From: Subsaximicrobium wynnwilliamsii
GTDB taxonomy: Bacteria; Bacteroidota; Bacteroidia; Flavobacteriales; Flavobacteriaceae
Assembly (NCBI RefSeq): GCF_007997225.1
Contig: NZ_VORM01000020.1
Span: 1-64,000 of the forward strand
DNA length: 64,000 bases
Reading direction: 5' to 3'
Made by a program: the position numbers and the translations under genes. The notes under the pieces are model-generated. The model worked only from the letters and a program-made list of their open reading frames with translations. It was not told the origin of the DNA and searched no databases. Below, in pieces: positions 1 to 64,000 of this stretch. Position 1 is the first letter of the stretch, and the number at the start of each line of letters is the position of its first letter.

Positions 1-82
1 ACCTCTTACCATTCCGAACAGAGAAGTTAAGCCCGTTTGCGCCGATGGTACTGCATCTCGTGGGAGAGTAGGTCGCCGCCTT
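1..82 (+). rRNA. rrf: 5S ribosomal RNA, 3' part
   Basis: The first bases carry the conserved 5S core (the CCGAACAGAGAAGTTAAGCC-type segment) and the closing GGGAGAGTAGGTCGCCGCC segment. The 5' end lies outside the window, so this is the tail of an rRNA operon. A strong terminator follows directly. Confidence 0.95.
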
Positions 83-87
83 CCTTG

Positions 88-124
88 AAGTCCCCAACAC
101 ATACGTGTTGGGGACTTTTTTTGT
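88..124 (+). terminator. Rho-independent terminator of the rRNA operon
   Basis: A 13-bp perfect stem (AAGTCCCCAACAC / GTGTTGGGGACTT) with an ATAC loop is followed by a T run. It sits immediately after the 5S rRNA. Confidence 0.93.
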
Positions 125-301
125 TTGTGGCTGTTTGTTTATGCCAAGGCTCCTCTAGATCATCTTAAAACGCCTGTTTATTTAACTTTATATTTATTGG
201 TGCTGACCTCAATGAGCCATGCTTCGCGCTATTGTGCTTCATAAACCTGAAATAGTCATTAAGTTTTATTAATTTCAACCGCATTAATTTCGTAATTGGA
301 T

Positions 302-2749
302 ATGGAAGAAAATGAGCAAATAAATTTAGCTTGGGACTTTGTCAACAATACTAACCGCAGCATATTCTTAACGGGCAAGGCTGGTACGGGTAAGACTACC
401 TTTTTGCATGATCTTAAGAAAAATTCATTAAAGCAATTGGTTGTTGTTGCGCCTACTGGTGTTGCAGCTATCAATGCCAAGGGTGTGACGATACATTCCT
501 TTTTTCAAGTGCCATTTGGTCCAATCTTGCCTGATGCAAACTTGAATACATCTTCTGGGTTTCAGAGAAAATTCAGTAAGACAAAAATCAATATCATTAA
601 ATCCATGGACTTATTGATCATTGATGAAATAAGTATGGTACGTGCCGATTTGTTAGATGGCATTGACCAAACACTGAGACGTTTTAGAAATCGCAATAAA
701 GTGTTTGGAGGTGTTCAAGTGCTCATGATTGGAGACTTACAGCAATTGTCGCCTGTGATAAAAGAGAATGAATGGCAACTTCTCAGAAACTATTACAAAA
801 CGGGTTTCTTTTTTAGCAGTAATGCCTTTCAGCAATGTCATGCTATAACGATAGAACTTAAACACATCTACAGGCAGGAAAATCCTAAGTTTATTGAAAT
901 CCTAAATGAAATTAGAACAAATACACTTTCTGAAGCTGGAGCAAATGAGCTGAATAAGAGATATATCAAAGACTTTAAACCAGACCCCAAGGCGGGCTAT
1001 ATTTTTTTAACCACACATAACCACAGAGCAGAGCAAACCAATAATGTTGAATTGAATGCTTTGACATCAAAGCAAAAGTCTTATAAAGCGAAAATAGAAG
1101 GTAAGTTCTCTGAGCACGCCTTTCCAAATAAGGAAGAACTTATATTAAAGGTAGGGGCTCAAGTGATGTTTGTCAAAAATGATAGCTCTCAGGATAAACG
1201 CTATTTCAACGGGAAGATTGGTAAGGTTATTTATTTGGATAAAGACGAAGTCACTGTGAAGTGTCCTGATGATGATGAGGCTATCATCACGACGACTGAG
1301 CTGTGGGAAAACATAAATTATTCCGTAGATAAAGAAACGAAGGCCATTACAGAGGAACGATTAGGGTCATTCTCCCAAATGCCACTGCGTTTGGCTTGGG
1401 CAATTACCATTCACAAAAGCCAGGGACTGACGTTTGAAAAGGCTATCATTGACGCTCAAGGTGCTTTTGCACATGGTCAAACTTACGTGGCTTTGAGTCG
1501 TTGTAAATCTTTGGAAGGCTTGGTGCTTAAAAGTAAAATCGATTCCAGCCAAGTGATTAATGATCTACAGGTCACTAGTTTTAGTAAACAGGCGGAAGAG
1601 AATCAACCCGATGCCAAGCTTCTTGAGGAAGCCAGGACGCAATTTCAGCTCGATTGCATCCATGAAATATTCGACTTTTTTGATTTTCTCTTCCCTATCA
1701 ATCGTTTGCTGGACATTTACTATAAAAACAGGAATAGTATTGAGGGTGCTATCGACACGCCATTAATCGCCATGAAATCGCATCTCGCGAATTTTTTAAA
1801 AGTCAGTAACGGTTTTGGGGCACAACTCAAAGTATTATCTTCAAATGAGCCGCTTCCTGAATTGAGTCCCAAAATTCAAGAGCGTTTTGAAAAAGCCAAG
1901 GCTTATTTTAAAACTGAGTTAGAGCAACAGCTTGCAATACCACTAGAAAATTTTAGTTATTCAACAGATAATAAATCCTTAGAGAAAGACTTTATTCAGA
2001 ATCTAGAACTACTTGAACAGTTATTAGCCACAAAGCGATCTTATTTGAATGGTTTTACCAATGGCTTTGCTGCGCAGAAGTTTCTGGAATTAAGGGCGAA
2101 GGCTGTTTTTTTAGCCAAAGCACCAGTTAAAAAGAAACGCAGCGCTGCAGTTGATGGTACGGTCAATTTGGATTTGTTTGAGCTATTAAGAACGCTTAGA
2201 AATGACATCGCTACTGAAAACGACCTGATTCATTATCAGATTTTTAGTCAAAAAGCTTTGTATGAAATATGCGAAGTACTGCCATTGACGAAGCAACAGC
2301 TTTTGAATATCAATGGTTTCGGTAAGGTTCGTGTAGATAAATATGGGGATGAGATTCTGGAGGTAATTCATGCTTATTGTGACGAGAATGACATTCAGGT
2401 GGATGATTCTGAAATGAAGGAACCGAAGAAAACAGCTAAACCGGTCAAAAAAGGGGCTACACATGAAACTTCTTTAAAATTGTATCAAGATGGGAAATCG
2501 ATTTTTGAAATCGCGAAAGAACGCGCACTTGCCCAAACCACGGTTTTTGGCCACTTAGTCAAATTTGTTAGTAGTGGCGAAGTTCAACTTCATGATTTGA
2601 TTACCAAAGAACATTATAAAGAACTCATTGCCATTTTACCGAAATTGACTTTTGAAAGCCTTACTGATTTAAAGCAACAAGTTGACGAAAAGTACAGTTT
2701 TAACGACTTAAGAGTGGTGCTCATGGCACTGGATTCAAAGAAGAGCTAA
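302..2749 (+). CDS. PIF1/RecD-like DNA helicase with HRDC and HTH domains
   Basis: This is a probable ATP-dependent 5'-3' DNA helicase of superfamily 1B. Walker A (GKAGTGKT) is at residues 25-32 and Walker B (IIDE) around 106-109. The late motifs IHKSQGLTF and YVALSRC, near residues 370-400, are typical of PIF1/RecD-like enzymes. The C-terminal half holds an HRDC-like helical region (about 620-690) and a final helix-turn-helix segment (about 715-815) of the kind fused to RecQ and PIF1 helicases in Bacteroidota. An in-frame TTG at 296 could add two residues; the ATG at 302 is preferred. The C-terminal sequence recurs as a decayed copy near 3.1 kb. Confidence 0.92.
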   Translation: MEENEQINLAWDFVNNTNRSIFLTGKAGTGKTTFLHDLKKNSLKQLVVVAPTGVAAINAKGVTIHSFFQVPFGPILPDANLNTSSGFQRKFSKTKINIIKSMDLLIIDEISMVRADLLDGIDQTLRRFRNRNKVFGGVQVLMIGDLQQLSPVIKENEWQLLRNYYKTGFFFSSNAFQQCHAITIELKHIYRQENPKFIEILNEIRTNTLSEAGANELNKRYIKDFKPDPKAGYIFLTTHNHRAEQTNNVELNALTSKQKSYKAKIEGKFSEHAFPNKEELILKVGAQVMFVKNDSSQDKRYFNGKIGKVIYLDKDEVTVKCPDDDEAIITTTELWENINYSVDKETKAITEERLGSFSQMPLRLAWAITIHKSQGLTFEKAIIDAQGAFAHGQTYVALSRCKSLEGLVLKSKIDSSQVINDLQVTSFSKQAEENQPDAKLLEEARTQFQLDCIHEIFDFFDFLFPINRLLDIYYKNRNSIEGAIDTPLIAMKSHLANFLKVSNGFGAQLKVLSSNEPLPELSPKIQERFEKAKAYFKTELEQQLAIPLENFSYSTDNKSLEKDFIQNLELLEQLLATKRSYLNGFTNGFAAQKFLELRAKAVFLAKAPVKKKRSAAVDGTVNLDLFELLRTLRNDIATENDLIHYQIFSQKALYEICEVLPLTKQQLLNINGFGKVRVDKYGDEILEVIHAYCDENDIQVDDSEMKEPKKTAKPVKKGATHETSLKLYQDGKSIFEIAKERALAQTTVFGHLVKFVSSGEVQLHDLITKEHYKELIAILPKLTFESLTDLKQQVDEKYSFNDLRVVLMALDSKKS

Positions 2750-2853
2750 ACGGAATTTATCATTTTCGTTATATCTCGCTCATGGGCATGGTCTCTTGAA
2801 AATTTTTCAGCAAAAAAAAGTTACTGAAACAAATCAATAGCTCTTCTTTTATA

Positions 2854-3030
2854 CTAAAAATAAGGTCTTTGATTCTTAAGCAAACTCCTAGAAATCACAA
2901 TCTGCTGTATTTCAGAAGTGCCTTCATAAATCTGTGTGATTTTTGCATCACACATCAAACGCTCAACCTGGTAGTCTTTTACAAACCCGTTACCGCCATG
3001 ACTTTGGATTGTTACAACCGGTTGTGAAAT
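2854..3030 (-). pseudogene. Remnant of acyl-CoA dehydrogenase C-terminus
   Basis: The minus strand encodes [16 protein letters not shown] and [19 protein letters not shown]. This is almost the last 50 residues of the intact acyl-CoA dehydrogenase at 19634-20776, and the DNA is also very similar. No FAD-binding or N-terminal part is present, so it is a truncated duplicate. An open frame runs up to 3051 but the extra residues are not family-like. Confidence 0.85.
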
Positions 3031-3044
3031 CATTCCCATGCATA

Positions 3045-3150
3045 CTTTCAAAACCTTTCTTAAACCATCAACTTGATGATAAGTATAGTTATAATGATCT
3101 TAGGTTCGTGGTTTATGCTATTCAAAAACAGGAACACCAGTTTAATTTTA
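3045..3150 (+). pseudogene. Remnant of helicase C-terminus
   Basis: The plus strand reads [20 protein letters not shown]. This matches the last residues of the helicase at 302-2749 (QQVDEKYSFNDLRVVLMALD). It directly abuts the oppositely oriented acyl-CoA dehydrogenase remnant. With no upstream helicase sequence it cannot be functional. Confidence 0.75.
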
Positions 3151-3165
3151 AAGTTCCTGTTTTTT
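3127..3165 (+). terminator. Hairpin plus T-tract behind the helicase remnant
   Basis: AACAGGAAC and GTTCCTGTT form a 9-bp stem with a 17-nt loop, followed by a run of T. It probably once terminated the decayed helicase copy and may still stop read-through. Confidence 0.65.
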
Positions 3166-3167
3166 TA

Positions 3168-3290
3168 TTATTTCGCAATCAATCTTTTGGTCACGCCTCC
3201 ATGTTGTGAAAATAGGTTCAATAGATAAATCCCGTAAGATAGGTTGCTGATATTTAAAGTGTTGTTATTAGATAATTCTAAATTGCCTTC
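3168..3290 (-). pseudogene. Remnant of a T9SS C-terminal sorting domain
   Basis: The minus strand encodes about 40 residues including NTLNISNLSYGIYLLNLFS and GGVTKRLIAK before a stop. This is the pattern of a type A T9SS sorting domain (Y-G-x-Y final strands, then KRLI). No start or upstream passenger remains. It lies in the same frame as, and directly after, the stop of the lipoprotein gene at 3291-4247. A lipoprotein is not expected to carry such a tail, so it is taken as a relic of another gene. Confidence 0.7.
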
Positions 3291-4247
3291 TTAATCCAAT
3301 ACTTCAAATACCTTAAATAAATTTTTGCTCTTTGTGTTTGGTACTTCAGAAATGAGCGCATAGTTCCCAGGTTTTAAATCGGCCATAAAGTAACCTGTAC
3401 TTCCTGCAGCCATGTCGTTAACACCTCCTAAAAAAGTGACACCATTGGGAACTGGAGTGATCAATCCTTTTGGGTCTGACCAATCCATCCAGGCTTCCAA
3501 CGCGTCTTCGCTGGCATTTTTGTCAAGTTTTACAAGATTTACATCGTGCCAAATAAAATTCTCATGTGGCTTTTGGTCTTTTACAAACACAGAAAATAGT
3601 TGTTCTCCTTTCGTAATTGATGTATCATAAGTGATTCCTTCTTCTCCGGAAAGGGTGATGTTTATAGTCGCTTCTGGAGGGGAATTACCGTTGTCTTCTT
3701 CAGTAACAATCAAAGGTTTTGCCATTCCCATTGCGGAATGAAATTTACCGTTTGGCATTTTGACATAGCATTCCATCATGTAGTATCCAGGGGCTAATTT
3801 GACAGTGGTGATTGCTGTGTGTTTGGGAGCAATCAATCCGGAACCACCAGAGAACACAATTTCAGAATACCATTTAGGCAGCTTACTGAATGCTGCAAAC
3901 CCTGCTTCTGCTTTGCCTTCATTGATCAAATCCATGCCTTCCTCAAAAACTGGAACGACATCTGTTAGCGCATTTTCCACCGTTTTTCCTTCTGGATATT
4001 TATCCAATAAAAAGAAATGGGTTTCGTTGGAGAGGTTTTGATACTTGAAGGTATTCCAACCGGATGGGATGGTATCAACAGATTGGAATTCCATACCTCG
4101 CGTTATGATGGATATTGTGTCATTTTTTGAGTTTTCGGTTGACTGATCTTCGGTGGTTGTATCCTTCTTTTTTTCTGTTTTACAGCCTATTATGCTTAGC
4201 ATTATCATAAGAATAGCAAGGGTTCTGAAACATAGTAGTTTTTTCAT
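3291..4247 (-). CDS. Predicted lipoprotein of unknown function
   Basis: The 318-aa product starts with a lipoprotein signal (hydrophobic stretch then SIIGC near residue 22), followed by a charged Thr/Asp/Glu linker. Two similar halves follow, each ending in a pattern like LKPGNYALISEV or LAPGYYMMECYV. This suggests two beta-sandwich (cupredoxin-like) domains; that fold is inferred only. Expected location is the periplasm or outer membrane. The stop is TAA and the same frame continues into a T9SS-like relic. No specific function is recognised. Confidence 0.8.
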   Translation of the reverse strand: MKKLLCFRTLAILMIMLSIIGCKTEKKKDTTTEDQSTENSKNDTISIITRGMEFQSVDTIPSGWNTFKYQNLSNETHFFLLDKYPEGKTVENALTDVVPVFEEGMDLINEGKAEAGFAAFSKLPKWYSEIVFSGGSGLIAPKHTAITTVKLAPGYYMMECYVKMPNGKFHSAMGMAKPLIVTEEDNGNSPPEATINITLSGEEGITYDTSITKGEQLFSVFVKDQKPHENFIWHDVNLVKLDKNASEDALEAWMDWSDPKGLITPVPNGVTFLGGVNDMAAGSTGYFMADLKPGNYALISEVPNTKSKNLFKVFEVLD

Positions 4248-4257
4248 TAATTTATTT

Positions 4258-5698
4258 CTATTGGTTAATTAGTATCCTTTTTGTAAACTGTCCTTGGTCA
4301 GTAATTAGCTTCAACACATAAACACCTGATTGAAAACGACTCACATCGATTTGACTTCTGTAATTGGAGTTAAATATTTGTTTTCCTAACATGTCATACA
4401 ACTTTACTTCTTCAACTTGCTGTTTGGTTGAGATATAAAGTGTTTCAGAAACTGGATTTGGATGAACACTTATGTCATCATTGTTTTCATTAGTTGCGAG
4501 TCCTAAAGTTTCAGCGCCGAATTTAACTACCCAAAAATCTGAATCACCATAGAGCACTACTACTCCTGAATCATTTGAATTAATCCAACCTGTCATTACA
4601 TAGCCACCATCTGATGTTTGTGCTATTGATCTAAAATTATCGCTCTTTGAGCCACCTAATGACATTTCCCATTGAAGATTACCATCATTATCTAATTTCA
4701 CTGTCCAGCCATCGTAACTACCTTGATTTTCGGAAATATCGCCATCACTTGAATTAGAATATCCAGTTAAAATAAAGCCTCCATCTGTAGTTTGCGAAAT
4801 AGAGATAGCCCTGTCATTATCTGTCCCTCCTAATGATTTTTCCCAAACCAAATCACCAGCAGCATCAATTTTAACTACCCAATAATCATAACCTCCATGG
4901 TTTCCTGTTACATCTCCATCAGTTGATGCTGAGTATCCTGCAACAATATAACCGCCATCAGTCGTTAGTTCGACATCCCATGGAACATCAACTAGAGACC
5001 CGCCAAGTCTGGTATCCCACTCCACAATACCTTGACCATTTAATTTTACTATCCAGTAATCTGCCATATTAAATTCTTGCTCCAAAGGAACAATACTCCC
5101 AACCGTACTGATAATTATTTTGCCATTCCAAATCTCCGTTCGTATCCAGCTTTAACACGGTGTAATCCGAATGTATTATACCTATATAAGTATATCCAGT
5201 CACTATATGCCCTCCATCCAATGTTTGTTGTACTTCCCAGGCTTTTTGAATTTCACCATCTCCAAAGCTTTTTTGCCATTGTAAGTTACCAGAAGTATCA
5301 AGTTTCAGCACCCAAATATCTTCATAACCAAAATTTTCGGTGACATCACCACCCAAGGAAGCCGTGAGTCCTGCTACAATATAACCACCATCTGATGTTT
5401 GCTTAATAGAATATGCCACTTCATAACTAATACCACCAAAGGCACTTTTCCATTCTACAGCTCCTAAAGCATCGATTTTCAACACCCAAAAATCTTGATT
5501 CCCATTATATTCTGAAACATCATAATTATTAGAATATGTATATCCTGCAATAACATAAGCACCATCTACAGTTTGTGCAATAGAATATGGTTGATTGTTT
5601 TGAGAACCTCCATAATGCTTTTGTCAACTTACTTCTGGTTGGGCAACAGTTAAACTAATTGCGAATAATGCTATTATTGAGAGTAATTGTGTTTTCAT
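4258..5698 (-). pseudogene. Broken T9SS-secreted repeat protein
   Basis: The reading starts at the ATG at 5698 with a signal peptide (MKTQLLSIIALFAISLTVAQ). It then has tandem repeats of the pattern W-x-K-x-x-GG-S...QT-x-DGGY-x-x-(A/T)GY...D-x-W-V-x-K-(L/I)-D and ends with a T9SS type A sorting domain (HPNPVSETLYIST...GVYVLKLIT...KRILINQ). Two lesions break it. An in-frame TGA at 5624-5626 stands where the repeat predicts Trp. Near 5075-5125 half a repeat is missing and the frame changes. The open pieces are 5069-5485 and 4258-5085. Intact, it would be a cell-surface or secreted beta-propeller-like protein. Confidence 0.85.
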
Positions 5699-5735
5699 GA
5701 TTTCTTTATTTTAAATCCCTCCAGAGGGTTTTATT

Positions 5736-5801
5736 CCTCGAGGCTTGCCTTGAAATACGAAGAACATCTTTCAATGCATACCTTGTGGGCTTGCCCCGAG
5801 G
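5736..5801. repeat. Imperfect inverted-repeat element, 66 bp
   Basis: CCTCGAGGCTTGCC at 5736-5749 and GGCTTGCCCCGAGG at 5788-5801 form imperfect inverted arms (11 of 14 positions) around an AT-rich centre. The element is GC-rich against its surroundings and lies just upstream of a broken gene. It resembles short palindromic intergenic repeats seen in flavobacterial genomes; no second copy was seen in this window. Confidence 0.5.
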
Positions 5802-5883
5802 TAATTGATTTTGTGTTTTAGTTTTCTCTTCTTTGAAAGTTTTTGAGTGATTAAACAACCACATACATGTTTGTTCTAATAGC

Positions 5884-6435
5884 TTACTGTGGCACATAAT
5901 ACTCAAACTCACCATCTACAATATGCGGTTCTTCAACCTCATCCCCATTCACGATGTGTTTGTATACTGCAATGCCCTCAAAATTTCCTTTTATATGGGT
6001 GATAAATATATCGTTACGTTCAATTTCCTGTACTTCTACTGAAATCGAATTTGCCTGAAGCTCCACTTGTTCATCAAAAAAAACAAAACTCATATCAAAA
6101 TGGGGATGGTCGTCCAAAATCTCTACCAAGCCTGTTCTTGCAGGAATACTCATTGTAACACCTAACATTCCGCTATTAAGAAACACGATCAATGCCTTTT
6201 TTAAGGTCGGCGAATCGCTTTCAGGAAACACATTGGCTACTGCGGTTATGTTAGGGTTGCTTATACCTTCAACTGTAATATTGAAGGTGTCATTTACTTG
6301 ATTTCCTGCAACGCTATAATTGATGTAGGTACTTTGCTGTTGTGCAATATCTTCTGGTTTGTCGTCATTGCTACAGGATATAGTAATTAATGAAGCAGCT
6401 ATTATAAAACTCACTAGGTTTATTGTGTTTTTCAT
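5884..6435 (-). CDS. Predicted lipoprotein, 183 aa
   Basis: The start is taken at the second Met (MKNTINLVSF), one codon inside the longest frame. The signal ends at a lipobox (SLITISC, then SNDDKPED), the usual Bacteroidota pattern for an outer-membrane lipoprotein. The mature part is rich in beta strand and ends IVDGEFEYYVPQ. No family is recognised with confidence. It belongs to the minus-strand run of envelope genes. Confidence 0.75.
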   Translation of the reverse strand: MKNTINLVSFIIAASLITISCSNDDKPEDIAQQQSTYINYSVAGNQVNDTFNITVEGISNPNITAVANVFPESDSPTLKKALIVFLNSGMLGVTMSIPARTGLVEILDDHPHFDMSFVFFDEQVELQANSISVEVQEIERNDIFITHIKGNFEGIAVYKHIVNGDEVEEPHIVDGEFEYYVPQ

Positions 6436-6621
6436 CATGTATGTTTTTTGTATTAATATATTTTGAATGCTTGTTAAAACCTTATAACTGATCTACCAAT
6501 AAATTCTTTTATTAGGCACTTTAACCTTCATTATCAGTTTTGATCAAATCTTTTAAATCACTTTATATATTTCATTTTTATAGTGAATTTTAAATGTGCT
6601 TTTTAAAATTGAAGCTATTTG

Positions 6622-6792
6622 TTATCTATAGCTATAGACTCCATAAAATGTTACTTTGTTTTTATCTTTATCAAACCCATAATCTTCTTTTTCAAATTTG
6701 AATTGCGTGTTGGATATTTCTACATTTTTATAGATTAAAGCACCAGCATTTAGTAAATTCAGTTTTATCTCGAGTTCATTTTCGGTAAATGT
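6622..6792 (-). pseudogene. C-terminal gene fragment lacking a start
   Basis: A 56-codon minus-strand frame (FTENELEIKLNLLNAG... then TFYGVYSYR before the stop) reads like real protein but has no start codon. It follows the stop of the lipoprotein gene at 6802-7413 in the same frame, separated by TAG and TAA. It is either the lost tail of that gene or the relic of another. Confidence 0.5.
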
Positions 6793-6801
6793 TTATTTGG
6801 T

Positions 6802-7413
6802 CTATAAACTGCTTAATTCCTCCAAATTCAGTTCCTCTACCATTTGCTCCAATTGTTCATGTTCAATTTCATGGGTTTTAATATCTACAGCAAATCTTTC
6901 GCCGTAGAACATCATAAGGCTATATATGTCGGCGGTTTTATTATAACCTTCTTTTACTTTTATACCAGCAATTTCACTGGATTTTGTATAGCTGTTTTCA
7001 TTTTCCATATTGAGTTCCATATTTACTGCCATACGGTACGTACTAACATTGCCCGGCCCTCTTTCACCTGCACCATCTATAATCATCACTTGTATTCTTC
7101 TATTTCCCTTACCATAGGTTGCTGAACAGATTCCATTGCCCTGGCCAATATCCAACCTTGTAGACGTGAGTGACAAATCCAGTAAGTTTTCAGGTAACCA
7201 AGTTCTATATTGATCTTTGGTCAATGGTATTTTCTTTCGTAATTCTTCTTCGCTTTCTTGAATGCTAGTGGCATCGTTTATTACTTTTTTTGCATCATTT
7301 ACAGCTTCAACAGTGTTCTTCAATTCATTAGTTCCTTTATTGGAGTTGTCTCCGCAGGAAGCAATGATTGCTCCTATACAAAGGATTCCTACAACATATT
7401 TTAGATTTTTCAT
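6802..7413 (-). CDS. Predicted lipoprotein, 203 aa
   Basis: The N-terminus MKNLKYVVGILCIGAIIASC is a clear lipoprotein signal with Cys about residue 20. A short helical linker (NELKNTVEAVNDAKKVINDA) follows, then an alpha/beta mature domain with LPENLLDL, YGKGNRRIQVMIIDGAG and a helical end (HEQLEQMVEELNLEELSSL). No catalytic motif is seen. The function is unknown; a periplasmic or outer-membrane location is inferred. Confidence 0.8.
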   Translation of the reverse strand: MKNLKYVVGILCIGAIIASCGDNSNKGTNELKNTVEAVNDAKKVINDATSIQESEEELRKKIPLTKDQYRTWLPENLLDLSLTSTRLDIGQGNGICSATYGKGNRRIQVMIIDGAGERGPGNVSTYRMAVNMELNMENENSYTKSSEIAGIKVKEGYNKTADIYSLMMFYGERFAVDIKTHEIEHEQLEQMVEELNLEELSSL

Positions 7414-7512
7414 ATTTTTCGACTTAATGGTTACTATTATTTAAAATCTTTTAGAGCCGAGAGTCGTGTCATTTTTTCAGTATTCTTAAAATTTAATTAT
7501 TAAATATTGTAG

Positions 7513-8364
7513 CTATTTATTACATTTTATTTGGTCGTTCATAGATGCAATTTCTATAAGTTTTTTGAGTTGAAATTGAGGAGTGAATATTTCTCCTACA
7601 AAGCTTACATAATTTCGTATACCAAATAATCCATACTGCATTATCATATCATAATTTAAAATATCTAATTGTATGTTTGCAAAAAAAAATTTCATATATA
7701 AACTAAAATGCGGATCTAATTCAGCCAAATTATTATCAGAAAATTCTTTATGGAATTGATCATCTTTAGATTGAAATATTACTTTCTCTTCAGGTGTTAA
7801 GTCAGCATATTTATCTACGCCCAATTCAGCTAAGAACTTTTTTTGCATCTGATAATACGAATAAAAATAATTACTGATTGGATGTTCTAAATTTGGTTTC
7901 TGTAAATCAATTCCAAAAAAATATTCAGATATATCTTTTTCATAATATTGTCTATCTTCATAATAAAATTCCTGGGGGCAATAACTTATAGAAGTGCCAG
8001 CCAATAAAATCATAGACTCCATACCCAGCCAATCCTTTTTCTCACATGGATCGGTTGCTTCTTTTGCTCTTTTGTCACAATAAGCCAGTAAAGTAACATA
8101 CTCTCCCATAAGGTTTAGGCACTTACCTGTTAATGATTCGTGAGCAAATTTCTCAAAGCCATTAAAAAAATTATTGATTAATTCTTCGGCCTCCTTATCT
8201 CCCAATGCTTTTGCCTTTGCTTTTGCTTCATTTTTAGCTGCTTCTTCATTTGCAGCACCTTCAGCTTCTTCTGTAGCCTCTCCAATGAGATCAAAAACAC
8301 TTATTTGTGCATACGATGCAGCAGTGCTAAAAAGAAGTACGATTATTATTAGTAGTGTTTTCAT
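7513..8364 (-). CDS. Secreted protein of unknown function, 283 aa
   Basis: It has a type I signal peptide with a likely cut after ASYA (residues 1-19). A strongly Ala/Glu/Lys-rich helical segment (about 25-65) follows, then a mostly helical domain. That domain has several Cys (for example KCLNLM, AYCDKRAKEATDPCEKKDW, SYCPQEF) that could form disulfides in the periplasm. No family is recognised. It sits 11 bp downstream of the DUF4412 gene on the same strand and is probably co-transcribed with it. Confidence 0.75.
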   Translation of the reverse strand: MKTLLIIIVLLFSTAASYAQISVFDLIGEATEEAEGAANEEAAKNEAKAKAKALGDKEAEELINNFFNGFEKFAHESLTGKCLNLMGEYVTLLAYCDKRAKEATDPCEKKDWLGMESMILLAGTSISYCPQEFYYEDRQYYEKDISEYFFGIDLQKPNLEHPISNYFYSYYQMQKKFLAELGVDKYADLTPEEKVIFQSKDDQFHKEFSDNNLAELDPHFSLYMKFFFANIQLDILNYDMIMQYGLFGIRNYVSFVGEIFTPQFQLKKLIEIASMNDQIKCNK

Positions 8365-8375
8365 AGGTTTTGTTT

Positions 8376-9176
8376 TTACATCCCGGTTTTATAATCTTTA
8401 AGTGCTATAGCGAAGCTTTTTTCTTCAATACCAGTGCACACCATACGCATATTGTCTCTTTTTCGTTTGTTTGCGGTGTATTCCATTTCGAGCATCATAG
8501 ATTTTGGTCCGAAAGGTATCATGTCTCCACTCAAATTTTTGGGCATTTTGTCTGCGCTGGCGAACATGCCCACGAAGCTTACGGGAGCCTCGTTGGTAAA
8601 CCAAATTTTGCTTACGCCATCTTTTTGGATAATCTGGTATCCTTTACACGTGTAGCCCAATATTTTTTTATCAGGCAATGGTGTAATAGTGCCATTCTCT
8701 ATTTTCGTTTTTGTTGCATCTGATTCTTTCTTCAGTAATGCTTGCATTTTTTTATCAGAAATTGGGATGCGCATTTTCATAGCCATTTTGTTGCCATCGT
8801 TATCCATAAAAGTGACCATGGCTTGGTTCTCCATATCATAAACAATAATGCTGTTGGTTTTATCTTCTGGCAAAGCGTTACCAAAATAAGTAGCATCAGG
8901 CTCAACAAAGTATTGCATTGTTGTTTCATCTTTTTTAGATGTTATTTGCATATCAACGACATAACTAAACTGATAGGTTTCAGGTAAACCTTCTAAGCTA
9001 CCGCCAAAAATGCTCATTGCTTTTTTGTTCATTTCAGCTTTTTCTTCATCGGTTTTTTCAGTTGTTTTCTTTTCTTTTTTGCCAACTACCTTCATTATTT
9101 CTTTAAAAATTTGAGCGTCTGCAGTTCCACCTATTAAAAGACAGATAATTACTGTAATGATGTGTTTTGTTTTCAT
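8376..9176 (-). CDS. DUF4412 domain-containing secreted protein
   Basis: The start is placed at the ATG at 9176 because the protein then begins with a signal peptide (MKTKHIITVIICLLIGGTADA). The longer frame to 9362 would put this signal inside the protein. The body has the DUF4412 pattern: FVEPDATYFG, VYDMENQAMVTF, LGYTCKGYQI and KIWFTNEAPV. Members are secreted or periplasmic proteins of unknown role in Bacteroidota. The length, 266 aa, fits. It lies between the DUF4870 gene and another secreted-protein gene on the same strand. Confidence 0.82.
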   Translation of the reverse strand: MKTKHIITVIICLLIGGTADAQIFKEIMKVVGKKEKKTTEKTDEEKAEMNKKAMSIFGGSLEGLPETYQFSYVVDMQITSKKDETTMQYFVEPDATYFGNALPEDKTNSIIVYDMENQAMVTFMDNDGNKMAMKMRIPISDKKMQALLKKESDATKTKIENGTITPLPDKKILGYTCKGYQIIQKDGVSKIWFTNEAPVSFVGMFASADKMPKNLSGDMIPFGPKSMMLEMEYTANKRKRDNMRMVCTGIEEKSFAIALKDYKTGM

Positions 9177-9201
9177 TTTTTTTGATTTTAATTGTTCTAC
9201 A

Positions 9202-9555
9202 TTATATGTTTTTAAACCATTCTTCATAGTGTTTGCCAAGTATTGGCACTGGTTGTTGTTTTTCGTTAATGGCGTTGATGAGTCCCATAATCCACATATA
9301 GAGCAACACCAATATGCCGATGAGATTGATAATCCAACCCAAAATGGGAATAAGGCCAACAATGCTTAATGCTATGGCCGTGAGCGCGATTCCTAATGAC
9401 TGGATGATGTGGTATTTGGCAAAGGCATTCTTTTTTTCATTGTTCATTACATAGGCGATGATGAGACCTATGATTGTGAGATAGGCAATTATGGCTATTG
9501 TTTTGCCTTCTGATGTTGTTGTGTTTGTGTTTGTGTTTGTTTCTGTTTTTTCCAT
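9202..9555 (-). CDS. DUF4870 small membrane protein
   Basis: This 117-aa protein has a Thr/Asn-rich N-terminus, then three hydrophobic segments: about 18-38, 50-70 and 74-95. It contains NEKKNAFAKYHIIQSLGI between the first two, the hallmark of the DUF4870/Tic20-like family. It is probably an inner-membrane protein; the biochemical role of the family is unknown. It lies 10 bp downstream of the metalloprotease gene on the same strand. Confidence 0.85.
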   Translation of the reverse strand: MEKTETNTNTNTTTSEGKTIAIIAYLTIIGLIIAYVMNNEKKNAFAKYHIIQSLGIALTAIALSIVGLIPILGWIINLIGILVLLYMWIMGLINAINEKQQPVPILGKHYEEWFKNI

Positions 9556-9564
9556 GTTTTATGT

Positions 9565-12030
9565 TTATTTACTTAATTTATAGACGATAGCATTTCCAGA
9601 AGTACTATTGGAAATCATCAAATAACTACTTTTACCATTGTTGTTGGATATATTGTAAGGTGTCAGCACATCATAACCAGGCAGATTGGACATGACATTA
9701 TTACTATCATACCAGTTTTCTCCAATGGTATTATCAGCTTTCCATTGATGAAGTTGAATCTGTCCGCTTGATTCATTCAGAAAAACCATATTGTGAAAGG
9801 AATCTGTAGTTACATAGAAATCGTCGTAAATTGAAGAAAAATCCATCGTACTAAAACCAGAACTTATGGTCTGTATTGTTGTGTGTTCTTTCAAGCTGCC
9901 ATCAACTGCCAGGTCCAATATCATATACTTTCCGTTACTCGAGCTGTACCTAATTATTTTTGAACCTTTTATACTATTCTTGTCAAATCCCTTAGTTAAT
10001 TGTTTCTCATAAAGTCTATTGCCAATTGTACCATCAGAATTAAGGAAATAGGTCTGTATTTTAGAGTTTTCTTTATCAATTAGTATCAGGTAGTTTTTAC
10101 TGATCGATGCATAAAGCGGTGTCCATTTGCCGGGATCTAATCGTCCGCTTGTGACTTGACCTGCACTTCCATTAGGTTTGATCTGCCTTATTTGATATTC
10201 CCCGTTATGATGCTTCATATAAAATAGATAATTACCTCTACTCGTTATAATTATTTTGGCTGTTGACCAATCATTGCCATAACTACCAATGCCCGTTTTA
10301 GCTCCTTTAGTACCGTCATCATTTACTTTGTGAATGGCCAATTCTCCTGTAGAAGTTTTAAAGAAATACATAAAAGGTTTATCATCTATTTCAAAATATT
10401 CAATATGGTTCCATCCTGACGTCCAATTATAGCTAATAATCTCTTCTCCTAATTGACCATCAACTTGAAATGTATATCCACGATCCTGCTCCATGCCAAA
10501 ATAGGCATTGTACATGCGCTTGATTTGTTTATCTGAAAACCTGTCCATACATTCAGGTTTTGAATAAGACATAAAATTAGTAGGGTCTGGGTTGTAAAAA
10601 AAGCCAAAAGAATCTCTTTCATTTGCGGTATAGTTGCAATTATCGTCCACTTTTCCGCTCAAATTTGTATCTGCTGGTGTGTCACAACAAAAATCTCCAG
10701 CATAAAAGCAATTAACGCCATTTGGCATTTCTCTACCTTTACTGGTTTCGTGGGTATGTAGCAAATTGAACCAATGCCCAATCTCATGAATCAGTACTTC
10801 TGCCTGTCCATTGGCAGTGTGGCTATTGTTCATAATTATGTGTTGGTCTCGATTGCTTTTTGCTGGAAAGTTTGACCATGATGGAGTGCTACCTGCATTT
10901 GTCCCTTGAGTGCTTGGAACAAAATAAATATTGAGCTTCTTTTTGATGTTTCTATCTGGAACATCTAAAATAAGTACCTCGTCATTTATACCATCGTCAT
11001 TCGAGTCCTCATTTTTATAGACAGTTTTAAAAAGATCATCATCATTGATGAATATCACCTTATCCAGATAAAGCTTTACGCCGTACTTATCATATAGTCT
11101 GTTAGCGTTGGTTATTACTAAATTTAAATTATCGATTGTCATACCATCTTGGCGACTGCTATTTCTGACAATATGGGCTACAATAGGAATTGTACTGTAA
11201 GTATCGGTTGGCGAAGTCGAAAACCTGAATCTTGTTGGCATAATGAATTCATTGTTACGGAATTCCAAAGTGCTCAAACCCCTTAACTCATCGATACTGA
11301 ATTTTTCCAAAAACTTCAAGCGTTTGTTAAATAGCGACGTAGAATCTGCCAAAACTGCCAATTGTTGTTCTGTTGGCACGGCACTACATCCTCCATCTAA
11401 ATTTTTTTCGGTCTCCCCAATCAAGCTAAAATTTGTTATACCGCTTGGGCCATCAACATTTGTGGCACCAATAGACACCATAGTTGGTTTGTAAAAAAGA
11501 TCTGGTTGATGATGTACTAACTGGTCATCAATAAAGATTTTCAAAGTGTTTTGTGCATAGTCCACTTTAATATGACGCCACGTTTTGGTCACTACTGCTA
11601 GTTCCTTAATTTTCTTGGTGTTTTTAAAAGATCCGGCAACATATATGCCATGTCTATAAATGAAATACGGATCGGTATGCTTGCCATTTTCACCGTGGAC
11701 ACCTGTTCCTTCCCAAAGATTGATAATATAAGACTGTCTGGTCGGAATTTTATTCTCATCGAAAAAAGCATCAAATTCTATGGTAAATGCATCACCTAGA
11801 TAATTAGTGTCCTGTCCGTTAACTCTTGGTTTAACAAAGGTGTCACGGTCAAGTTTGATTACCTTTTTACCATCTAACTCACCAATAAGTCCAATACCTT
11901 TTTCATTTCGCCATTGGCTTGGTGCGTCGTTAACGGATTCTTTTTTAAAGTTATCCGTAAAGTTTTGCGCTTCTACTGGCATTACCAACATAAGTGTTAA
12001 CCACAGTATTAAAATAAATTTCGGTTTCAT
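9565..12030 (-). CDS. Secreted M43-type zinc metalloprotease with N-terminal LamG-like module
   Basis: A signal peptide (about 1-21, ending VEAQ) is followed by a concanavalin/LamG-like module (about 22-205), which is shared with the next gene upstream. The protease domain carries HEIGHWFNLLH at residues 415-425 and a Met-turn-type segment (NFMSYSKPECMDRFS), as in pappalysin/cytophagalysin (M43) enzymes. The C-terminal about 280 residues form regular repeats of aromatic strands with GxIG or GQ turns, suggesting a beta-propeller-like binding domain. No T9SS sorting tail is obvious. Extracellular proteolysis is a family-based inference. Confidence 0.85.
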   Translation of the reverse strand: MKPKFILILWLTLMLVMPVEAQNFTDNFKKESVNDAPSQWRNEKGIGLIGELDGKKVIKLDRDTFVKPRVNGQDTNYLGDAFTIEFDAFFDENKIPTRQSYIINLWEGTGVHGENGKHTDPYFIYRHGIYVAGSFKNTKKIKELAVVTKTWRHIKVDYAQNTLKIFIDDQLVHHQPDLFYKPTMVSIGATNVDGPSGITNFSLIGETEKNLDGGCSAVPTEQQLAVLADSTSLFNKRLKFLEKFSIDELRGLSTLEFRNNEFIMPTRFRFSTSPTDTYSTIPIVAHIVRNSSRQDGMTIDNLNLVITNANRLYDKYGVKLYLDKVIFINDDDLFKTVYKNEDSNDDGINDEVLILDVPDRNIKKKLNIYFVPSTQGTNAGSTPSWSNFPAKSNRDQHIIMNNSHTANGQAEVLIHEIGHWFNLLHTHETSKGREMPNGVNCFYAGDFCCDTPADTNLSGKVDDNCNYTANERDSFGFFYNPDPTNFMSYSKPECMDRFSDKQIKRMYNAYFGMEQDRGYTFQVDGQLGEEIISYNWTSGWNHIEYFEIDDKPFMYFFKTSTGELAIHKVNDDGTKGAKTGIGSYGNDWSTAKIIITSRGNYLFYMKHHNGEYQIRQIKPNGSAGQVTSGRLDPGKWTPLYASISKNYLILIDKENSKIQTYFLNSDGTIGNRLYEKQLTKGFDKNSIKGSKIIRYSSSNGKYMILDLAVDGSLKEHTTIQTISSGFSTMDFSSIYDDFYVTTDSFHNMVFLNESSGQIQLHQWKADNTIGENWYDSNNVMSNLPGYDVLTPYNISNNNGKSSYLMISNSTSGNAIVYKLSK

Positions 12031-12049
12031 TGGTTTTGATTTAGTTATT

Positions 12050-14005
12050 TTACTTCTGACTTATTTTATGAGTACTATATAGCGTTTCTAATTTTTCGAT
12101 TCTTTCATTTAATTGGACTAATGCTTCATCTTTATGAGTTGCGCTTGACTTGAGATTTTCAATGACTGTCTGTTGCTCTTGAATGGCTTTGATAAGGATG
12201 GGGATAAGCTCTGTGTAATTGACACCAAGAGTATCATTGCCGTTGTTAGTGTTTGCAGTAATGAGCTCTTTAAGAATAGGTTGGACATCTTGTGCAATTA
12301 AACCCAAAGATTTGTTAGTAGCATCAGGATTACTTTTCCAGTGGTAAGAGACGGGACGTAATTGTAAAATTTCGTTTAAACCATAATTTAAGTTTTCAAT
12401 ATCCTGTTTTAAGCGCCTGTCTGAACTATGCACCACAGCACGACCAACATACACATCGCCACCATCACTTTGTAGATATAAAATGGCAGGTTGCACGTTG
12501 TTTCTGGCAATGATTTCATTGTTATCAAAAACAATGTTTTCTTTTTGTTTATCACCTATAATGAGATAGCCACCTTTACTATTATTGGCATCTAAACCAT
12601 CTTGAATATGCAGTTTTACTTGTGGTGTGTGCGTACCAATACCTATGTTGCCATTTTTTAATACGGTTAGGGCGTTGCTTTTTTCTTTAGTTCCCTTATC
12701 CGGATAAGATTTACCATTACCAATTTCAAATATTGGGTCAATTTCCCTCCATTCTTTAGGATGTCCTCCGCCTATATTGTATCTTCCAATGGCGAATGAA
12801 TTATTAGCATCTGCAATTACACCCCCTCCCATGGCTACGGAATTATCTCCAAATGCTCTAGTGTTATTTCCTGCAACTATAGAATTTGTTCCTGATGCCC
12901 AAGTAGAATTACCCATGGCTGTGGAAGAAAGTCCAGAGGCTGTTGTATTAGAATTCATTGTCATGGAATTTGTTCCAGATGCAATTGTGTTTTGTCCCAT
13001 TGCAGTGGAAAATCTTCCTGATGCAGTTGTACTATTTCCAGAAGCAAAGGCATGCTCACCCATTGCACCTTTTTCGTTATTTTTTCGATTAGAACGAGAC
13101 TCTATACTCAAATCAATAGCATTTTTTCCGATGTTACCATAATATTCTTCATTACCATTAACTAGTCTCCATCCAATGCCGTTACCTTGGTCTATGGCTT
13201 CAAGTCCTGTAGAACTGTCTCCTGCAGAACTGTCTGCTAAAAAATCCACCCAACTCAAAGTACCTTGTCCATCGGTCTGTAATATCTGGTTGGCATTGCC
13301 ATCATTTGGAGGGAAAGTATAAGGTAGGTTTTGGTCTGAAGTTGAGTTATCATCAGGCTCCTCATCAGTAGTTGGACCTATACTATCTACCTGATCCGTT
13401 ATTGTAACATTCGTGATGCCACTTGTTGCGCCAGATGCATTTCTGGCACTAAATGATACCATAGGTGGATCATAAAAGAGATCGGGCTGAATGTGTGTTA
13501 AACGGCTATTGATATATATTTTTAAGGTTTTTTGAGCAAATTCTATTTTAATGTGGCGCCATTTTCTCTCTAATTCAGCTAATGGTTCCAATTTTTTCCT
13601 GTTTACAAAAGAACCCGTGACGGTTATACCATGTTTATAAATTAAATAAGGATCTGTATGCTTACCATTTTCTCCATAAACACCTGTGCCTTCCCAAAGG
13701 TGGATGATGTAATATTGTCTGTTAGGAGAAGAAGCATCATAAAAAAAAGCATCAAATTCTATTGTAAATTGATCTCCTAAATAATTATTATCCTGTCCGT
13801 TTACGATGGGGCTAACTACTGTGTACCGATCTAAATTTAGTACCTTTTGTCCATCCAGTTCGCCAATACGCCCTAAGCCTTTAACATTTCGCCATTGGGT
13901 TGGTACGTCGTTAATAGATTCATTTGCAAAATTATCCTCAAAGTTTTGAGCATTCACCGAAAACAACGGCAACAAAGCCAGCAGTATAAGATGTCTAATT
14001 TTCAT
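12050..14005 (-). CDS. LamG-like/YadA-head/S74 chaperone surface protein
   Basis: A signal peptide (1-19, SVNAQ) precedes a LamG-like module very similar to that of the adjacent metalloprotease (NGQDNNYLGDQFTIEFDAFF and GENGKHTDPYLIYKHGI). Residues about 315-410 are YadA-head-type repeats (TASGRFSTAMGQNTIASGTN). The C-terminus has the intramolecular chaperone domain of the S74 family (SSDRRLKQDIENLNYG...LGLIAQDVQPI from about 525) and a short coiled coil. Such proteins trimerise as fibres, and the S74 domain cleaves itself off after folding. A cell-surface adhesin is the likely role. Confidence 0.85.
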   Translation of the reverse strand: MKIRHLILLALLPLFSVNAQNFEDNFANESINDVPTQWRNVKGLGRIGELDGQKVLNLDRYTVVSPIVNGQDNNYLGDQFTIEFDAFFYDASSPNRQYYIIHLWEGTGVYGENGKHTDPYLIYKHGITVTGSFVNRKKLEPLAELERKWRHIKIEFAQKTLKIYINSRLTHIQPDLFYDPPMVSFSARNASGATSGITNVTITDQVDSIGPTTDEEPDDNSTSDQNLPYTFPPNDGNANQILQTDGQGTLSWVDFLADSSAGDSSTGLEAIDQGNGIGWRLVNGNEEYYGNIGKNAIDLSIESRSNRKNNEKGAMGEHAFASGNSTTASGRFSTAMGQNTIASGTNSMTMNSNTTASGLSSTAMGNSTWASGTNSIVAGNNTRAFGDNSVAMGGGVIADANNSFAIGRYNIGGGHPKEWREIDPIFEIGNGKSYPDKGTKEKSNALTVLKNGNIGIGTHTPQVKLHIQDGLDANNSKGGYLIIGDKQKENIVFDNNEIIARNNVQPAILYLQSDGGDVYVGRAVVHSSDRRLKQDIENLNYGLNEILQLRPVSYHWKSNPDATNKSLGLIAQDVQPILKELITANTNNGNDTLGVNYTELIPILIKAIQEQQTVIENLKSSATHKDEALVQLNERIEKLETLYSTHKISQK

Positions 14006-14016
14006 AATTATTATAT

Positions 14017-14550
14017 TTAAAAGTTTACATCGACCTTTCCAGAAATAGGAAATGTTTTTCCATCTTCCATAATGCCGCTTCCTTCGCCATCGAAAGTCAT
14101 TTTTAATTCATTTTCAGAAATTTTAGAGATGCTAATCGTTCCTTTCCTAAATAGGATTCGCTTGTTCATACGTTTTGTATCCCGATCTCCATTGAAGAAA
14201 TTGAGGTCTACTTTTACTTGACCTGAATTCGCATCTGGTATCTTGTAGGTTGCTTCTCCTTTACTTAAGATGTCTGTGTTAAACAAATTGAAGTTGAGCT
14301 TTAATGGATTGCCGTCTTCCCAAAGTTCGAATAGGATGCTATCGTTTGAAATTGTTGCCTTTTGGGACTCAAGATTTTTTTGGTGGATTCCAAAAGCTTT
14401 ACCTTGTATGGTAACAGTAACCGCATAACCATCATCGAGTTTAGGAGATGTATTATGATTGGCTGTTAGTTTGGTATTGGCATCCTTGCAATTAAAGCAC
14501 AATAGCAAAACAAAACAGGATAAGAGGCTTGTGATACATTGATTTTTCAT
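14017..14550 (-). CDS. Predicted lipoprotein, 177 aa
   Basis: The ATG at 14550 gives MKNQCITSLLSCFVLLLCFNC, a lipoprotein signal. Longer in-frame starts (14562, 14784) would bury it and run into the sigma-factor promoter region. The mature domain is beta-rich (VTVTIQGKAFGIHQKN, GKTFPISGKVDVNF). It sits 11 bp upstream of the S74 gene and may be its operon leader. The function is unknown. Confidence 0.72.
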   Translation of the reverse strand: MKNQCITSLLSCFVLLLCFNCKDANTKLTANHNTSPKLDDGYAVTVTIQGKAFGIHQKNLESQKATISNDSILFELWEDGNPLKLNFNLFNTDILSKGEATYKIPDANSGQVKVDLNFFNGDRDTKRMNKRILFRKGTISISKISENELKMTFDGEGSGIMEDGKTFPISGKVDVNF

Positions 14551-14686
14551 GTGTAGTTGCATTATAAATTCGTCTTTAAAAACTTTCAGAAAACTAGTGG
14601 ATCGTGTCTGAAAAATTTCCGGTTTTGGATTTTGGGAATTATCACTTCGGAAAAATGCTACTGTACTTATTGGTGTGGGAATTGGG

Positions 14687-14767
14687 AAAAGGTCAACATC
14701 AATTGAGATATTTTTTTCATTTATTGGATATTTATTGCAATCTTTATAAAACTCATGTTGACCTTTT
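14687..14767. promoter_or_regulatory. 13-bp perfect inverted repeat between sigma factor and lipoprotein genes
   Basis: AAAAGGTCAACAT at 14687-14699 and ATGTTGACCTTTT at 14755-14767 are perfect inverted copies separated by 55 bp of AT-rich DNA. They lie in the divergent space directly in front of the sigma-factor ATG at 14784. They could be paired operators or a cruciform/looping site; the role is inferred. Confidence 0.5.
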
Positions 14768-14783
14768 GCAGATTTTTCAACCA

Positions 14784-15347
14784 ATGGATAGAGACCTCTT
14801 AGAAGATTTAAAAATAGCCCTCAGAAAAAATGACACGTCCTTGTTGGGACGTATCTATGAAAAACACAGGTTGCCATTTGTAAAATTCGCATCAAGATAT
14901 GAGGTTTCTAACGACGAAGTGATCGATATTTACCAAGATGCAATTTTGGCCTTGAGAGACAATGTGGTCAATGGAACTGTCAAAAAATTGGACTGCACCA
15001 TCAAGACCTATCTGTTTTCCATTGGGAAATTCATGTTGTTTAAAAGGTATAAGGATTTAAACCTATTGAATGCGCTTACGGAAGAAACGATTATGGAAGT
15101 GGCTTACGATTTTCCGTATGAAGATAGCGCTTTACAGGATGAGCTTCAGGAAAAAATAGATGAGCATTTTGAACAATTGGGCGATAAATGCCAAAAAGTG
15201 CTCAAGCTGTTTTATTATGATGGGTTTACCTTGGAAGAGATTCAAAAACAGTTGAATTATGACAATTACAATGTGGTAAAGAGCCAAAAATCGAGATGCC
15301 TAAAAACCCTAAAAGAACTGATTAGCAAACATCAAAATGATCGATAA
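14784..15347 (+). CDS. RNA polymerase ECF-type sigma factor
   Basis: The start is the ATG at 14784 (MDRDLLEDLKIAL), because the longer frame from 14604 adds unrelated residues. The 187-aa product has sigma region 2 (FVKFASRYEVSNDEVIDIYQDAILAL) and region 4 (QKVLKLFYYDGFTLEEIQKQL...VVKSQKSRCLKTLKEL). It overlaps the next gene, an anti-sigma-like membrane protein, by 11 bp, the classic sigma/anti-sigma arrangement. It probably drives its own operon and perhaps the convergent CHAT gene or nearby surface genes. Confidence 0.9.
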   Translation: MDRDLLEDLKIALRKNDTSLLGRIYEKHRLPFVKFASRYEVSNDEVIDIYQDAILALRDNVVNGTVKKLDCTIKTYLFSIGKFMLFKRYKDLNLLNALTEETIMEVAYDFPYEDSALQDELQEKIDEHFEQLGDKCQKVLKLFYYDGFTLEEIQKQLNYDNYNVVKSQKSRCLKTLKELISKHQNDR

Positions 15348-16053
15348 GGAACAATTAATAGCAGATTATTTTTTAAATTCACTTTCAGAAAAAGACCAAA
15401 AGTCGTTTGACCTTTTGATGACGACAGATGCTGAATTTAAAGCAGACCTTGATTTTCAAAGACGGGTTAAAAACGCCATCCATAAAAAAGAACACGAAAA
15501 ACTGAAACAGCACTTTAAGGAATGGGAAGGCAACTCTGAATCTAAACGTAGTTCATCATCAAAACGAATTTGGTACATCGCAGCATCCATTATCTTAATG
15601 CTTACTTTGGGATTTTATTTCATGCAAGCCAAAACAGCGGAATCCCTTTATGCTGATTATTATCAGCCTGCAAAAAACATTGTGCATCCCATTGTTAGAA
15701 GTAATGATGTTAATGATAGAAAAAACAAGGCGTTTATTGCCTACAAAAAAAAAGATTATTTAACAGCACATCAGTTGTTTGAAGGTTTATACAAAACAAC
15801 CCTAGATTCTGAACTGCTGTTCTACGATGCCATTGCATTATTGGAAATTGATAGTACTGCAAAAGCTATTGAACAACTTAAATCACACCAAAATTTTGAA
15901 GATGCCGTATCTGCTAAAACCAATTGGTACTTGGCTTTAGCGTATTTAAAGAGCAATGATATCCCTCAAAGCAAACAACTTTTAAAAGAAATTGTCCAGG
16001 TTGAAGGTTACAATTATGACAAAGCCAAAAAAATACTCAGTGCCTTGGATTAG
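15337..16053 (+). CDS. Anti-sigma-like membrane protein with TPR-like C-terminus
   Basis: Residues 1-70 are helical and resemble the cytoplasmic sigma-binding part of anti-sigma factors (LIADYFLNSLSEKDQKSFDLLM). One membrane helix follows at about 80-97 (IWYIAASIILMLTLGFYF). The periplasmic remainder has TPR-like helices (KKKDYLTAHQLFEGLY, TNWYLALAYLKSNDIPQSKQLL). It overlaps the sigma gene, so it probably holds that factor inactive at the membrane. Its 3' end overlaps the convergent CHAT gene by 17 bp. Confidence 0.78.
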   Translation: MIDKEQLIADYFLNSLSEKDQKSFDLLMTTDAEFKADLDFQRRVKNAIHKKEHEKLKQHFKEWEGNSESKRSSSSKRIWYIAASIILMLTLGFYFMQAKTAESLYADYYQPAKNIVHPIVRSNDVNDRKNKAFIAYKKKDYLTAHQLFEGLYKTTLDSELLFYDAIALLEIDSTAKAIEQLKSHQNFEDAVSAKTNWYLALAYLKSNDIPQSKQLLKEIVQVEGYNYDKAKKILSALD

Positions 16054-19051
16054 TTTTCCATTTTTTTCGATAAAACAGAATAACCAATAAGCAAAGACCA
16101 ATTCCCCAATACCAATACAAAGAATAATCGGTATTGATCAAAGCAGTTGTGTTGCCGCTAATAATAAATCCAGCCCAATAATACGGGTGCTTTAAAGCTT
16201 CCTCTTCAACAGTTTCTAAATAGCTGATTTTAGCATTTTTTAGTGCCAGATCCTTAGTTTGACCTGCTTTGAGGTTGCTGTAGAATGCCGACATAATTTT
16301 GGCAGTAGCTGCATCGTCAACTTTCCATAAACTCATGACGATGCTTGGTATTCCTGTGTAAGTGAATGCCCGCGATGCACTTTGTATGCCTTCACCATTT
16401 TCAAAATCACCACTACCAGTTTCACAAGCACTCAAAACTGCCAATTGGGCTTTAAACGATTCATGGTAAAGATTGCTCATTAATAGGGTTTCGTTACCAA
16501 GATTGAAATTGGAAAAATCGGGATTTTCTTTGTTTATCGTTGAGTGCATGGCAAAATGCAACACATCATACTGTTTCGCTTTTTCAATTAATGCTTCAGA
16601 GGTAAGATTGTAAAATGACTTGCCGTCTAAACTATTCAGTATGTTTATTTTCTCATTTATAGCACTTGGCAGTTGATTGGCTTCATCATATTGAGCAGAG
16701 AAATATGCTAATTTGATAGCTTCAGATGTATTAAAAAATGAGTACTGATCTTTTAATAAGGATAAGGAACTGGCATAACTAAAACTTACGCTAGAATTTA
16801 AAAATTCAGTAGTACCATCTAAAGTTTCAAAAGGTAAATAGCACAAAACACCATCAGGAACAATAGTGATTTTGGTTTTTGGATTTTCTAAAATCCCTTT
16901 GGGAACTATAGGTTGGAGCGCATTCAAATTGGTTTCAATATCAGAGTTAAAAGTTTTGAGTGCGATGATGTAGTTCTCTATATGTTTTTCAAAATTTTTG
17001 GGTTGCGTTATAGATTGAAAACCTATCGTTGACTTTGAAATAATGAAACAGTATAATTTTTCTTCAGATATACTATATTTTAAAACGGTTTGATCAGTGC
17101 CCAATTCATTTTGAAACTCAGACAAATTAAATGTATTGTAATTGCTGTTATAATAGGAAGCATAGTCTTTCTTAATGTGTGCTTGTAATTTATGTAATGC
17201 CACATTAGATTCTGATAATCTAGTTTTTAAAGTGTCAAGATTTAAACGTTCGTCCTTGTTTTTGTAAAGCTCGTTTTGGTAATAATTAATCAAGGATTTC
17301 AACTCGGTTTCTTTGTTTACAATACGATCAGGAATATTCAGGTTAGGCCTCGTTTTGCTGTACATAAATTTTGACCAAGTAAATTTGGTCGCGTTGTTTT
17401 CTAAAGCTTCAAGATGGATTTTTATGTCGTTTTCATCAGTATTGACTGATAAAATCGAAAGTGTTTGTTGCTCAATGTTCTTATAACTATCGTAAAGATT
17501 GTCGTTATAACGATCGCCTAGATATAAGTTGTCAAAAACCTTGGACGCAAGTAGGACTAAATTTTTTGAGATTTTTAAAGCGAGGCCGCGCTGTGTGGTG
17601 TTGTGTTTTTTATTATAAAACTTTGAAGCCAATATAAGGCCGTTTACCGTTTCAAAAGAATAGAATGGTTTCAATTGGGCTATGCCCAAGGTTTCTAATT
17701 GCAATGGTTTATCTGTTTCAGCAACTAAAAAGCTTATACTTTTTTTAAATGCATTTTCTGCCTGATTATGGTCACCTTTCTGAGCTAGTAAATTTGCTTT
17801 AGTGTTCAATAGGAAGAACTGTAAATTATGATTAGTGTTTTTACTGGTTTTTAAAAGATGATCAATGCTCTGTTCTGCGGCAACATAATCTTTGGTTTGA
17901 AGTTGAAGTTGGAATAATTGACGCTTTATTGCTGTGGCATCCAATTGAATTTTACCATCGTAAGTTTCGATGATTTCAATGGCTTTTTTTAAATGTGCAA
18001 TCCCTTCATCTGCGCTAGAATTTGGTAATCTTGCCAAATAAGAATAGTAAAGCGACAAAAAATGCGGTTCAAGCGGAGGTTTGAGATTGTTTTTTGGCAA
18101 TTGATTTTTAAATAATTGTAGGTAGTTTTCAGCTTTTTTGTAATCTTCAGATTTAAAATAAAGCTCAATGTAATTATAATAGATCCGCAGCCTGAAATTT
18201 CTAGATAGGTAAGTACGCTCTGTTACTTTGAAATTATCAATAAGGTTTGGTAATAGGCCTTCTTGTTTTCTAAGATACACTTCGGCTTCGTTAAAATTCC
18301 CATAATAGATATTCCAAACCGCCAGTTGCTCATAGCAAGTAAATTTACTTACATAGTAGCCTTCAATACTGTTGTTGTCCCAAATAAATTCGGCTTCCTT
18401 TAAAATAGTGTACTCTTTTTTACGCAATCCCAGTTTTTTGTAACCCGTAGCCATCATATTGTAGTTTGTGCCAACATCTGCCAATTTTTCGGGATGGTAT
18501 TTTTCATATAAAGGCATGGACTTGCTGTAATAGTTAAGGGAAGTTTCAAAATCATACAAGGTTTTAGACACATAGCCCAGATCGTCAATAATCCACAACA
18601 TTATTGGATTATGGTCAGGAAACGTGTCTTTAAGAATCCTATAATTTTCTTTAGCTTCTATAAACGCGTTAGACCAGTCGCCAGCATAACCATATTGATG
18701 GTAAATTCTGTTGGCGATTTGATGTTTGAAAAATAGGACAGAGGATTCTATTTTACTCGCAATTTCTTTTGCTTTTAATGAAAATTCCAGAGCTTTTAAA
18801 TAATTCTCCTTTCCGCCGATAGCTTCAAACTTACAAGACTGAGTATAATTCCATTTCGCTTTAATTAGAAGCTAAAAATCTTTAGAATGATGTTGTTCTT
18901 GTAAGGCTAAATCTCTGTAGGGAATAGCCTCTTTATATTGCCCAAGCGTCTCTAAGGAATCTGCAATTTTAGTATTCGATTCCAAGCTTTCAATTTGAGA
19001 AATACAAACTAAAGGAATGAGGATGAGTATAAAAGCAAGGTTCGTTTTCAT
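16037..19051 (-). pseudogene. TPR-CHAT protein interrupted by one in-frame stop
   Basis: The frame starts at the ATG at 19051 with a signal peptide (MKTNLAFILILIPLVCISQ). It runs through many TPR-like helices to a C-terminal CHAT domain (caspase-HetF-associated) and then a membrane helix with a basic tail (WGIGLCLLVILFYRKKWK). The CHAT dyad looks intact: His about 836 (FAMHST) and Cys about 876 (LSACETG). The only visible lesion is TAG at 18872-18874 (codon 60); the reading frame and TPR pattern continue straight through it. The open pieces are 18872-19051 and 16037-18601 (or further up). It is either a recent pseudogene or a base error. The domain order suggests a periplasmic sensor/protease linked to the convergent sigma/anti-sigma pair. 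Confidence 0.82.
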
Positions 19052-19587
19052 AAAACCGAATATATTTCTCAAAAAACAACGAGAATTGACAACTTGAGAT
19101 TAGGCATTTTAATTCTGAAAAACAGGCCGGCTAGAAGGATTAAGTTAAAAGAAGTGTCACATTTAAATGCAATACGAAATTTAGGCTAGTCAAAATCCAA
19201 ATTTCCCGAGGTACTGCATAAGCCAATTTCGTTCAATATATTTTGAACTAGTCAATGCTAAAAATGATATTAAAGTTTGCTGTTCAAACAGTCCATAAAA
19301 TCATATATAATAATGCTGAAGGTTTTTGGTCAAACGTATTCTTTATAGTATCTCAGCCTCTGTTTTTTGATGTTGAAGTGATTGTCTTCAAAAGTAGTTC
19401 AAGCATTGTTTTTAGAATATGACTATTGTAACAAATCGTATAACATATGTAACATGGTCTTACATATTAGGGAAACAGTTTGATTTATTGAGCAAGTAAA
19501 AAATTAGTTATTTCTATTGCATCTGAAAATTTGGCAGTAAAAAATGAAGTTGTTTTTGAACCTGTAAACTGTTTTATCCAAAAAAAA
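19052..19587. other. Intergenic region with no recognised gene
   Basis: About 540 bp separate the start of the CHAT gene from the terminator of the acyl-CoA dehydrogenase gene. Both strands carry frequent stops and only short frames. No RNA gene or repeat was recognised; it presumably contains the CHAT promoter. Confidence 0.5.
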
Positions 19588-19613
19588 AAGACCCAACCTA
19601 AGTTGAGTCTTTC
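19588..19613 (-). terminator. Terminator of the acyl-CoA dehydrogenase gene
   Basis: On the minus strand AAGACTCAAC, a TTAG loop and GTTGGGTCTT form a 10-bp stem with one G-U pair, followed by a long T run. It lies 20 bp beyond the stop codon. Confidence 0.85.
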
Positions 19614-19633
19614 ATTAGAATATTGAATAAAAA

Positions 19634-20776
19634 TTACTCCTTAATCAAACTTCTGGAGATCACTATTTTTTGAATCTCAGAAGTGCCTTCATAAATCTGT
19701 GTGATTTTCGCATCACGCATCAAACGCTCAACGTGGTAGTCTTTTACAAACCCGTTACCGCCGTGAATCTGGACTGCTTCTACTGTTTGCTCCATCGCCA
19801 CTTTTGAGGCATAGAGTTTCGCCATGGCGCTAGACATATCGTAATTATTGCCTTGGTCTTTATCCCATGCAGACTTCATTACCAAATGACGTGCTGCTTC
19901 GATTTCCACATACATATCGGCCAATTTGAAAGCGATGGCTTGGTGGTTGCAAATTTCCGTACCAAAGGCTTTGCGTTCTTTTGAATATTTCAAAGCCAAT
20001 TCATAAGCTCCAGCAGCAATTCCTAAGGCTTGTGCAGCAATGCCAATTCGGCCCCCAGAAAGGGTTTTCATTGCAAATAAAAAGCCAGCACCATCTTCAC
20101 CAATACGGTTTTCCTTAGGCACTTTCACATCGTTAAACTGTAAGGTGTGCGTGTCGCTTCCTCTAATTCCTAACTTATTTTCTTTGGGTCCAACATCAAA
20201 ACCTGCCATACCTTTTTCAAGAATAAAGGCATTGATGCCGTGAGAACCTTTATGCTTGTCGGTTTGTGCAATGACCAAATACACATCTGCGCGTCCGCCA
20301 CTGGTAATCCAGTTTTTGGTGCCATTTATCACGTAATGGTCACCTCTGTCTATAGCAGTGGTGCGTTGGGAAGTAGCGTCACTACCGGCTTCAGGTTCAC
20401 TTAGGCAGAAAGCGCCCACAAATTCGCCAGTGGCCAACTTGGTCAAATATTTTTGTTTTTGTTCTTCGTTTCCGTAGGTTTCCAAACCGTAGCAAACCAA
20501 TGAATTATTTACAGAAACAATTACTGAGGCCGATGCATCAATTTTGGAGAGCTCTTCCATAACGAGCACGTAGGAGATGGCATCCATCCCGCTACCGCCA
20601 TATTTCGGGTCTACCATAATGCCCATAAAACCGAGTTCCCCCATTTTTTTTACCAAGTCTTTGGGGAACTTTTGTTTCTCATCGCGTTCTATTACGCCAG
20701 GCAATAATTCGTTTTGAGCAAATTCTCGAGCGGCATCACGCACCATTTTGTGTTCTTCTGTAAGGCTAAAATCCAT
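19634..20776 (-). CDS. Acyl-CoA dehydrogenase
   Basis: This 380-aa flavoenzyme catalyses the alpha,beta-dehydrogenation of acyl-CoA in fatty-acid or branched-chain amino-acid breakdown. Both family signatures are present: GAFCLSEPEAGSDATS near residue 130 and the C-terminal [20 protein letters not shown]. The catalytic Glu is in IYEGTSEIQ. The length is normal for short-chain acyl-CoA dehydrogenases. A TAnnTTTG promoter lies upstream and a terminator downstream, so it is probably monocistronic. A decayed copy of its 3' end is at 2854-3030. Confidence 0.95.
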   Translation of the reverse strand: MDFSLTEEHKMVRDAAREFAQNELLPGVIERDEKQKFPKDLVKKMGELGFMGIMVDPKYGGSGMDAISYVLVMEELSKIDASASVIVSVNNSLVCYGLETYGNEEQKQKYLTKLATGEFVGAFCLSEPEAGSDATSQRTTAIDRGDHYVINGTKNWITSGGRADVYLVIAQTDKHKGSHGINAFILEKGMAGFDVGPKENKLGIRGSDTHTLQFNDVKVPKENRIGEDGAGFLFAMKTLSGGRIGIAAQALGIAAGAYELALKYSKERKAFGTEICNHQAIAFKLADMYVEIEAARHLVMKSAWDKDQGNNYDMSSAMAKLYASKVAMEQTVEAVQIHGGNGFVKDYHVERLMRDAKITQIYEGTSEIQKIVISRSLIKE

Positions 20777-20807
20777 ATATAACTATTGATTTGATAAAAT
20801 TTCTGTG

Positions 20808-20838
20808 CAAAGATAAGGGTTTGGTGTCTTATTTTCAA
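20808..20838 (-). promoter_or_regulatory. Bacteroidota-type promoter of the acyl-CoA dehydrogenase gene
   Basis: On the minus strand a TTG(A) at about 20838-20836 is followed after 20 nt by TATCTTTG (20815-20808), matching the TTTG/TAnnTTTG consensus of the Bacteroidota primary sigma factor. It is about 30 nt upstream of the ATG. Confidence 0.6.
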
Positions 20839-20862
20839 TAGGAATATCTATTTTTACAGAAT

Positions 20863-21924
20863 ATGTCAAAGTCAGAATATAAGGTCGTTGGTGTTATGTC
20901 TGGGACTTCTTTAGACGGAATTGATTTGGCCTACGTCACATTAAGTTTTAATGAGCGTTGGAGTTTCAAGATACATACTGCTGAAACCATTGCCTATACC
21001 GAAACATGGTCGTCAATTCTGAAAAATCTCGTAAATCTTTCAGCAGAGGAACTTCAAACTATTGACAAAAAATACACTGCGCATTTAGCGGAAGCCATAA
21101 ATGAGTTTATTCATAAGCACAACATCACAAGATTGGATGCGGTGTGCTCACATGGTCATACTGCGCTGCATCAGCCCGAGAAACAGACGACTTACCAAAT
21201 TGGCAACTTACCAGAATTGGCCAATTTGACCCAACAAACCATTGTTTGCGACTTTAGAGTTGCAGATGTAAAGAGGGGCGGACAAGGCGCGCCATTGGTG
21301 CCAATAGGTGATGCTTTGCTTTTTATGCAGTATGACGCTTGCGTTAACCTTGGTGGTTTTGCAAACAAGTCTTCCGAAGTAAATGGAAAACGTATCGCTT
21401 ATGATATTTGTCCTGTAAATATTGTCTTGAACCAGTATGCCAAATTATTAGGTTTAGATTATGATGCTGAAGGTGCAATTGCCAAAACCGGTTTTGTGCA
21501 CAAGGCATTGCTCGCGCAGCTAAACCAACTGCCCTATTATAAAAAAAGCGCGCCAAAATCTTTAGGATTGGAGTGGGTAGAAGCACAAATAAAACCTGTC
21601 ATTGCAGCGCATCCATGCGCTGTGATTGATGTTATTTCTACGTTTACAGAACATGCGGCCATGACAATCGCCCATACTATTGAAAAGGGATCAAAAGTGC
21701 TTTTCACTGGAGGAGGTACTTATAATGATTTCTTGTTGTCCCGCATAAAAACACACCAGGATTTTGAACTCGTAAAGCCTGCAAATGAACTTGTGGATTA
21801 TAAGGAAGCCTTGATTTTTGGGCTGTTGGGCGTTCTAAAATTGAGAAACGAAGTCAATTGCTTGGCAAGCGTTACAGGGGCAAATCAAGATCATTCTTCT
21901 GGGCAAATTTGGTTTCCTAAATAA
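20863..21924 (+). CDS. anmK: Anhydro-N-acetylmuramic acid kinase
   Basis: It phosphorylates and opens 1,6-anhydro-MurNAc during peptidoglycan recycling, giving MurNAc-6-phosphate in the cytoplasm. The N-terminal VVGVMSGTSLDGIDLAYV is the family hallmark. HGHTALHQPE, GQGAPLVPIGDALLF, VNLGGFANKS and VLFTGGGTYNDF follow in the expected order. The length, 353 aa, is typical. It is divergent from the acyl-CoA dehydrogenase gene. Confidence 0.95.
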   Translation: MSKSEYKVVGVMSGTSLDGIDLAYVTLSFNERWSFKIHTAETIAYTETWSSILKNLVNLSAEELQTIDKKYTAHLAEAINEFIHKHNITRLDAVCSHGHTALHQPEKQTTYQIGNLPELANLTQQTIVCDFRVADVKRGGQGAPLVPIGDALLFMQYDACVNLGGFANKSSEVNGKRIAYDICPVNIVLNQYAKLLGLDYDAEGAIAKTGFVHKALLAQLNQLPYYKKSAPKSLGLEWVEAQIKPVIAAHPCAVIDVISTFTEHAAMTIAHTIEKGSKVLFTGGGTYNDFLLSRIKTHQDFELVKPANELVDYKEALIFGLLGVLKLRNEVNCLASVTGANQDHSSGQIWFPK

Positions 21925-21960
21925 ATACTTAAAATTTAATAATTCACACTTTTTAGTTTT

Positions 21961-21968
21961 TATATTTG
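21961..21968 (+). promoter_or_regulatory. Possible -7 element for the dehydrogenase gene
   Basis: TATATTTG matches the TAnnTTTG element about 90 nt ahead of the ATG at 22058. The -33 partner is weak (TTTA about 22 nt upstream), so this is tentative. Confidence 0.4.
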
Positions 21969-22057
21969 TTAGTTTTACAGATTATTTACTAAGATCAGAA
22001 TTTTAGTTTAAACATATTTTATCTTGAAACTAAAATCCATCAATTGACTACCACTAA

Positions 22058-23284
22058 ATGAAAGAACTGCTTCAGATCTACGAAGATAAAGAACCTGAAA
22101 TTATTTTTAATTGGAAAGATCCTGAAACCGAAGCCGAAGGCTGGACGGTTATCAACTCGCTTCGAGGCGGGGCCGCCGGGGGTGGTACGCGTATGCGCAA
22201 GGGTTTGGATATGAATGAAGTATTGTCGCTGGCAAAAACCATGGAGGTCAAATTTACCGTCTCTGGCCCTGCCATTGGTGGTGCCAAGTCTGGTATCAAC
22301 TTTGATCCAAATGATCCTCGCAAAAGAGGTGTTTTAGAACGTTGGTACAAAGCGGTGTCTCCTTTATTGAAAAGTTATTACGGTACAGGTGGCGACCTTA
22401 ATGTGGACGAGACCCATGAGGTCATCCCTATTACTGAGGCCAGCGGCGTATGGCATCCACAAGAAGGTGTTTTTGAAGGTCACTTTAAGCCTTCCATTGC
22501 CGATAAAATCAACAGGATTGGTCAATTACGTCATGGTGTGATCAAAGTGATTGATGATCCAAAATACTCACCAAACATTTCAAAGAAATATAAGATTGCA
22601 GATATGATCACCGGTTTTGGCGTTGCCGAAGCTGCAAAGCATTTTTACGATATCAAGGGCGAATCCATTGTTGGAAAGCGGGCCATTGTTCAAGGCTTTG
22701 GCAATGTTGGTGCGGCAGCGGCCTTTTATTTGGCACAGATGGGCGCTAAAGTAGTGGGCATTATCGATATTTCGGGAGGGGTGATCAAAAAGGAAGGGTT
22801 TTCTTTTAATGAAATCACAGACCTTTATCTCAATAAAAAAGGAAACACGCTCATAAGTAAAGATTTGATCTCTTTTTCTGAAATAAACGAACAAATATGG
22901 GCTTTGGAAACCGAGATTTTTGCGCCTTGTGCTGCATCAAGACTCATAACCCAAAGCCAAATTGACCAGATGATTGCAACAGGCCTGGAGGTCGTAACTT
23001 GTGGTGCGAATGTGCCATTTGCCGATAAAGAGATTTTCTTCGGAAGCATCATGGAGCACACAGATCAAAAGGTAAGCCTCATTCCCGATTTTATTTCCAA
23101 CTGTGGGATGGCCAGGGTTTTCGCTTATTTCATGGAGCGTAAAGTGCTAATGACAGATGAGGCCATTTTTAGTGACACTTCAGAGACCATAAGGGAAGCG
23201 TTGCAACGCGTTCACGATAAAAATAAAACAAAAACAGGAATCAGTGCTACGGCGTTTGAGATTGCGCTAAGTCAGCTAATTTGA
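22058..23284 (+). CDS. Glu/Leu/Phe/Val dehydrogenase family protein
   Basis: It is an NAD(P)-dependent oxidative deaminase of amino acids. The substrate cannot be fixed from sequence alone, and glutamate or a branched-chain amino acid are the main options. The N-terminal domain shows GGAAGGGTRMRKG and the catalytic-Lys segment GPAIGGAKSGINFDP, then GTGGDLNVDE. The Rossmann domain has IVQGFGNVGAAAAFYLAQMG and ends with CGANVPF. The length, 408 aa, is normal. The nhaD gene follows after 10 bp, so the two are likely co-transcribed. Confidence 0.92.
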   Translation: MKELLQIYEDKEPEIIFNWKDPETEAEGWTVINSLRGGAAGGGTRMRKGLDMNEVLSLAKTMEVKFTVSGPAIGGAKSGINFDPNDPRKRGVLERWYKAVSPLLKSYYGTGGDLNVDETHEVIPITEASGVWHPQEGVFEGHFKPSIADKINRIGQLRHGVIKVIDDPKYSPNISKKYKIADMITGFGVAEAAKHFYDIKGESIVGKRAIVQGFGNVGAAAAFYLAQMGAKVVGIIDISGGVIKKEGFSFNEITDLYLNKKGNTLISKDLISFSEINEQIWALETEIFAPCAASRLITQSQIDQMIATGLEVVTCGANVPFADKEIFFGSIMEHTDQKVSLIPDFISNCGMARVFAYFMERKVLMTDEAIFSDTSETIREALQRVHDKNKTKTGISATAFEIALSQLI

Positions 23285-23294
23285 TAATTACCCC

Positions 23295-24710
23295 ATGGAA
23301 ACCATTGTAATTTTAGTATTTGTATTTGGCTATCTTGCTATCACGGTAGAGCATAGCATAAAAATTGATAAATTAATCCCTGCATTGGTAATGATGGCCA
23401 TAAGTTGGGCGCTCATCGCTCTTGGGATTGATAGTTTTACCCAATGGTTTGATTCTGCCAACCATGCGTTGGTCGATGGTTTTGCAAGTTTGGAACATGA
23501 AGGACGTTTAGAATGGATGGAAGAAACCCTTTTGCACCATTTGGGCAAGACCGCCGAAATTTTAGTGTTTCTTTTGGGCGCGATGACCATTGTGGAGATC
23601 ATTGATTATTTTGACGGTTTTGCAACAATCAAGGGCTTCATCAAAACAAAGAGTAAAAGACGTATTTTATGGATTTTCGGCTTTTTGGCGTTTTTCCTTT
23701 CTGCAATAATCGATAATTTAACTGCCACCATCGTATTGATTTCCATTTTACAAAAATTGGTTCATGATCGTAATGTGCGTATCTGGTATGCCGGTTTAAT
23801 TATTATCGCAGCCAATGCAGGTGGCGCTTGGTCCCCAATTGGCGATGTGACTACCACAATGCTTTGGATAGGTAAAAAAGTAACCACGGGCCATTTGTTT
23901 GCGTATTTATTCCTTCCATCCTTGTTGTGTATGCTGGTACCGTTTTTTATAGCCTCCTTTTTGCCAACTTTCAAAGGGAAGTTAGAAAATCAAAATGAGG
24001 ATTTGACGCGGCCAAAAAACAAGTATAGTGCTACAATGCTCTATTTAGGACTTGGCGGAATTGTTGCTGTGCCAATATTTAAAAGCGTGACTCATTTACC
24101 ACCTTACGTGGGGATGATGCTTGCATTAGGTATCGTGGCAACTTTTGCTGAAATTTACAGTAATACTAAATTTAGCATGGCCAGCTTGACCAGTCAAGAT
24201 TCTGATGAAATCCCAGTAAGAGAATCACACAGCGCGGTTCACCATTCGCTATCGAAGATTGAACTGCCGAGTATCTTATTTTTCCTTGGGATTTTAATGG
24301 CAGTTGCAGCCTTGGAATCATTGGGTATCCTTTTTAATTTTGCAGGCACTTTGCAAGATACAGTGCCTACTTTAGGTACGGAAATGGCCGCGCCGGCAGG
24401 AGAAGTTGTTGTGTCAGATTTAGTGATCTTGCTTTTAGGCTTAGGCTCTGCGGTTATAGATAATGTCCCGCTCGTTGCCGCAAGTTTAGGCATGTTCTCA
24501 CAGGGAATCGATAATGCATTGTGGCACTTTATAGCCTACTCGGCAGGAACTGGCGGCAGTATGTTGATCATTGGTTCTGCAGCAGGCGTTGTGGCAATGG
24601 GTATGGAGAAAATTGACTTTTTCTGGTATCTCAAAAATATTTCATGGTTGGCATTGATTGGGTTTTTATCTGGTGCTATAGCTTTTTTCTTTACGAGAAC
24701 GATATTTTAA
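23295..24710 (+). CDS. nhaD: NhaD-type Na+/H+ antiporter
   Basis: This 471-aa inner-membrane protein has about 11-13 hydrophobic segments. Conserved parts are FLSAIIDNLTATIVLISIL, ANAGGAWSPIGDVTTTMLW and GSAVIDNVPLVAASLGMF, the two Asp/Asn-containing half-helices of the NhaD/ArsB superfamily. It exports Na+ in exchange for H+, fitting a marine lifestyle. It lies just downstream of the dehydrogenase gene. Confidence 0.93.
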   Translation: METIVILVFVFGYLAITVEHSIKIDKLIPALVMMAISWALIALGIDSFTQWFDSANHALVDGFASLEHEGRLEWMEETLLHHLGKTAEILVFLLGAMTIVEIIDYFDGFATIKGFIKTKSKRRILWIFGFLAFFLSAIIDNLTATIVLISILQKLVHDRNVRIWYAGLIIIAANAGGAWSPIGDVTTTMLWIGKKVTTGHLFAYLFLPSLLCMLVPFFIASFLPTFKGKLENQNEDLTRPKNKYSATMLYLGLGGIVAVPIFKSVTHLPPYVGMMLALGIVATFAEIYSNTKFSMASLTSQDSDEIPVRESHSAVHHSLSKIELPSILFFLGILMAVAALESLGILFNFAGTLQDTVPTLGTEMAAPAGEVVVSDLVILLLGLGSAVIDNVPLVAASLGMFSQGIDNALWHFIAYSAGTGGSMLIIGSAAGVVAMGMEKIDFFWYLKNISWLALIGFLSGAIAFFFTRTIF

Positions 24711-25116
24711 ATCAATTTGATGAAGTAATGAACCAAATAGGTCATGATTGCAGTTGAGCCTTTTGGAGGCTGCAGAAAGACTAAAACTTCAAATTCGGCC
24801 ACCTATATTTTAGGTCTAAAACCAATTTGAACAACGATGTGCAGGAAGCCTCTCTATAACATTGACAAACAGGGTTGAATGTTCAACATAAAATAACATA
24901 AAATGGTAGAGACCTTATAGCGATTTCAAATGTAGCCAAGGCAAACCAAGAGCAACAGGCCAATGGTTTAGTTCAAAGCTAGTCTTGGTTCTAAAGGCCA
25001 ATTGTATTGAGATACTAATGGATACAGCCTTAATTATTTTTAAATATAATTTCCATTAAATTTAAACGTTACATCTATAACTGAAAAGTAAATAAACCAA
25101 TCCAAATATTTAACCT
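24711..25116. other. Intergenic region with no recognised gene
   Basis: About 400 bp between nhaD and the ExbB-like gene hold no convincing frame, RNA gene or repeat. It presumably contains the promoter of the ExbB-ExbD-TonB operon. No clean terminator for nhaD was seen. Confidence 0.5.
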
Positions 25117-25812
25117 ATGCTTATAATGAGTCTGCTTCAGGATACTGCTGAAGTGCTTCTAGAAGAACAACCTGTAGAAAAAACCTTGTCGATCATTGAG
25201 TTGATCACTAGTGGTGGTACCGCAGGAATCATCATCATGATACTATTGTTCGTCCTTTTGATCGCTGCAATCTACATTTATTTTGAACGTTTGTTCGCCA
25301 TAAAGGCTGCCTCCAAAATTGATGGCAATTTCATGAACCAAATAAAGGATCATGTGTCTAATGGCAAAATAGATTCTGCGCAAATGTTGTGTGCACAACA
25401 AAATTCGCCGGTGTCAAGACTTATCAATAAAGGGATTACCAGAATCGGAAAACCTTTGGAAGATATCAATACCGCTATAGAAAACGCCGGTCGTCTAGAG
25501 GTGTATAGCTTAGAGAAAAACGTAAGCGTGCTGGCCACTATATCTGGTGTTGCGCCCATGATAGGTTTTTTGGGTACAGTAATCGGGATGATATTGTCCA
25601 TCTTTGAGATTGCCAATTCTGGTGGTCAAATAGATATCAAGCAGCTTTCCGATGGGCTCTACACCGCCATGACCACAACGGTTGGTGGCTTGATCGTGGG
25701 TATCGTGGCTTACATGGCCTACAACCATTTGGTGGTAAAGACCGATAAGGTCATTTATCAAATGGAAGCCAACTCGCTCGAATTTTTAGACCACTTAAAC
25801 GAGCCGATTTAA
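25117..25812 (+). CDS. exbB: MotA/TolQ/ExbB proton channel family protein
   Basis: It is the inner-membrane channel subunit of a TonB/Tol-type energising complex. Membrane helices are at about 36-58, 138-160 and 182-205. The family signature is TISGVAPMIGFLGTVIGMI followed by LYTAMTTTVGGLIVGIVAY. The start could be ATG 25117 or ATG 25126 (MSLLQ), three codons on. ExbD-like and TonB-like genes follow in order on the same strand. Confidence 0.9.
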   Translation: MLIMSLLQDTAEVLLEEQPVEKTLSIIELITSGGTAGIIIMILLFVLLIAAIYIYFERLFAIKAASKIDGNFMNQIKDHVSNGKIDSAQMLCAQQNSPVSRLINKGITRIGKPLEDINTAIENAGRLEVYSLEKNVSVLATISGVAPMIGFLGTVIGMILSIFEIANSGGQIDIKQLSDGLYTAMTTTVGGLIVGIVAYMAYNHLVVKTDKVIYQMEANSLEFLDHLNEPI

Positions 25813-25908
25813 AGTGGGCTGTATTCAGTTGGCAGTTTGCAGAAAGCAATCGGTCACTTGAAAATGTCCAGTTTTAAGAATGAGTGTCTAAAAAAATAAT
25901 TCATATCT

Positions 25909-26304
25909 ATGAAATTAAGAGGAAGAAATAAAGTCACGCCAGAATTCAATATGTCATCCATGACCGATATTGTGTTCCTGCTGTTGATATTCTTTATGCT
26001 CGCTTCTACTTTGGTAACGACTAACGCCATTGATATTGTGCTGCCAAAGGCCAGCGGAAAGACCGAAAACAAGCAATCGGTCGCAGTGAGCATCAAAAAG
26101 GATTTGACATATTATATTGACCAAAAACGAGTTGGCGAAAGTGTTTTGGAAACCCAATTAAAAGACATGCTGGCCTCCCAAGAAGAACCAACCATTGTGT
26201 TGCGTGCCGAGAAATCGGTGCCCATTGAGAATGTGGTCAAAGTGATGGATATCGCCAACAGAAATAAGTTTAAGGTCATTTTGGCGGTTAAACCAAATGA
26301 CTAA
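25909..26304 (+). CDS. exbD: ExbD/TolR family biopolymer transport protein
   Basis: This 131-aa protein has one N-terminal membrane helix preceded by MSSMTDIVFLLLIFFMLAST. The membrane-embedded Asp needed for proton use is visible in MTDIVF. The periplasmic domain (IVLRAEKSVPIENVVKVMDIA) is typical of ExbD/TolR. It lies between the ExbB-like and TonB-like genes. Confidence 0.93.
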   Translation: MKLRGRNKVTPEFNMSSMTDIVFLLLIFFMLASTLVTTNAIDIVLPKASGKTENKQSVAVSIKKDLTYYIDQKRVGESVLETQLKDMLASQEEPTIVLRAEKSVPIENVVKVMDIANRNKFKVILAVKPND

Positions 26305-26347
26305 TTGAGAAATAATTCTTAGTAAAAGATCTTGTACTCCAAAAACC

Positions 26348-27229
26348 ATGCGTTACCTAGAGACCAAACACGAACAAAATTCAGCAAAAATAACGGCCTT
26401 GATCATTGTGATCTTGGTGCTACTGCTATTTGTGGTTGGTACTCCTTATCTGGATCCTCCTGTAGAGTATGGCGTTGCGGTTAATTTTGGTAACTCGGAA
26501 GTGGGTACAGGTAACATCCAGCCTACAGAACCAGTTAAATCAGAGCCAAGAGAGGAAGTCACTAAACCCCAAATCAAAGAAACTAAAGTTGAGGAAGCCA
26601 AGGTGGAGCCAACAAAAACCGAAGCGCCTTCTGAAAAAGTATTGACTGCCGATAATGCGGAAGCGATTGCCATAAAGAAGCAAAAAGAAGCTGCCGATGC
26701 CAAAGCGAAAGCTGACGCAAAGGCGAAAGCTGAAGCTGAACGCGTGGAACGTGAAAAGCAGGAAGCTGCTGAAAAACAACGTCAAGCCGAGGAGGCGAAA
26801 AAGAAAAAATTGGATGCCTTAATCGGTGGCGTCAAAAAATCGGATGGCACTCAAACCGGAGGCGAAGGTCCAGGTGATGGTCCCGGAGACAAGGGGCAGT
26901 TAGATGGGAGTCCGTATGCGCCATACAAAGGAAATCCGGGTGCGGGAAATGGCGGTATGGGTTATGGACTCAACGGAAGAGGCAAGCCTAAATTTCAGAT
27001 ATTTGAAGGTTGTGAGAACGAATATGGTTTGATCGTCGTTGATATCGTGGTTAACCAAAATGGCGATGTCATTGAAGCAACTCCTGGTGTTCGAGGCAGT
27101 AATAACGCCACAACCTGTTTAAAGGAAGTGGCAAGGAAAATAGCCAAATCCTACAAATGGCCAGCCGATTCTAAAGCCCCTGTTCGTCAATTTGGGAAAG
27201 TGAGTATTAACTTTACGCCCACAAATTAG
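26348..27229 (+). CDS. TonB-like energy transducer
   Basis: This 293-aa protein has a single N-terminal membrane helix (about 15-35). A long Pro/Glu/Lys/Ala-rich linker with a helical KAKADAKAKAEAERVERE stretch follows, then a Gly-rich segment and a C-terminal domain (GLIVVDIVVNQNGDVIEATPG...FGKVSINF) of the TonB type. It would carry energy from the ExbB/ExbD pair to outer-membrane receptors. It ends 2 bp before folC, so folC is probably in the same transcript. Confidence 0.88.
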   Translation: MRYLETKHEQNSAKITALIIVILVLLLFVVGTPYLDPPVEYGVAVNFGNSEVGTGNIQPTEPVKSEPREEVTKPQIKETKVEEAKVEPTKTEAPSEKVLTADNAEAIAIKKQKEAADAKAKADAKAKAEAERVEREKQEAAEKQRQAEEAKKKKLDALIGGVKKSDGTQTGGEGPGDGPGDKGQLDGSPYAPYKGNPGAGNGGMGYGLNGRGKPKFQIFEGCENEYGLIVVDIVVNQNGDVIEATPGVRGSNNATTCLKEVARKIAKSYKWPADSKAPVRQFGKVSINFTPTN

Positions 27230-27231
27230 CC

Positions 27232-28449
27232 ATGAATTATCAGGATACAGTGAGTTGGATGTTCCAACAATTGCCCATGTATCAAAATCAAGGTAAGGCT
27301 GCTTTCAAAAAAGACTTGACCAATACTTTGGTTTTTGCAGAGCATTTGAATCATCCAGAGCGCAACTTCAAATCGGTTCACGTTGCGGGCACCAACGGGA
27401 AAGGTTCTACAAGTCATGGCCTGGCTTCGGTTTTACAGGAAGCGGGTTATAAGGTAGGGCTCTATACGTCGCCACATCTCAAGGACTACCGCGAACGCAT
27501 AAAAATCAATGGGAAAGAGGTTTCTGAAGCTTTTGTCATTGAATTCATCAAACAAAATACCGCATTTTTAGAACAACATAAACTCTCCTTTTTTGAAATG
27601 AGTGTCGGCATGGCCTTTGCATATTTCGCTGAGGAGCAGGTCGATATTGCCATTATTGAAGTTGGTTTGGGTGGTAGATTGGATTCCACAAATATCATTA
27701 CTCCAGAGGTTTCGGTCATAACCAATATTGGTTTAGATCACGTACAATTTTTGGGGAATACCTTAGAACTTATTGCAAAGGAAAAAGCAGGTATTATCAA
27801 ACCGAACATTCCTGTGGTGGTAGGAGAGACACAACCAGAAACCGAAACTGTCTTCCGAAGCACCGCCATACAAAACAACGCCGCTATTTATTTTGCAGAC
27901 CAATTGATCAAGAGCGATTATGTTTCCGATTTAAAAGGAGCCTACCAAAAGCACAATATGAAAACGGTGCTACAAACCCTTGCCATCTTAAATCAAAATG
28001 CTGTTCCTGTTTCCGAGGAAACTATTAAAAACGGACTCTTAAACATCGTGAAAAACACTGGATTATTGGGGCGTTGGCAGGTTTTGGCCGAACATCCTAA
28101 AACGGTTTGTGATACCGCACATAACAAGGAAGGCTTGATTTACACCTTCAAACAAATCCAAACGGAAACATTTGAGCATTTGCATGTTGTTTTTGGTGTG
28201 GTGAACGATAAGGATATATCCGCAATTTTACCAATCTTGCCCAAAGACGCGCAGTATTATTTCTGCAAGCCTAACGTGCCACGTGGTCTAGATGCGGAAC
28301 TCTTGAAGTCTAGATTTTTAGAAAACGGTTTTAAGGGCGAGGCCTTTGAAAGTGTGACTCAAGCTTTAGCGGCAGCCCGACGGAATGCTTCCAGAACTGA
28401 TTTCATCTATATTGGCGGCAGCACTTTTGTTGTGGCAGAGGTCGTTTAA
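27232..28449 (+). CDS. folC: Folylpolyglutamate/dihydrofolate synthase
   Basis: This 405-aa Mur-ligase-type enzyme adds glutamate to dihydropteroate and/or folates using ATP in the cytoplasm. It has the P-loop region VAGTNGKGSTSHGLAS near residue 50, then SPHLKDYRERIKING, EVGLGGRLDSTN and DTAHNKEG. These motifs occur in the order expected of FolC. It starts 2 bp after the TonB-like gene. Confidence 0.95.
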   Translation: MNYQDTVSWMFQQLPMYQNQGKAAFKKDLTNTLVFAEHLNHPERNFKSVHVAGTNGKGSTSHGLASVLQEAGYKVGLYTSPHLKDYRERIKINGKEVSEAFVIEFIKQNTAFLEQHKLSFFEMSVGMAFAYFAEEQVDIAIIEVGLGGRLDSTNIITPEVSVITNIGLDHVQFLGNTLELIAKEKAGIIKPNIPVVVGETQPETETVFRSTAIQNNAAIYFADQLIKSDYVSDLKGAYQKHNMKTVLQTLAILNQNAVPVSEETIKNGLLNIVKNTGLLGRWQVLAEHPKTVCDTAHNKEGLIYTFKQIQTETFEHLHVVFGVVNDKDISAILPILPKDAQYYFCKPNVPRGLDAELLKSRFLENGFKGEAFESVTQALAAARRNASRTDFIYIGGSTFVVAEVV

Positions 28450-28703
28450 ACTTTAAAAACCCTACTTTTTTAAATTTTTAAAAGCGGCACTTCAACGTAT
28501 CTCAATCAGCATTCAATTGTCCCATCTTCAATATTAAACAGATCACTATTACTGAGACTTTTTTTTTCGTATTTCAATATTTGATTGTTTTTGAACCTGT
28601 TGTCGTAGTTATTTAAGTTGATATGATGCACATATTTATTTAATGTAATTAACGACTTAGAGGTAGAAGTGTATATTGAAGCATTCGAAAAATCAAGTGA
28701 ATT

Positions 28704-29477
28704 ATGGATAGCAAGATAAAAAAAGTTGCCAAGAGTGGTTATGTCTCAAAGGGCGTAGTGTATTTCCTCACAGGAGTATTGGCTTTTGGTGCAGCAAGCG
28801 GCTTAGGTGGAAGCTCAGAAGGAAAATTGGGTGTTCTTGAATTTTTACAAAAGCAAGCTTTTGGGAATGTGCTTCTGGGAATTATGGGATTGGGATTGTT
28901 GTGCTATTCGTTCTGGCGCTTTTATGAAAGCATCATAGATCCAGAGGATATTGGATCTGACGCTAAGGGAATAGGAAAACGTGTTGGATTTTTCATTAGC
29001 GCGCTTGTTTATCTTGGTTTGGGTGTTTTCTCAATATATCAAATTGTCAAACCCTCTGGTGGTGGCGGGAACAGCAAAGCAAAAATGATTCCTTTAGAGG
29101 TATTGCCTTATGTGTTTTATGCAGTTGCGGCAGGATTGGCACTTAAGGCGGTGTTTCAGATAGTCAAGGCTTATAAGGGTGATTTCTTGGGCAAATTCCA
29201 GTTAGAGAGCCTGTCTAATATCAATACAAGAAAAACCATAAAATGGTTGGGTTATGCTGGTTTAGTGTCGAGGGGTATCGTTGTTGCGATTATTTCATAT
29301 TTCTTTTTTAGGGCTGCAGATACGGCAAGTACTCAAGACATTAAAGGAACTTCAGAGGCTTTTGCCTTTATGAGAGAGAGTTATGGGCCTTGGCTTGTTG
29401 CTACGGTGGCCATGGGCTTAATTTGTTTTGGCCTCTATATGTTCATCATGGCCAAGTACAGAAAGTTTCAAGATTGA
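28704..29477 (+). CDS. DUF1206 membrane protein
   Basis: This 257-aa protein consists of three similar units of two membrane helices. Each unit begins with a pattern like KSGYVSKGVVYFLTG or YAGLVSRGIVVAIIS, the DUF1206 signature. The function of the family is unknown; an inner-membrane location is expected. It stands alone with about 250 bp of non-coding DNA on either side. Confidence 0.88.
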   Translation: MDSKIKKVAKSGYVSKGVVYFLTGVLAFGAASGLGGSSEGKLGVLEFLQKQAFGNVLLGIMGLGLLCYSFWRFYESIIDPEDIGSDAKGIGKRVGFFISALVYLGLGVFSIYQIVKPSGGGGNSKAKMIPLEVLPYVFYAVAAGLALKAVFQIVKAYKGDFLGKFQLESLSNINTRKTIKWLGYAGLVSRGIVVAIISYFFFRAADTASTQDIKGTSEAFAFMRESYGPWLVATVAMGLICFGLYMFIMAKYRKFQD

Positions 29478-29653
29478 TATTAAAAACTAGGATGTTATCT
29501 TTTATATCTTGCGAAGCTAAAAATTGGTTTTGGACAAACTCGTTTTAATTTTTATAATCGACTAAAAATGAGTCGATAACAGTATAAATCCTCTTAGGGA
29601 TGGCGCCTGATCTTTCTAGGATATTATTAATTTTTCTTTTATTAAAAAAAAGT

Positions 29654-29683
29654 TTTGAAATTTGAAAAACTAGACTATATTTG
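29654..29683 (+). promoter_or_regulatory. Promoter of the tRNA-Val gene
   Basis: TTTG at 29654-29657 and TATATTTG at 29676-29683 are separated by 18 nt, a very good Bacteroidota promoter. It lies about 14 nt before the tRNA. Confidence 0.75.
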
Positions 29684-29697
29684 CAGACCAATAAATA

Positions 29698-29772
29698 GGG
29701 CAATTAGCTCAGTTGGTTCAGAGCACCTCGTTTACACCGAGGGGGTCGGGGGTTCGAATCCCTCATTGCCCA
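29698..29772 (+). tRNA. tRNA-Val (anticodon TAC)
   Basis: The acceptor stem GGGCAAT/ATTGCCC, D-arm AGCTCAGTTGGTTCAGAGC, anticodon stem CCTCG/CGAGG with loop TTTACAC, and T-arm GGTTCGAATCC are all present. The anticodon TAC reads Val codons. CCA is not encoded. Confidence 0.95.
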
Positions 29773-29795
29773 CTAGAACAAAATCAGATTTTACT

Positions 29796-29832
29796 AAAAC
29801 CCCGCAAACATCATTGTTTGCGGGGTTTTTAA
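29796..29832 (+). terminator. Terminator behind tRNA-Val
   Basis: CCCCGCAAACA / TGTTTGCGGGG form an 11-bp GC-rich stem with a TCAT loop, flanked by A and T runs. Confidence 0.88.
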
Positions 29833-29882
29833 TTTTTTACAATAGCATATAAAATCAAATAAAACTATCTATTATGCTGCAG

Positions 29883-29923
29883 ATTCGGGAGTATAATTTT
29901 TTAAAAATAAATGACTCCCGAAT
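29883..29923. repeat. 10-bp inverted repeat upstream of the integrase
   Basis: ATTCGGGAGT (29883-29892) and ACTCCCGAAT (29914-29923) are perfect inverted copies around an AT-rich 21-bp centre, about 90 bp before the integrase ATG. It could be a recombinase arm site or an operator; this is inferred. Confidence 0.45.
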
Positions 29924-30008
29924 AGGTTTAAGTCAATGATAATCAGAAGTTGGACTTTTGTTTATCTCAGAATAAAGAAGTACTTTCAAGGTAAAATATA
30001 CCTTTTGA

Positions 30009-31238
30009 ATGTCGTTTGCCATATCCATTTTGTTTCATATCCGAAAAACAAAGACAGATTCTAATGATCTGGCCAATATTTATTGTCGTATTACAGTTGA
30101 TGGTACTCGGTCGGAAATGAGTATTTCAAGAAAGATACCAGTAACAAAATGGGATGCTGCTGCTGAACGAGTCAGAGGTACATCGGTCAAAGCTCAAGAA
30201 ATCAATTCGCTGATTAGAAGCATAGAAAATTTCTTTTTTGAGAATCATCAAGAATTATCGAAAAGCGGTCAATCGTTCACAGCTAAAGATCTTCGGGATA
30301 AATACCATGGGAAAAATCAGATTTACAAGTTAGCGTTAGAGCTTTTTCGAGAACACAATAATAAGATTCTTCGTTTGATCCCTGCAGGTGATTATGCACT
30401 AGGAACTTATAAACGCTACGACACCGTTTGTAATCATTTGGAAAATTATATAATTTCCAGTTATAGTATTCCTGATATTCCTATAAAGGATGTGGATTAC
30501 AAATTCATCGAGGGTTTTGCCTTCTATCTCAAAACCGAAAAAAATTGCGCGAATAACACTGCACTCAAATATATTCGGAATTTTAAAAAAGTTATACATA
30601 TTGCGCAAGCGCACGGCTATATCCAAATAGATCCTTTCATCAATTGGAAAATGAAAAAGAAAGTCGTTAACAGGGAAATTCTGTCAGATGCAGAGATCAA
30701 AAGATTGGCTGAAAAGGACTTTGAAATGAACCGTTTAAATCAAGTACGGGATATTTTTATATTTGCCTGTTTTACGGGTCTTGCTTATATCGATGTCCAA
30801 AAGATAAACCAAGATGATATTTTTCTGGGGGATGATGGCGGCCAATGGATCAAAATTAAAAGGACAAAGACAGATACGCCAAGCAGCATACCTATATTGG
30901 CTGAAGCACAGAGAATTTTAGATAAATATGCTAATTATTCCCGAGTTGAAAATGACAACAGATTGTTGCCAGTTGCAAGTAACCAAAAAGTCAACGCCTA
31001 TCTCAAAGAGATTGCCGTGATCTGTCAGATCAAAAAGACTCTTACTTTCCATATGGCCAGACATACATTCGCCACAACCGTGACCCTGTCTAGGGGTGTT
31101 CCCATTGAGACGGTAAGTAAAATGCTGGGACATACCAATCTCACAACCACCCAACACTACGCTAAGGTGCTTGACCTCAAAATAAGTAAAGATATGCAGG
31201 CGTTAAAAGAAAAAGGTAGTCTTTTGATCGACGAATAG
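30009..31238 (+). CDS. Tyrosine-type site-specific recombinase (integrase)
   Basis: This 409-aa integrase has a Bacteroidota arm-type N-terminal domain (RKTKTDSNDLANIYCRITVDG), a SAM-like core-binding domain (about 105-205) and a catalytic domain with HMARHTFATT, LGHTNLTTTQHYAKV and the Tyr nucleophile. The first catalytic Arg position reads FTGLAYIDV, a change common in integrases of this phylum. It lies between tRNA-Val and a disturbed tRNA-Leu locus, so it probably belongs to the island that follows or to a past element. Confidence 0.92.
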   Translation: MSFAISILFHIRKTKTDSNDLANIYCRITVDGTRSEMSISRKIPVTKWDAAAERVRGTSVKAQEINSLIRSIENFFFENHQELSKSGQSFTAKDLRDKYHGKNQIYKLALELFREHNNKILRLIPAGDYALGTYKRYDTVCNHLENYIISSYSIPDIPIKDVDYKFIEGFAFYLKTEKNCANNTALKYIRNFKKVIHIAQAHGYIQIDPFINWKMKKKVVNREILSDAEIKRLAEKDFEMNRLNQVRDIFIFACFTGLAYIDVQKINQDDIFLGDDGGQWIKIKRTKTDTPSSIPILAEAQRILDKYANYSRVENDNRLLPVASNQKVNAYLKEIAVICQIKKTLTFHMARHTFATTVTLSRGVPIETVSKMLGHTNLTTTQHYAKVLDLKISKDMQALKEKGSLLIDE

Positions 31239-31404
31239 TATGAAGTTTGGTAAAACATTTCAATCTCAATGTTATAGATAAAAGGTCATTTTAACCAACC
31301 TAATTATCTGAATGGTTGCAAAAATATTGAATACTTAACAATAAAAATGGCGGTTTGGCGCAGTTCAATAGTGAATCAGGTTTCTGCCCAGAGATTAGCG
31401 CTAA

Positions 31405-31550
31405 ACTTAGGACATAGCGAAATTTATACTGTTAAAATATTAAAATGCGGGCGTGGTGGAATTGGTAGACACGCCAGACTTAGGACATAGCGAAATAAAA
31501 AACGTTAAAATATTAAAATGCAGGTGTGGTGGAATTGGTAGACACGTTAG
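31405..31550 (+). repeat. Two 73-bp tandem units holding tRNA-Leu leader and 5' half
   Basis: ACTTAGGA occurs at 31405, 31478 and 31551 (the last within the intact tRNA-Leu), exactly 73 bp apart. Each unit reads ACTTAGGACATAGCGAAAT, then an AT-rich leader with GTTAAAATATTAAAATG, then a tRNA-Leu 5' half (GTGGTGGAATTGGTAGACACG). The first 5' half (31447-31485) has GCGGGCG and CGCCAG, while the intact gene has GCAGGTG and GTTAG. The copies are therefore not simple identical duplicates. They are probably attachment-site scars at the anticodon loop. Confidence 0.75.
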
Positions 31551-31601
31551 ACTTAGGATCTAATGCAGCGATGTGTGGGAGTTCGAGTCTCCCCACCTGT
31601 A
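31520..31601 (+). tRNA. tRNA-Leu (anticodon TAG)
   Basis: The acceptor stem GCAGGTG/CACCTGT, D-arm, anticodon stem TTAGA/TCTAA with loop CTTAGGA (anticodon TAG), a short variable arm and the T-arm GAGTTCGAGTCTC are present. It is the third, intact member of a 73-bp array of tRNA-Leu 5' halves. Confidence 0.92.
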
Positions 31602-31605
31602 CAAA

Positions 31606-31633
31606 AGCCGAAGAGAAATCTTCGGCTTTTTTC
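31606..31633 (+). terminator. Terminator behind tRNA-Leu
   Basis: AGCCGAAGA and TCTTCGGCT form a 9-bp stem with a short GAAA-type loop, followed by a T run, directly after the tRNA. Confidence 0.85.
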
Positions 31634-31763
31634 ATTTAAAAACCTTTCAAAAAAGGGTCAGGTACAACATAGGTACAACATTTTGATATTTTGAAGGCAA
31701 CATTTGTTTTAATGTCAACTGATTTTATTTGTTCTTAAATCCTAGTAATTTTCAATTAGAATA

Positions 31764-33270
31764 ACTCAAGTTTCGCACTTAATTTAAGCTGCTAATTTAC
31801 TGTTATTTGCAGGATCTGGTGGATAGGTCAAGAACGACAAAGATTCATTATAAAGTACTAACCTTCTTGCAATTGAGTTAATGTCTATATCCTTGACCAA
31901 TAAATCCAAAACTTCCAAAATATCCACGATTGCCAAAAGCAACCTTTCATTGAGCTTATGTTCGAGGTAATCCTGTTTTATGTCCTTGAATATACCGCCA
32001 ATGGTCTGATAAGCTTCCATCCTGTGCCTCAAGCTTATCAATAAGTACCGAACCATCGTTAGTGTGGTCTGGGCCACCTGCACGTCAAAATTCGTGGATT
32101 GGCATTTGCCCAGGCCCAACAATTGTTTGGCCTCTTTGAAGAATACTTCTATCGTCCAGCGGATGCTGTATATCTCCATGGTCTTTTTAAAACTCAATTT
32201 TGTGTTGGTGGTGATTATGGTGTGCCACGCCCCGTTGACGCCCCTTTTGGAGAGGAACACCTTTACTTTTACTCCATCGATCTCGCCAACATATTGGAAG
32301 TAGTACAGCTTTAGCGACCTTTGCCTTGACATTTTGCCCTTGCGCTTTCTGAGCTGTTTGATGGAGTGTTCCTTCCCATCTATGGAAAGCTTGCTGTTGT
32401 ACTTGTACATCCCAATGACGTGCACCTTTTTATTAACCTTCAAAAGTTTGTTTATCAAGCTTATGGAGGTAAACCAACTGTCCGTCAAAATATAGTCAAC
32501 CTCTATCTTACGCTGATTGATGCGCTTGAACATATCCACCAGCATACCCGTTTTTTTCGAGTTCAGCTCCCTAAAGCGTTTTACAACGGGCAGCCCCTTG
32601 CCTCTTTTGGTTTTCTTTTGCTGTTTGCGTTGTTTGCCCGTCAGGCCGTATTTGTTCTTTTTGTTGTCCTTGTTCTCCCTGTGGAAACTGAAATCCACGG
32701 GGATGAAAACGCTCCCGTTCCAGTAGCCTGCAACAAGGAGCTTAAAGCCAAAAATGAAGCGGTGGTTCACATGGTCAAAGGTCTTGGATAGCCCTTCTAT
32801 TTTTTTGCCACGCTTCCCTATATCGGTATCATCGAATATCAAACATTTATGATCGTCCTCTGGCGTGGTAAAATCACGGTCGAGCGACAGGTAGCGTTTT
32901 ACAAACAGCAAAAGCAGGTTGCGCCAGTCCATTTTCTGATTGGTCAAAGCCCTGTAATAGGTATCTTTTTGGGCTTTCACATCAACTGTGGACTTGCCAT
33001 CGAAGACAGAGCCTATACTTTCCACATCCATAAAAGGTAGGGCCAGGATCAACTTTATTAACTCCCAAAACGGGACACCGGATTGTTTCACGGACTTGAA
33101 AAGTTTTGAAGTCTTGGGTTTTAGCAATATCTTTGTTTTGTAGCATATTTGTATTTTCTTGTTTGCACTTTAAAAATACTTAAAAACCAGGCCATTGGCA
33201 AGGTTTGTATGCTACATTTTTTCTTTTTTTACCCTAAAATCTCAGTGTTTTTAGGGTGCGAAACTTGAGT
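31764..33270 (-). mobile_element. IS4-type insertion sequence, complete
   Basis: The element is 1507 bp. Perfect 15-bp terminal inverted repeats are visible: ACTCAAGTTTCGCAC at 31764-31778 and GTGCGAAACTTGAGT at 33256-33270. A 7-bp target duplication TAGAATA flanks it (31757-31763 and 33271-33277). It contains a single DDE transposase gene. Intact ends and duplication indicate a fairly recent insertion. Confidence 0.93.
31784..33127 (-). CDS. IS4-like DDE transposase
   Basis: The 447-aa product has the DDE residues in LIFDDTDIGKRG, ILTDSWFTS and the IRWTIEVFFKEAKQLLGLG segment. The last corresponds to the YREK-type signature of IS4-superfamily transposases. It fills the 1.5-kb element between perfect inverted repeats. 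The frame is uninterrupted, so it may be active. Confidence 0.92.
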   Translation of the reverse strand: MLKPKTSKLFKSVKQSGVPFWELIKLILALPFMDVESIGSVFDGKSTVDVKAQKDTYYRALTNQKMDWRNLLLLFVKRYLSLDRDFTTPEDDHKCLIFDDTDIGKRGKKIEGLSKTFDHVNHRFIFGFKLLVAGYWNGSVFIPVDFSFHRENKDNKKNKYGLTGKQRKQQKKTKRGKGLPVVKRFRELNSKKTGMLVDMFKRINQRKIEVDYILTDSWFTSISLINKLLKVNKKVHVIGMYKYNSKLSIDGKEHSIKQLRKRKGKMSRQRSLKLYYFQYVGEIDGVKVKVFLSKRGVNGAWHTIITTNTKLSFKKTMEIYSIRWTIEVFFKEAKQLLGLGKCQSTNFDVQVAQTTLTMVRYLLISLRHRMEAYQTIGGIFKDIKQDYLEHKLNERLLLAIVDILEVLDLLVKDIDINSIARRLVLYNESLSFLTYPPDPANNSKLAA

Positions 33271-33329
33271 TAGAATAATAAATTCTATCGAATCATAACT
33301 TTTATTGCTTCTTAAGAGAAGTTTATTAT

Positions 33330-33930
33330 CAAAAAATATGTACGCAAGTTAAACCCATAAAATTCTGTGTAGTATTGAATATGAGTTCTCTTTCTACTGC
33401 ACTTTTGGTTTCTTCTTTATTAATAATCTTTAAGGTAATTTCTAAATCATCGAAACCTATTTCATTTAAAGGCTCAATAAGAATCTTGTCAGTATATAGT
33501 TTAAATTCTGCTCTGTCTAAAACTAATAGAACGTCAATTGTAAATGTTAGATATTCCATACTGTCTATAGCTTTGAAAAGACTATAATTCTCAAAAGTCT
33601 GTCGAAGTGGAAAATGGATGTGATCTTTAAATAACTTCTTGCCTATGAGTTTTAAAAATTTATAGGCATTATCAGAGAATGAGTATTTATTGTAATTAGT
33701 TAAGTCATTATCTAAATAGTATTTAGAAGACTATCTACGATACGTTGGGCATGGGGTATGCGTTCATTAGAATCGTATTCACTGGCCTTGTTAATAGAAA
33801 TTTCCAACTCGTGATCATCAAATTCGTCAGGAATGTAACTTTTCTATATTTTTTCAGAAAGGATAAATAGCGTAAGACCTTCCTTTTTACTTGAGATTAG
33901 CCTATCATAGAAATCGTTTAAATCTTGTAA
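33330..33930 (-). pseudogene. Decayed gene of unknown family
   Basis: The minus strand gives consecutive protein-like segments: FYDRLISSKKEGLTLFILSE, then a TAG at 33844-33846, then DEFDDHELEISINKASEYD and IPHAQRIVDSLL. A frame change near 33725 follows, then SDNAYKFLKLIGKKLF and a tail ending FNTTQNFMGLTCVHIF. No start codon is left. The family is not recognised. It lies between the IS element and the defence-like operon and may be the relic of another island gene. Confidence 0.55.
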
Positions 33931-34112
33931 TTTTTATCGATGGTGATTGTTTTTGACTTTTAAGTAAGATAATAATTATTAAAAAAAATGTCTCCCAAAA
34001 ACTTTCATTTTTTATTGTAACCCACATATTCAATGTCAAATTTACTATTTTGTAATTTAATAAAAATAAACCCTTATAATGCTCAAACACGCACGACATA
34101 ACTACAGCAACT

Positions 34113-34784
34113 ATGGCATATCCAGACGGTAGCGCTACCCATATAGGTGTTGAGTATCAATGTTGGTTTTTGGCTTTACAAATCTCCTTTAGCTTTTTTG
34201 AGCCAGATAGGATTATTTATCCTGAAGCATTTATCACTGATGTAAGTATTATTGATGATATAAAGGTGGTGGAAAATGGGGTAACAACATTTTATAATGT
34301 AAAGCATATATCGCCAGCTAAAAGTATGCATTGGAATATTAGTGAATTAGTTTCCAATTGTGTGGTAAAACACATTAAGCAACAATATGAAGTTGATCGG
34401 AAAGCTAAGATTGTATTTGTATCCCAAAGTGATTGCTATTTAATAACAGAAGTCTTTCAACGTGCAGTAAATGCTATTACAGTTAACGATTTGGATATGG
34501 TGCTTGCATCAAAAAGATGTATAGAAAATTGGGAAAGTGCTAAAGAAGTTTTCGATTACGATGACCAAACCTTACTTGGACTAGCGCAAAATGTTTCTAT
34601 GAGATGTTTGCCACTCTATGAAATTAAAAAACTAATCGAGCATCGTTTCACAACATTAGGTCATCATAAGAATTTGGCGAATCTATTTGTGGCAAAAAGT
34701 TTAGAATGTTCGGGTCGAAAAACTAGGATAACAAAAGGGCTAATTAATGGATGGTTACTTGAATGTGGCATCAATTTTAAATAA
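34113..34784 (+). CDS. Cap4/DUF4297-like protein upstream of STAND gene
   Basis: This 223-aa protein starts GSATHIGVEYQCWFLALQIS. It has a putative PD-(D/E)xK-type core in FITDVSIIDDIKVVENG...FYNVKHIS (Asp48/Asp49, then Asn-Val-Lys at 62-64). That layout matches the N-terminal nuclease domain of DUF4297/Cap4-type proteins, where Q-x-K is usual; Asn in place of Gln is unusual. The Cap4 sensing domain is missing. The STAND gene begins 9 bp downstream, so the two form an operon. An accessory or sensor role in anti-phage defence is inferred. Confidence 0.6.
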   Translation: MAYPDGSATHIGVEYQCWFLALQISFSFFEPDRIIYPEAFITDVSIIDDIKVVENGVTTFYNVKHISPAKSMHWNISELVSNCVVKHIKQQYEVDRKAKIVFVSQSDCYLITEVFQRAVNAITVNDLDMVLASKRCIENWESAKEVFDYDDQTLLGLAQNVSMRCLPLYEIKKLIEHRFTTLGHHKNLANLFVAKSLECSGRKTRITKGLINGWLLECGINFK

Positions 34785-34793
34785 ATTCGATAA

Positions 34794-37700
34794 ATGAAAC
34801 AAGATTTATATGCTAATAGAGCGTTAGATTTCAATAAGCTAGATCATAGGGAGTTTGAAGAGGTGGTGTATCATTATTTTAAGGATCAGATTGATAAAGA
34901 TCTGTATTATGGAATTTATGATAACGTAGAGCTTTCTTCTAGTGTTGGAGAACGTGGAGCTGATGCTATGCTTTTTCTAGATGGAAAAATAACGGGCATA
35001 GTGCAATGCAAAAAGTATAAATCCAATCTAACAATAGATTTGGTATTATCAGAGATTATAAAATTTTTATTATACCACATTTTAGAAACTCAATTATCCA
35101 ATAAAAATACCTCTTCTTTAATCAACGACATCAAAGATTTTAGCTACTACTTTGTTGTATCAAAAGATTTTACCCAAGCTACAAAATTACTTTTGGCTAG
35201 TTTCAATCAAAAATGGTCTACAAAGAACATTCCCTCAATTATTTCTAAGGTTACTTCTGTTAAATCTTTTGAAAAATTAAATATTGAGAAAGCCCAAGAG
35301 CAATTAAAAGAACTTCTTAATTCCATAAATGTAGTGCCGATAACAGCAGTAGATTTAGATCCTATAGTACGAATTAATCCTTATTTAAAAAACCGATATT
35401 TCTCACCGCAATCGTTAGTTGGCAAAGAACAAAAAGATATTTTTATAAAACAGAATAACACTAATGAAGATGATTCTATTAGCAAGGAGTTTGCAGTTAA
35501 AAAAACTGAGTTAATTTCAAATGACATAACACGAGTAAAATCTTTTTTTGGCAAGAACGAATTGCTTAAAATCAAGCGTGCCGAGACAGAAGAAATTTTT
35601 GAATGGATACAACAAAAGCCTAAAGAAAATGAATTGAACATAGCTGTCGTTGCTGGTAATGCAGGAATGGGCAAATCAGTGATTCTATCTCAACTCTATT
35701 CTAAACTAAAGTCTGAAAATATTCCTGTAATCTCTTTAAAAGCTGATAGATTAATATTTAATTCGATTAAGGATTTAGAATCCGAATATAATCTCGATGT
35801 AAGTTTTGAAAAATTATTTGATAGACTTATTGAATCTGATAAGACAGGAGTTCTTTTAATTGATCAGATAGATGCTTTATCTCAAGCTTTATCATCAGAC
35901 TTAAAACCACTAAAGTTCTACGATAATCTTATACAGAGGTTTACAAGCCATCCAAAAGTAAAAATTGTTATCTCTACTAGAATTTATGACCTTAATTATG
36001 ATCCTATTATATCTAATTACAAGGGAAAGAAAAGTTTTATAATTAGGGCGCTTAAAAGAGATGTTCTAATCGATGTGTTAAAACGCTCTGGAATTGAGAA
36101 GGTAGGACAATTTACAGAAGCTTTTCTAGAATTAATTGCTGTTCCTTTACATCTTGATGTGTTCTTAAAGGTTTACTCAGAAAGTCTTAAGGTCAAAGAA
36201 ATTAAGAGTCTTCAAGATTTGTATTCGCAATTATGGAAACAGAAAATTTTGGAAGCAAAGCGTTTTAATATAACTGCTGTAAACCCAGAAAATCTATCTG
36301 ATTTTATATTTAAAGTAGCTTTAAAAATGTACGATCTTCAAGAAATAAATTTAGATGCTAGATTATTTGAAGACCAATATTTTAAAGAGATAAAATTTCT
36401 AAAATCAGAAGGTATCCTTGTTGACGCTAAAAACATTGAGTTTTTTCATCAATCGTTCTTTGATTATGCCTATGCAAGAAACTTTATAAACGGAGAAAAA
36501 GATTTACTCACAGATATCCTAAATAGACATCAAGGATTGTTTGTAAGATCAAAAATTAAACAAATCCTAAATTATAAAAGTAGTGTATTGCATCATGAAT
36601 ATGTGAGTGATGTCAATAAAATTTTGCAACATAAAGAGGTTCGTTTTCATATTAAGCTATTAATCCTGCAAGAAATTGCATTTCAAGAAAGCCCAACTAT
36701 TGCCGAGCAAAACACTGTTGAACACATAGTATTTGCAGATGATGAATTAAAAAGTGCCTTTAATACATCACTTATGGATCAAGGATGGTTATCGTTTTTT
36801 ATTAATAGGGATATTTTTAGAGAAGATATTGAAAATAATAATGATGAGCTAAAAACTCAAATAACAAGTTCTTTAAGACGAGTTGCTTTAGCTGAGAATA
36901 ATGAGAATTTACTCAAGTACTACAAAACTTTAAAAGATTCTTCCATCAAAGATGAGTTAATAATAGATTATCTATGGCAAATAGGCGAGGTTAAAAGTGA
37001 ACTTGCAATAGAATTAATTGAAAATGTTTTTAGCCGAAAAAAAGAATACTCAAAGCAATACTGGTTTTATAGTATCCTAGAAAACACATCAACAAATTTT
37101 CCAACATGGACAGCCAAAAACCTACGTGAGCATATTGATATTGTTAAAGGGACAGATATAAATGACGATAAAAATTATTTCTACACACAACATTTAGGCG
37201 GTCGGATATATGAAAAGCTTTGGGCGAAACACCCAGATGTTGCCTATACACTAGTAAAAGATGTTATAACTGAAATTATATCAAAACGTAAATTTGAAAG
37301 AAATGGCATTATAGAACTAGATTCAGCCTTTCTATTATATGATAGAAAAAACCTTGATTTGTATAAGCATAATAAGCAATTAGATATTCTTCAAACTTAT
37401 CTCGAAGGTAAATTCATAACCGATCCGAATTTTGTAAGAGATGAAGTAAATAAATATCTTGATTCTAATAGAATTGTATATATAATAATTGGTTTTAGTA
37501 TCATCTTTAAATATCCTAAAGAGTTTAAAAACGAAGCGTATCCTTTTTTCTCAGATACCACAAAGCTTGAGGAATTATATAGTTTAAACCGATATTTGAA
37601 TTATATGATGTTAGAGGTATTTGGTCAAATGTATCATGTGCTAAATGATGAAGAAAAAAATAAAATAGAAGATATATTATTATCAAACTTTAGAAAAAGA

Positions 37701-39278
37701 GTTGAATTACGAGTTATTATAAATGATGATGGCTCTAAAAGGAAAAATAAATATTACGGAATAGGTAAGTATGAATTACTTAATTCTATAAATGATAAAG
37801 GCAAGATGCCAAAGCATTTAAAAAAGGATTATTTAGAGTTATTTCGAAAATTTGGAGCTATTAAAAACGAAGAGCCTGAAGGCACGGTAGTTTTTGTCAA
37901 TAGAGACCCGCTAGGTAATCCTGAATATGACAAATTCTCCCTAGAAGACTGGCGAAATAGTTTTAAAACCTACACCCATACAAATAAAAATTACAACAGT
38001 TGGAATCAACCAGCAGAATATGAACACGGTCGAAAATTTGTAACAGTTGTCTCAGAAGAACCGAATAAATTCATTGATTTCGTGTATAATATAATTGATG
38101 ATAGCGAAATATCAAATACATATATAGTAAAAGCACTTGAAGGATTAAAAGAAGGTGGAATTGATGTAGATAAGCTTAAGGATGTATTTCTTTATGCAAT
38201 AAATCAAAGAAAATATGAAAAAGAAAATACACTTTATCTAATTTGGGTAACACGATATTTTACAGATAAAAAAAAGGTGTACCCAGAAATATTAGATTAT
38301 TTAAAACTACAGATTGTTTCAGGAGATGAGGGTAGAGAAAATTTAAATGATGCTTTATCAACAGGGATTAATTCAATAAGAGGCGCTGCTGCCAGCAGTC
38401 TTGTAGATTATAGTTTTTCTAACAAGACATTTAATTTTGTTTGTGAAACGCTTCAATTATTGGTGGATAATTCTCGTCCATCCACAAGAGCTTCTGCTAT
38501 CTATAAATTACAATATTTATTAAAATACGGTAAGGAGGAAATTTTAAATCTATTTTTAGGATTAGCTAAAGATTATGATGCAGGTGTATTAAAAATATCG
38601 ATTAATCCGCTGCAATATTTAGTTCACTACAATTTTGAAAGGTTGATTCCATTCTTTGAAAGCGCTTTACAAGTCAAGGAGTCTAATAAAGAAATAGGTA
38701 AATTAATAACTATAGGTTATTGTAATAACTATGTTGAAGCTGATGATTTATTAGAATCATTTTTAAAACATAATGAGCCAAATAGTATAATAAAAACAGC
38801 TTTTGAGTTTATCGAAAATGGACATAAAGTTGAAATGGCACTCACACTTGTAATGAGATTTTTAGACTTAGAATCTAAAGAAGTTGGAGAGATTTATAAT
38901 AGAGCATTCTTTCATTTGAAACCAAAACAGTTTAAAAAATTACGTACTTTTCTTTTTGAATATGTTGAATCTTCCGTAGGAAAATGGAGAGAGTACCCTT
39001 TTTATGATTTCTTATTAGAATGTTCAGGAGAACACTATGATGATTGTATAAATTTAGCCAGAGAATATAAAAATCATTACGAACCAAATGTTACCCAAAG
39101 AGGATTACAAAACGCTCCTTTAAAAGTAATAATTAGCTCATACAATGCAGTGAGAGAATATGACAAATCAAATCCTATTTTAGATAAAGCGATGGATATT
39201 TTTGATGATATGCTAAAGAACGAAGATTATATAAACGCTTCGGCTCATCAAATTTTAAAAGATGTTGATTCTTATTAA
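34794..39278 (+). CDS. Mrr-like nuclease/STAND NTPase with long C-terminal repeat region (Avs-like)
   Basis: This 1494-aa protein begins with an Mrr-like restriction endonuclease domain (Asp57 in GERGADAML and Gln71/Lys73 in IVQCKKY). A STAND NTPase follows: Walker A GNAGMGKS at 288-295 and Walker B LLIDQIDAL with Asp357. From about 600 onward there is a long array of helical pairs, probably HEAT/TPR-like repeats for target recognition. This order is that of antiviral STAND (Avs) proteins, which bind a phage protein, oligomerise and cut DNA. The gene is AT-rich and sits in a tRNA-linked island between two IS elements. Confidence 0.8.
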   Translation: MKQDLYANRALDFNKLDHREFEEVVYHYFKDQIDKDLYYGIYDNVELSSSVGERGADAMLFLDGKITGIVQCKKYKSNLTIDLVLSEIIKFLLYHILETQLSNKNTSSLINDIKDFSYYFVVSKDFTQATKLLLASFNQKWSTKNIPSIISKVTSVKSFEKLNIEKAQEQLKELLNSINVVPITAVDLDPIVRINPYLKNRYFSPQSLVGKEQKDIFIKQNNTNEDDSISKEFAVKKTELISNDITRVKSFFGKNELLKIKRAETEEIFEWIQQKPKENELNIAVVAGNAGMGKSVILSQLYSKLKSENIPVISLKADRLIFNSIKDLESEYNLDVSFEKLFDRLIESDKTGVLLIDQIDALSQALSSDLKPLKFYDNLIQRFTSHPKVKIVISTRIYDLNYDPIISNYKGKKSFIIRALKRDVLIDVLKRSGIEKVGQFTEAFLELIAVPLHLDVFLKVYSESLKVKEIKSLQDLYSQLWKQKILEAKRFNITAVNPENLSDFIFKVALKMYDLQEINLDARLFEDQYFKEIKFLKSEGILVDAKNIEFFHQSFFDYAYARNFINGEKDLLTDILNRHQGLFVRSKIKQILNYKSSVLHHEYVSDVNKILQHKEVRFHIKLLILQEIAFQESPTIAEQNTVEHIVFADDELKSAFNTSLMDQGWLSFFINRDIFREDIENNNDELKTQITSSLRRVALAENNENLLKYYKTLKDSSIKDELIIDYLWQIGEVKSELAIELIENVFSRKKEYSKQYWFYSILENTSTNFPTWTAKNLREHIDIVKGTDINDDKNYFYTQHLGGRIYEKLWAKHPDVAYTLVKDVITEIISKRKFERNGIIELDSAFLLYDRKNLDLYKHNKQLDILQTYLEGKFITDPNFVRDEVNKYLDSNRIVYIIIGFSIIFKYPKEFKNEAYPFFSDTTKLEELYSLNRYLNYMMLEVFGQMYHVLNDEEKNKIEDILLSNFRKRVELRVIINDDGSKRKNKYYGIGKYELLNSINDKGKMPKHLKKDYLELFRKFGAIKNEEPEGTVVFVNRDPLGNPEYDKFSLEDWRNSFKTYTHTNKNYNSWNQPAEYEHGRKFVTVVSEEPNKFIDFVYNIIDDSEISNTYIVKALEGLKEGGIDVDKLKDVFLYAINQRKYEKENTLYLIWVTRYFTDKKKVYPEILDYLKLQIVSGDEGRENLNDALSTGINSIRGAAASSLVDYSFSNKTFNFVCETLQLLVDNSRPSTRASAIYKLQYLLKYGKEEILNLFLGLAKDYDAGVLKISINPLQYLVHYNFERLIPFFESALQVKESNKEIGKLITIGYCNNYVEADDLLESFLKHNEPNSIIKTAFEFIENGHKVEMALTLVMRFLDLESKEVGEIYNRAFFHLKPKQFKKLRTFLFEYVESSVGKWREYPFYDFLLECSGEHYDDCINLAREYKNHYEPNVTQRGLQNAPLKVIISSYNAVREYDKSNPILDKAMDIFDDMLKNEDYINASAHQILKDVDSY

Positions 39279-39378
39279 ATACTAAATTACCAATCGTACA
39301 GGGCTAAATTTTATATTACACTAACGTATAGCGCTTTGAAAAAATTATGAACTAAAATTAGGGAATATTATACTATCA

Positions 39379-41014
39379 CCTTAAATCCGCAAGTTCCTAA
39401 TTTGCTTTTTTGAAATTTATTCTTTAGGTCAAAAACCGTCATTTCAGACCAGCTTTCAGTTGTTTTTTGATTGTCGATTCGTTCGTTTTTTTGCCAGGAC
39501 TTATTTTTTTGAAGCCATCGGTCTTTTGATCTTAATATTTCCGGATTCAGCGCATTTAGGGCGTTTTAGGGCCATGTTAGGGCATGCCTTGCCCTTGGTA
39601 TTGGTTTTTGACTTTCGGACTCCTATGTCAACAGCAAATGGTACGGCCTCTGGGTGAACAGCTTGAGTATTTTTTGTCGTCCTCTTTCTATCCATTTGAA
39701 AGGGACTGTCACAAATCTGAATATGAATTTCTTGATCCTGAAATTAGGCTTTACAAACGTTACTTTTTCAGCTATTTTCTTTAAGATCATCAAATAGAAA
39801 TTCCTGCACATGGCAGTCAGGATCATATAGACCGTGTTTTCTTCCAGAAATGAAAAAGGCAGGTTCTTCCAACCGAAATCATTGTTCATCTCATCAAATA
39901 TCTTTTCAGTTGCACCTCTTTGGTTGTAATATTCAATAATTTCCCTGTCGGTGGAGGTTCGGTCATTCGTCGCTATTGCCCTATAAGTGAAGTCGTTTCC
40001 GAAAAAGGCATCTGTTTGCCCGGTATTGTTCTTTTGTCTGCTAACTACATATCTATAGGTCTTTTCCCCTCCAAAGGGAGTATAGCCAATACTGCATACC
40101 TCCACATCGAACAGTCCGATCCGCACAGTTCTCCAATCTTTCATTACTTTTACTCTGTTGGAGAGTTCACCGCAACGTTGGGCCCTTATATAAAATCTTT
40201 CGCTATTTTCTTCTACCACTTCTATGACCTCTTTTGTAAAGGAGCCACAATCCATGCGACTTCTATCGATTTTAATGCGCTTGTCCTTTAGCATTGAATA
40301 TGCATCTTCTAATGTTTCAGCTTGTTTGAACTTTACATTACTGTTGCCGTTCCTGTTTTCAATGTAAACGATCTCTTTGCCAATGCTTGCCACGCCCGGG
40401 AAATAGCCCTTTTCCATCTTATAGCCCTTTCTGGAATCGTATTTTTCGCAAGGCACGAACTGATGGTCAAAGTCAAGATCATACAATTTATTGGGAACCA
40501 GGGTCTTTAATTGCAACAACATATCTAAATTCAGTGCGTTGAGCGTGGCGTGCCTGCTAATGTCATTTACGGAACCGGACTTGCCGATGTGGACTTCCTT
40601 GTCCAGGGACAAGGATTTTTGAAGGCGAAGAAGTGTATCGGGAGAGCAGACCTTGAGATTTTCGATCTGCAAAAATTCCTCTCTTAGGTTTGCACTAATG
40701 TCCTCGGCGCAATCTCCACCTGCAAAGATGATTGACCACATGTTCTTTATTGCATCGCTAAAATTGAATTGGGCCTGTGGCGGGCGCTCCCCAAGGTGTT
40801 CTGTGATTAATGCCGGAAGTTGTAGGTTGTCGAATTCGGCTGAAATAAAATTAAGTCCGCCAAAAGACTTGATATTATCGGAAGAAAGTGTAATTTTCAT
40901 CTGCAACGATGTTTTCACCTAAATTGGTGAAAATATTTGAAAGGGGAAAGGCTTTAAGACTCCGGTCTTATTGACTTTTCCACTTTCTTATTAACATCAC
41001 TTGCGGATGTTAGG
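39379..41014 (-). mobile_element. IS1380-family insertion sequence, complete
   Basis: The element is 1636 bp. Ends CCTTAAATCCGCAAGT (39379 on) and, on the other strand, CCTAACATCCGCAAGT (to 41014) match at 14 of 16 positions. A 5-bp duplication TATCA flanks it (39374-39378 and 41015-41019). It carries one transposase gene and about 240 bp of non-coding DNA at its 3' end. Confidence 0.9.
39623..40918 (-). CDS. IS1380-family transposase
   Basis: The 431-aa product has the IS1380 pattern: an N-terminal helical part, a catalytic Asp in LYDLDFDHQFVPCEKYDSRKG, an Asp in RIKIDRSRMDCGSF and a Glu in YYNQRGATEKIFDEMNNDFG. The frame is intact. The alternative start at 40900 (MKITLSSD) may be the real one. 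Confidence 0.9.
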   Translation of the reverse strand: MKTSLQMKITLSSDNIKSFGGLNFISAEFDNLQLPALITEHLGERPPQAQFNFSDAIKNMWSIIFAGGDCAEDISANLREEFLQIENLKVCSPDTLLRLQKSLSLDKEVHIGKSGSVNDISRHATLNALNLDMLLQLKTLVPNKLYDLDFDHQFVPCEKYDSRKGYKMEKGYFPGVASIGKEIVYIENRNGNSNVKFKQAETLEDAYSMLKDKRIKIDRSRMDCGSFTKEVIEVVEENSERFYIRAQRCGELSNRVKVMKDWRTVRIGLFDVEVCSIGYTPFGGEKTYRYVVSRQKNNTGQTDAFFGNDFTYRAIATNDRTSTDREIIEYYNQRGATEKIFDEMNNDFGWKNLPFSFLEENTVYMILTAMCRNFYLMILKKIAEKVTFVKPNFRIKKFIFRFVTVPFKWIERGRQKILKLFTQRPYHLLLT

Positions 41015-41170
41015 TATCAATATATGTTGAACTTATTAGGTATAACATTTCTTCAAATCGGAATTTCAATTAAAAAAGCTATCAATGCGCTTTAATCAAT
41101 GTCAAATCTCAATAATAATGAAAATCCTTATTAATTGTAAGATTATCCGTTAGTTGTAATTGAGAAATCA

Positions 41171-41926
41171 TTGCTAATTTCAAGGTCTAATCAAAAAGCC
41201 TTGAATAGTTATTTCGTAATAGATAGTGATGGGAAAATAGCTAAAGACTTAAAAAAAGTGATGGCAGACTATCCCATGTTTCTTTCTATAGGGAACTCCA
41301 ATAGTTATGAGCAATCCATGAATATTATTCTTAAGAGAAAACCCGATTTGGTGTTTCTCAATTTGGATAATGTGATTGAAAGCCCTTTTGAATTGGTTAC
41401 TGAACTTAACAGTTATTTAGAGATTATTCCAGATTTCGTAGCTGTTTCCTCTTCAAATGAGAATTCTTATAAGGCGTTAAAACACGGTTTTATAGATTAT
41501 TTGATGACTCCTTTAGTGGAATTGGAAATTAGAAAACTGGCTTTAAAGTTTAAAAAAAAACAATCCTCCAAAACCAATAGAACCCTTTGCTTACAATCCT
41601 ATAAAGATTTTCAATATTTAAATACGGATGAAATATTGTTTTTGAAAGCTGACAATAATACAACTGACTTCTATTTAAACGATGGTTCTGTTATAAGTGC
41701 TTTCAAAACGTTAAAAATTTTCGAGAATGCCCTGCCCAATAATTTTTTAAGAATACATAAAAGTTATGTTGTCAACAAAGATTATGTGTCGAGAATAAAT
41801 TACGGTAATCTTAAATGTTCAGTAATAAATACAGTTCAAAAAATTCCTTTTACAAAAACTTATTTAAGCAATATTGAATTTATAAAAGATTCACTATCTG
41901 ACTTATCCATCCAAAGTCAAAATTAA
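41171..41926 (+). CDS. LytTR-type regulator with degenerate receiver domain
   Basis: The start is uncertain: the frame has no ATG at its head, TTG at 41171 is the first usual start and TTG 41201 is an alternative. Residues about 15-125 look like a CheY-type receiver, but the phospho-acceptor position is Asn64 (VFLNLDN instead of FLD) and the usual Lys before the last turn is Thr (YLMTPL). The C-terminal part is a LytTR DNA-binding domain (YLNTDEILFLKADNNTTDFYL, FLRIHKSYVVNKDYV). It lies just past the IS1380 element and ahead of a kinase/regulator pair. Confidence 0.8.
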   Translation: MLISRSNQKALNSYFVIDSDGKIAKDLKKVMADYPMFLSIGNSNSYEQSMNIILKRKPDLVFLNLDNVIESPFELVTELNSYLEIIPDFVAVSSSNENSYKALKHGFIDYLMTPLVELEIRKLALKFKKKQSSKTNRTLCLQSYKDFQYLNTDEILFLKADNNTTDFYLNDGSVISAFKTLKIFENALPNNFLRIHKSYVVNKDYVSRINYGNLKCSVINTVQKIPFTKTYLSNIEFIKDSLSDLSIQSQN

Positions 41927-41982
41927 TTTCACTCACAGAAACAAGCCTTTCACTATCAGAACTATTATGTTCACTCATTACC

Positions 41983-42030
41983 TGCCAAAACATTTGTTTT
42001 GGCAAGCATGTCATTATATTTTTATGACAT
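41983..42030. repeat. Two adjacent hairpins between regulator and lipoprotein genes
   Basis: TGCCAAAAC/GTTTTGGCA (41983-42004, loop ATTT) and ATGTCAT/ATGACAT (42008-42030) form two successive stems without a T-tract. They may end the LytTR transcript or stabilise RNA. Confidence 0.45.
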
Positions 42031-42146
42031 AAAGAAGCTTCTTCATAAGCAGTTGAGCACTTAATATTTCAGTTAATCTCATCTGCATTTTAATTTCACC
42101 TTGAAAAACGGGGTGAGGTCTATTGTATAATCCTAAAATTTATATT

Positions 42147-42311
42147 ATGAAGAATGCACTTAATGTTTTGGCTATTCTAATTATTTTCAATTTCTTGGCT
42201 TCATGTACAGCATTGGAGTTAAATGACGACCAGACTAATCCAACGGAAGATGTTCATGCCACAGGAGATAATAGTTCTGGTGAAATTGATAATGATAGAG
42301 AGGATGGATAA
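42147..42311 (+). CDS. Small predicted lipoprotein, 54 aa
   Basis: The ATG at 42147 gives MKNALNVLAILIIFNFLASC, a lipoprotein signal with Cys at residue 20. An acidic tail with LNDDQTNPTEDVHATGDNSS follows. The longer frame from 42123 adds residues before the signal. A terminator follows at once, so it is its own short transcript upstream of the histidine kinase. The function is unknown. Confidence 0.7.
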   Translation: MKNALNVLAILIIFNFLASCTALELNDDQTNPTEDVHATGDNSSGEIDNDREDG

Positions 42312-42331
42312 TCCCATTTCAATTGATAGCG

Positions 42332-42360
42332 GCCCTTAAAATAATTTAAGGGCTTTTTCT
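42332..42360 (+). terminator. Terminator behind the small lipoprotein gene
   Basis: GCCCTTAAA and TTTAAGGGC form a 9-bp stem with an ATAA loop, followed by TTTTTC. Confidence 0.85.
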
Positions 42361-42373
42361 TTACATTTGTTTT

Positions 42374-44377
42374 ATGTTGGTAAGGAAAAATAAACTAATA
42401 ATATTACTGGTTGGCTTCATTTTGTGCGTACTATCCTCATGCAGGAGAAAAACGCCAAATCATAATGAAATCAAGTCATTCAATGATAGTGTCAACTACT
42501 ACTTAAAACAAAACAGAGCTTTATCAAAAGCTAAGACTCTCAATGATTTAATCGAAAACGATTCACTAAAAAAAGAGAATGCTTTAAAAATAGCATTTCA
42601 AGCATTTAAAAATTCTGATACATTACTATTTGAAAATTCGAACAAACAGGCACTAAGATTATCTATAGAACTTAAGGATTCTTCTGGTGTAGCAGAAACT
42701 CATTGGAATTCAGGTTCATTTTTCGCAAGGCAGGAAATTCTAGATTCAGCGTATTATCACTATTACCAAGCTCATAAGTATTATTCATTGATTGGCCAGG
42801 AAAACTATTCTGCCAAAATGCTATATAACATGGCATTTATCCAAAGTAGATTAAAAGATTACACGAGTAGTGAAGCTAAGCTTTTTCAGGCTATTTCTAC
42901 ATATAAAAACATCGGAAAAGACTTGGCATTATATAAATGTTACAATGCTCTTGGAAATAATTATAGTGAGCTCGGTGATTTCGAAAATTCAATTGAATAT
43001 CATACCAAATCTATTAAGGTACTAGAGAATATTGATGATAAAAATAAGCCATATTATGAGCGCACTTTAAACGACATAGGGCTTACTTATCAAATCAAAA
43101 AAGACTATAATACTTCTATCCAAACTTTTAGAAAAGCTCTTGACAATAAAAATATTAAAAATCAAGATATTCGCTTGTATGCTAGATTAAAGGATAATTT
43201 GGCCTATTCAAAACTACTTTATGGTGATACTGTTAATGTTGAAGACTATTTTTTAGAAGCTCTGAAAATAAGAGACAGTCTAAATAATATATCAGGCATT
43301 ACAATTAATAAAATTCATCTTGCGGAGTATTACGCCAAAACTAATGACACTATAAAAGCTTTAGAGTATGCTGAAGATGCTAATAAGTTGGCTATTAAAT
43401 CAAGTAATAATAATGATATTTTGTCATCTCTATTACTCCTCTCTAAAATAGACAAAATTAATTCTAGTAAGTACCTTCAATCTCATGTTAAACTCACAAA
43501 AGAACTGCAAGGTTATGAGCGTAAATTAAAAAATAAATTTGCAAGAATCAGTTTTGAAACGGATGAATATATACATAAGAATGAAAGACTATCACTTCAA
43601 AAAACACTTATTTTATCGATTGCAATTGGAGTAATATCAATTTTAACCTTATTGTATTATTTGAGGATTCAGAAGACTAGAAATAAACAATTAGTATTAG
43701 AAAAGCAACAACAGAAGGCAAATGAAGAAATTTATAAATTGATGATTAAACAACAATCTAAATTGGAAGAAGGACGCCTTAAGGAGAGGTGTAGAATATC
43801 TGAAGAACTTCATGATGGCGTGCTCGGTAAAATATATGGAGCAAGAATGGGTATCGGTTTTTTGAATCTTAATGGCGAAAGCGAAGACTTGAAAAAACAC
43901 CAAAAGTTTTTGGAAGATTTGCAGAGTATTGAGGGAGAGATAAGGGATATTTCACATGAATTGAAAAACGAAATTCTATCTTCAAATACAGATTATTTGG
44001 CGATGATCGAGAGTTTGGTCTTAGAAAATAGTTTAATCGGTAAATTTAAATATGATATTATAGCAGAAGAAACATTATTTTGGAATGATAGTAATGAGGG
44101 CATAAAAATTAATATGTACAGAATAATCCAAGAGGCGTTACAAAATATCGTAAAGCATTCAAAAGCAACTCATGTAGCTTTAAAGTTTGAATATAATAAC
44201 TTTCTCTATAATGTAGTTATAACAGATAATGGCGTTGGTTTTAACACCTCTAAAAGAAAAAATGGTATTGGTTTGTCAAACATTAAATCTAGGGTTAAAG
44301 GCCTTAATGGAAGCCTGACTTTGAATTCCGATTCTAAATCTGGAACAATTATTGAAATCAAGATTCCCTCTAACTAA
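42374..44377 (+). CDS. TPR-containing sensor histidine kinase (HisKA_3/LuxR-linked type)
   Basis: This 667-aa protein begins with a hydrophobic segment ending LSSC (possible lipobox). It then has about seven TPR-like repeats (for example YKCYNALGNNYSELGDFENS) and a membrane helix at about 412-435. The HisKA_3 H-box CRISEELHDGVLG has the phospho-acceptor His480, and the HATPase domain shows IIQEALQNIVKHS, DNGVGF and GIGLSNIKSRV. It is likely a periplasmic-sensing kinase whose partner is the response regulator starting 12 bp downstream. Confidence 0.9.
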   Translation: MLVRKNKLIILLVGFILCVLSSCRRKTPNHNEIKSFNDSVNYYLKQNRALSKAKTLNDLIENDSLKKENALKIAFQAFKNSDTLLFENSNKQALRLSIELKDSSGVAETHWNSGSFFARQEILDSAYYHYYQAHKYYSLIGQENYSAKMLYNMAFIQSRLKDYTSSEAKLFQAISTYKNIGKDLALYKCYNALGNNYSELGDFENSIEYHTKSIKVLENIDDKNKPYYERTLNDIGLTYQIKKDYNTSIQTFRKALDNKNIKNQDIRLYARLKDNLAYSKLLYGDTVNVEDYFLEALKIRDSLNNISGITINKIHLAEYYAKTNDTIKALEYAEDANKLAIKSSNNNDILSSLLLLSKIDKINSSKYLQSHVKLTKELQGYERKLKNKFARISFETDEYIHKNERLSLQKTLILSIAIGVISILTLLYYLRIQKTRNKQLVLEKQQQKANEEIYKLMIKQQSKLEEGRLKERCRISEELHDGVLGKIYGARMGIGFLNLNGESEDLKKHQKFLEDLQSIEGEIRDISHELKNEILSSNTDYLAMIESLVLENSLIGKFKYDIIAEETLFWNDSNEGIKINMYRIIQEALQNIVKHSKATHVALKFEYNNFLYNVVITDNGVGFNTSKRKNGIGLSNIKSRVKGLNGSLTLNSDSKSGTIIEIKIPSN

Positions 44378-44389
44378 AAACCGCTTCAA

Positions 44390-45052
44390 GTGAACATATT
44401 AATTATTGATGATCATCCGCAAATTGCCGAGTCTTTTAAATCGGCGCTTCATAAAATTGCTTTGAATAATAGCCGTTTCAAATTTGAGATTACAGAAGAG
44501 ACAACCTTAGACGGGTCTTACGCTTTACTAACCGACAGCAAAAAAATCTTCTATGATTTGATTTTTTTAGACATTAAACTTCCAAGTTCTAAAGATGGTA
44601 AACTATTGTCAGGGGAGGATTTAGGATTGGAGATCAGAAAGCAATCGCCAAAATCAAAAATAATTGTAGCTACTACCTACAATGATAATTACCGAATCAA
44701 TAATATTTTCAGAAATCTTAGTCCAGAAGGATTACTTATAAAAAATGATTTAACTCCTAAGGTTTTGGTCAATGCCATTGAGGAAGTGTTGGATGATTCG
44801 CTCGCTTATACTAAAACAGTAAAAAAACTCCTTCGTATTTTGGCCTCAAATGATATAAGTCTGGATTATGTGGATAGGCAAATATTATATCAACTTTCCA
44901 TCGGCACTAAAATGATGGACTTGCCTAATGTTATTACAATGTCTATTGGCGGTATAGAACGTCGGAAAAGACAACTCAAAGAAGCATTTGATATTGTAGG
45001 CAAAGATGATAAGGTACTGCTGAAAATAGCCCGAGACAAAGGGTTTATATGA
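44390..45052 (+). CDS. Response regulator, NarL-like
   Basis: The start is GTG (MNILIIDDHPQIAESF). The receiver domain is complete: acidic DD at 7-8, phospho-acceptor Asp61 (FLDIKLP), Thr in ATTYND and Lys in LLIKND. The C-terminal about 70 residues hold a helix-turn-helix that departs from the usual LuxR consensus (LDYVDRQILYQLSIGTKMMD...SIGGIERRKRQLKEAF). The gene follows the histidine kinase after 12 bp and is its cognate partner. Targets are unknown; the downstream operon is a candidate. Confidence 0.88.
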   Translation: MNILIIDDHPQIAESFKSALHKIALNNSRFKFEITEETTLDGSYALLTDSKKIFYDLIFLDIKLPSSKDGKLLSGEDLGLEIRKQSPKSKIIVATTYNDNYRINNIFRNLSPEGLLIKNDLTPKVLVNAIEEVLDDSLAYTKTVKKLLRILASNDISLDYVDRQILYQLSIGTKMMDLPNVITMSIGGIERRKRQLKEAFDIVGKDDKVLLKIARDKGFI

Positions 45053-45133
45053 AACAAACCTTATACATGATAAGGGATTACATTATTAACTATTTTTACA
45101 TTTAACATATATTACATCTTCATTAGACTACAT

Positions 45134-46735
45134 ATGAAGAAAACCCACAAGTTAAGTGTATTCCTGTTAAAACCCTACGTAAAAAAGTTCAAGGATGCCA
45201 TCAAGGAAGAAGTTAGGGATTATTATGAATATAAAATAAAAAAACAAACAGAAGCTGATGGATTGATTATAATTGGAAGTACCAGGTCAAACTCACCTTC
45301 GTGGGAACAATTACTTCAGCAGGGCGTAGAGAAAAAAATAATAACACTTCAAAATGCTTCCAATCGTGCCGTTTTATTTTTTAGAGTCAAAGAAAGAATT
45401 TTTGTAATAACCTTCGGTTATGGCAAACATATAATCAAATAAGAACTTATAGAAAGAGACTTTGGATTGCGAACCGCATTAAATCTCGTGGATTCAGAAA
45501 AATTCATTAGCGTTGATAAAGCAAATCTCAGCGATATGGGTTTGTTGACCAAAATGCAATCCAGCAGAAAATCAAAGCCTGAGGCCTTTAATCTTGATGT
45601 AGTAAGTGATTTGTTAAAGGGTGTTACTGGAGGTTTAGCAAAGGGCTCTAATGATTTGGGTACCATGATTACAGGAAATGAGGGCGTATATCTTTCACCG
45701 AAAGTCAATTTTAAGGATATTCCAGAAAAGTTGAGAAAATTGTTGAAGGCCTATAAAAGCAATAAATACAAAACAAACTTTGATTGGATTGATAATCTAA
45801 AGGAGGAAAAAAACCCTTCGACAGTTGAGGAGTTAAGAGCATTGTTAATTGCAGCACTTAAAAAACAAGACACTACTAATATACATTTAGCGTCTCCAAA
45901 TATTATTGATTGGGAATCCTATGAAGGATATGCTTATTCTGAAGTTGCCGATGACCTTAAAATGGATTTGGACATTTCAGATTTCTACGCTTACAAGAAT
46001 GATAAATTAGAAGATTTGGATTGGAATACCCTAAAACGCCTTTCCATTTATTTGAAATATGCCAACAATGAGTTTAGAATATCGGCTCCATTATGGCGGT
46101 TTATAAATTTTGAAGTCAATCGAAAAGGTTCAACCTACGTTTTCACACTTGGCAAATGGTATCATATCAACAAGAACTATATTGAGTCAATTCGAGAATA
46201 TGTTAAAAACGTTGAGGAGTCAAATTTAGTATTCTTGAAATGTCCAAAGAATTTTAGCGAAGGAGACTATAACGAATCATTGGCCAAATCTAAAAAGGAC
46301 TATTTACTATTTGATAAAAATTTGGTCAAATCAGATTATTTTAACCGTTCTCATATTGAAGTCTGCGATGTGTTGTCGATTTTAAATAAAGAATTTATAC
46401 ATGTTAAGCCAAGATCAAGTTCGTCTACCTTAAGTCATCTCTTTGCGCAAGGTAGAGTGTCGTCTATCGCTATTTTAAGGGATAATAGTTTTAGGAAAAA
46501 CTTAAGAGCAAAATTAAAAGCATTGGGAGCGGAAATGGATTTTATCCCATTGGATAGGAAAAAATTAAAACCCTCTGATTATACGATTACGTTCGCCTTG
46601 ATTGATAAAAGAGACAGGTCTTTCATTGATGCGTTGCCATTTTTTAGTTTGATAAATTTTCGATTAACGCTGGAAAATCTTCAGGAACAGGGTTTCAAGG
46701 TAAAGATCAAGAATATTCTACGAGAATCAAGCTGA
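45134..46735 (+). pseudogene. TIGR04141/DUF6119 family gene with one in-frame stop
   Basis: A 102-codon frame (KPYVKKFKDAIKEEV...FVITFGYGKHIIK) and a 422-codon frame (ERDFGLRTALNLVDSEKFIS onward) are in the same phase. They are separated only by TAA at 45440-45442. Together they match the sporadically distributed TIGR04141 family (GYG motif, DFGLR, VKNVEESNLVFLKC), which often occurs in defence islands and is of unknown function. The total length, about 533 codons, is normal for the family. The stop is either a recent mutation or a base error. Confidence 0.78.
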
Positions 46736-46959
46736 ACAGTACCCTTTATAATATATCTTAACCTTATTGAAGGTAGCTCAAATTACAAACCTTAGCAATC
46801 CTAAGTGATTCCCTTACTATTTATATCCAGCATTGTTATAATTTTAAGGTCGTACTCTGTGATGCCCTAAATCATGTTTTAACCTAAATTTAATGTTATT
46901 CTAATAATAGTAGTGGATAAATAGAGTTTAAAAGAATATAAACTTTAAAAATTCAACAA

Positions 46960-47427
46960 ATGAAATTATTTAAAAAAACACTTTTAATCCTTGCAATTTT
47001 CGCAGGTTTTACTTTTCAATCCTGTAGTTCAGATGATGATTCGGGTTCACAAAATGATGACACTTACATTAGGTTTACCGCTGGAGGAGAAGATTTTAAT
47101 TATGCAGATCCCGCAACGGCAGGTTCTCAAAATTTGACGATAAACGGTCAAAACGGAAACGACAACACGGTTTCTACCTATTCGTCTGTTTCTATCTGGT
47201 TTCCGCTACAAATAACGACAGGGACTTATGATTTCTCTGGTGATTTTTTTCAGGATGGTGACTATAAGTTAAATCTTGAATCTACCGCATTGAACCTTGA
47301 TGGATGGTCTGAAACAGGCTCTGTGATAATAACTGCGATATCCTCAGATTATATTGAAGGTACGTTCACAGGAACTATAGAGGGCGTGGCTATAACCAAC
47401 GGTGAGTTTAGGGCTTTTAATTTGTAA
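46960..47427 (+). CDS. Predicted lipoprotein, 155 aa
   Basis: The signal MKLFKKTLLILAIFAGFTFQSC ends in a lipobox with SSDDDSGS after it. The mature domain is all-beta (TYIRFTAGGEDFNYAD, GTYDFSGDF, YIEGTFTGTIEGVAITNGEF), like small beta-sandwich lipoproteins of Bacteroidota. It precedes the large operon by 25 bp and may be its first gene. The specific function is unknown. Confidence 0.78.
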   Translation: MKLFKKTLLILAIFAGFTFQSCSSDDDSGSQNDDTYIRFTAGGEDFNYADPATAGSQNLTINGQNGNDNTVSTYSSVSIWFPLQITTGTYDFSGDFFQDGDYKLNLESTALNLDGWSETGSVIITAISSDYIEGTFTGTIEGVAITNGEFRAFNL

Positions 47428-47452
47428 ATAATTATCCAATATAAAACGGTAT

Positions 47453-50400
47453 ATGAGCTTCTATTTTTTTACAGAACCATTAAAATTGACCAATCAAACT
47501 GAATATCAGTCCTTTGGAGCAATAGATGAAAATAATTATAGGTTGGGAAATATGTTTTCTATCAGTTCTGATGCAAAAGCATTTGCTATTACCGATGGTT
47601 TGATATTGGTTCAGCAAATTGGAACTACAGATAGGTACAACATTATTCTAAAACCTAGTGTTGAACCAGATTTGAATCTTCCGAAGATTAGCTATATTAT
47701 ATATAAAGGAATAAAGAAAAGTAGTTTGATTTCTGGAGATAAAGTTGCGGCTCCAATAAATAATGATCTTACAAAATTTATTCATGCAAGTGCAGAACAA
47801 TGGTATGCTGCTGATGGAGTTCCAGTTCCTGATACCGAACCAGCGGCTAGTACATCCTTAGGTCTAGAATATTCCGCAAGTAATCCAGACACAGAATTTA
47901 CAACAGAGGATCCTGACGAGCTGGATAAAGTATTTTATTCATCAGATTCTCTTACGCTCCCATTTGCTTTCGCAAGTAATTATATTGGAGATTTTGATAG
48001 CTCAGGAGATATTGGGTTAACTATAATTTTTGAAAAAATCGGGTACAGGCCAACCTTCAAAATTGCTAGAGAACTTGATTCTATAATGACATTCGACCCA
48101 CTAAGTGGTTCTCCGACCCAAGCTGAATCTTTTGCATTGAAAGATAAGAAAGAAGTTGTGCTTAGCTATATAGATTCTTCTGCTTTTTTTGGTGCTTTTA
48201 ATGGCTTAGGACTTAAAGTTTTTAATGGCACAGGTTTTACAAATAAAAACGGTGATGCCTTGTTCAATGATGTAATAAGTAAACATTTTAATAAAAACAG
48301 CATTTACTTGGATATAAGAAATGAATCTAACGACTCGTTTAATTATTTAGAAAACTACGGAGATACTATCAAATTGAGCTTGGATAATTCAACTACTTTC
48401 ATTCCGCTAGATTATACCAGAAATAATAAATGGCCCATACTTTTAATAAATGACACGGCTCCTGATAGCGAGTTTTCTGAGAATAATACGAATAAAATCA
48501 TTAAGGTAAATTTACCAAGAGGGGACAATGAAATCCCGTTAGTCTATTATAAAAGAGCTTTCAAAAACGATTTGGGACTTGTACTTCCCGATGGTAAAAA
48601 GCAATTTCTAACACCCGCTATAGAAGATGAAGAAACATCTTTTGAAGAAATTATTCCATACGTAACAAATGGTAGTGCTAATTCAAACTATTTTCAACTT
48701 AGATATATTAGGCGTGTTAGGAATAATGAAAACCCTATTAATAATTTTCCTACAAAAGGATTTAGTATTTTTCAGAATGGCTATTTAGATGGATTGTTTC
48801 CAATTTTTGATATGGCCATTCCTTTCGAACAGGATTCAGGTAAAAGTTATTCTAAAATTTATTATGATGTTAAGTTTATTGATAAAGCAAATATCAACGG
48901 AAACCAGTTTACCGCTAATTTGGGTATAGGCAAGGATAGTGTATATACAACATTTATTTCCTATCCTAGCAACTATAATCTTAACATTCGTCAAAACAAT
49001 GACGATAAGATTCCGCTAAGTGGTTTTGAAGGGCCGGTATCCAGTCTTTTCTTATTGGAGTTGAATAATCAAATACAGTCCATCAAAATAGTAAAAAGCG
49101 AGTTTAAGATAAACGGTTCAGTACAAGAGTACATAAGATTTGAGAATCAAACTACTTTTTCGGATACTGAAACTGAAAACTATACTTTTGAAGATGTTTC
49201 TATTTTGGCCTTAACCAATCAGGAATTTCAAGATTTGGAGCAACTTAAAAATCAGGAATTCCCAGTTGATTATAAGGTTAACTTAGGGGTAACGAATATC
49301 GAGGTAGGTACTGATGATGAAGGTAAAGCCTATACAAAATTCGAGTATGTTTTAAGGGGGCTTAAAGAAGATGGAAGTGGTAATATCGTTAGACATAGCG
49401 CCTCTCCTTCACCTGCCATGGTAGTTTATACTGACGAAAAGGTTTTGGGTTCAGAATATGTTCGAAATTATGAAGAGGCTATTGGCTATGATAATTTTCA
49501 AGATGCAGCTGCTGGTTTACGGTACGAAGATTTTTTTATTAATAAGCAGCCGGGGATTAAGAGAGTGGTTGACGATTTTATTAATGAATTATATAATTCC
49601 GAGTCATCGAGCACTCTATTTTTTGATGCAATTAAATCTTTGGTTTCTATTACGGGTAAAACATTATGGAATACAGCTGTAAATAGTGTTCAGGCCAATT
49701 TAAATAGTCCTGATGACAGACCCTTATATTGGGCTAGGCTTAAAATAGCAGTGTTTATAAAACAACATCCTTTATTTAAAGGAGATATTGATGTGAATTC
49801 GCGAGTGATAGAGGACTCCGATTTAAGTCAAATTATTTCACTTTTTGAGGAGACAAGTAGAAACTACACTGGAGTGAATTTTTCTTCTGCTGGTACTGCC
49901 AAGAAAATTTTAGTAGTTGGTTTTGACCCTTTTTTTCTTGATGAGAACAATCCTGTTTTATCAGGTTCTAGTAACATATTACATAGTAATCCATCTGGAA
50001 TATCTGTGCTTTCAATGAATAGTATTAATACTGCTAATGGAATTGGATATATTCAATCGATGATTGTACCCGTTCGCTATACTGATTTTGATTCAGATTT
50101 AAATCCAAGTATGGGTGAAGGCAAAGGAATAATTGAAAATTATATAGGGAAGTTGCTAAACAACGTTGATATGATCATAACTCTAAGCCGTGACGGTGCT
50201 CCAAGCGATTACAACATAGATAAGTACGCTACTCAGAATAGAGTAGGGAACGTTCCTTGTAACCTAAATTTTGTTAGAGAGCCAGACAGCGACTCTATTA
50301 CAGATACATCCAAATGGATTGAATCAAATTTGCCTAATGAGCTTGTTTTAAGCCCCGAAGTGGAATTTGATTTCACATATGTTGATAGTACTGGCATTAC

Positions 50401-50653
50401 TAAAGATGGAAGCGTAGACGAACCTGACCCAAATGAAAAGATGACACGAGGCTCAGGAGGTTCTTATTTATCTAATGAAATATTTTATCGTGTTGCAAGA
50501 CTTCGAGAAATGATTAGCATAGACAAGCCCAAAACAGGGCATTTTCATGTTTCAAAATTTCAGGAAGCAAATGAAGATTTGATTTTCTCAAGAGCGAAAG
50601 CCTTAGTTGATATTGTAAAGAAAGCTATAGATGATGGAGCAACAGGTTTATAA
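47453..50653 (+). CDS. 1066-aa protein with C-terminal pyroglutamyl-peptidase-like (C15) domain
   Basis: No signal peptide is visible. Residues 1-800 are beta-rich and unrecognised. From Lys817 the sequence follows pyroglutamyl peptidase I: KKILVVGFDPFF, NPSGISVL, a VPVRY strand, NVDMIITLSRDG, IDKYATQNR (the Glu-R-x-A-x-N region) and GSGGSYLSNEIFY (the AGTxxCN region), ending with GHFHVSKF. The nucleophile position is Ser1007 where the family has Cys; His1032 is kept. The domain is either an altered hydrolase or inactive. The stop overlaps the next gene, a lipoprotein, by 23 bp. Confidence 0.7.
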   Translation: MSFYFFTEPLKLTNQTEYQSFGAIDENNYRLGNMFSISSDAKAFAITDGLILVQQIGTTDRYNIILKPSVEPDLNLPKISYIIYKGIKKSSLISGDKVAAPINNDLTKFIHASAEQWYAADGVPVPDTEPAASTSLGLEYSASNPDTEFTTEDPDELDKVFYSSDSLTLPFAFASNYIGDFDSSGDIGLTIIFEKIGYRPTFKIARELDSIMTFDPLSGSPTQAESFALKDKKEVVLSYIDSSAFFGAFNGLGLKVFNGTGFTNKNGDALFNDVISKHFNKNSIYLDIRNESNDSFNYLENYGDTIKLSLDNSTTFIPLDYTRNNKWPILLINDTAPDSEFSENNTNKIIKVNLPRGDNEIPLVYYKRAFKNDLGLVLPDGKKQFLTPAIEDEETSFEEIIPYVTNGSANSNYFQLRYIRRVRNNENPINNFPTKGFSIFQNGYLDGLFPIFDMAIPFEQDSGKSYSKIYYDVKFIDKANINGNQFTANLGIGKDSVYTTFISYPSNYNLNIRQNNDDKIPLSGFEGPVSSLFLLELNNQIQSIKIVKSEFKINGSVQEYIRFENQTTFSDTETENYTFEDVSILALTNQEFQDLEQLKNQEFPVDYKVNLGVTNIEVGTDDEGKAYTKFEYVLRGLKEDGSGNIVRHSASPSPAMVVYTDEKVLGSEYVRNYEEAIGYDNFQDAAAGLRYEDFFINKQPGIKRVVDDFINELYNSESSSTLFFDAIKSLVSITGKTLWNTAVNSVQANLNSPDDRPLYWARLKIAVFIKQHPLFKGDIDVNSRVIEDSDLSQIISLFEETSRNYTGVNFSSAGTAKKILVVGFDPFFLDENNPVLSGSSNILHSNPSGISVLSMNSINTANGIGYIQSMIVPVRYTDFDSDLNPSMGEGKGIIENYIGKLLNNVDMIITLSRDGAPSDYNIDKYATQNRVGNVPCNLNFVREPDSDSITDTSKWIESNLPNELVLSPEVEFDFTYVDSTGITKDGSVDEPDPNEKMTRGSGGSYLSNEIFYRVARLREMISIDKPKTGHFHVSKFQEANEDLIFSRAKALVDIVKKAIDDGATGL

Positions 50654-51371
50654 GTTTTGTATTTTAATATTAGTTTTTGTAACGATGTTTTTTGGATGCA
50701 AATCCAACAACAATGGGCAAATTCTATCAATCGACAAACCGCAAATGCGTCAACCCAAAGATAAAAACGCTTTTAGTGTAATAGCTTTTAGACCTTTATT
50801 TGAAGGTGTTATAAATAAAGAAAAATATGAATCATATTGCCTTGATGTAGTGAAAAATACGACTGAGCCTCCCTTTTTTAAAAGTTTTGTGTATGATGAT
50901 TTATATATTGACATCGTTGCACCAACTTTTCACAAAAATTATATAGGGCCTGATTCAAATGATGGAAGTAGAAACATAGTACGAATTATGCAATCTGAAA
51001 ACGTGATGAATATAGTTTTGGATGATTCATTCATTGGAGATTATCATATTTATATTGACAGTCTAACCTTCAAAGAGGGTAGTTTTTACTTTGATTTAGC
51101 GAACAAAAAATTTAGAAAAATCTCATTAGAAGGTAAATTAAAGACTCTAGAAAAGTGGAAATCATCAGAAGGTTTGTTGAATGAGGAATGTATCAATAAA
51201 ATACCATTGTACAAGGTTATTGACAGTATTTCAGACAAAAACCTTATCCAAGATATGTTGAGTTTAGATTTCATCAAAGTATCCCAAGATGATTTGGTAA
51301 CCTATGACGTTTTATATAATCGTAGAGAGAAAGAACGAATTCGAAAAGCAAGATCAAAGAATAAAGGTTAA
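50631..51371 (+). CDS. Predicted lipoprotein paired with the C15-like protein
   Basis: This 246-aa product has an N-terminal signal ending MFFGC (Cys about residue 23). It begins inside the 3' end of the 1066-aa gene (23-bp overlap), so the two are translationally coupled. The body is alpha/beta with a basic tail (YNRREKERIRKARSKNKG). No family is recognised. Tight coupling to a large enzyme-like protein suggests a partner or immunity role; this is inferred from context only. Confidence 0.7.
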   Translation: MMEQQVYKFCILILVFVTMFFGCKSNNNGQILSIDKPQMRQPKDKNAFSVIAFRPLFEGVINKEKYESYCLDVVKNTTEPPFFKSFVYDDLYIDIVAPTFHKNYIGPDSNDGSRNIVRIMQSENVMNIVLDDSFIGDYHIYIDSLTFKEGSFYFDLANKKFRKISLEGKLKTLEKWKSSEGLLNEECINKIPLYKVIDSISDKNLIQDMLSLDFIKVSQDDLVTYDVLYNRREKERIRKARSKNKG

Positions 51372-51396
51372 AAAGATTACTAAATAAATAAGAAAA

Positions 51397-53250
51397 ATGA
51401 TTGCAGTAACAGATACGAGTGCATTTGCAGCTTTGGAAATTGTCCAGCCCCAAGTTCAGTCTTTGATTCCTTCAGAGAATGAAATTGAGACGTTAATTGG
51501 GGCAAATACATTTGTAAATGCAACCATAACTACTGCTTTCAAAAATCTTCTGAAAAGAATAAGCCTTGAATCGATTAATCCTACATTAGGCTTTGCCTTA
51601 CAACCTGATCTAATATTGGTAAAAGTGTCCCAAATGTTCAATAGAATAGGGTTCTATTATGACGCCAACAGCATGTTGAGTTTTTCAACAAACGACAATG
51701 CTTTATCTGCTGGAACAGAAATGATAATTGATGAATTAAATGATTTCACAACATTTCAAGAAATAGCCTACTATGCTTTTCATAACAATGGTTGGGCTCA
51801 AAATGCTAACAATATTAGAGCTATGGAAAACTCAGGGTTGCAAAAATTACATTATATAACAGTTTTTAGTGATTCAAATGCCAATTCAACGTATAACTAT
51901 ACGCCTAACTTAAATAATCAAATAAATATTTTAAACTTAAGAAATGAAAATACTCAAAGATTTTTGTTGATTGGTTTTGATAATGCAACAGATGCCAATC
52001 CAAAGATGCCTAATGTAAGAATATCTAATAACTCAGATGTTCAATTAAAACTGAGAGTAAAAGTTGAATATAATAAATATGTCACTAGTCCACAAAATCG
52101 CTTAGGTGGCTTTGGGCCAGCAATACCTTATGATTTAAATAATAACGGCACAATTGCAACTAATGAGAGAATTTATTTTAATAGGCGTTTTCTAGATTAT
52201 TTCCCAAATGAAACAAATGCTACCGATATTGAAGGAGATATATTTACTAGAGTTCTTCAGCCACAAAGTTTTTGGGACATTGATTGTGATGATAGAGTTA
52301 GAGGAGGCGAAGTAACTATTGATTTTTTTCCAGAGCCAGAAAATATAAATTTTTGGAGGGATGGAAATCATCATTATTTTAAGTTTCATATAAGAGGTAA
52401 AAACCCTACATATCTACAAGTGGAAAATTACTTAACGAATCAAAACTACTTAGGAAGGTTTTGGTTTATGGTAAGGAAAATTCGTCAAGAATCAGGTTCT
52501 TTGGGTACTAATGATAATTCAGAATTCGAGCAATTTAATGCTCTAGGAAACTATGCATATTCAACAAGAAAAACAACCTTCAGAGGTTTGCCAAATTTTG
52601 GAGTTCCAAGAGGTTATGGTCTTTCTCAATTAGATAATTTTGGTGGACCATTAACAGATACTCAAATAAATAATTTAGGACTTACAAATGAGTTAGCTGA
52701 AATACAAAATGGTGCTGAACGGGAGTTTTTAACAATTATCGACGAACAAAATAGGGTGATCGATTCTACTAAATGGATAGTAGCATCAGATCAACAAGTG
52801 TGGCATTGGAAAGAGAACATTGATAAAGCAGTTAATTTTTTGGAGACAGAAAAGATGACTATTACTATAAATGAAATAACCAGAATTAGAGATAGAGTAA
52901 TTGCATGGAATAATGCTAACCCAACAGATTTAGTGGTCGTACCTACTCCAGAGTATTATAATACTATTATTTATTGTTGGACAGCAAGTGCTATTACAGA
53001 ATTTGTCCCGTATAATAATCTTTTTAATCAAGGTACTGCACCAACAATTGTCGACCAAGGTGAAAGAGAATTAAAATCATTTTTCGATGCTATGCTTCTC
53101 AAAACATATAATGGTATTCCAAATCAAGAACATTTTATGGACATAAATAATGCCTCTAGCAATGAATTAGTAAAACCAGTATTAACAATCTATAATACAA
53201 CAAATCCTAATCCTTTTTATGTAAGAAGCCTATCCAATAGAGATGATTAA
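51397..53250 (+). CDS. 617-aa protein with lysozyme/transglycosylase-like segment
   Basis: There is no signal peptide. The N-terminal 400 residues are unrecognised. From about 355 to 490 the sequence resembles phage-type lytic enzymes: ESGSLGTNDNSEFEQFNALG, then GVPRGYGLSQLDNFGG (Gly406 region), then WHWKENIDKAVNFL (Trp469-Trp471). The pattern G-Y-G-(I/L)-x-Q-L followed by W-x-W-K-x-N is typical of lysozyme-fold segments in phage and secretion-system cargo. It overlaps the following lipoprotein gene by 8 bp. A peptidoglycan-cleaving role is inferred. Confidence 0.6.
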   Translation: MIAVTDTSAFAALEIVQPQVQSLIPSENEIETLIGANTFVNATITTAFKNLLKRISLESINPTLGFALQPDLILVKVSQMFNRIGFYYDANSMLSFSTNDNALSAGTEMIIDELNDFTTFQEIAYYAFHNNGWAQNANNIRAMENSGLQKLHYITVFSDSNANSTYNYTPNLNNQINILNLRNENTQRFLLIGFDNATDANPKMPNVRISNNSDVQLKLRVKVEYNKYVTSPQNRLGGFGPAIPYDLNNNGTIATNERIYFNRRFLDYFPNETNATDIEGDIFTRVLQPQSFWDIDCDDRVRGGEVTIDFFPEPENINFWRDGNHHYFKFHIRGKNPTYLQVENYLTNQNYLGRFWFMVRKIRQESGSLGTNDNSEFEQFNALGNYAYSTRKTTFRGLPNFGVPRGYGLSQLDNFGGPLTDTQINNLGLTNELAEIQNGAEREFLTIIDEQNRVIDSTKWIVASDQQVWHWKENIDKAVNFLETEKMTITINEITRIRDRVIAWNNANPTDLVVVPTPEYYNTIIYCWTASAITEFVPYNNLFNQGTAPTIVDQGERELKSFFDAMLLKTYNGIPNQEHFMDINNASSNELVKPVLTIYNTTNPNPFYVRSLSNRDD

Positions 53251-54457
53251 AAATAACATTAAAATATTAATTATTGTCTTATGTATTACTACTTGTAAAA
53301 AGCAAGAGGATATAAATTCACGTCAATTAATTTCTGACTTTAATCTTGAGAGTACATATGTAAATTACAGAAATGGTATAAAACAAACTTCTAATGGGTA
53401 TTCAAAAGACTCTACGCTTATTTTTTCTTTATATGAAAATAACAAAACGAGTCATTTTCTTTACATAGTTCAGAATAAAAAAAAGGATACCATATTTAAA
53501 TTTTTTGATAGCACAGCATTTGAATTAAAAATTCGAAACTTCGATAAGATTAACAGAAACTATTTTGTGACTATTTGGGAACCTTCTCCCCAAAAGTATA
53601 TTGGATATCAAACTGGCTACAACATTGAATATGATCTTTATCAAGATTTATATACTTATGACTCGCTAAATATTTATTTGATCGATAGTACGTGCAGTAA
53701 ACTAACAAAATTAAGCAAACCTACAAATAAAAATATTTCTAATACTTTTAAAACAACTTTTAATTTAAAGGGCGAATTTGAAGTAATAAAAAATGATTCT
53801 GAGATTAGGATGGTTAAAGATACTTTAAGGAATAAAAAAGTACTTTATCAATCAAATGTAGGGTTAGAGATTGATGATAACAATAATTTAAAATCTCATT
53901 TTTTTAATAAATCAAAAATAAAACTAGATGAAAACAATTTCTCCACTATGAGTGATAGGTTCTTAATTAGTGAAAGCTTAAAAGGGGATATAAATTATTA
54001 TTATAAGTATGATGCTAATTATACCAATACAGGGTTTTCAAGGATCGATTTTATTTTTAAACAAAACAATAAAGAGCATATTATACAAACTACTCTAGAT
54101 AGATTATTTATTAAGGATAAAGAATATAAATTTAAGAATATTGATTCCTTAAGTTCATTACAAATAGAACCGTTCAAATATAAAAATGGAGACTATTTTT
54201 TTTATGTCACTCAACAGTCTTTTGAAGAAAGAAGTGATAATTTTCCCATCATCTTTTATATAGATACGATAAATTGGGAAATTGAACGAGTTAAACCTCA
54301 TAGCATTGAAGCTAGTATAAAGAACAAGAAACTGATAGAAATTTATAAGACTGAAATTTTATCAAATAATCATAATAGCATCTTAAAATTTATTTTAAAA
54401 GATTTTGAAATAGCAAGAAATAATGATGGATTTGAATTAATAAAAATAAAACAATAA
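53243..54457 (+). CDS. Predicted lipoprotein paired with the lysozyme-like protein
   Basis: This 404-aa product has a short signal with Cys about residue 18 (LIIVLCITTCKKQED). The body is beta-rich and very AT-rich at the DNA level (many Asn, Lys and Ile). It starts within the last codons of the 617-aa gene (8-bp overlap) and its stop shares one base with the next ATG (TAATG), showing translational coupling. No family is recognised. It repeats the layout large protein then lipoprotein seen just upstream. Confidence 0.68.
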   Translation: MIKNNIKILIIVLCITTCKKQEDINSRQLISDFNLESTYVNYRNGIKQTSNGYSKDSTLIFSLYENNKTSHFLYIVQNKKKDTIFKFFDSTAFELKIRNFDKINRNYFVTIWEPSPQKYIGYQTGYNIEYDLYQDLYTYDSLNIYLIDSTCSKLTKLSKPTNKNISNTFKTTFNLKGEFEVIKNDSEIRMVKDTLRNKKVLYQSNVGLEIDDNNNLKSHFFNKSKIKLDENNFSTMSDRFLISESLKGDINYYYKYDANYTNTGFSRIDFIFKQNNKEHIIQTTLDRLFIKDKEYKFKNIDSLSSLQIEPFKYKNGDYFFYVTQQSFEERSDNFPIIFYIDTINWEIERVKPHSIEASIKNKKLIEIYKTEILSNNHNSILKFILKDFEIARNNDGFELIKIKQ

Positions 54458-57400
54458 TGCCAGCACCACAATTTTTTCCAGCGTTAAGTAATTTAATTGG
54501 TACTGAAAATCTACCAGAACCAATAAAGTCTGCATTTGACAAAGTTTCTGATAAATTGTTTTACAAAACTTATTATGTAGAAAAGAGTATCTATGGTGAT
54601 ACTGCTTATCATAATTTAGTATTGGTTTTAAAAGGCAATGCAGGTATCAATATTTTCGGTGGTGATGATGGGTTGCAATTACTCTTTAACCCTGGTACTT
54701 CAGCTAATACCATAGAAATTCCAATAGCACTATATTATAGACTGCCCATTTTAAAGTATTTACGAAGAATTACTTTAAATGAGCTCAGTACAATTGAAGA
54801 TTACTTCAATCTAATTCTTGAGATGTTTGGTATATCCAAGCCAGAATTGGTTTTTGAAGCTTTCGATATTTTTTTAGATGGATATGATGATACGGTACTC
54901 GCTTTTGTGAACCAGTTTAATGCTAATTCAAATTATAGTGAATATCAACCATTGCCACTACCACAAACTGGGAATCAGTTTTCAGATATAACTGAACTAA
55001 TTTCTTTTTTCGAGAGTTTTGGGTTGGATATAAACCTTTATATCCTCGAAACTTATATAGATGGTTCTGACTTAAGTAAGGGGTTTGAAAACATGTCTTT
55101 ACTTTTTGATCGTTTTTTAGGGGAATTCTCCATCGATACATTGATTGATCTCTTCATACCAAGAATCTCAGTCGCATTACAAAGCTTAAATTTAGCATTG
55201 GCTTTTCCGAGAAATATGTTGCAACCTGTAGACGGTCAAGGAAATGTAATTGATGACGGAAGTAAATCGCTACTAACTTATAATGTGGGTAGTCTTCTCT
55301 ATGATACTAAAACAGGTTTCGATTTTATAAACCCTGATACATTTCAACTAACAAGGTCTCAAATAGGTAATTCTGGTTTTATTTTAGAGGTTACTAATCT
55401 TAAATTAGATTTAAAAGATAATACTAATATTCCTGAAGCTGATGCCTATGGATATGGCCCTGAGTTCAAAGGTATCTATGCACAGTCCGCCTCCATTACA
55501 TTACCTAAAAAGTAGTTTGACAATGAAGAGAATAATTCCGAAACCACGGCTGTTTTAACCGGTTATGATATTTTAGTAGGTACCGGTGGTTTTTCTGGCA
55601 GACTGGCTTTAGAAGTTATTGATGTCACTAGTAACCCAAAATTGGTCAAGACCATTGGGTCTAATGGCTTTGAAGTTGGGTTCACAGCTTTCGATATTAA
55701 TTTCAACCGAAATGCTATTGTTGCTTCAAATATTCTTGGACGATTAAAAATACCAAAATTAAAAGACGCATCTGGAAATGACGCTTTAATAGACATTAAT
55801 GGACATCTAAACGAAGAAGGCTATTTTAATTTAACAGCTTCTGAAGTACAGGGGATTCCCTTAAGCCTTTTTGATTTTGTAACCATTAATATTTTAAGTC
55901 TAGAATTAGGTAAAGAAGACGATAAATTCTACATCGGCACATCCTGCGAAATATGGTTTGAGAATCCCATTATGAATAAAATTCTCAACGGACAAAAAAT
56001 AGTGATTCCACGACTTCGTATCTACGACAATGGAAGCATGGAGATTGTAGGGGGTAACAGTTTTATCCCAACCAATATATCCCTCAATTTGGGGCCTATT
56101 GAAATTGCTGTAACAGGAATCCATTTTGGTTCTTACCAGCAAGAACATGATGGTAAAATGCGTAAATATAATTATTGGGGTTTTGATGGCGCTATCAGTT
56201 TAGACCCCTTGGGGATTGATGCACGTGGCGAGGGCGTTAAGTATTATTATACCGTTGATAATGATGAAAAAGATGAAAACGACAATCCTAAGTATTCAGG
56301 CGGCGATTCTTTTTTACGCATTCAAACCATAGAAATTGACTTAGTGATTCCAGGGACTGCCGGACCTGATGCTGCTGTAGCCATAATTCATGGCATGGTA
56401 TCCATCCCAGAACCGGGGGAATCGCAGGAATATATTGGTGAGGTTTCCTTAAAATTGCCAAAAGCTAAAATTGCAGGTAGTGCAGCCATGAGATTGCAAC
56501 CAAGATATCCTGCATTTGTGGTAGATGCTTCTGTGGATCTACCCGCACCTATCCCCATCGGTCCTTTAGGAATTTATGGTTTTAGGGGGTTATTAGGTTT
56601 CCGATATGTTGCGGAGAAAGAAGCAGTAGGTTTGGTGTCTGGTGAAGATACGTGGTATGATTATTACAAATACCCACCTAAAGGTGTGGATATTTCTAAA
56701 TTTAGTGGGCCAGAAAGAACCTCAGATTATGACTTTCCGTTCTCTGTTGGTGCAGGTGCGGTGATAGGCACTAGTTTTGATAGTGGCACTATAATTTCAG
56801 TTCGTGCCATGCTTTTGTTATCGTTACCAACACTCTTTTTGGTAGAAGGAAGGGCCTCCATTTTAAGTGCCCGTTTGGGATTGGACGATAATCGTGAGCC
56901 ACCATTTTTCGCATTTGTTGCTTGGGGCGATAATTCCATTGAAATGGGATTGGGTGCAGATTACCGACTTCCATTGAATAATGGGGAGATCATCGACTTA
57001 TATGCTGAGGTACAATCCGGTTTTTTCTTTAACAATCCGCGTGCTTGGTACGTTAATTTTGGAACTCGTGATAATCCGATAACGGCAAGAGTGCTAACCA
57101 TTATCACAGCGCAATCATACTTAATGCTTTCTGCAACAGGAATTGAAGCGGGTGCTAGGGTTGAGTTTGATCTTAGAAAACGATTTGGTCCTGCTCGAGT
57201 GCGTATTTATGCCTATTTAGAGATGGGAGGCTTCGTTAGTTTTGAGCGCCCTCAAATAGGAGGCTATATTGCTCTGGGCGGAATGATTGATATCAACATT
57301 TGGATTGTTGGGATAACCATTGGACTGGATGCATTATTCTCTGTAGAAGCCGCCAAACCGTTCTTAATCTATGCAGAGATACGCATACGTGTATGTGTAA

Positions 57401-58767
57401 GGATTGTATTTAAGGTTTGTAAAAGCTTTACCGTTAAACTAAAATGGGAGAAATCAGGCGAACTTGATACTCAACCAATTGCGCCCTTGCCTTATAAAGT
57501 AGCAGAGTACACATTAAATCGCACTAAAGAGTTGGTGCAGGGTGTCCACATGCTAACTAATGAATCTTTTGAACTGACACATAAAATTGATTGGGTCAAA
57601 TTAAATCAAGTTACACCCTGGGAGCCAAATCATTCTGAAATCGATGCTATCATTCCCTTGGACACCTATATAGATATTAAGGCTGCCAAAGGCCTTATTC
57701 CCGGAGCTGTATTCAGTAAAATTGGTGGTCATACTGGAGGTGCCGATAATTTTACCGATTTGATTCCACCGCAGCGTGTCGTTCGCGGTGGTAGAGAGAT
57801 TCGTCAGGTAAAACATAAATATTCAATCGAAGACATTGAAATTAAAGCATGGACGGGAAGCAACTGGATGGATTACCATCCTTTTGAGGCCGTGGTAAAG
57901 GCCGAGGACAGGAATTTGGTTAGTAATCTTAGAATAGGGTATTGGCAGCGTACAGGTAATCAGTATGACGCCATACGTTTGTTGGCCACTACGCCATTCT
58001 CATATACCGAGGCAGGAGAGCCTGGATGGTTAGTGCCTGAACAATATGGCATCACACCTTCGGAGTTGTTTTGCAAAAGTGTGCGCAAAGATTACGATTG
58101 TGCCAATGTATTAAACAAGGCTTTGGGAACAACCTATTATCCGCCTACACAATATACAGGGCATTACATTAACGGAGCTTATTTTACATTAGAAGGAAAT
58201 TTTGAAACTTTGGTTACAGTTAATCCTGATGGCACTCAAAATGCAACTATTAGTGAAGATAATTTCAAAATAACGGACACACAAAATAATTTTGATTTTG
58301 CTAAATCGATAGAATTCGATAATGGAAATAGTCTTGTGATTATTTTACAAGAACCAACTTTAGAAGTTAAATTGAAGCTATCAACACTTGCCGAAGGCGT
58401 TACAATAAGATATTACAAATCATTAGGGGTTGAAAATTTTAATCCAATTTATGAGCAAATCCATGAAGACTACAAATCTTCCGCTCAATTGCAACAGGAG
58501 GTTGAGTATGCTCATGAAACTGAATTTATAGCAAAGGTCGTAATTGAACCTAGGGCAAATAGCAATAGTTCAGAAAGTGATTGTGATATATGCAGGTTAC
58601 AAGACCTACTAGAGCAAAAGCTTGAAGAGTGTCTTGAAGATAGAACGAATTTTGGTTTAAACTGTTTAGAAGAATTTGCAGACATTATTGTTAGTTGTGG
58701 TGGTGTTTACGCTGATGAGTGTGATACCGTACAATATTATGATAACATGATAATAGGAAGTCTTTAA
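54457..58767 (+). pseudogene. Giant beta-rich protein gene with in-frame TAG
   Basis: A 352-codon frame (MPAPQFFPALSNLIGTENLP to SASITLPKK) and a second frame to 58767 are in one phase, split only by TAG at 55513-55515 (codon 353). The residues after it (FDNEENNSETTAVLTGYDIL) continue the same style. The protein would be about 1436 codons. It holds long amphipathic beta strands with Gly/Pro turns (PIPIGPLGIYGFRGLLGFRY, GGYIALGGMIDINIWIVGIT). These recall large beta-helix or barrel-like proteins of the DUF6603 type, a weak similarity from memory. A C-terminal Cys-rich segment (SDCDICRLQDLLEQK, then NCLEEF and SCGGVYADECD) follows. Confidence 0.65.
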
Positions 58768-58769
58768 AT

Positions 58770-59651
58770 ATGAGAATAATACATTCGTTATGGACAAAAC
58801 CGATGCTAAAGAATCGTTGGTTTTTAGAAGGTCAAATAGAACCTTCAATTTGGTTGTATGCCTTATCATTTTTATACGCTAAGAAAGTCTCCACAGAGGT
58901 CGTTCTTCATACCGATACAATCGGTAAAACACATCTAAGCTGTATTCCTTATGATAAAATACATTTATCGTTAGATGAGCTAGAAGATGAACATGAAAAG
59001 TTTTGGGCCTTTGGTAAAATTAAGGCTTTAGAGAATGAGCCTTTGGGTAGCATCCACATTGACGGCGATGTTTTTTTTAAATCGAAAGCGGTTATCCCGT
59101 ATTTAAACTTTAAAGACCATGATGTGATCTGTCAAATGGTTGAAGGCGGACATTTATTTAATGAAGGTTATGAAAATCAATTACCCTATTTCGATAACGC
59201 GCTAAAAAATACACATATCCCAGGCTACGGAAACGTTAGGAAAGCCTTTAACTGTGGGGTTTTGGGATTTAATGATTTAGAACTTAAAAATCAATTTTTA
59301 ATCAATTTTAGAACCATGGTTAAGTGCGCTAAGTTAGATAAGGCAATCATGTTTAAAATGGATGGAAAATACGAGCCGAATATTATAATAGAACAGTATC
59401 AGCTTGCAGGACTTTGCGAATTGAATAATTACAAAGTTAAGTTTATCCTTGACCCTGTCGAAGTTGATAAAAAAAATTCTTTAAATATGGTGGCTGAAGA
59501 ATTAGGGTTTGTACATGCTTGGGGCAAAGCAAAATATACTGCAGCCTTTCAAAATAAGGTCAAAGAAAAAATAAAGCAAGTAGATAGCCATTTATATAAA
59601 ATAATTGAAAGACATATAAATATGTTAAACGGTCAAATGATATTGTCGTAA
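58770..59651 (+). CDS. DUF6734-type glycosyltransferase-like protein
   Basis: This 293-aa cytoplasmic-type protein starts MRIIHSLWTKPMLKNRW and has LSFLYAKKVSTEVVLHTD near residue 33. A D-x-D-like SIHIDGDVFF follows at about 93-102, then FNCGVLGF and a C-terminal FVHAWGKAKYTAAF. This order fits GT-A-like glycosyltransferases, and the family I recall is DUF6734 of Bacteroidota. It starts 2 bp after the giant gene. A role in modifying the large operon products or surface glycans is inferred. Confidence 0.68.
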   Translation: MRIIHSLWTKPMLKNRWFLEGQIEPSIWLYALSFLYAKKVSTEVVLHTDTIGKTHLSCIPYDKIHLSLDELEDEHEKFWAFGKIKALENEPLGSIHIDGDVFFKSKAVIPYLNFKDHDVICQMVEGGHLFNEGYENQLPYFDNALKNTHIPGYGNVRKAFNCGVLGFNDLELKNQFLINFRTMVKCAKLDKAIMFKMDGKYEPNIIIEQYQLAGLCELNNYKVKFILDPVEVDKKNSLNMVAEELGFVHAWGKAKYTAAFQNKVKEKIKQVDSHLYKIIERHINMLNGQMILS

Positions 59652-59675
59652 ACTCTAATAAAATATTCAAGTATA

Positions 59676-62630
59676 ATGGGAATTAAAGCTAAAGCAGGTC
59701 AAAAAAACAATGCATGTGAAGCACATATAGCTTTGGCAATAGATGAATCTGGATCTATTTCTGGTTCAGAAATTGATCAAATAAAAATGGGATTGAAAAA
59801 TTTTATCGCTTCCCAATTGAATAATGACAACAGAATCTCCTTAGTTGGGATGTCAAATTCAGATAACGATTTAAGATCTGACAATATTATTAATCAATTT
59901 GTAAATGATTCAACAAAATCTACTTTTGATAATTGGATTTTAGGTTTTAGAAGCAGAAGCGGAGCTGGTATAGGTTCTTCTTCAGCTCATTGGTCTTCTG
60001 CCTTGGAAACGATTCAATCGCTACAAAATCCTCCAGATGTCGTCATTATTATCACAGATGGTTTGTTAGTTGACACCCCAGCTAAGCTTCAAAACCGTAT
60101 AGCAACTGTAAACTCAAATTCTCATATTTTTGTTTATGGTATAGATGAAATAAATAGTTACCCTAACGGAAATAGCCTTTCTCAAACCTTAGATTTTTAT
60201 CTAGGAAGACCCGCTATACTAAGCACCGATAACTCCGATATACTTACTACAGATTATGTGACTATTCCTGATTTTTCAGGTTTAGAAAATGCATTGTCAG
60301 ACCTCTCACAAACATTAATTAATTCTAATATTGGATGTGGTAATCTTGATTTAATTTCAGAAAATATCACCATAGGGAAGTTAAGTTTAAATTGTAGCAA
60401 CGATGATTTGAATGTTGGTACAATTACTATAAGCAGTCAAAAAGCAGTACCCTATGTTATTGAAGCAGATACCCAGATCGCTAATATAAACGGATTGATT
60501 TTTTCATGTGCTATCGCTACCGAAATAGCTCCCAATGGCTCTGGTACTATCGTTCCGGTCAAGGTTAACGGAACGCCTTTCTCAGTCGGATTTCAAGAAG
60601 AATTAATAGCTATTGAAACGGTAAATAATCCAGAGAATTTGAAAATAGAATTTTGTGTTGTAGATAGACAGACAATAAAAAACGGGGAAGTAAGTGCTTT
60701 TATAAAATCCGAGTATGAATATTTTTTGAATTTGCTATGTTTACTTAAACAAAGCAAGTCTGACGAAGAGAAAGGATATACTAGAAATACATTGATTTTA
60801 CAGGCCAGAAATATTTTAAGAAAATTAGAAGAGACCAAACCTTGCGGAAATATAACGACAGTGCAAGAGATTTGCTGGATGACATTAGAAAACCATGAAT
60901 TTAATTCAACTATACCAGGACAAGCAGAGGTAGAGCAGGAGCAAAAGGATATGGTGGCGGCGGTCCAAAAAACCGTACAACCCATTTGGAGACCAAATAC
61001 TAAATATTATATGAGATTTAGGTTAAAGGATGAGGTTAACAATGGGGAATTTGAAGAACAAAATAAGGGGCTGTTTGACTACTATTATGGCTTCAAAACT
61101 GTAGGGCCAGTGGGTCATTATCACAAGGATAGTACAGTAGATTATATTCCTACAGACGCAAACCCAGATCAGTACCCACTAACGTCACTCCGCCAATACA
61201 TTGATTATAACCGTTCCTACCCGAATGCCGATGGCAACTTATTACAGGCAAAACCATTGTTCTATGGAAACAACCAATGTAAGATAACGGTTTATTTCAG
61301 TAAACCATTTACCTACCACATGCTCAATAAATGGCATAGTTATGAAGATAGTGATAGTGGTAATTCATTACCAGAATTAGCGGGTAGTATGCATATTGCG
61401 ATTAAAGACCCAGTAACTGATGTTATAATCCCTTACCCATTACCCGCAAACTTTAGTCAAGAAACGGTGCCTACAGGCCAAACATTTGCTACTTGGATTG
61501 AGTTTAACAGCCAAGAAGAATTAGAATTCAATGAGTGTATTCGTTTGATTGATGTTAATGATAATCCTATAGGAGAGTATTCTATTCTTAAAAAGGACTA
61601 TTTAATTGCCTCAGATACATACCGTTTGAGAATTGATGATGAAGCTGTGTTATCTGATAATTCAGATCTAATAAGTGGAAAAATTAAATGGGAAAGTTTA
61701 GCTGCTGATAATCCAACTGTTGTTTATGAATTTGACATAGTAGCAATTGGAAGCGAAGATGCCAATTGGAATATTGACAATAATCCAAGAATACCCATGA
61801 ACCTGCAACTACTCAATAATATGGTTGAATACATCAATCAAAATAATAGCGCGATTAATTGTGATTTAGAAATTGGAGAACCTATTCTACCAAATAGTTA
61901 TGCATATACAGTTACACTTACTAATTTAAAACCACGTAAGCTTTATACCGCACTTTTGTATAATGCTTTCGATAAAAATAATAGTGGTTCATTACAAGAT
62001 ACAGAGAGCGAAGAAGTGCACCAGTTTGTTTTTCAAACGTCCAGATATAAGAATTTTGAAGAACAAGTAAATAGTTATTGGCTAAGGGAACTAGACTCTG
62101 ATGGAATTGTAGTCAATGAGCAGCAAGCCGTTTTTATAATTCCATTGTCATTATCCGTCGATGAAATCGAAACCGCTTATAACATTGTTGCAGGGATTTC
62201 GGATATTAACAGCGAAAACTTAGAATCGCAATACTACCATTTGTTTGACCGAGCGACAGAGGGTGTATTAGGTATTAGCCCATTTAATCCACCTGAAAAT
62301 ACAGAATTCAATGTATTAAAGAACTTAAATACAGGTCAAACTTTTGGTATTTTAATCCGTAATCCGGAACCATTCAATATCCCTAAAATTCCTTTAGATA
62401 CTATTGAAGATACTGTAAAGGTAGTGTTCGCGAGTTCGGGAAATCCGAATAACACCTATAAGGTCTTACATTCTAAAGATTATTCACAAGTATTGATTAT
62501 GCATGATAGCAGGGAAATTACAGTAGATACGCTAAATTTTAAGTTCTCATATAAAATATGGAACGGTTCAGAATATATTACAAGTAGTGATGTTGTCATA
62601 GACAATATTTTAATAAATATAGAAAACTAA
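59676..62630 (+). CDS. 984-aa vWA-domain protein
   Basis: Residues about 15-215 form a von Willebrand A domain with the MIDAS motif DESGS (Asp23, Ser25, Ser27), a Ser/Thr-rich middle with SSAHWSSALETI and the later Asp in VVIIITDGLL. The remainder is beta-rich and unrecognised, with a helical stretch at about 345-390 and immunoglobulin-like strands near the end. There is no signal peptide. The protein probably binds a metal-dependent ligand or a partner in an assembly. It is 24 bp downstream of the DUF6734 gene and 6 bp before the last gene. Confidence 0.8.
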   Translation: MGIKAKAGQKNNACEAHIALAIDESGSISGSEIDQIKMGLKNFIASQLNNDNRISLVGMSNSDNDLRSDNIINQFVNDSTKSTFDNWILGFRSRSGAGIGSSSAHWSSALETIQSLQNPPDVVIIITDGLLVDTPAKLQNRIATVNSNSHIFVYGIDEINSYPNGNSLSQTLDFYLGRPAILSTDNSDILTTDYVTIPDFSGLENALSDLSQTLINSNIGCGNLDLISENITIGKLSLNCSNDDLNVGTITISSQKAVPYVIEADTQIANINGLIFSCAIATEIAPNGSGTIVPVKVNGTPFSVGFQEELIAIETVNNPENLKIEFCVVDRQTIKNGEVSAFIKSEYEYFLNLLCLLKQSKSDEEKGYTRNTLILQARNILRKLEETKPCGNITTVQEICWMTLENHEFNSTIPGQAEVEQEQKDMVAAVQKTVQPIWRPNTKYYMRFRLKDEVNNGEFEEQNKGLFDYYYGFKTVGPVGHYHKDSTVDYIPTDANPDQYPLTSLRQYIDYNRSYPNADGNLLQAKPLFYGNNQCKITVYFSKPFTYHMLNKWHSYEDSDSGNSLPELAGSMHIAIKDPVTDVIIPYPLPANFSQETVPTGQTFATWIEFNSQEELEFNECIRLIDVNDNPIGEYSILKKDYLIASDTYRLRIDDEAVLSDNSDLISGKIKWESLAADNPTVVYEFDIVAIGSEDANWNIDNNPRIPMNLQLLNNMVEYINQNNSAINCDLEIGEPILPNSYAYTVTLTNLKPRKLYTALLYNAFDKNNSGSLQDTESEEVHQFVFQTSRYKNFEEQVNSYWLRELDSDGIVVNEQQAVFIIPLSLSVDEIETAYNIVAGISDINSENLESQYYHLFDRATEGVLGISPFNPPENTEFNVLKNLNTGQTFGILIRNPEPFNIPKIPLDTIEDTVKVVFASSGNPNNTYKVLHSKDYSQVLIMHDSREITVDTLNFKFSYKIWNGSEYITSSDVVIDNILINIEN

Positions 62631-62636
62631 AAGAAG

Positions 62637-64000
62637 ATGGGTTTTATTAATACTTACAAAATAAGCAATGAAGGGACGAATAACTCCTATACTGATTCTA
62701 TTTCAAAAGAATTTATAGAAAATAGCACCTCTTTTGTATATACAATAGCAAGAACTGCAAATGGGAAATGTCTTTTATCTAAACTAGATATTTTAGGGGG
62801 TATCGTTTGGTCTAAAGAAATTAATAATCAAGATGTAGGTGCAGAACCCCTCTATATTGAAGCTACTTCAACCAATCCTATTCAATATACTGCGATTTCT
62901 AATAATGCGGATTCTGTAAATAGCTTTATTTACTTAATTACATTTGATGTAAATGGCAATATTGTAAAAATAAAAAAATTACAATTTCCTCGCTTTGGTG
63001 GCCAAGAAGGTGTTCATGTGCAATATTATAATAATTATTTTTTAATAGCTTATAATAAAAATGTTATAAAAGTAAATAGCGATGGAGTCGTATCTAACAT
63101 ATGGCAATTCTCAAATCAAAAATATGCTGTCGGTCCTGCATTTTCATTTTTTGTAGATCCGATTTCAGGTTATATGTTGTCTTTTCATCAAGTTTTTCAA
63201 GATGGTGTGGCTTATCTTGTATTAAGAGATGAAAACTTTGTTGTGGTAGAAGAAATTCAACTATTATATCCTAATGCTTCTAGTGGATCTGTACCTGCTG
63301 ATGCTGTATTTAAAAAAGCAAATAATACTTATTATTACTATTTTACAATATCTCAAGATTTTAGCAATATTAACAGAGAGGTCTGTATGGTAAAAACCCA
63401 AAATGCTCAAATTACATATCAAAAAATAATCCAATTACAAAAAAATAGTAACTTATTAAGTAATTTTACATTAGTAGATAATCATATATATTTTCATAGC
63501 TTTTACGGAATTATGAAATTATCTACAGATGACTTAACTCTTTTGTGGACAAAAAAAATAAATTCTTTTAATCAAATAATAAGATTAATTTACAATTCCA
63601 GTACATCAAATATTACATGTATCTACAATGATTTTTCTGGTGATTATAATTATAATAGCAAAGCTTTTCTTGTAGATAAGGAACTCAATAGTTGTCTTAC
63701 AATTTTACAAGACGTACCAACCTTAAATTCAGGCGTAATAGGCTTTTCAGTAACTAGCGATTTCGCTAAATCTGATGAATTAATTATTACTAGTGAATCA
63801 ATTTCTAACGACCTAACAAATGTCGAATTGATTATTGATGAATTGTGCCCTCCATCAGGAAGTGGTAATTATAATTTAGAAAAAAGCGCGATTTTTGCAA
63901 ATCCCGGAACAATCACGGCTGATGGCATAGATGCCTCTTTTATTACCGTTCAGTTGAAAGATAGTTCAGAAAATAACATCACGGTCGGAGGGGAAGCTGT
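62637..64000 (+). CDS. Large repeat protein with Big_1-like domain, 3' end outside window
   Basis: The frame opens at ATG 62637 (MGFINTYKISNEGTNNSY), 6 bp after the vWA gene, and stays open for 454 codons to the window edge. Residues 1-405 look like a beta-propeller: repeated strands with VYTIARTANGKCLLSKLD and LDILGGIVWSKEI. From about 412 a bacterial Ig-like (Big_1/invasin) domain begins (SAIFANPGTITADGIDASF, then ITVQLKD). No signal peptide is visible. It is probably a long extracellular or assembly protein of the same operon. Confidence 0.75.
   Translation, partial: MGFINTYKISNEGTNNSYTDSISKEFIENSTSFVYTIARTANGKCLLSKLDILGGIVWSKEINNQDVGAEPLYIEATSTNPIQYTAISNNADSVNSFIYLITFDVNGNIVKIKKLQFPRFGGQEGVHVQYYNNYFLIAYNKNVIKVNSDGVVSNIWQFSNQKYAVGPAFSFFVDPISGYMLSFHQVFQDGVAYLVLRDENFVVVEEIQLLYPNASSGSVPADAVFKKANNTYYYYFTISQDFSNINREVCMVKTQNAQITYQKIIQLQKNSNLLSNFTLVDNHIYFHSFYGIMKLSTDDLTLLWTKKINSFNQIIRLIYNSSTSNITCIYNDFSGDYNYNSKAFLVDKELNSCLTILQDVPTLNSGVIGFSVTSDFAKSDELIITSESISNDLTNVELIIDELCPPSGSGNYNLEKSAIFANPGTITADGIDASFITVQLKDSSENNITVGGEA

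What the first reader, a model, noticed from the sequence alone, without database searches (positions are those of the whole stretch)
46960..64000. Tightly coupled operon of giant proteins and lipoproteins: candidate undescribed system
Eight plus-strand genes follow each other with overlaps or gaps of 2-25 bp. They encode a C15-like protein, a lipoprotein, a lysozyme-like protein, a lipoprotein, a beta-rich giant, a DUF6734 glycosyltransferase-like protein, a vWA protein and a Big_1-type protein. The large proteins lack visible signal peptides, so they are either cytoplasmic assemblies or exported by a dedicated route. I recognise no described operon with this composition.
Basis: partly seen in the sequence, partly recalled or inferred. 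Interest (0 to 1): 0.8.

Follow-up and report, generated by a model that had tools for sequence, protein, structure and literature searches.

The report
Giant-protein toxin–immunity locus of Flavobacteria
A long bacterial operon looks like an undescribed weapon against other bacteria: swappable toxins with matching antidotes, two giant proteins and phage-like fibres, although the copy in this window has one giant gene interrupted.

Summary
The finding holds up. The operon (46960 to about contig position 70.2 kb, past the window end) is one copy of a conserved Bacteroidota locus: N1 (toxin carrier), toxin and immunity genes, giant G1, giant G2, phage-fibre-like genes. A genome scan gave 88 relatives, 80 held; G2 follows G1 in 72 of 75 loci with room. 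By sequence it is a polymorphic toxin system: carriers keep their N-terminus and swap C-termini (EndoU, WHH, peptidase C15), followed by immunity-like genes. The gene after N1-fused, c7 or 617-aa-type toxins has an export signal in 28 of 29 cases, after the c4 carrier in 0 of 24. The window's two lipoproteins after its two toxins are the predicted immunity proteins. N1, G1 and most of G2 match no Pfam, NCBIfam or PDB family by sequence. Contractile machines are associated but not required: 27 of 50 carrier genomes have a sheath hit, 23 none. The window's G1 is split by an in-frame TAG (55513-55515); 79 of 80 relatives have one ORF across both pieces. Toxicity, assembly and delivery are inferred, not shown.

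The parts
46960..47427 (+). small lipoprotein-like ORF (155 aa), optional; similar ORFs in L083, L102 and G041
47453..50653 (+). N1 toxin carrier, 1066 aa: conserved N-terminal ~640-700 aa (LytM-like fold in residues 1-~250) plus a C15-like C-terminus, predicted periplasmic toxin
50631..51371 (+). lipoprotein, 246 aa, predicted immunity protein of the N1 toxin
51397..53250 (+). second predicted toxin, 617 aa: first ~55 residues shared with Kordia proteins at the same place, rest divergent; lysozyme-like by eye only
   Evidence: no support
53243..54457 (+). lipoprotein, 404 aa, predicted immunity protein of the second toxin
54457..55515 (+). giant G1, N-terminal piece (352 aa), ending at the in-frame TAG 55513-55515
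55516..58767 (+). giant G1, core piece (open frame 1083 aa, first listed start TTG 55642): amphipathic beta strands and a carbohydrate-binding-module-like domain
58770..59651 (+). DUF6734 protein (293 aa) lying between two parts of G1; one relative (L041) also has a DUF6734 gene in the locus
59676..62630 (+). 984 aa: vWA domain plus the C-terminal part of G1 of relatives
62637..64000 (+). giant G2 (2131 aa in all, ends at contig 69032): Big_1/invasin domain and a conserved ~1600-aa C-terminal part; a fibre-like gene follows outside the window at contig 69108-70238

Best explanation
This is a polymorphic toxin-immunity locus with its own giant-protein apparatus, aimed at related Gram-negative bacteria. 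Shown by sequence: carriers with constant N-termini and swapped C-termini; an immunity-like gene after nearly every carrier; two giant proteins (G1, G2) in fixed order behind them; and, in most loci, fibre genes with a phage-type N-terminal module. Inferred: the proteins, which lack signal peptides, assemble in the cytoplasm into a soluble particle that leaves by lysis or an unknown route; the fibres bind a target cell; G1, whose residues ~240-600 are strongly alternating beta strands as in outer-membrane barrels, opens or crosses the outer membrane; N1-fused, c7 and 617-aa-type toxins act in the periplasm, while c4 carriers, with hydrophobic segments, take their toxins on into the cytoplasm. 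In this window both predicted toxins are of the periplasmic kind, matched by two lipoprotein immunity proteins. The copy may be impaired because G1 is interrupted by an in-frame stop.
For: Order N1 - toxin/immunity - G1 - G2 - fibre across the 80 held loci: G2 downstream in 72 of 75 with at least 3 kb held, N1 upstream in 50 of 67 with at least 7.5 kb held. Polymorphism: of 25 c4 pairs with at least 55% identity in residues 1-700, 20 have under 30% or unalignable last 150 residues; N1 of L044/L052 77% against 24%; conservation drop along c4 and long N1. Toxin domains among 41 C-termini at E up to 0.01: EndoU 4, Peptidase_C15 2, WHH 1. Among 142 intervening genes: SMI1_KNR4 3, SUKH_6 2, SUKH_5 1, Toxin-deaminase 2, EndoU 1. 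Export signal in the first gene after N1-fused toxins 15 of 16, after c7 12 of 12, after the window's second toxin 1 of 1, after c4 0 of 24 (Fisher p 3e-14; 13+5+1 exported gene clusters against 15, none shared; 5 loci without an intervening gene left out). Hydrophobic 19-mers in c4 16 of 23, c7 5 of 15, N1 3 of 54. c7 profile matches peptidoglycan-binding domains in the PDB (best E 1e-5). Fibre module in 44 of 55 loci with room; best phage match E 6e-8. G1 strands 241-603 alternate with z 8.1, 0 of 2000 shuffles.
Against: No toxicity, immunity, assembly or secretion was measured. The export route is unknown. The G1 model is middling (pLDDT 73.7, pTM 0.48) and a closed barrel is not shown. Most toxin C-termini match nothing in Pfam, and several of the 8 families are weak single hits unrelated to toxins. 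Three c7 proteins gave no Pfam family. Many of the 142 intervening genes are not immunity genes: Y1 transposase 14, phage fibre repeats 8, MORN 5, RHS 4. Toxin/immunity concordance is incomplete: first downstream genes similar in 6 of 20 c4 pairs with similar toxins against 6 of 256 with dissimilar ones, N1 2 of 21 against 0 of 84 (pairs not independent). 11 of 55 loci with room lack the fibre module. Sheath genes are enriched in carriers, which would also fit an eCIS-linked function.
Confidence: 0.75

Rival explanations
1. It is an accessory toxin locus of extracellular contractile injection systems (eCIS): the carriers are eCIS effectors, and G1, G2 and the fibres are eCIS parts working in trans.
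For: eCIS genes lie beside the locus in 3 of 80 loci (L027, L028, L030). Sheath profile hits in 27 of 50 carrier genomes against 55 of 299 family genomes, Fisher p 3.5e-7, or 51 of 294 without known carriers, p 1.3e-7. With the Pfam sheath model 14 of 30 against 15 of 100. The own genome has an eCIS gene set on contig C67. The fibre module matches a gene in the G018 eCIS locus (E 1.4e-8 among 97 proteins).
Against: 23 of 50 carriers have no sheath hit; 16 of those 23 also lack a hit to the Bacteroidota-type T6SS TssC, among them the genome of L057, whose record is titled a chromosome. G1 and G2 seem too large for a tube lumen (inference). The enrichment was not controlled for genome size or genus, and some carrier genomes are drafts or MAGs.
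Confidence: 0.2
2. G1, G2 and the fibres form a surface or extracellular adhesion complex, and the toxin-immunity cassettes merely accumulated next to it.
Against: No signal peptides in the large window proteins; the order carrier-immunity-G1-G2 is kept in distant genera; N1 is nearly always on the same strand just upstream when room allows.
Confidence: 0.1
3. It is a degenerate prophage or phage-tail remnant.
For: Phage-type fibre module and C-terminal domain, endolysin-like amidase.
Against: No G1 or G2 match in 50,697 phage records; one G1 relative in the IMG/VR scan, apparently the same Kordia sequence as L095; no PHROG hit at E up to 0.01 for N1, G1 or G2 in the window; conserved giants with polymorphic toxin cassettes.
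Confidence: 0.03

Closest known systems
Polymorphic toxin systems (Zhang et al. 2012, PMC3482391: abstract, sections 37 and 41 and search passages seen)
   Same: Constant N-terminus, swapped C-terminal toxins, toxin-then-immunity gene order, strings of immunity genes, SUKH; a pyroglutamyl-peptidase family is named there among toxin domains (passage)
   Different: None of the delivery routes listed in the abstract is recognisable here; the N1, G1 and G2 proteins are not mentioned in what I read
TANFOR-domain toxins of Bacteroidetes (PMC7073777: abstract and passages seen)
   Same: Bacteroidota polymorphic toxins with a shared N-terminal domain
   Different: Most of them have an N-terminal signal peptide and are proposed T9SS substrates; N1 has no signal peptide and no family match
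Extracellular contractile injection systems (PMC8213781: passages seen)
   Same: Environmental bacteria, toxins, fibres; association and occasional adjacency
   Different: No sheath or tube gene on the window contig; 23 of 50 carriers lack a sheath hit; immunity genes are usual here, whereas that paper reports them missing for most eCIS toxins
DUF6603 proteins (Pfam PF20248) and a Mycetohabitans plasmid giant named DUF6603 in RefSeq
   Same: The Mycetohabitans giant is a clear relative of G1 (hmmsearch E 1e-62; hhalign 100%)
   Different: Neither G1 nor that giant matches PF20248 in Pfam scans
Tc toxin complexes (recalled)
   Same: Large signal-less complex idea with interchangeable toxin end
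   Different: No TcA, TcB or RHS-cocoon domain found by Pfam in N1, G1 or G2

Membership tests
Polymorphic toxin system | Conserved N-terminus with interchangeable C-terminal toxin region | tested here: met
   c7 shows no such polymorphism
Polymorphic toxin system | Immunity-like gene directly downstream (toxin-immunity order) | tested here: met
   53 of 58 carriers counted have an intervening gene of 80 aa or more before G1 or the next part; 5 have none
Polymorphic toxin system | Known toxin and immunity domains | tested here: met
   only a minority of proteins match
Polymorphic toxin system | Toxicity neutralised by the cognate immunity protein | not testable with these tools
   needs expression experiments
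eCIS | Sheath, tube and baseplate genes in the locus | tested here: not met
   own-genome sheath hits are on contigs C67 and C110, not on the window contig C46; adjacency in 3 of 80 relatives
T6SS (Bacteroidota type, TssC PF17541) | TssC in the genome | tested here: not met
   own genome no hit; 8 of 34 carrier genomes tested. Other T6SS types were not searched
TANFOR toxins | N-terminal signal peptide | tested here: not met
   no hydrophobic leader in N1 (crude scan); the TANFOR domain itself was not searched by a model of its own
DUF6603 | Match to PF20248 | tested here: not met
   (own genome no hit)
Peptidase C15 | Catalytic cysteine in the Y-x-C-N type motif (motif recalled) | tested here: not met
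   the window and both Kordia copies have YLSN there
M23/LytM peptidase | Conserved zinc-binding histidines in N1 | tested here: not met
Outer-membrane beta barrel (G1) | Closed transmembrane barrel | tested here: inconclusive

The most novel reading that the evidence does not exclude
A new class of toxin-delivery particle of Bacteroidota without tube, sheath or signal peptides, built from two giant proteins (one with a membrane-crossing beta sheet, one invasin-like) and phage-type fibres, which delivers interchangeable toxins to two compartments, the compartment being set by the carrier protein: N1-fused and c7 toxins to the periplasm, c4 toxins to the cytoplasm.
Probability: 0.45. Interest if true: 0.92.

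Novelty: new variant of a known kind. Interest (0 to 1): 0.8.

Why it matters
Classes of polymorphic toxins are defined by their delivery route, and the route here is not among those named in the survey that I could read. If true, Flavobacteria and other Bacteroidota carry a recurrent antagonism system in which the carrier protein, readable from sequence, tells which compartment the toxin reaches. It supplies directly testable genes (N1, G1, G2, fibres), many candidate toxin-immunity pairs, and a role for a set of giant proteins that no family database names.

Tried and rejected

Sequences used of those at hand: A6 (G1) 43 of 81, A4/A7 (N1) 47 of 54, A5 (G2) 26 of 73; the Pfam scan of intervening genes 140 of 192 plus the window's two; carriers tested for a sheath 49 of the 80 loci plus the own genome; for TssC 33 loci plus the own genome (the 23 sheath-negative ones and 10 positive ones).

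Literature searches (open-access PMC only). None of the titles and abstracts listed describes this locus; DUF6603 and DUF6734 gave no paper. Papers opened: PMC7073777 (passages), PMC3482391 (abstract, sections 37 and 41, passages), PMC8213781 (passages). Nothing is claimed about print outside these searches.
Full report
What is there. The window is bases 1-64000 of an 87,556-bp contig (C46) of a 4.9-Mb genome, in the same family as the genomes of Kordia periserrulae and Luteirhabdus pelagi (identified by matching contig lengths). The giant is not intact: an in-frame TAG at 55513-55515 splits it, and stretches that form its C-terminal part in relatives sit behind the vWA domain of a later ORF. 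Beyond the window lie the rest of the 2131-aa G2, a fibre-like gene, an Amidase_3 gene, a patatin gene and genes of a mobile element.

It is a conserved locus. The G1 core was found in 5 of 199 family genomes, the own genome included and one only a fragment, and in 6 of 395 genomes of the phylum, own included. A scan of the species genome collection with two conserved peptides gave 88 relatives, of which 80 were held; they come mostly from Flavobacteriaceae-type genera (Flavobacterium, Chryseobacterium, Kordia, Tenacibaculum, Aquimarina, Dokdonia and others), with single records titled Bacteroidales, Cytophagales, Flammeovirgaceae and Sediminibacterium. In these loci N1 comes first (36 of 676-797 aa, 18 of 948-1471 aa including the window), then toxin and immunity genes, then G1 (75 ORFs of 1,566-2,989 aa), G2 and fibres. 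79 of 80 loci have an ORF matching both window pieces of G1. G2 follows on the same strand in 72 of 80 (72 of 75 with at least 3 kb held). N1 precedes in 55 of 80 (50 of 67 with at least 7.5 kb held); in the other 17 the held flank often ends inside a long gene array or a cut carrier.

It looks like a toxin-immunity system. Where N1 is short, a second large protein follows, of one of two families, c4 (23 members of 850 aa or more) or c7 (15 of 900 aa or more). Majority-residue conservation along c4 is 0.30-0.50 up to column 850 and 0.22-0.25 after it; along long N1 it falls from 0.30-0.55 to 0.24-0.30 after column 700; c7 shows no such drop. Of 25 c4 pairs at least 55% identical over residues 1-700, 20 are under 30% identical or unalignable over the last 150. 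Among 41 C-termini Pfam finds EndoU in 4, Peptidase_C15 in 2 and WHH in 1, besides five weak single hits. The intervening genes (142 scanned) include SUKH-type immunity families and orphan EndoU and deaminase cassettes, but also Y1 transposases (14), phage fibre repeats (8), MORN (5) and RHS (4). Tandem paralogues occur, such as five copies of a 367-368-aa gene in L042. Swapped C-termini, toxin-then-immunity order and strings of immunity genes are the marks described for polymorphic toxins (PMC3482391, sections 37 and 41 read).

The compartment rule. The first gene after the last carrier has an export signal in 15 of 16 cases for N1-fused toxins, 12 of 12 for c7, 1 of 1 for the window's second toxin, and 0 of 24 for c4; 5 loci without an intervening gene were left out, and minus-strand ORFs of the same loci score 22 of 66. 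Fisher p is 3e-14, and the genes fall into 13, 5 and 1 exported clusters against 15, with no cluster shared between carrier types, so this is not one lineage counted many times. The export test is a hydropathy rule of my own, not SignalP. c4 proteins carry a hydrophobic 19-mer in 16 of 23, c7 in 5 of 15, N1 in 3 of 54. The c7 profile matches peptidoglycan-binding domains of solved structures (best E 1e-5), while three c7 proteins gave no Pfam family. The simplest reading is that N1-fused and c7 toxins act in the periplasm, and c4 toxins in the cytoplasm, of a Gram-negative target.

The window copy. N1 (1066 aa) ends in a C15-like domain, 51-52% identical over the C-terminal 426 residues to those of two Kordia loci; the recalled catalytic cysteine is serine in all three. 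The lipoprotein after it is its predicted immunity protein. The 617-aa protein shares its first ~55 residues with the Kordia proteins at the same place and diverges after them, which suggests a further polymorphic carrier; the lipoprotein after it is the second predicted immunity protein. Both Kordia loci have the same layout of two such pairs.

Relatives elsewhere. A giant on Mycetohabitans plasmids is a clear G1 relative (hmmsearch E 1e-62), next to a phospholipase D-like gene and a 1322-aa gene; an Azospirillum plasmid has a further relative (E 2e-23). Whether the 1322-aa protein is a G2 relative is open.

Link to contractile machines. The own genome has an eCIS gene set on C67 and a sheath gene in pieces on C110, neither on the window contig. 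eCIS genes lie next to the locus in 3 of 80 relatives. Sheath hits occur in 27 of 50 carrier genomes against 55 of 299 family genomes, p 3.5e-7; with the Pfam model 14 of 30 against 15 of 100. Since 23 of 50 carriers have no hit and 16 of those 23 also lack the Bacteroidota-type TssC, such a machine is apparently not required. The systems may share ecology, fibres or release.

Limits. Toxicity, assembly and delivery are not shown. The export route is open. Whether the TAG is a true stop is open. The locus set is dominated by Flavobacterium and Chryseobacterium, and flanks were cut at 10 kb.

Noticed in passing
window 30009-31238 and contig C46 77214-78245 (L002 17214-18245): Tyrosine integrase upstream and a DUF5712 gene (mobilisation-type by recall) downstream: the locus may lie in an integrated mobile element.
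   Followed up: partly
window 34113-39278: Cap4-nuclease-like protein next to a 1494-aa STAND/AAA NTPase-like protein: resembles an anti-phage defence pair.
   Followed up: partly
window 16037-18601: TPR-CHAT protein, 854 aa.
   Followed up: no
window 42374-45052: Histidine kinase with TPR repeats and a response regulator; relatives of both lie in L101 and in the G018 eCIS locus, of the regulator also in L077 and L084.
   Followed up: partly
window 45467-46735: DUF6119 protein (422 aa, E 5e-107) directly upstream of the operon.
   Followed up: no
own genome contig C110 18564-20151 (L134): Second contractile-sheath-like gene, lying in two overlapping ORFs, near a 1769-aa ORF.
   Followed up: no
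L024 13720-26741 and L025 8720-21264: Mycetohabitans plasmids with a three-gene set: 1322-aa protein, phospholipase D-like protein, G1-like giant of 2337-2496 aa.
   Followed up: partly
gene arrays of the held Flavobacterium loci: Y1 (IS200-type) transposase genes recur among the intervening genes, 14 of 142 scanned; perhaps a motor of cassette exchange.
   Followed up: no
G018 C2:645976-662647 (L130, L131): A true DUF6603 protein followed by unknown proteins of 1200, 1919 and 612 aa at the start of an eCIS locus.
   Followed up: partly
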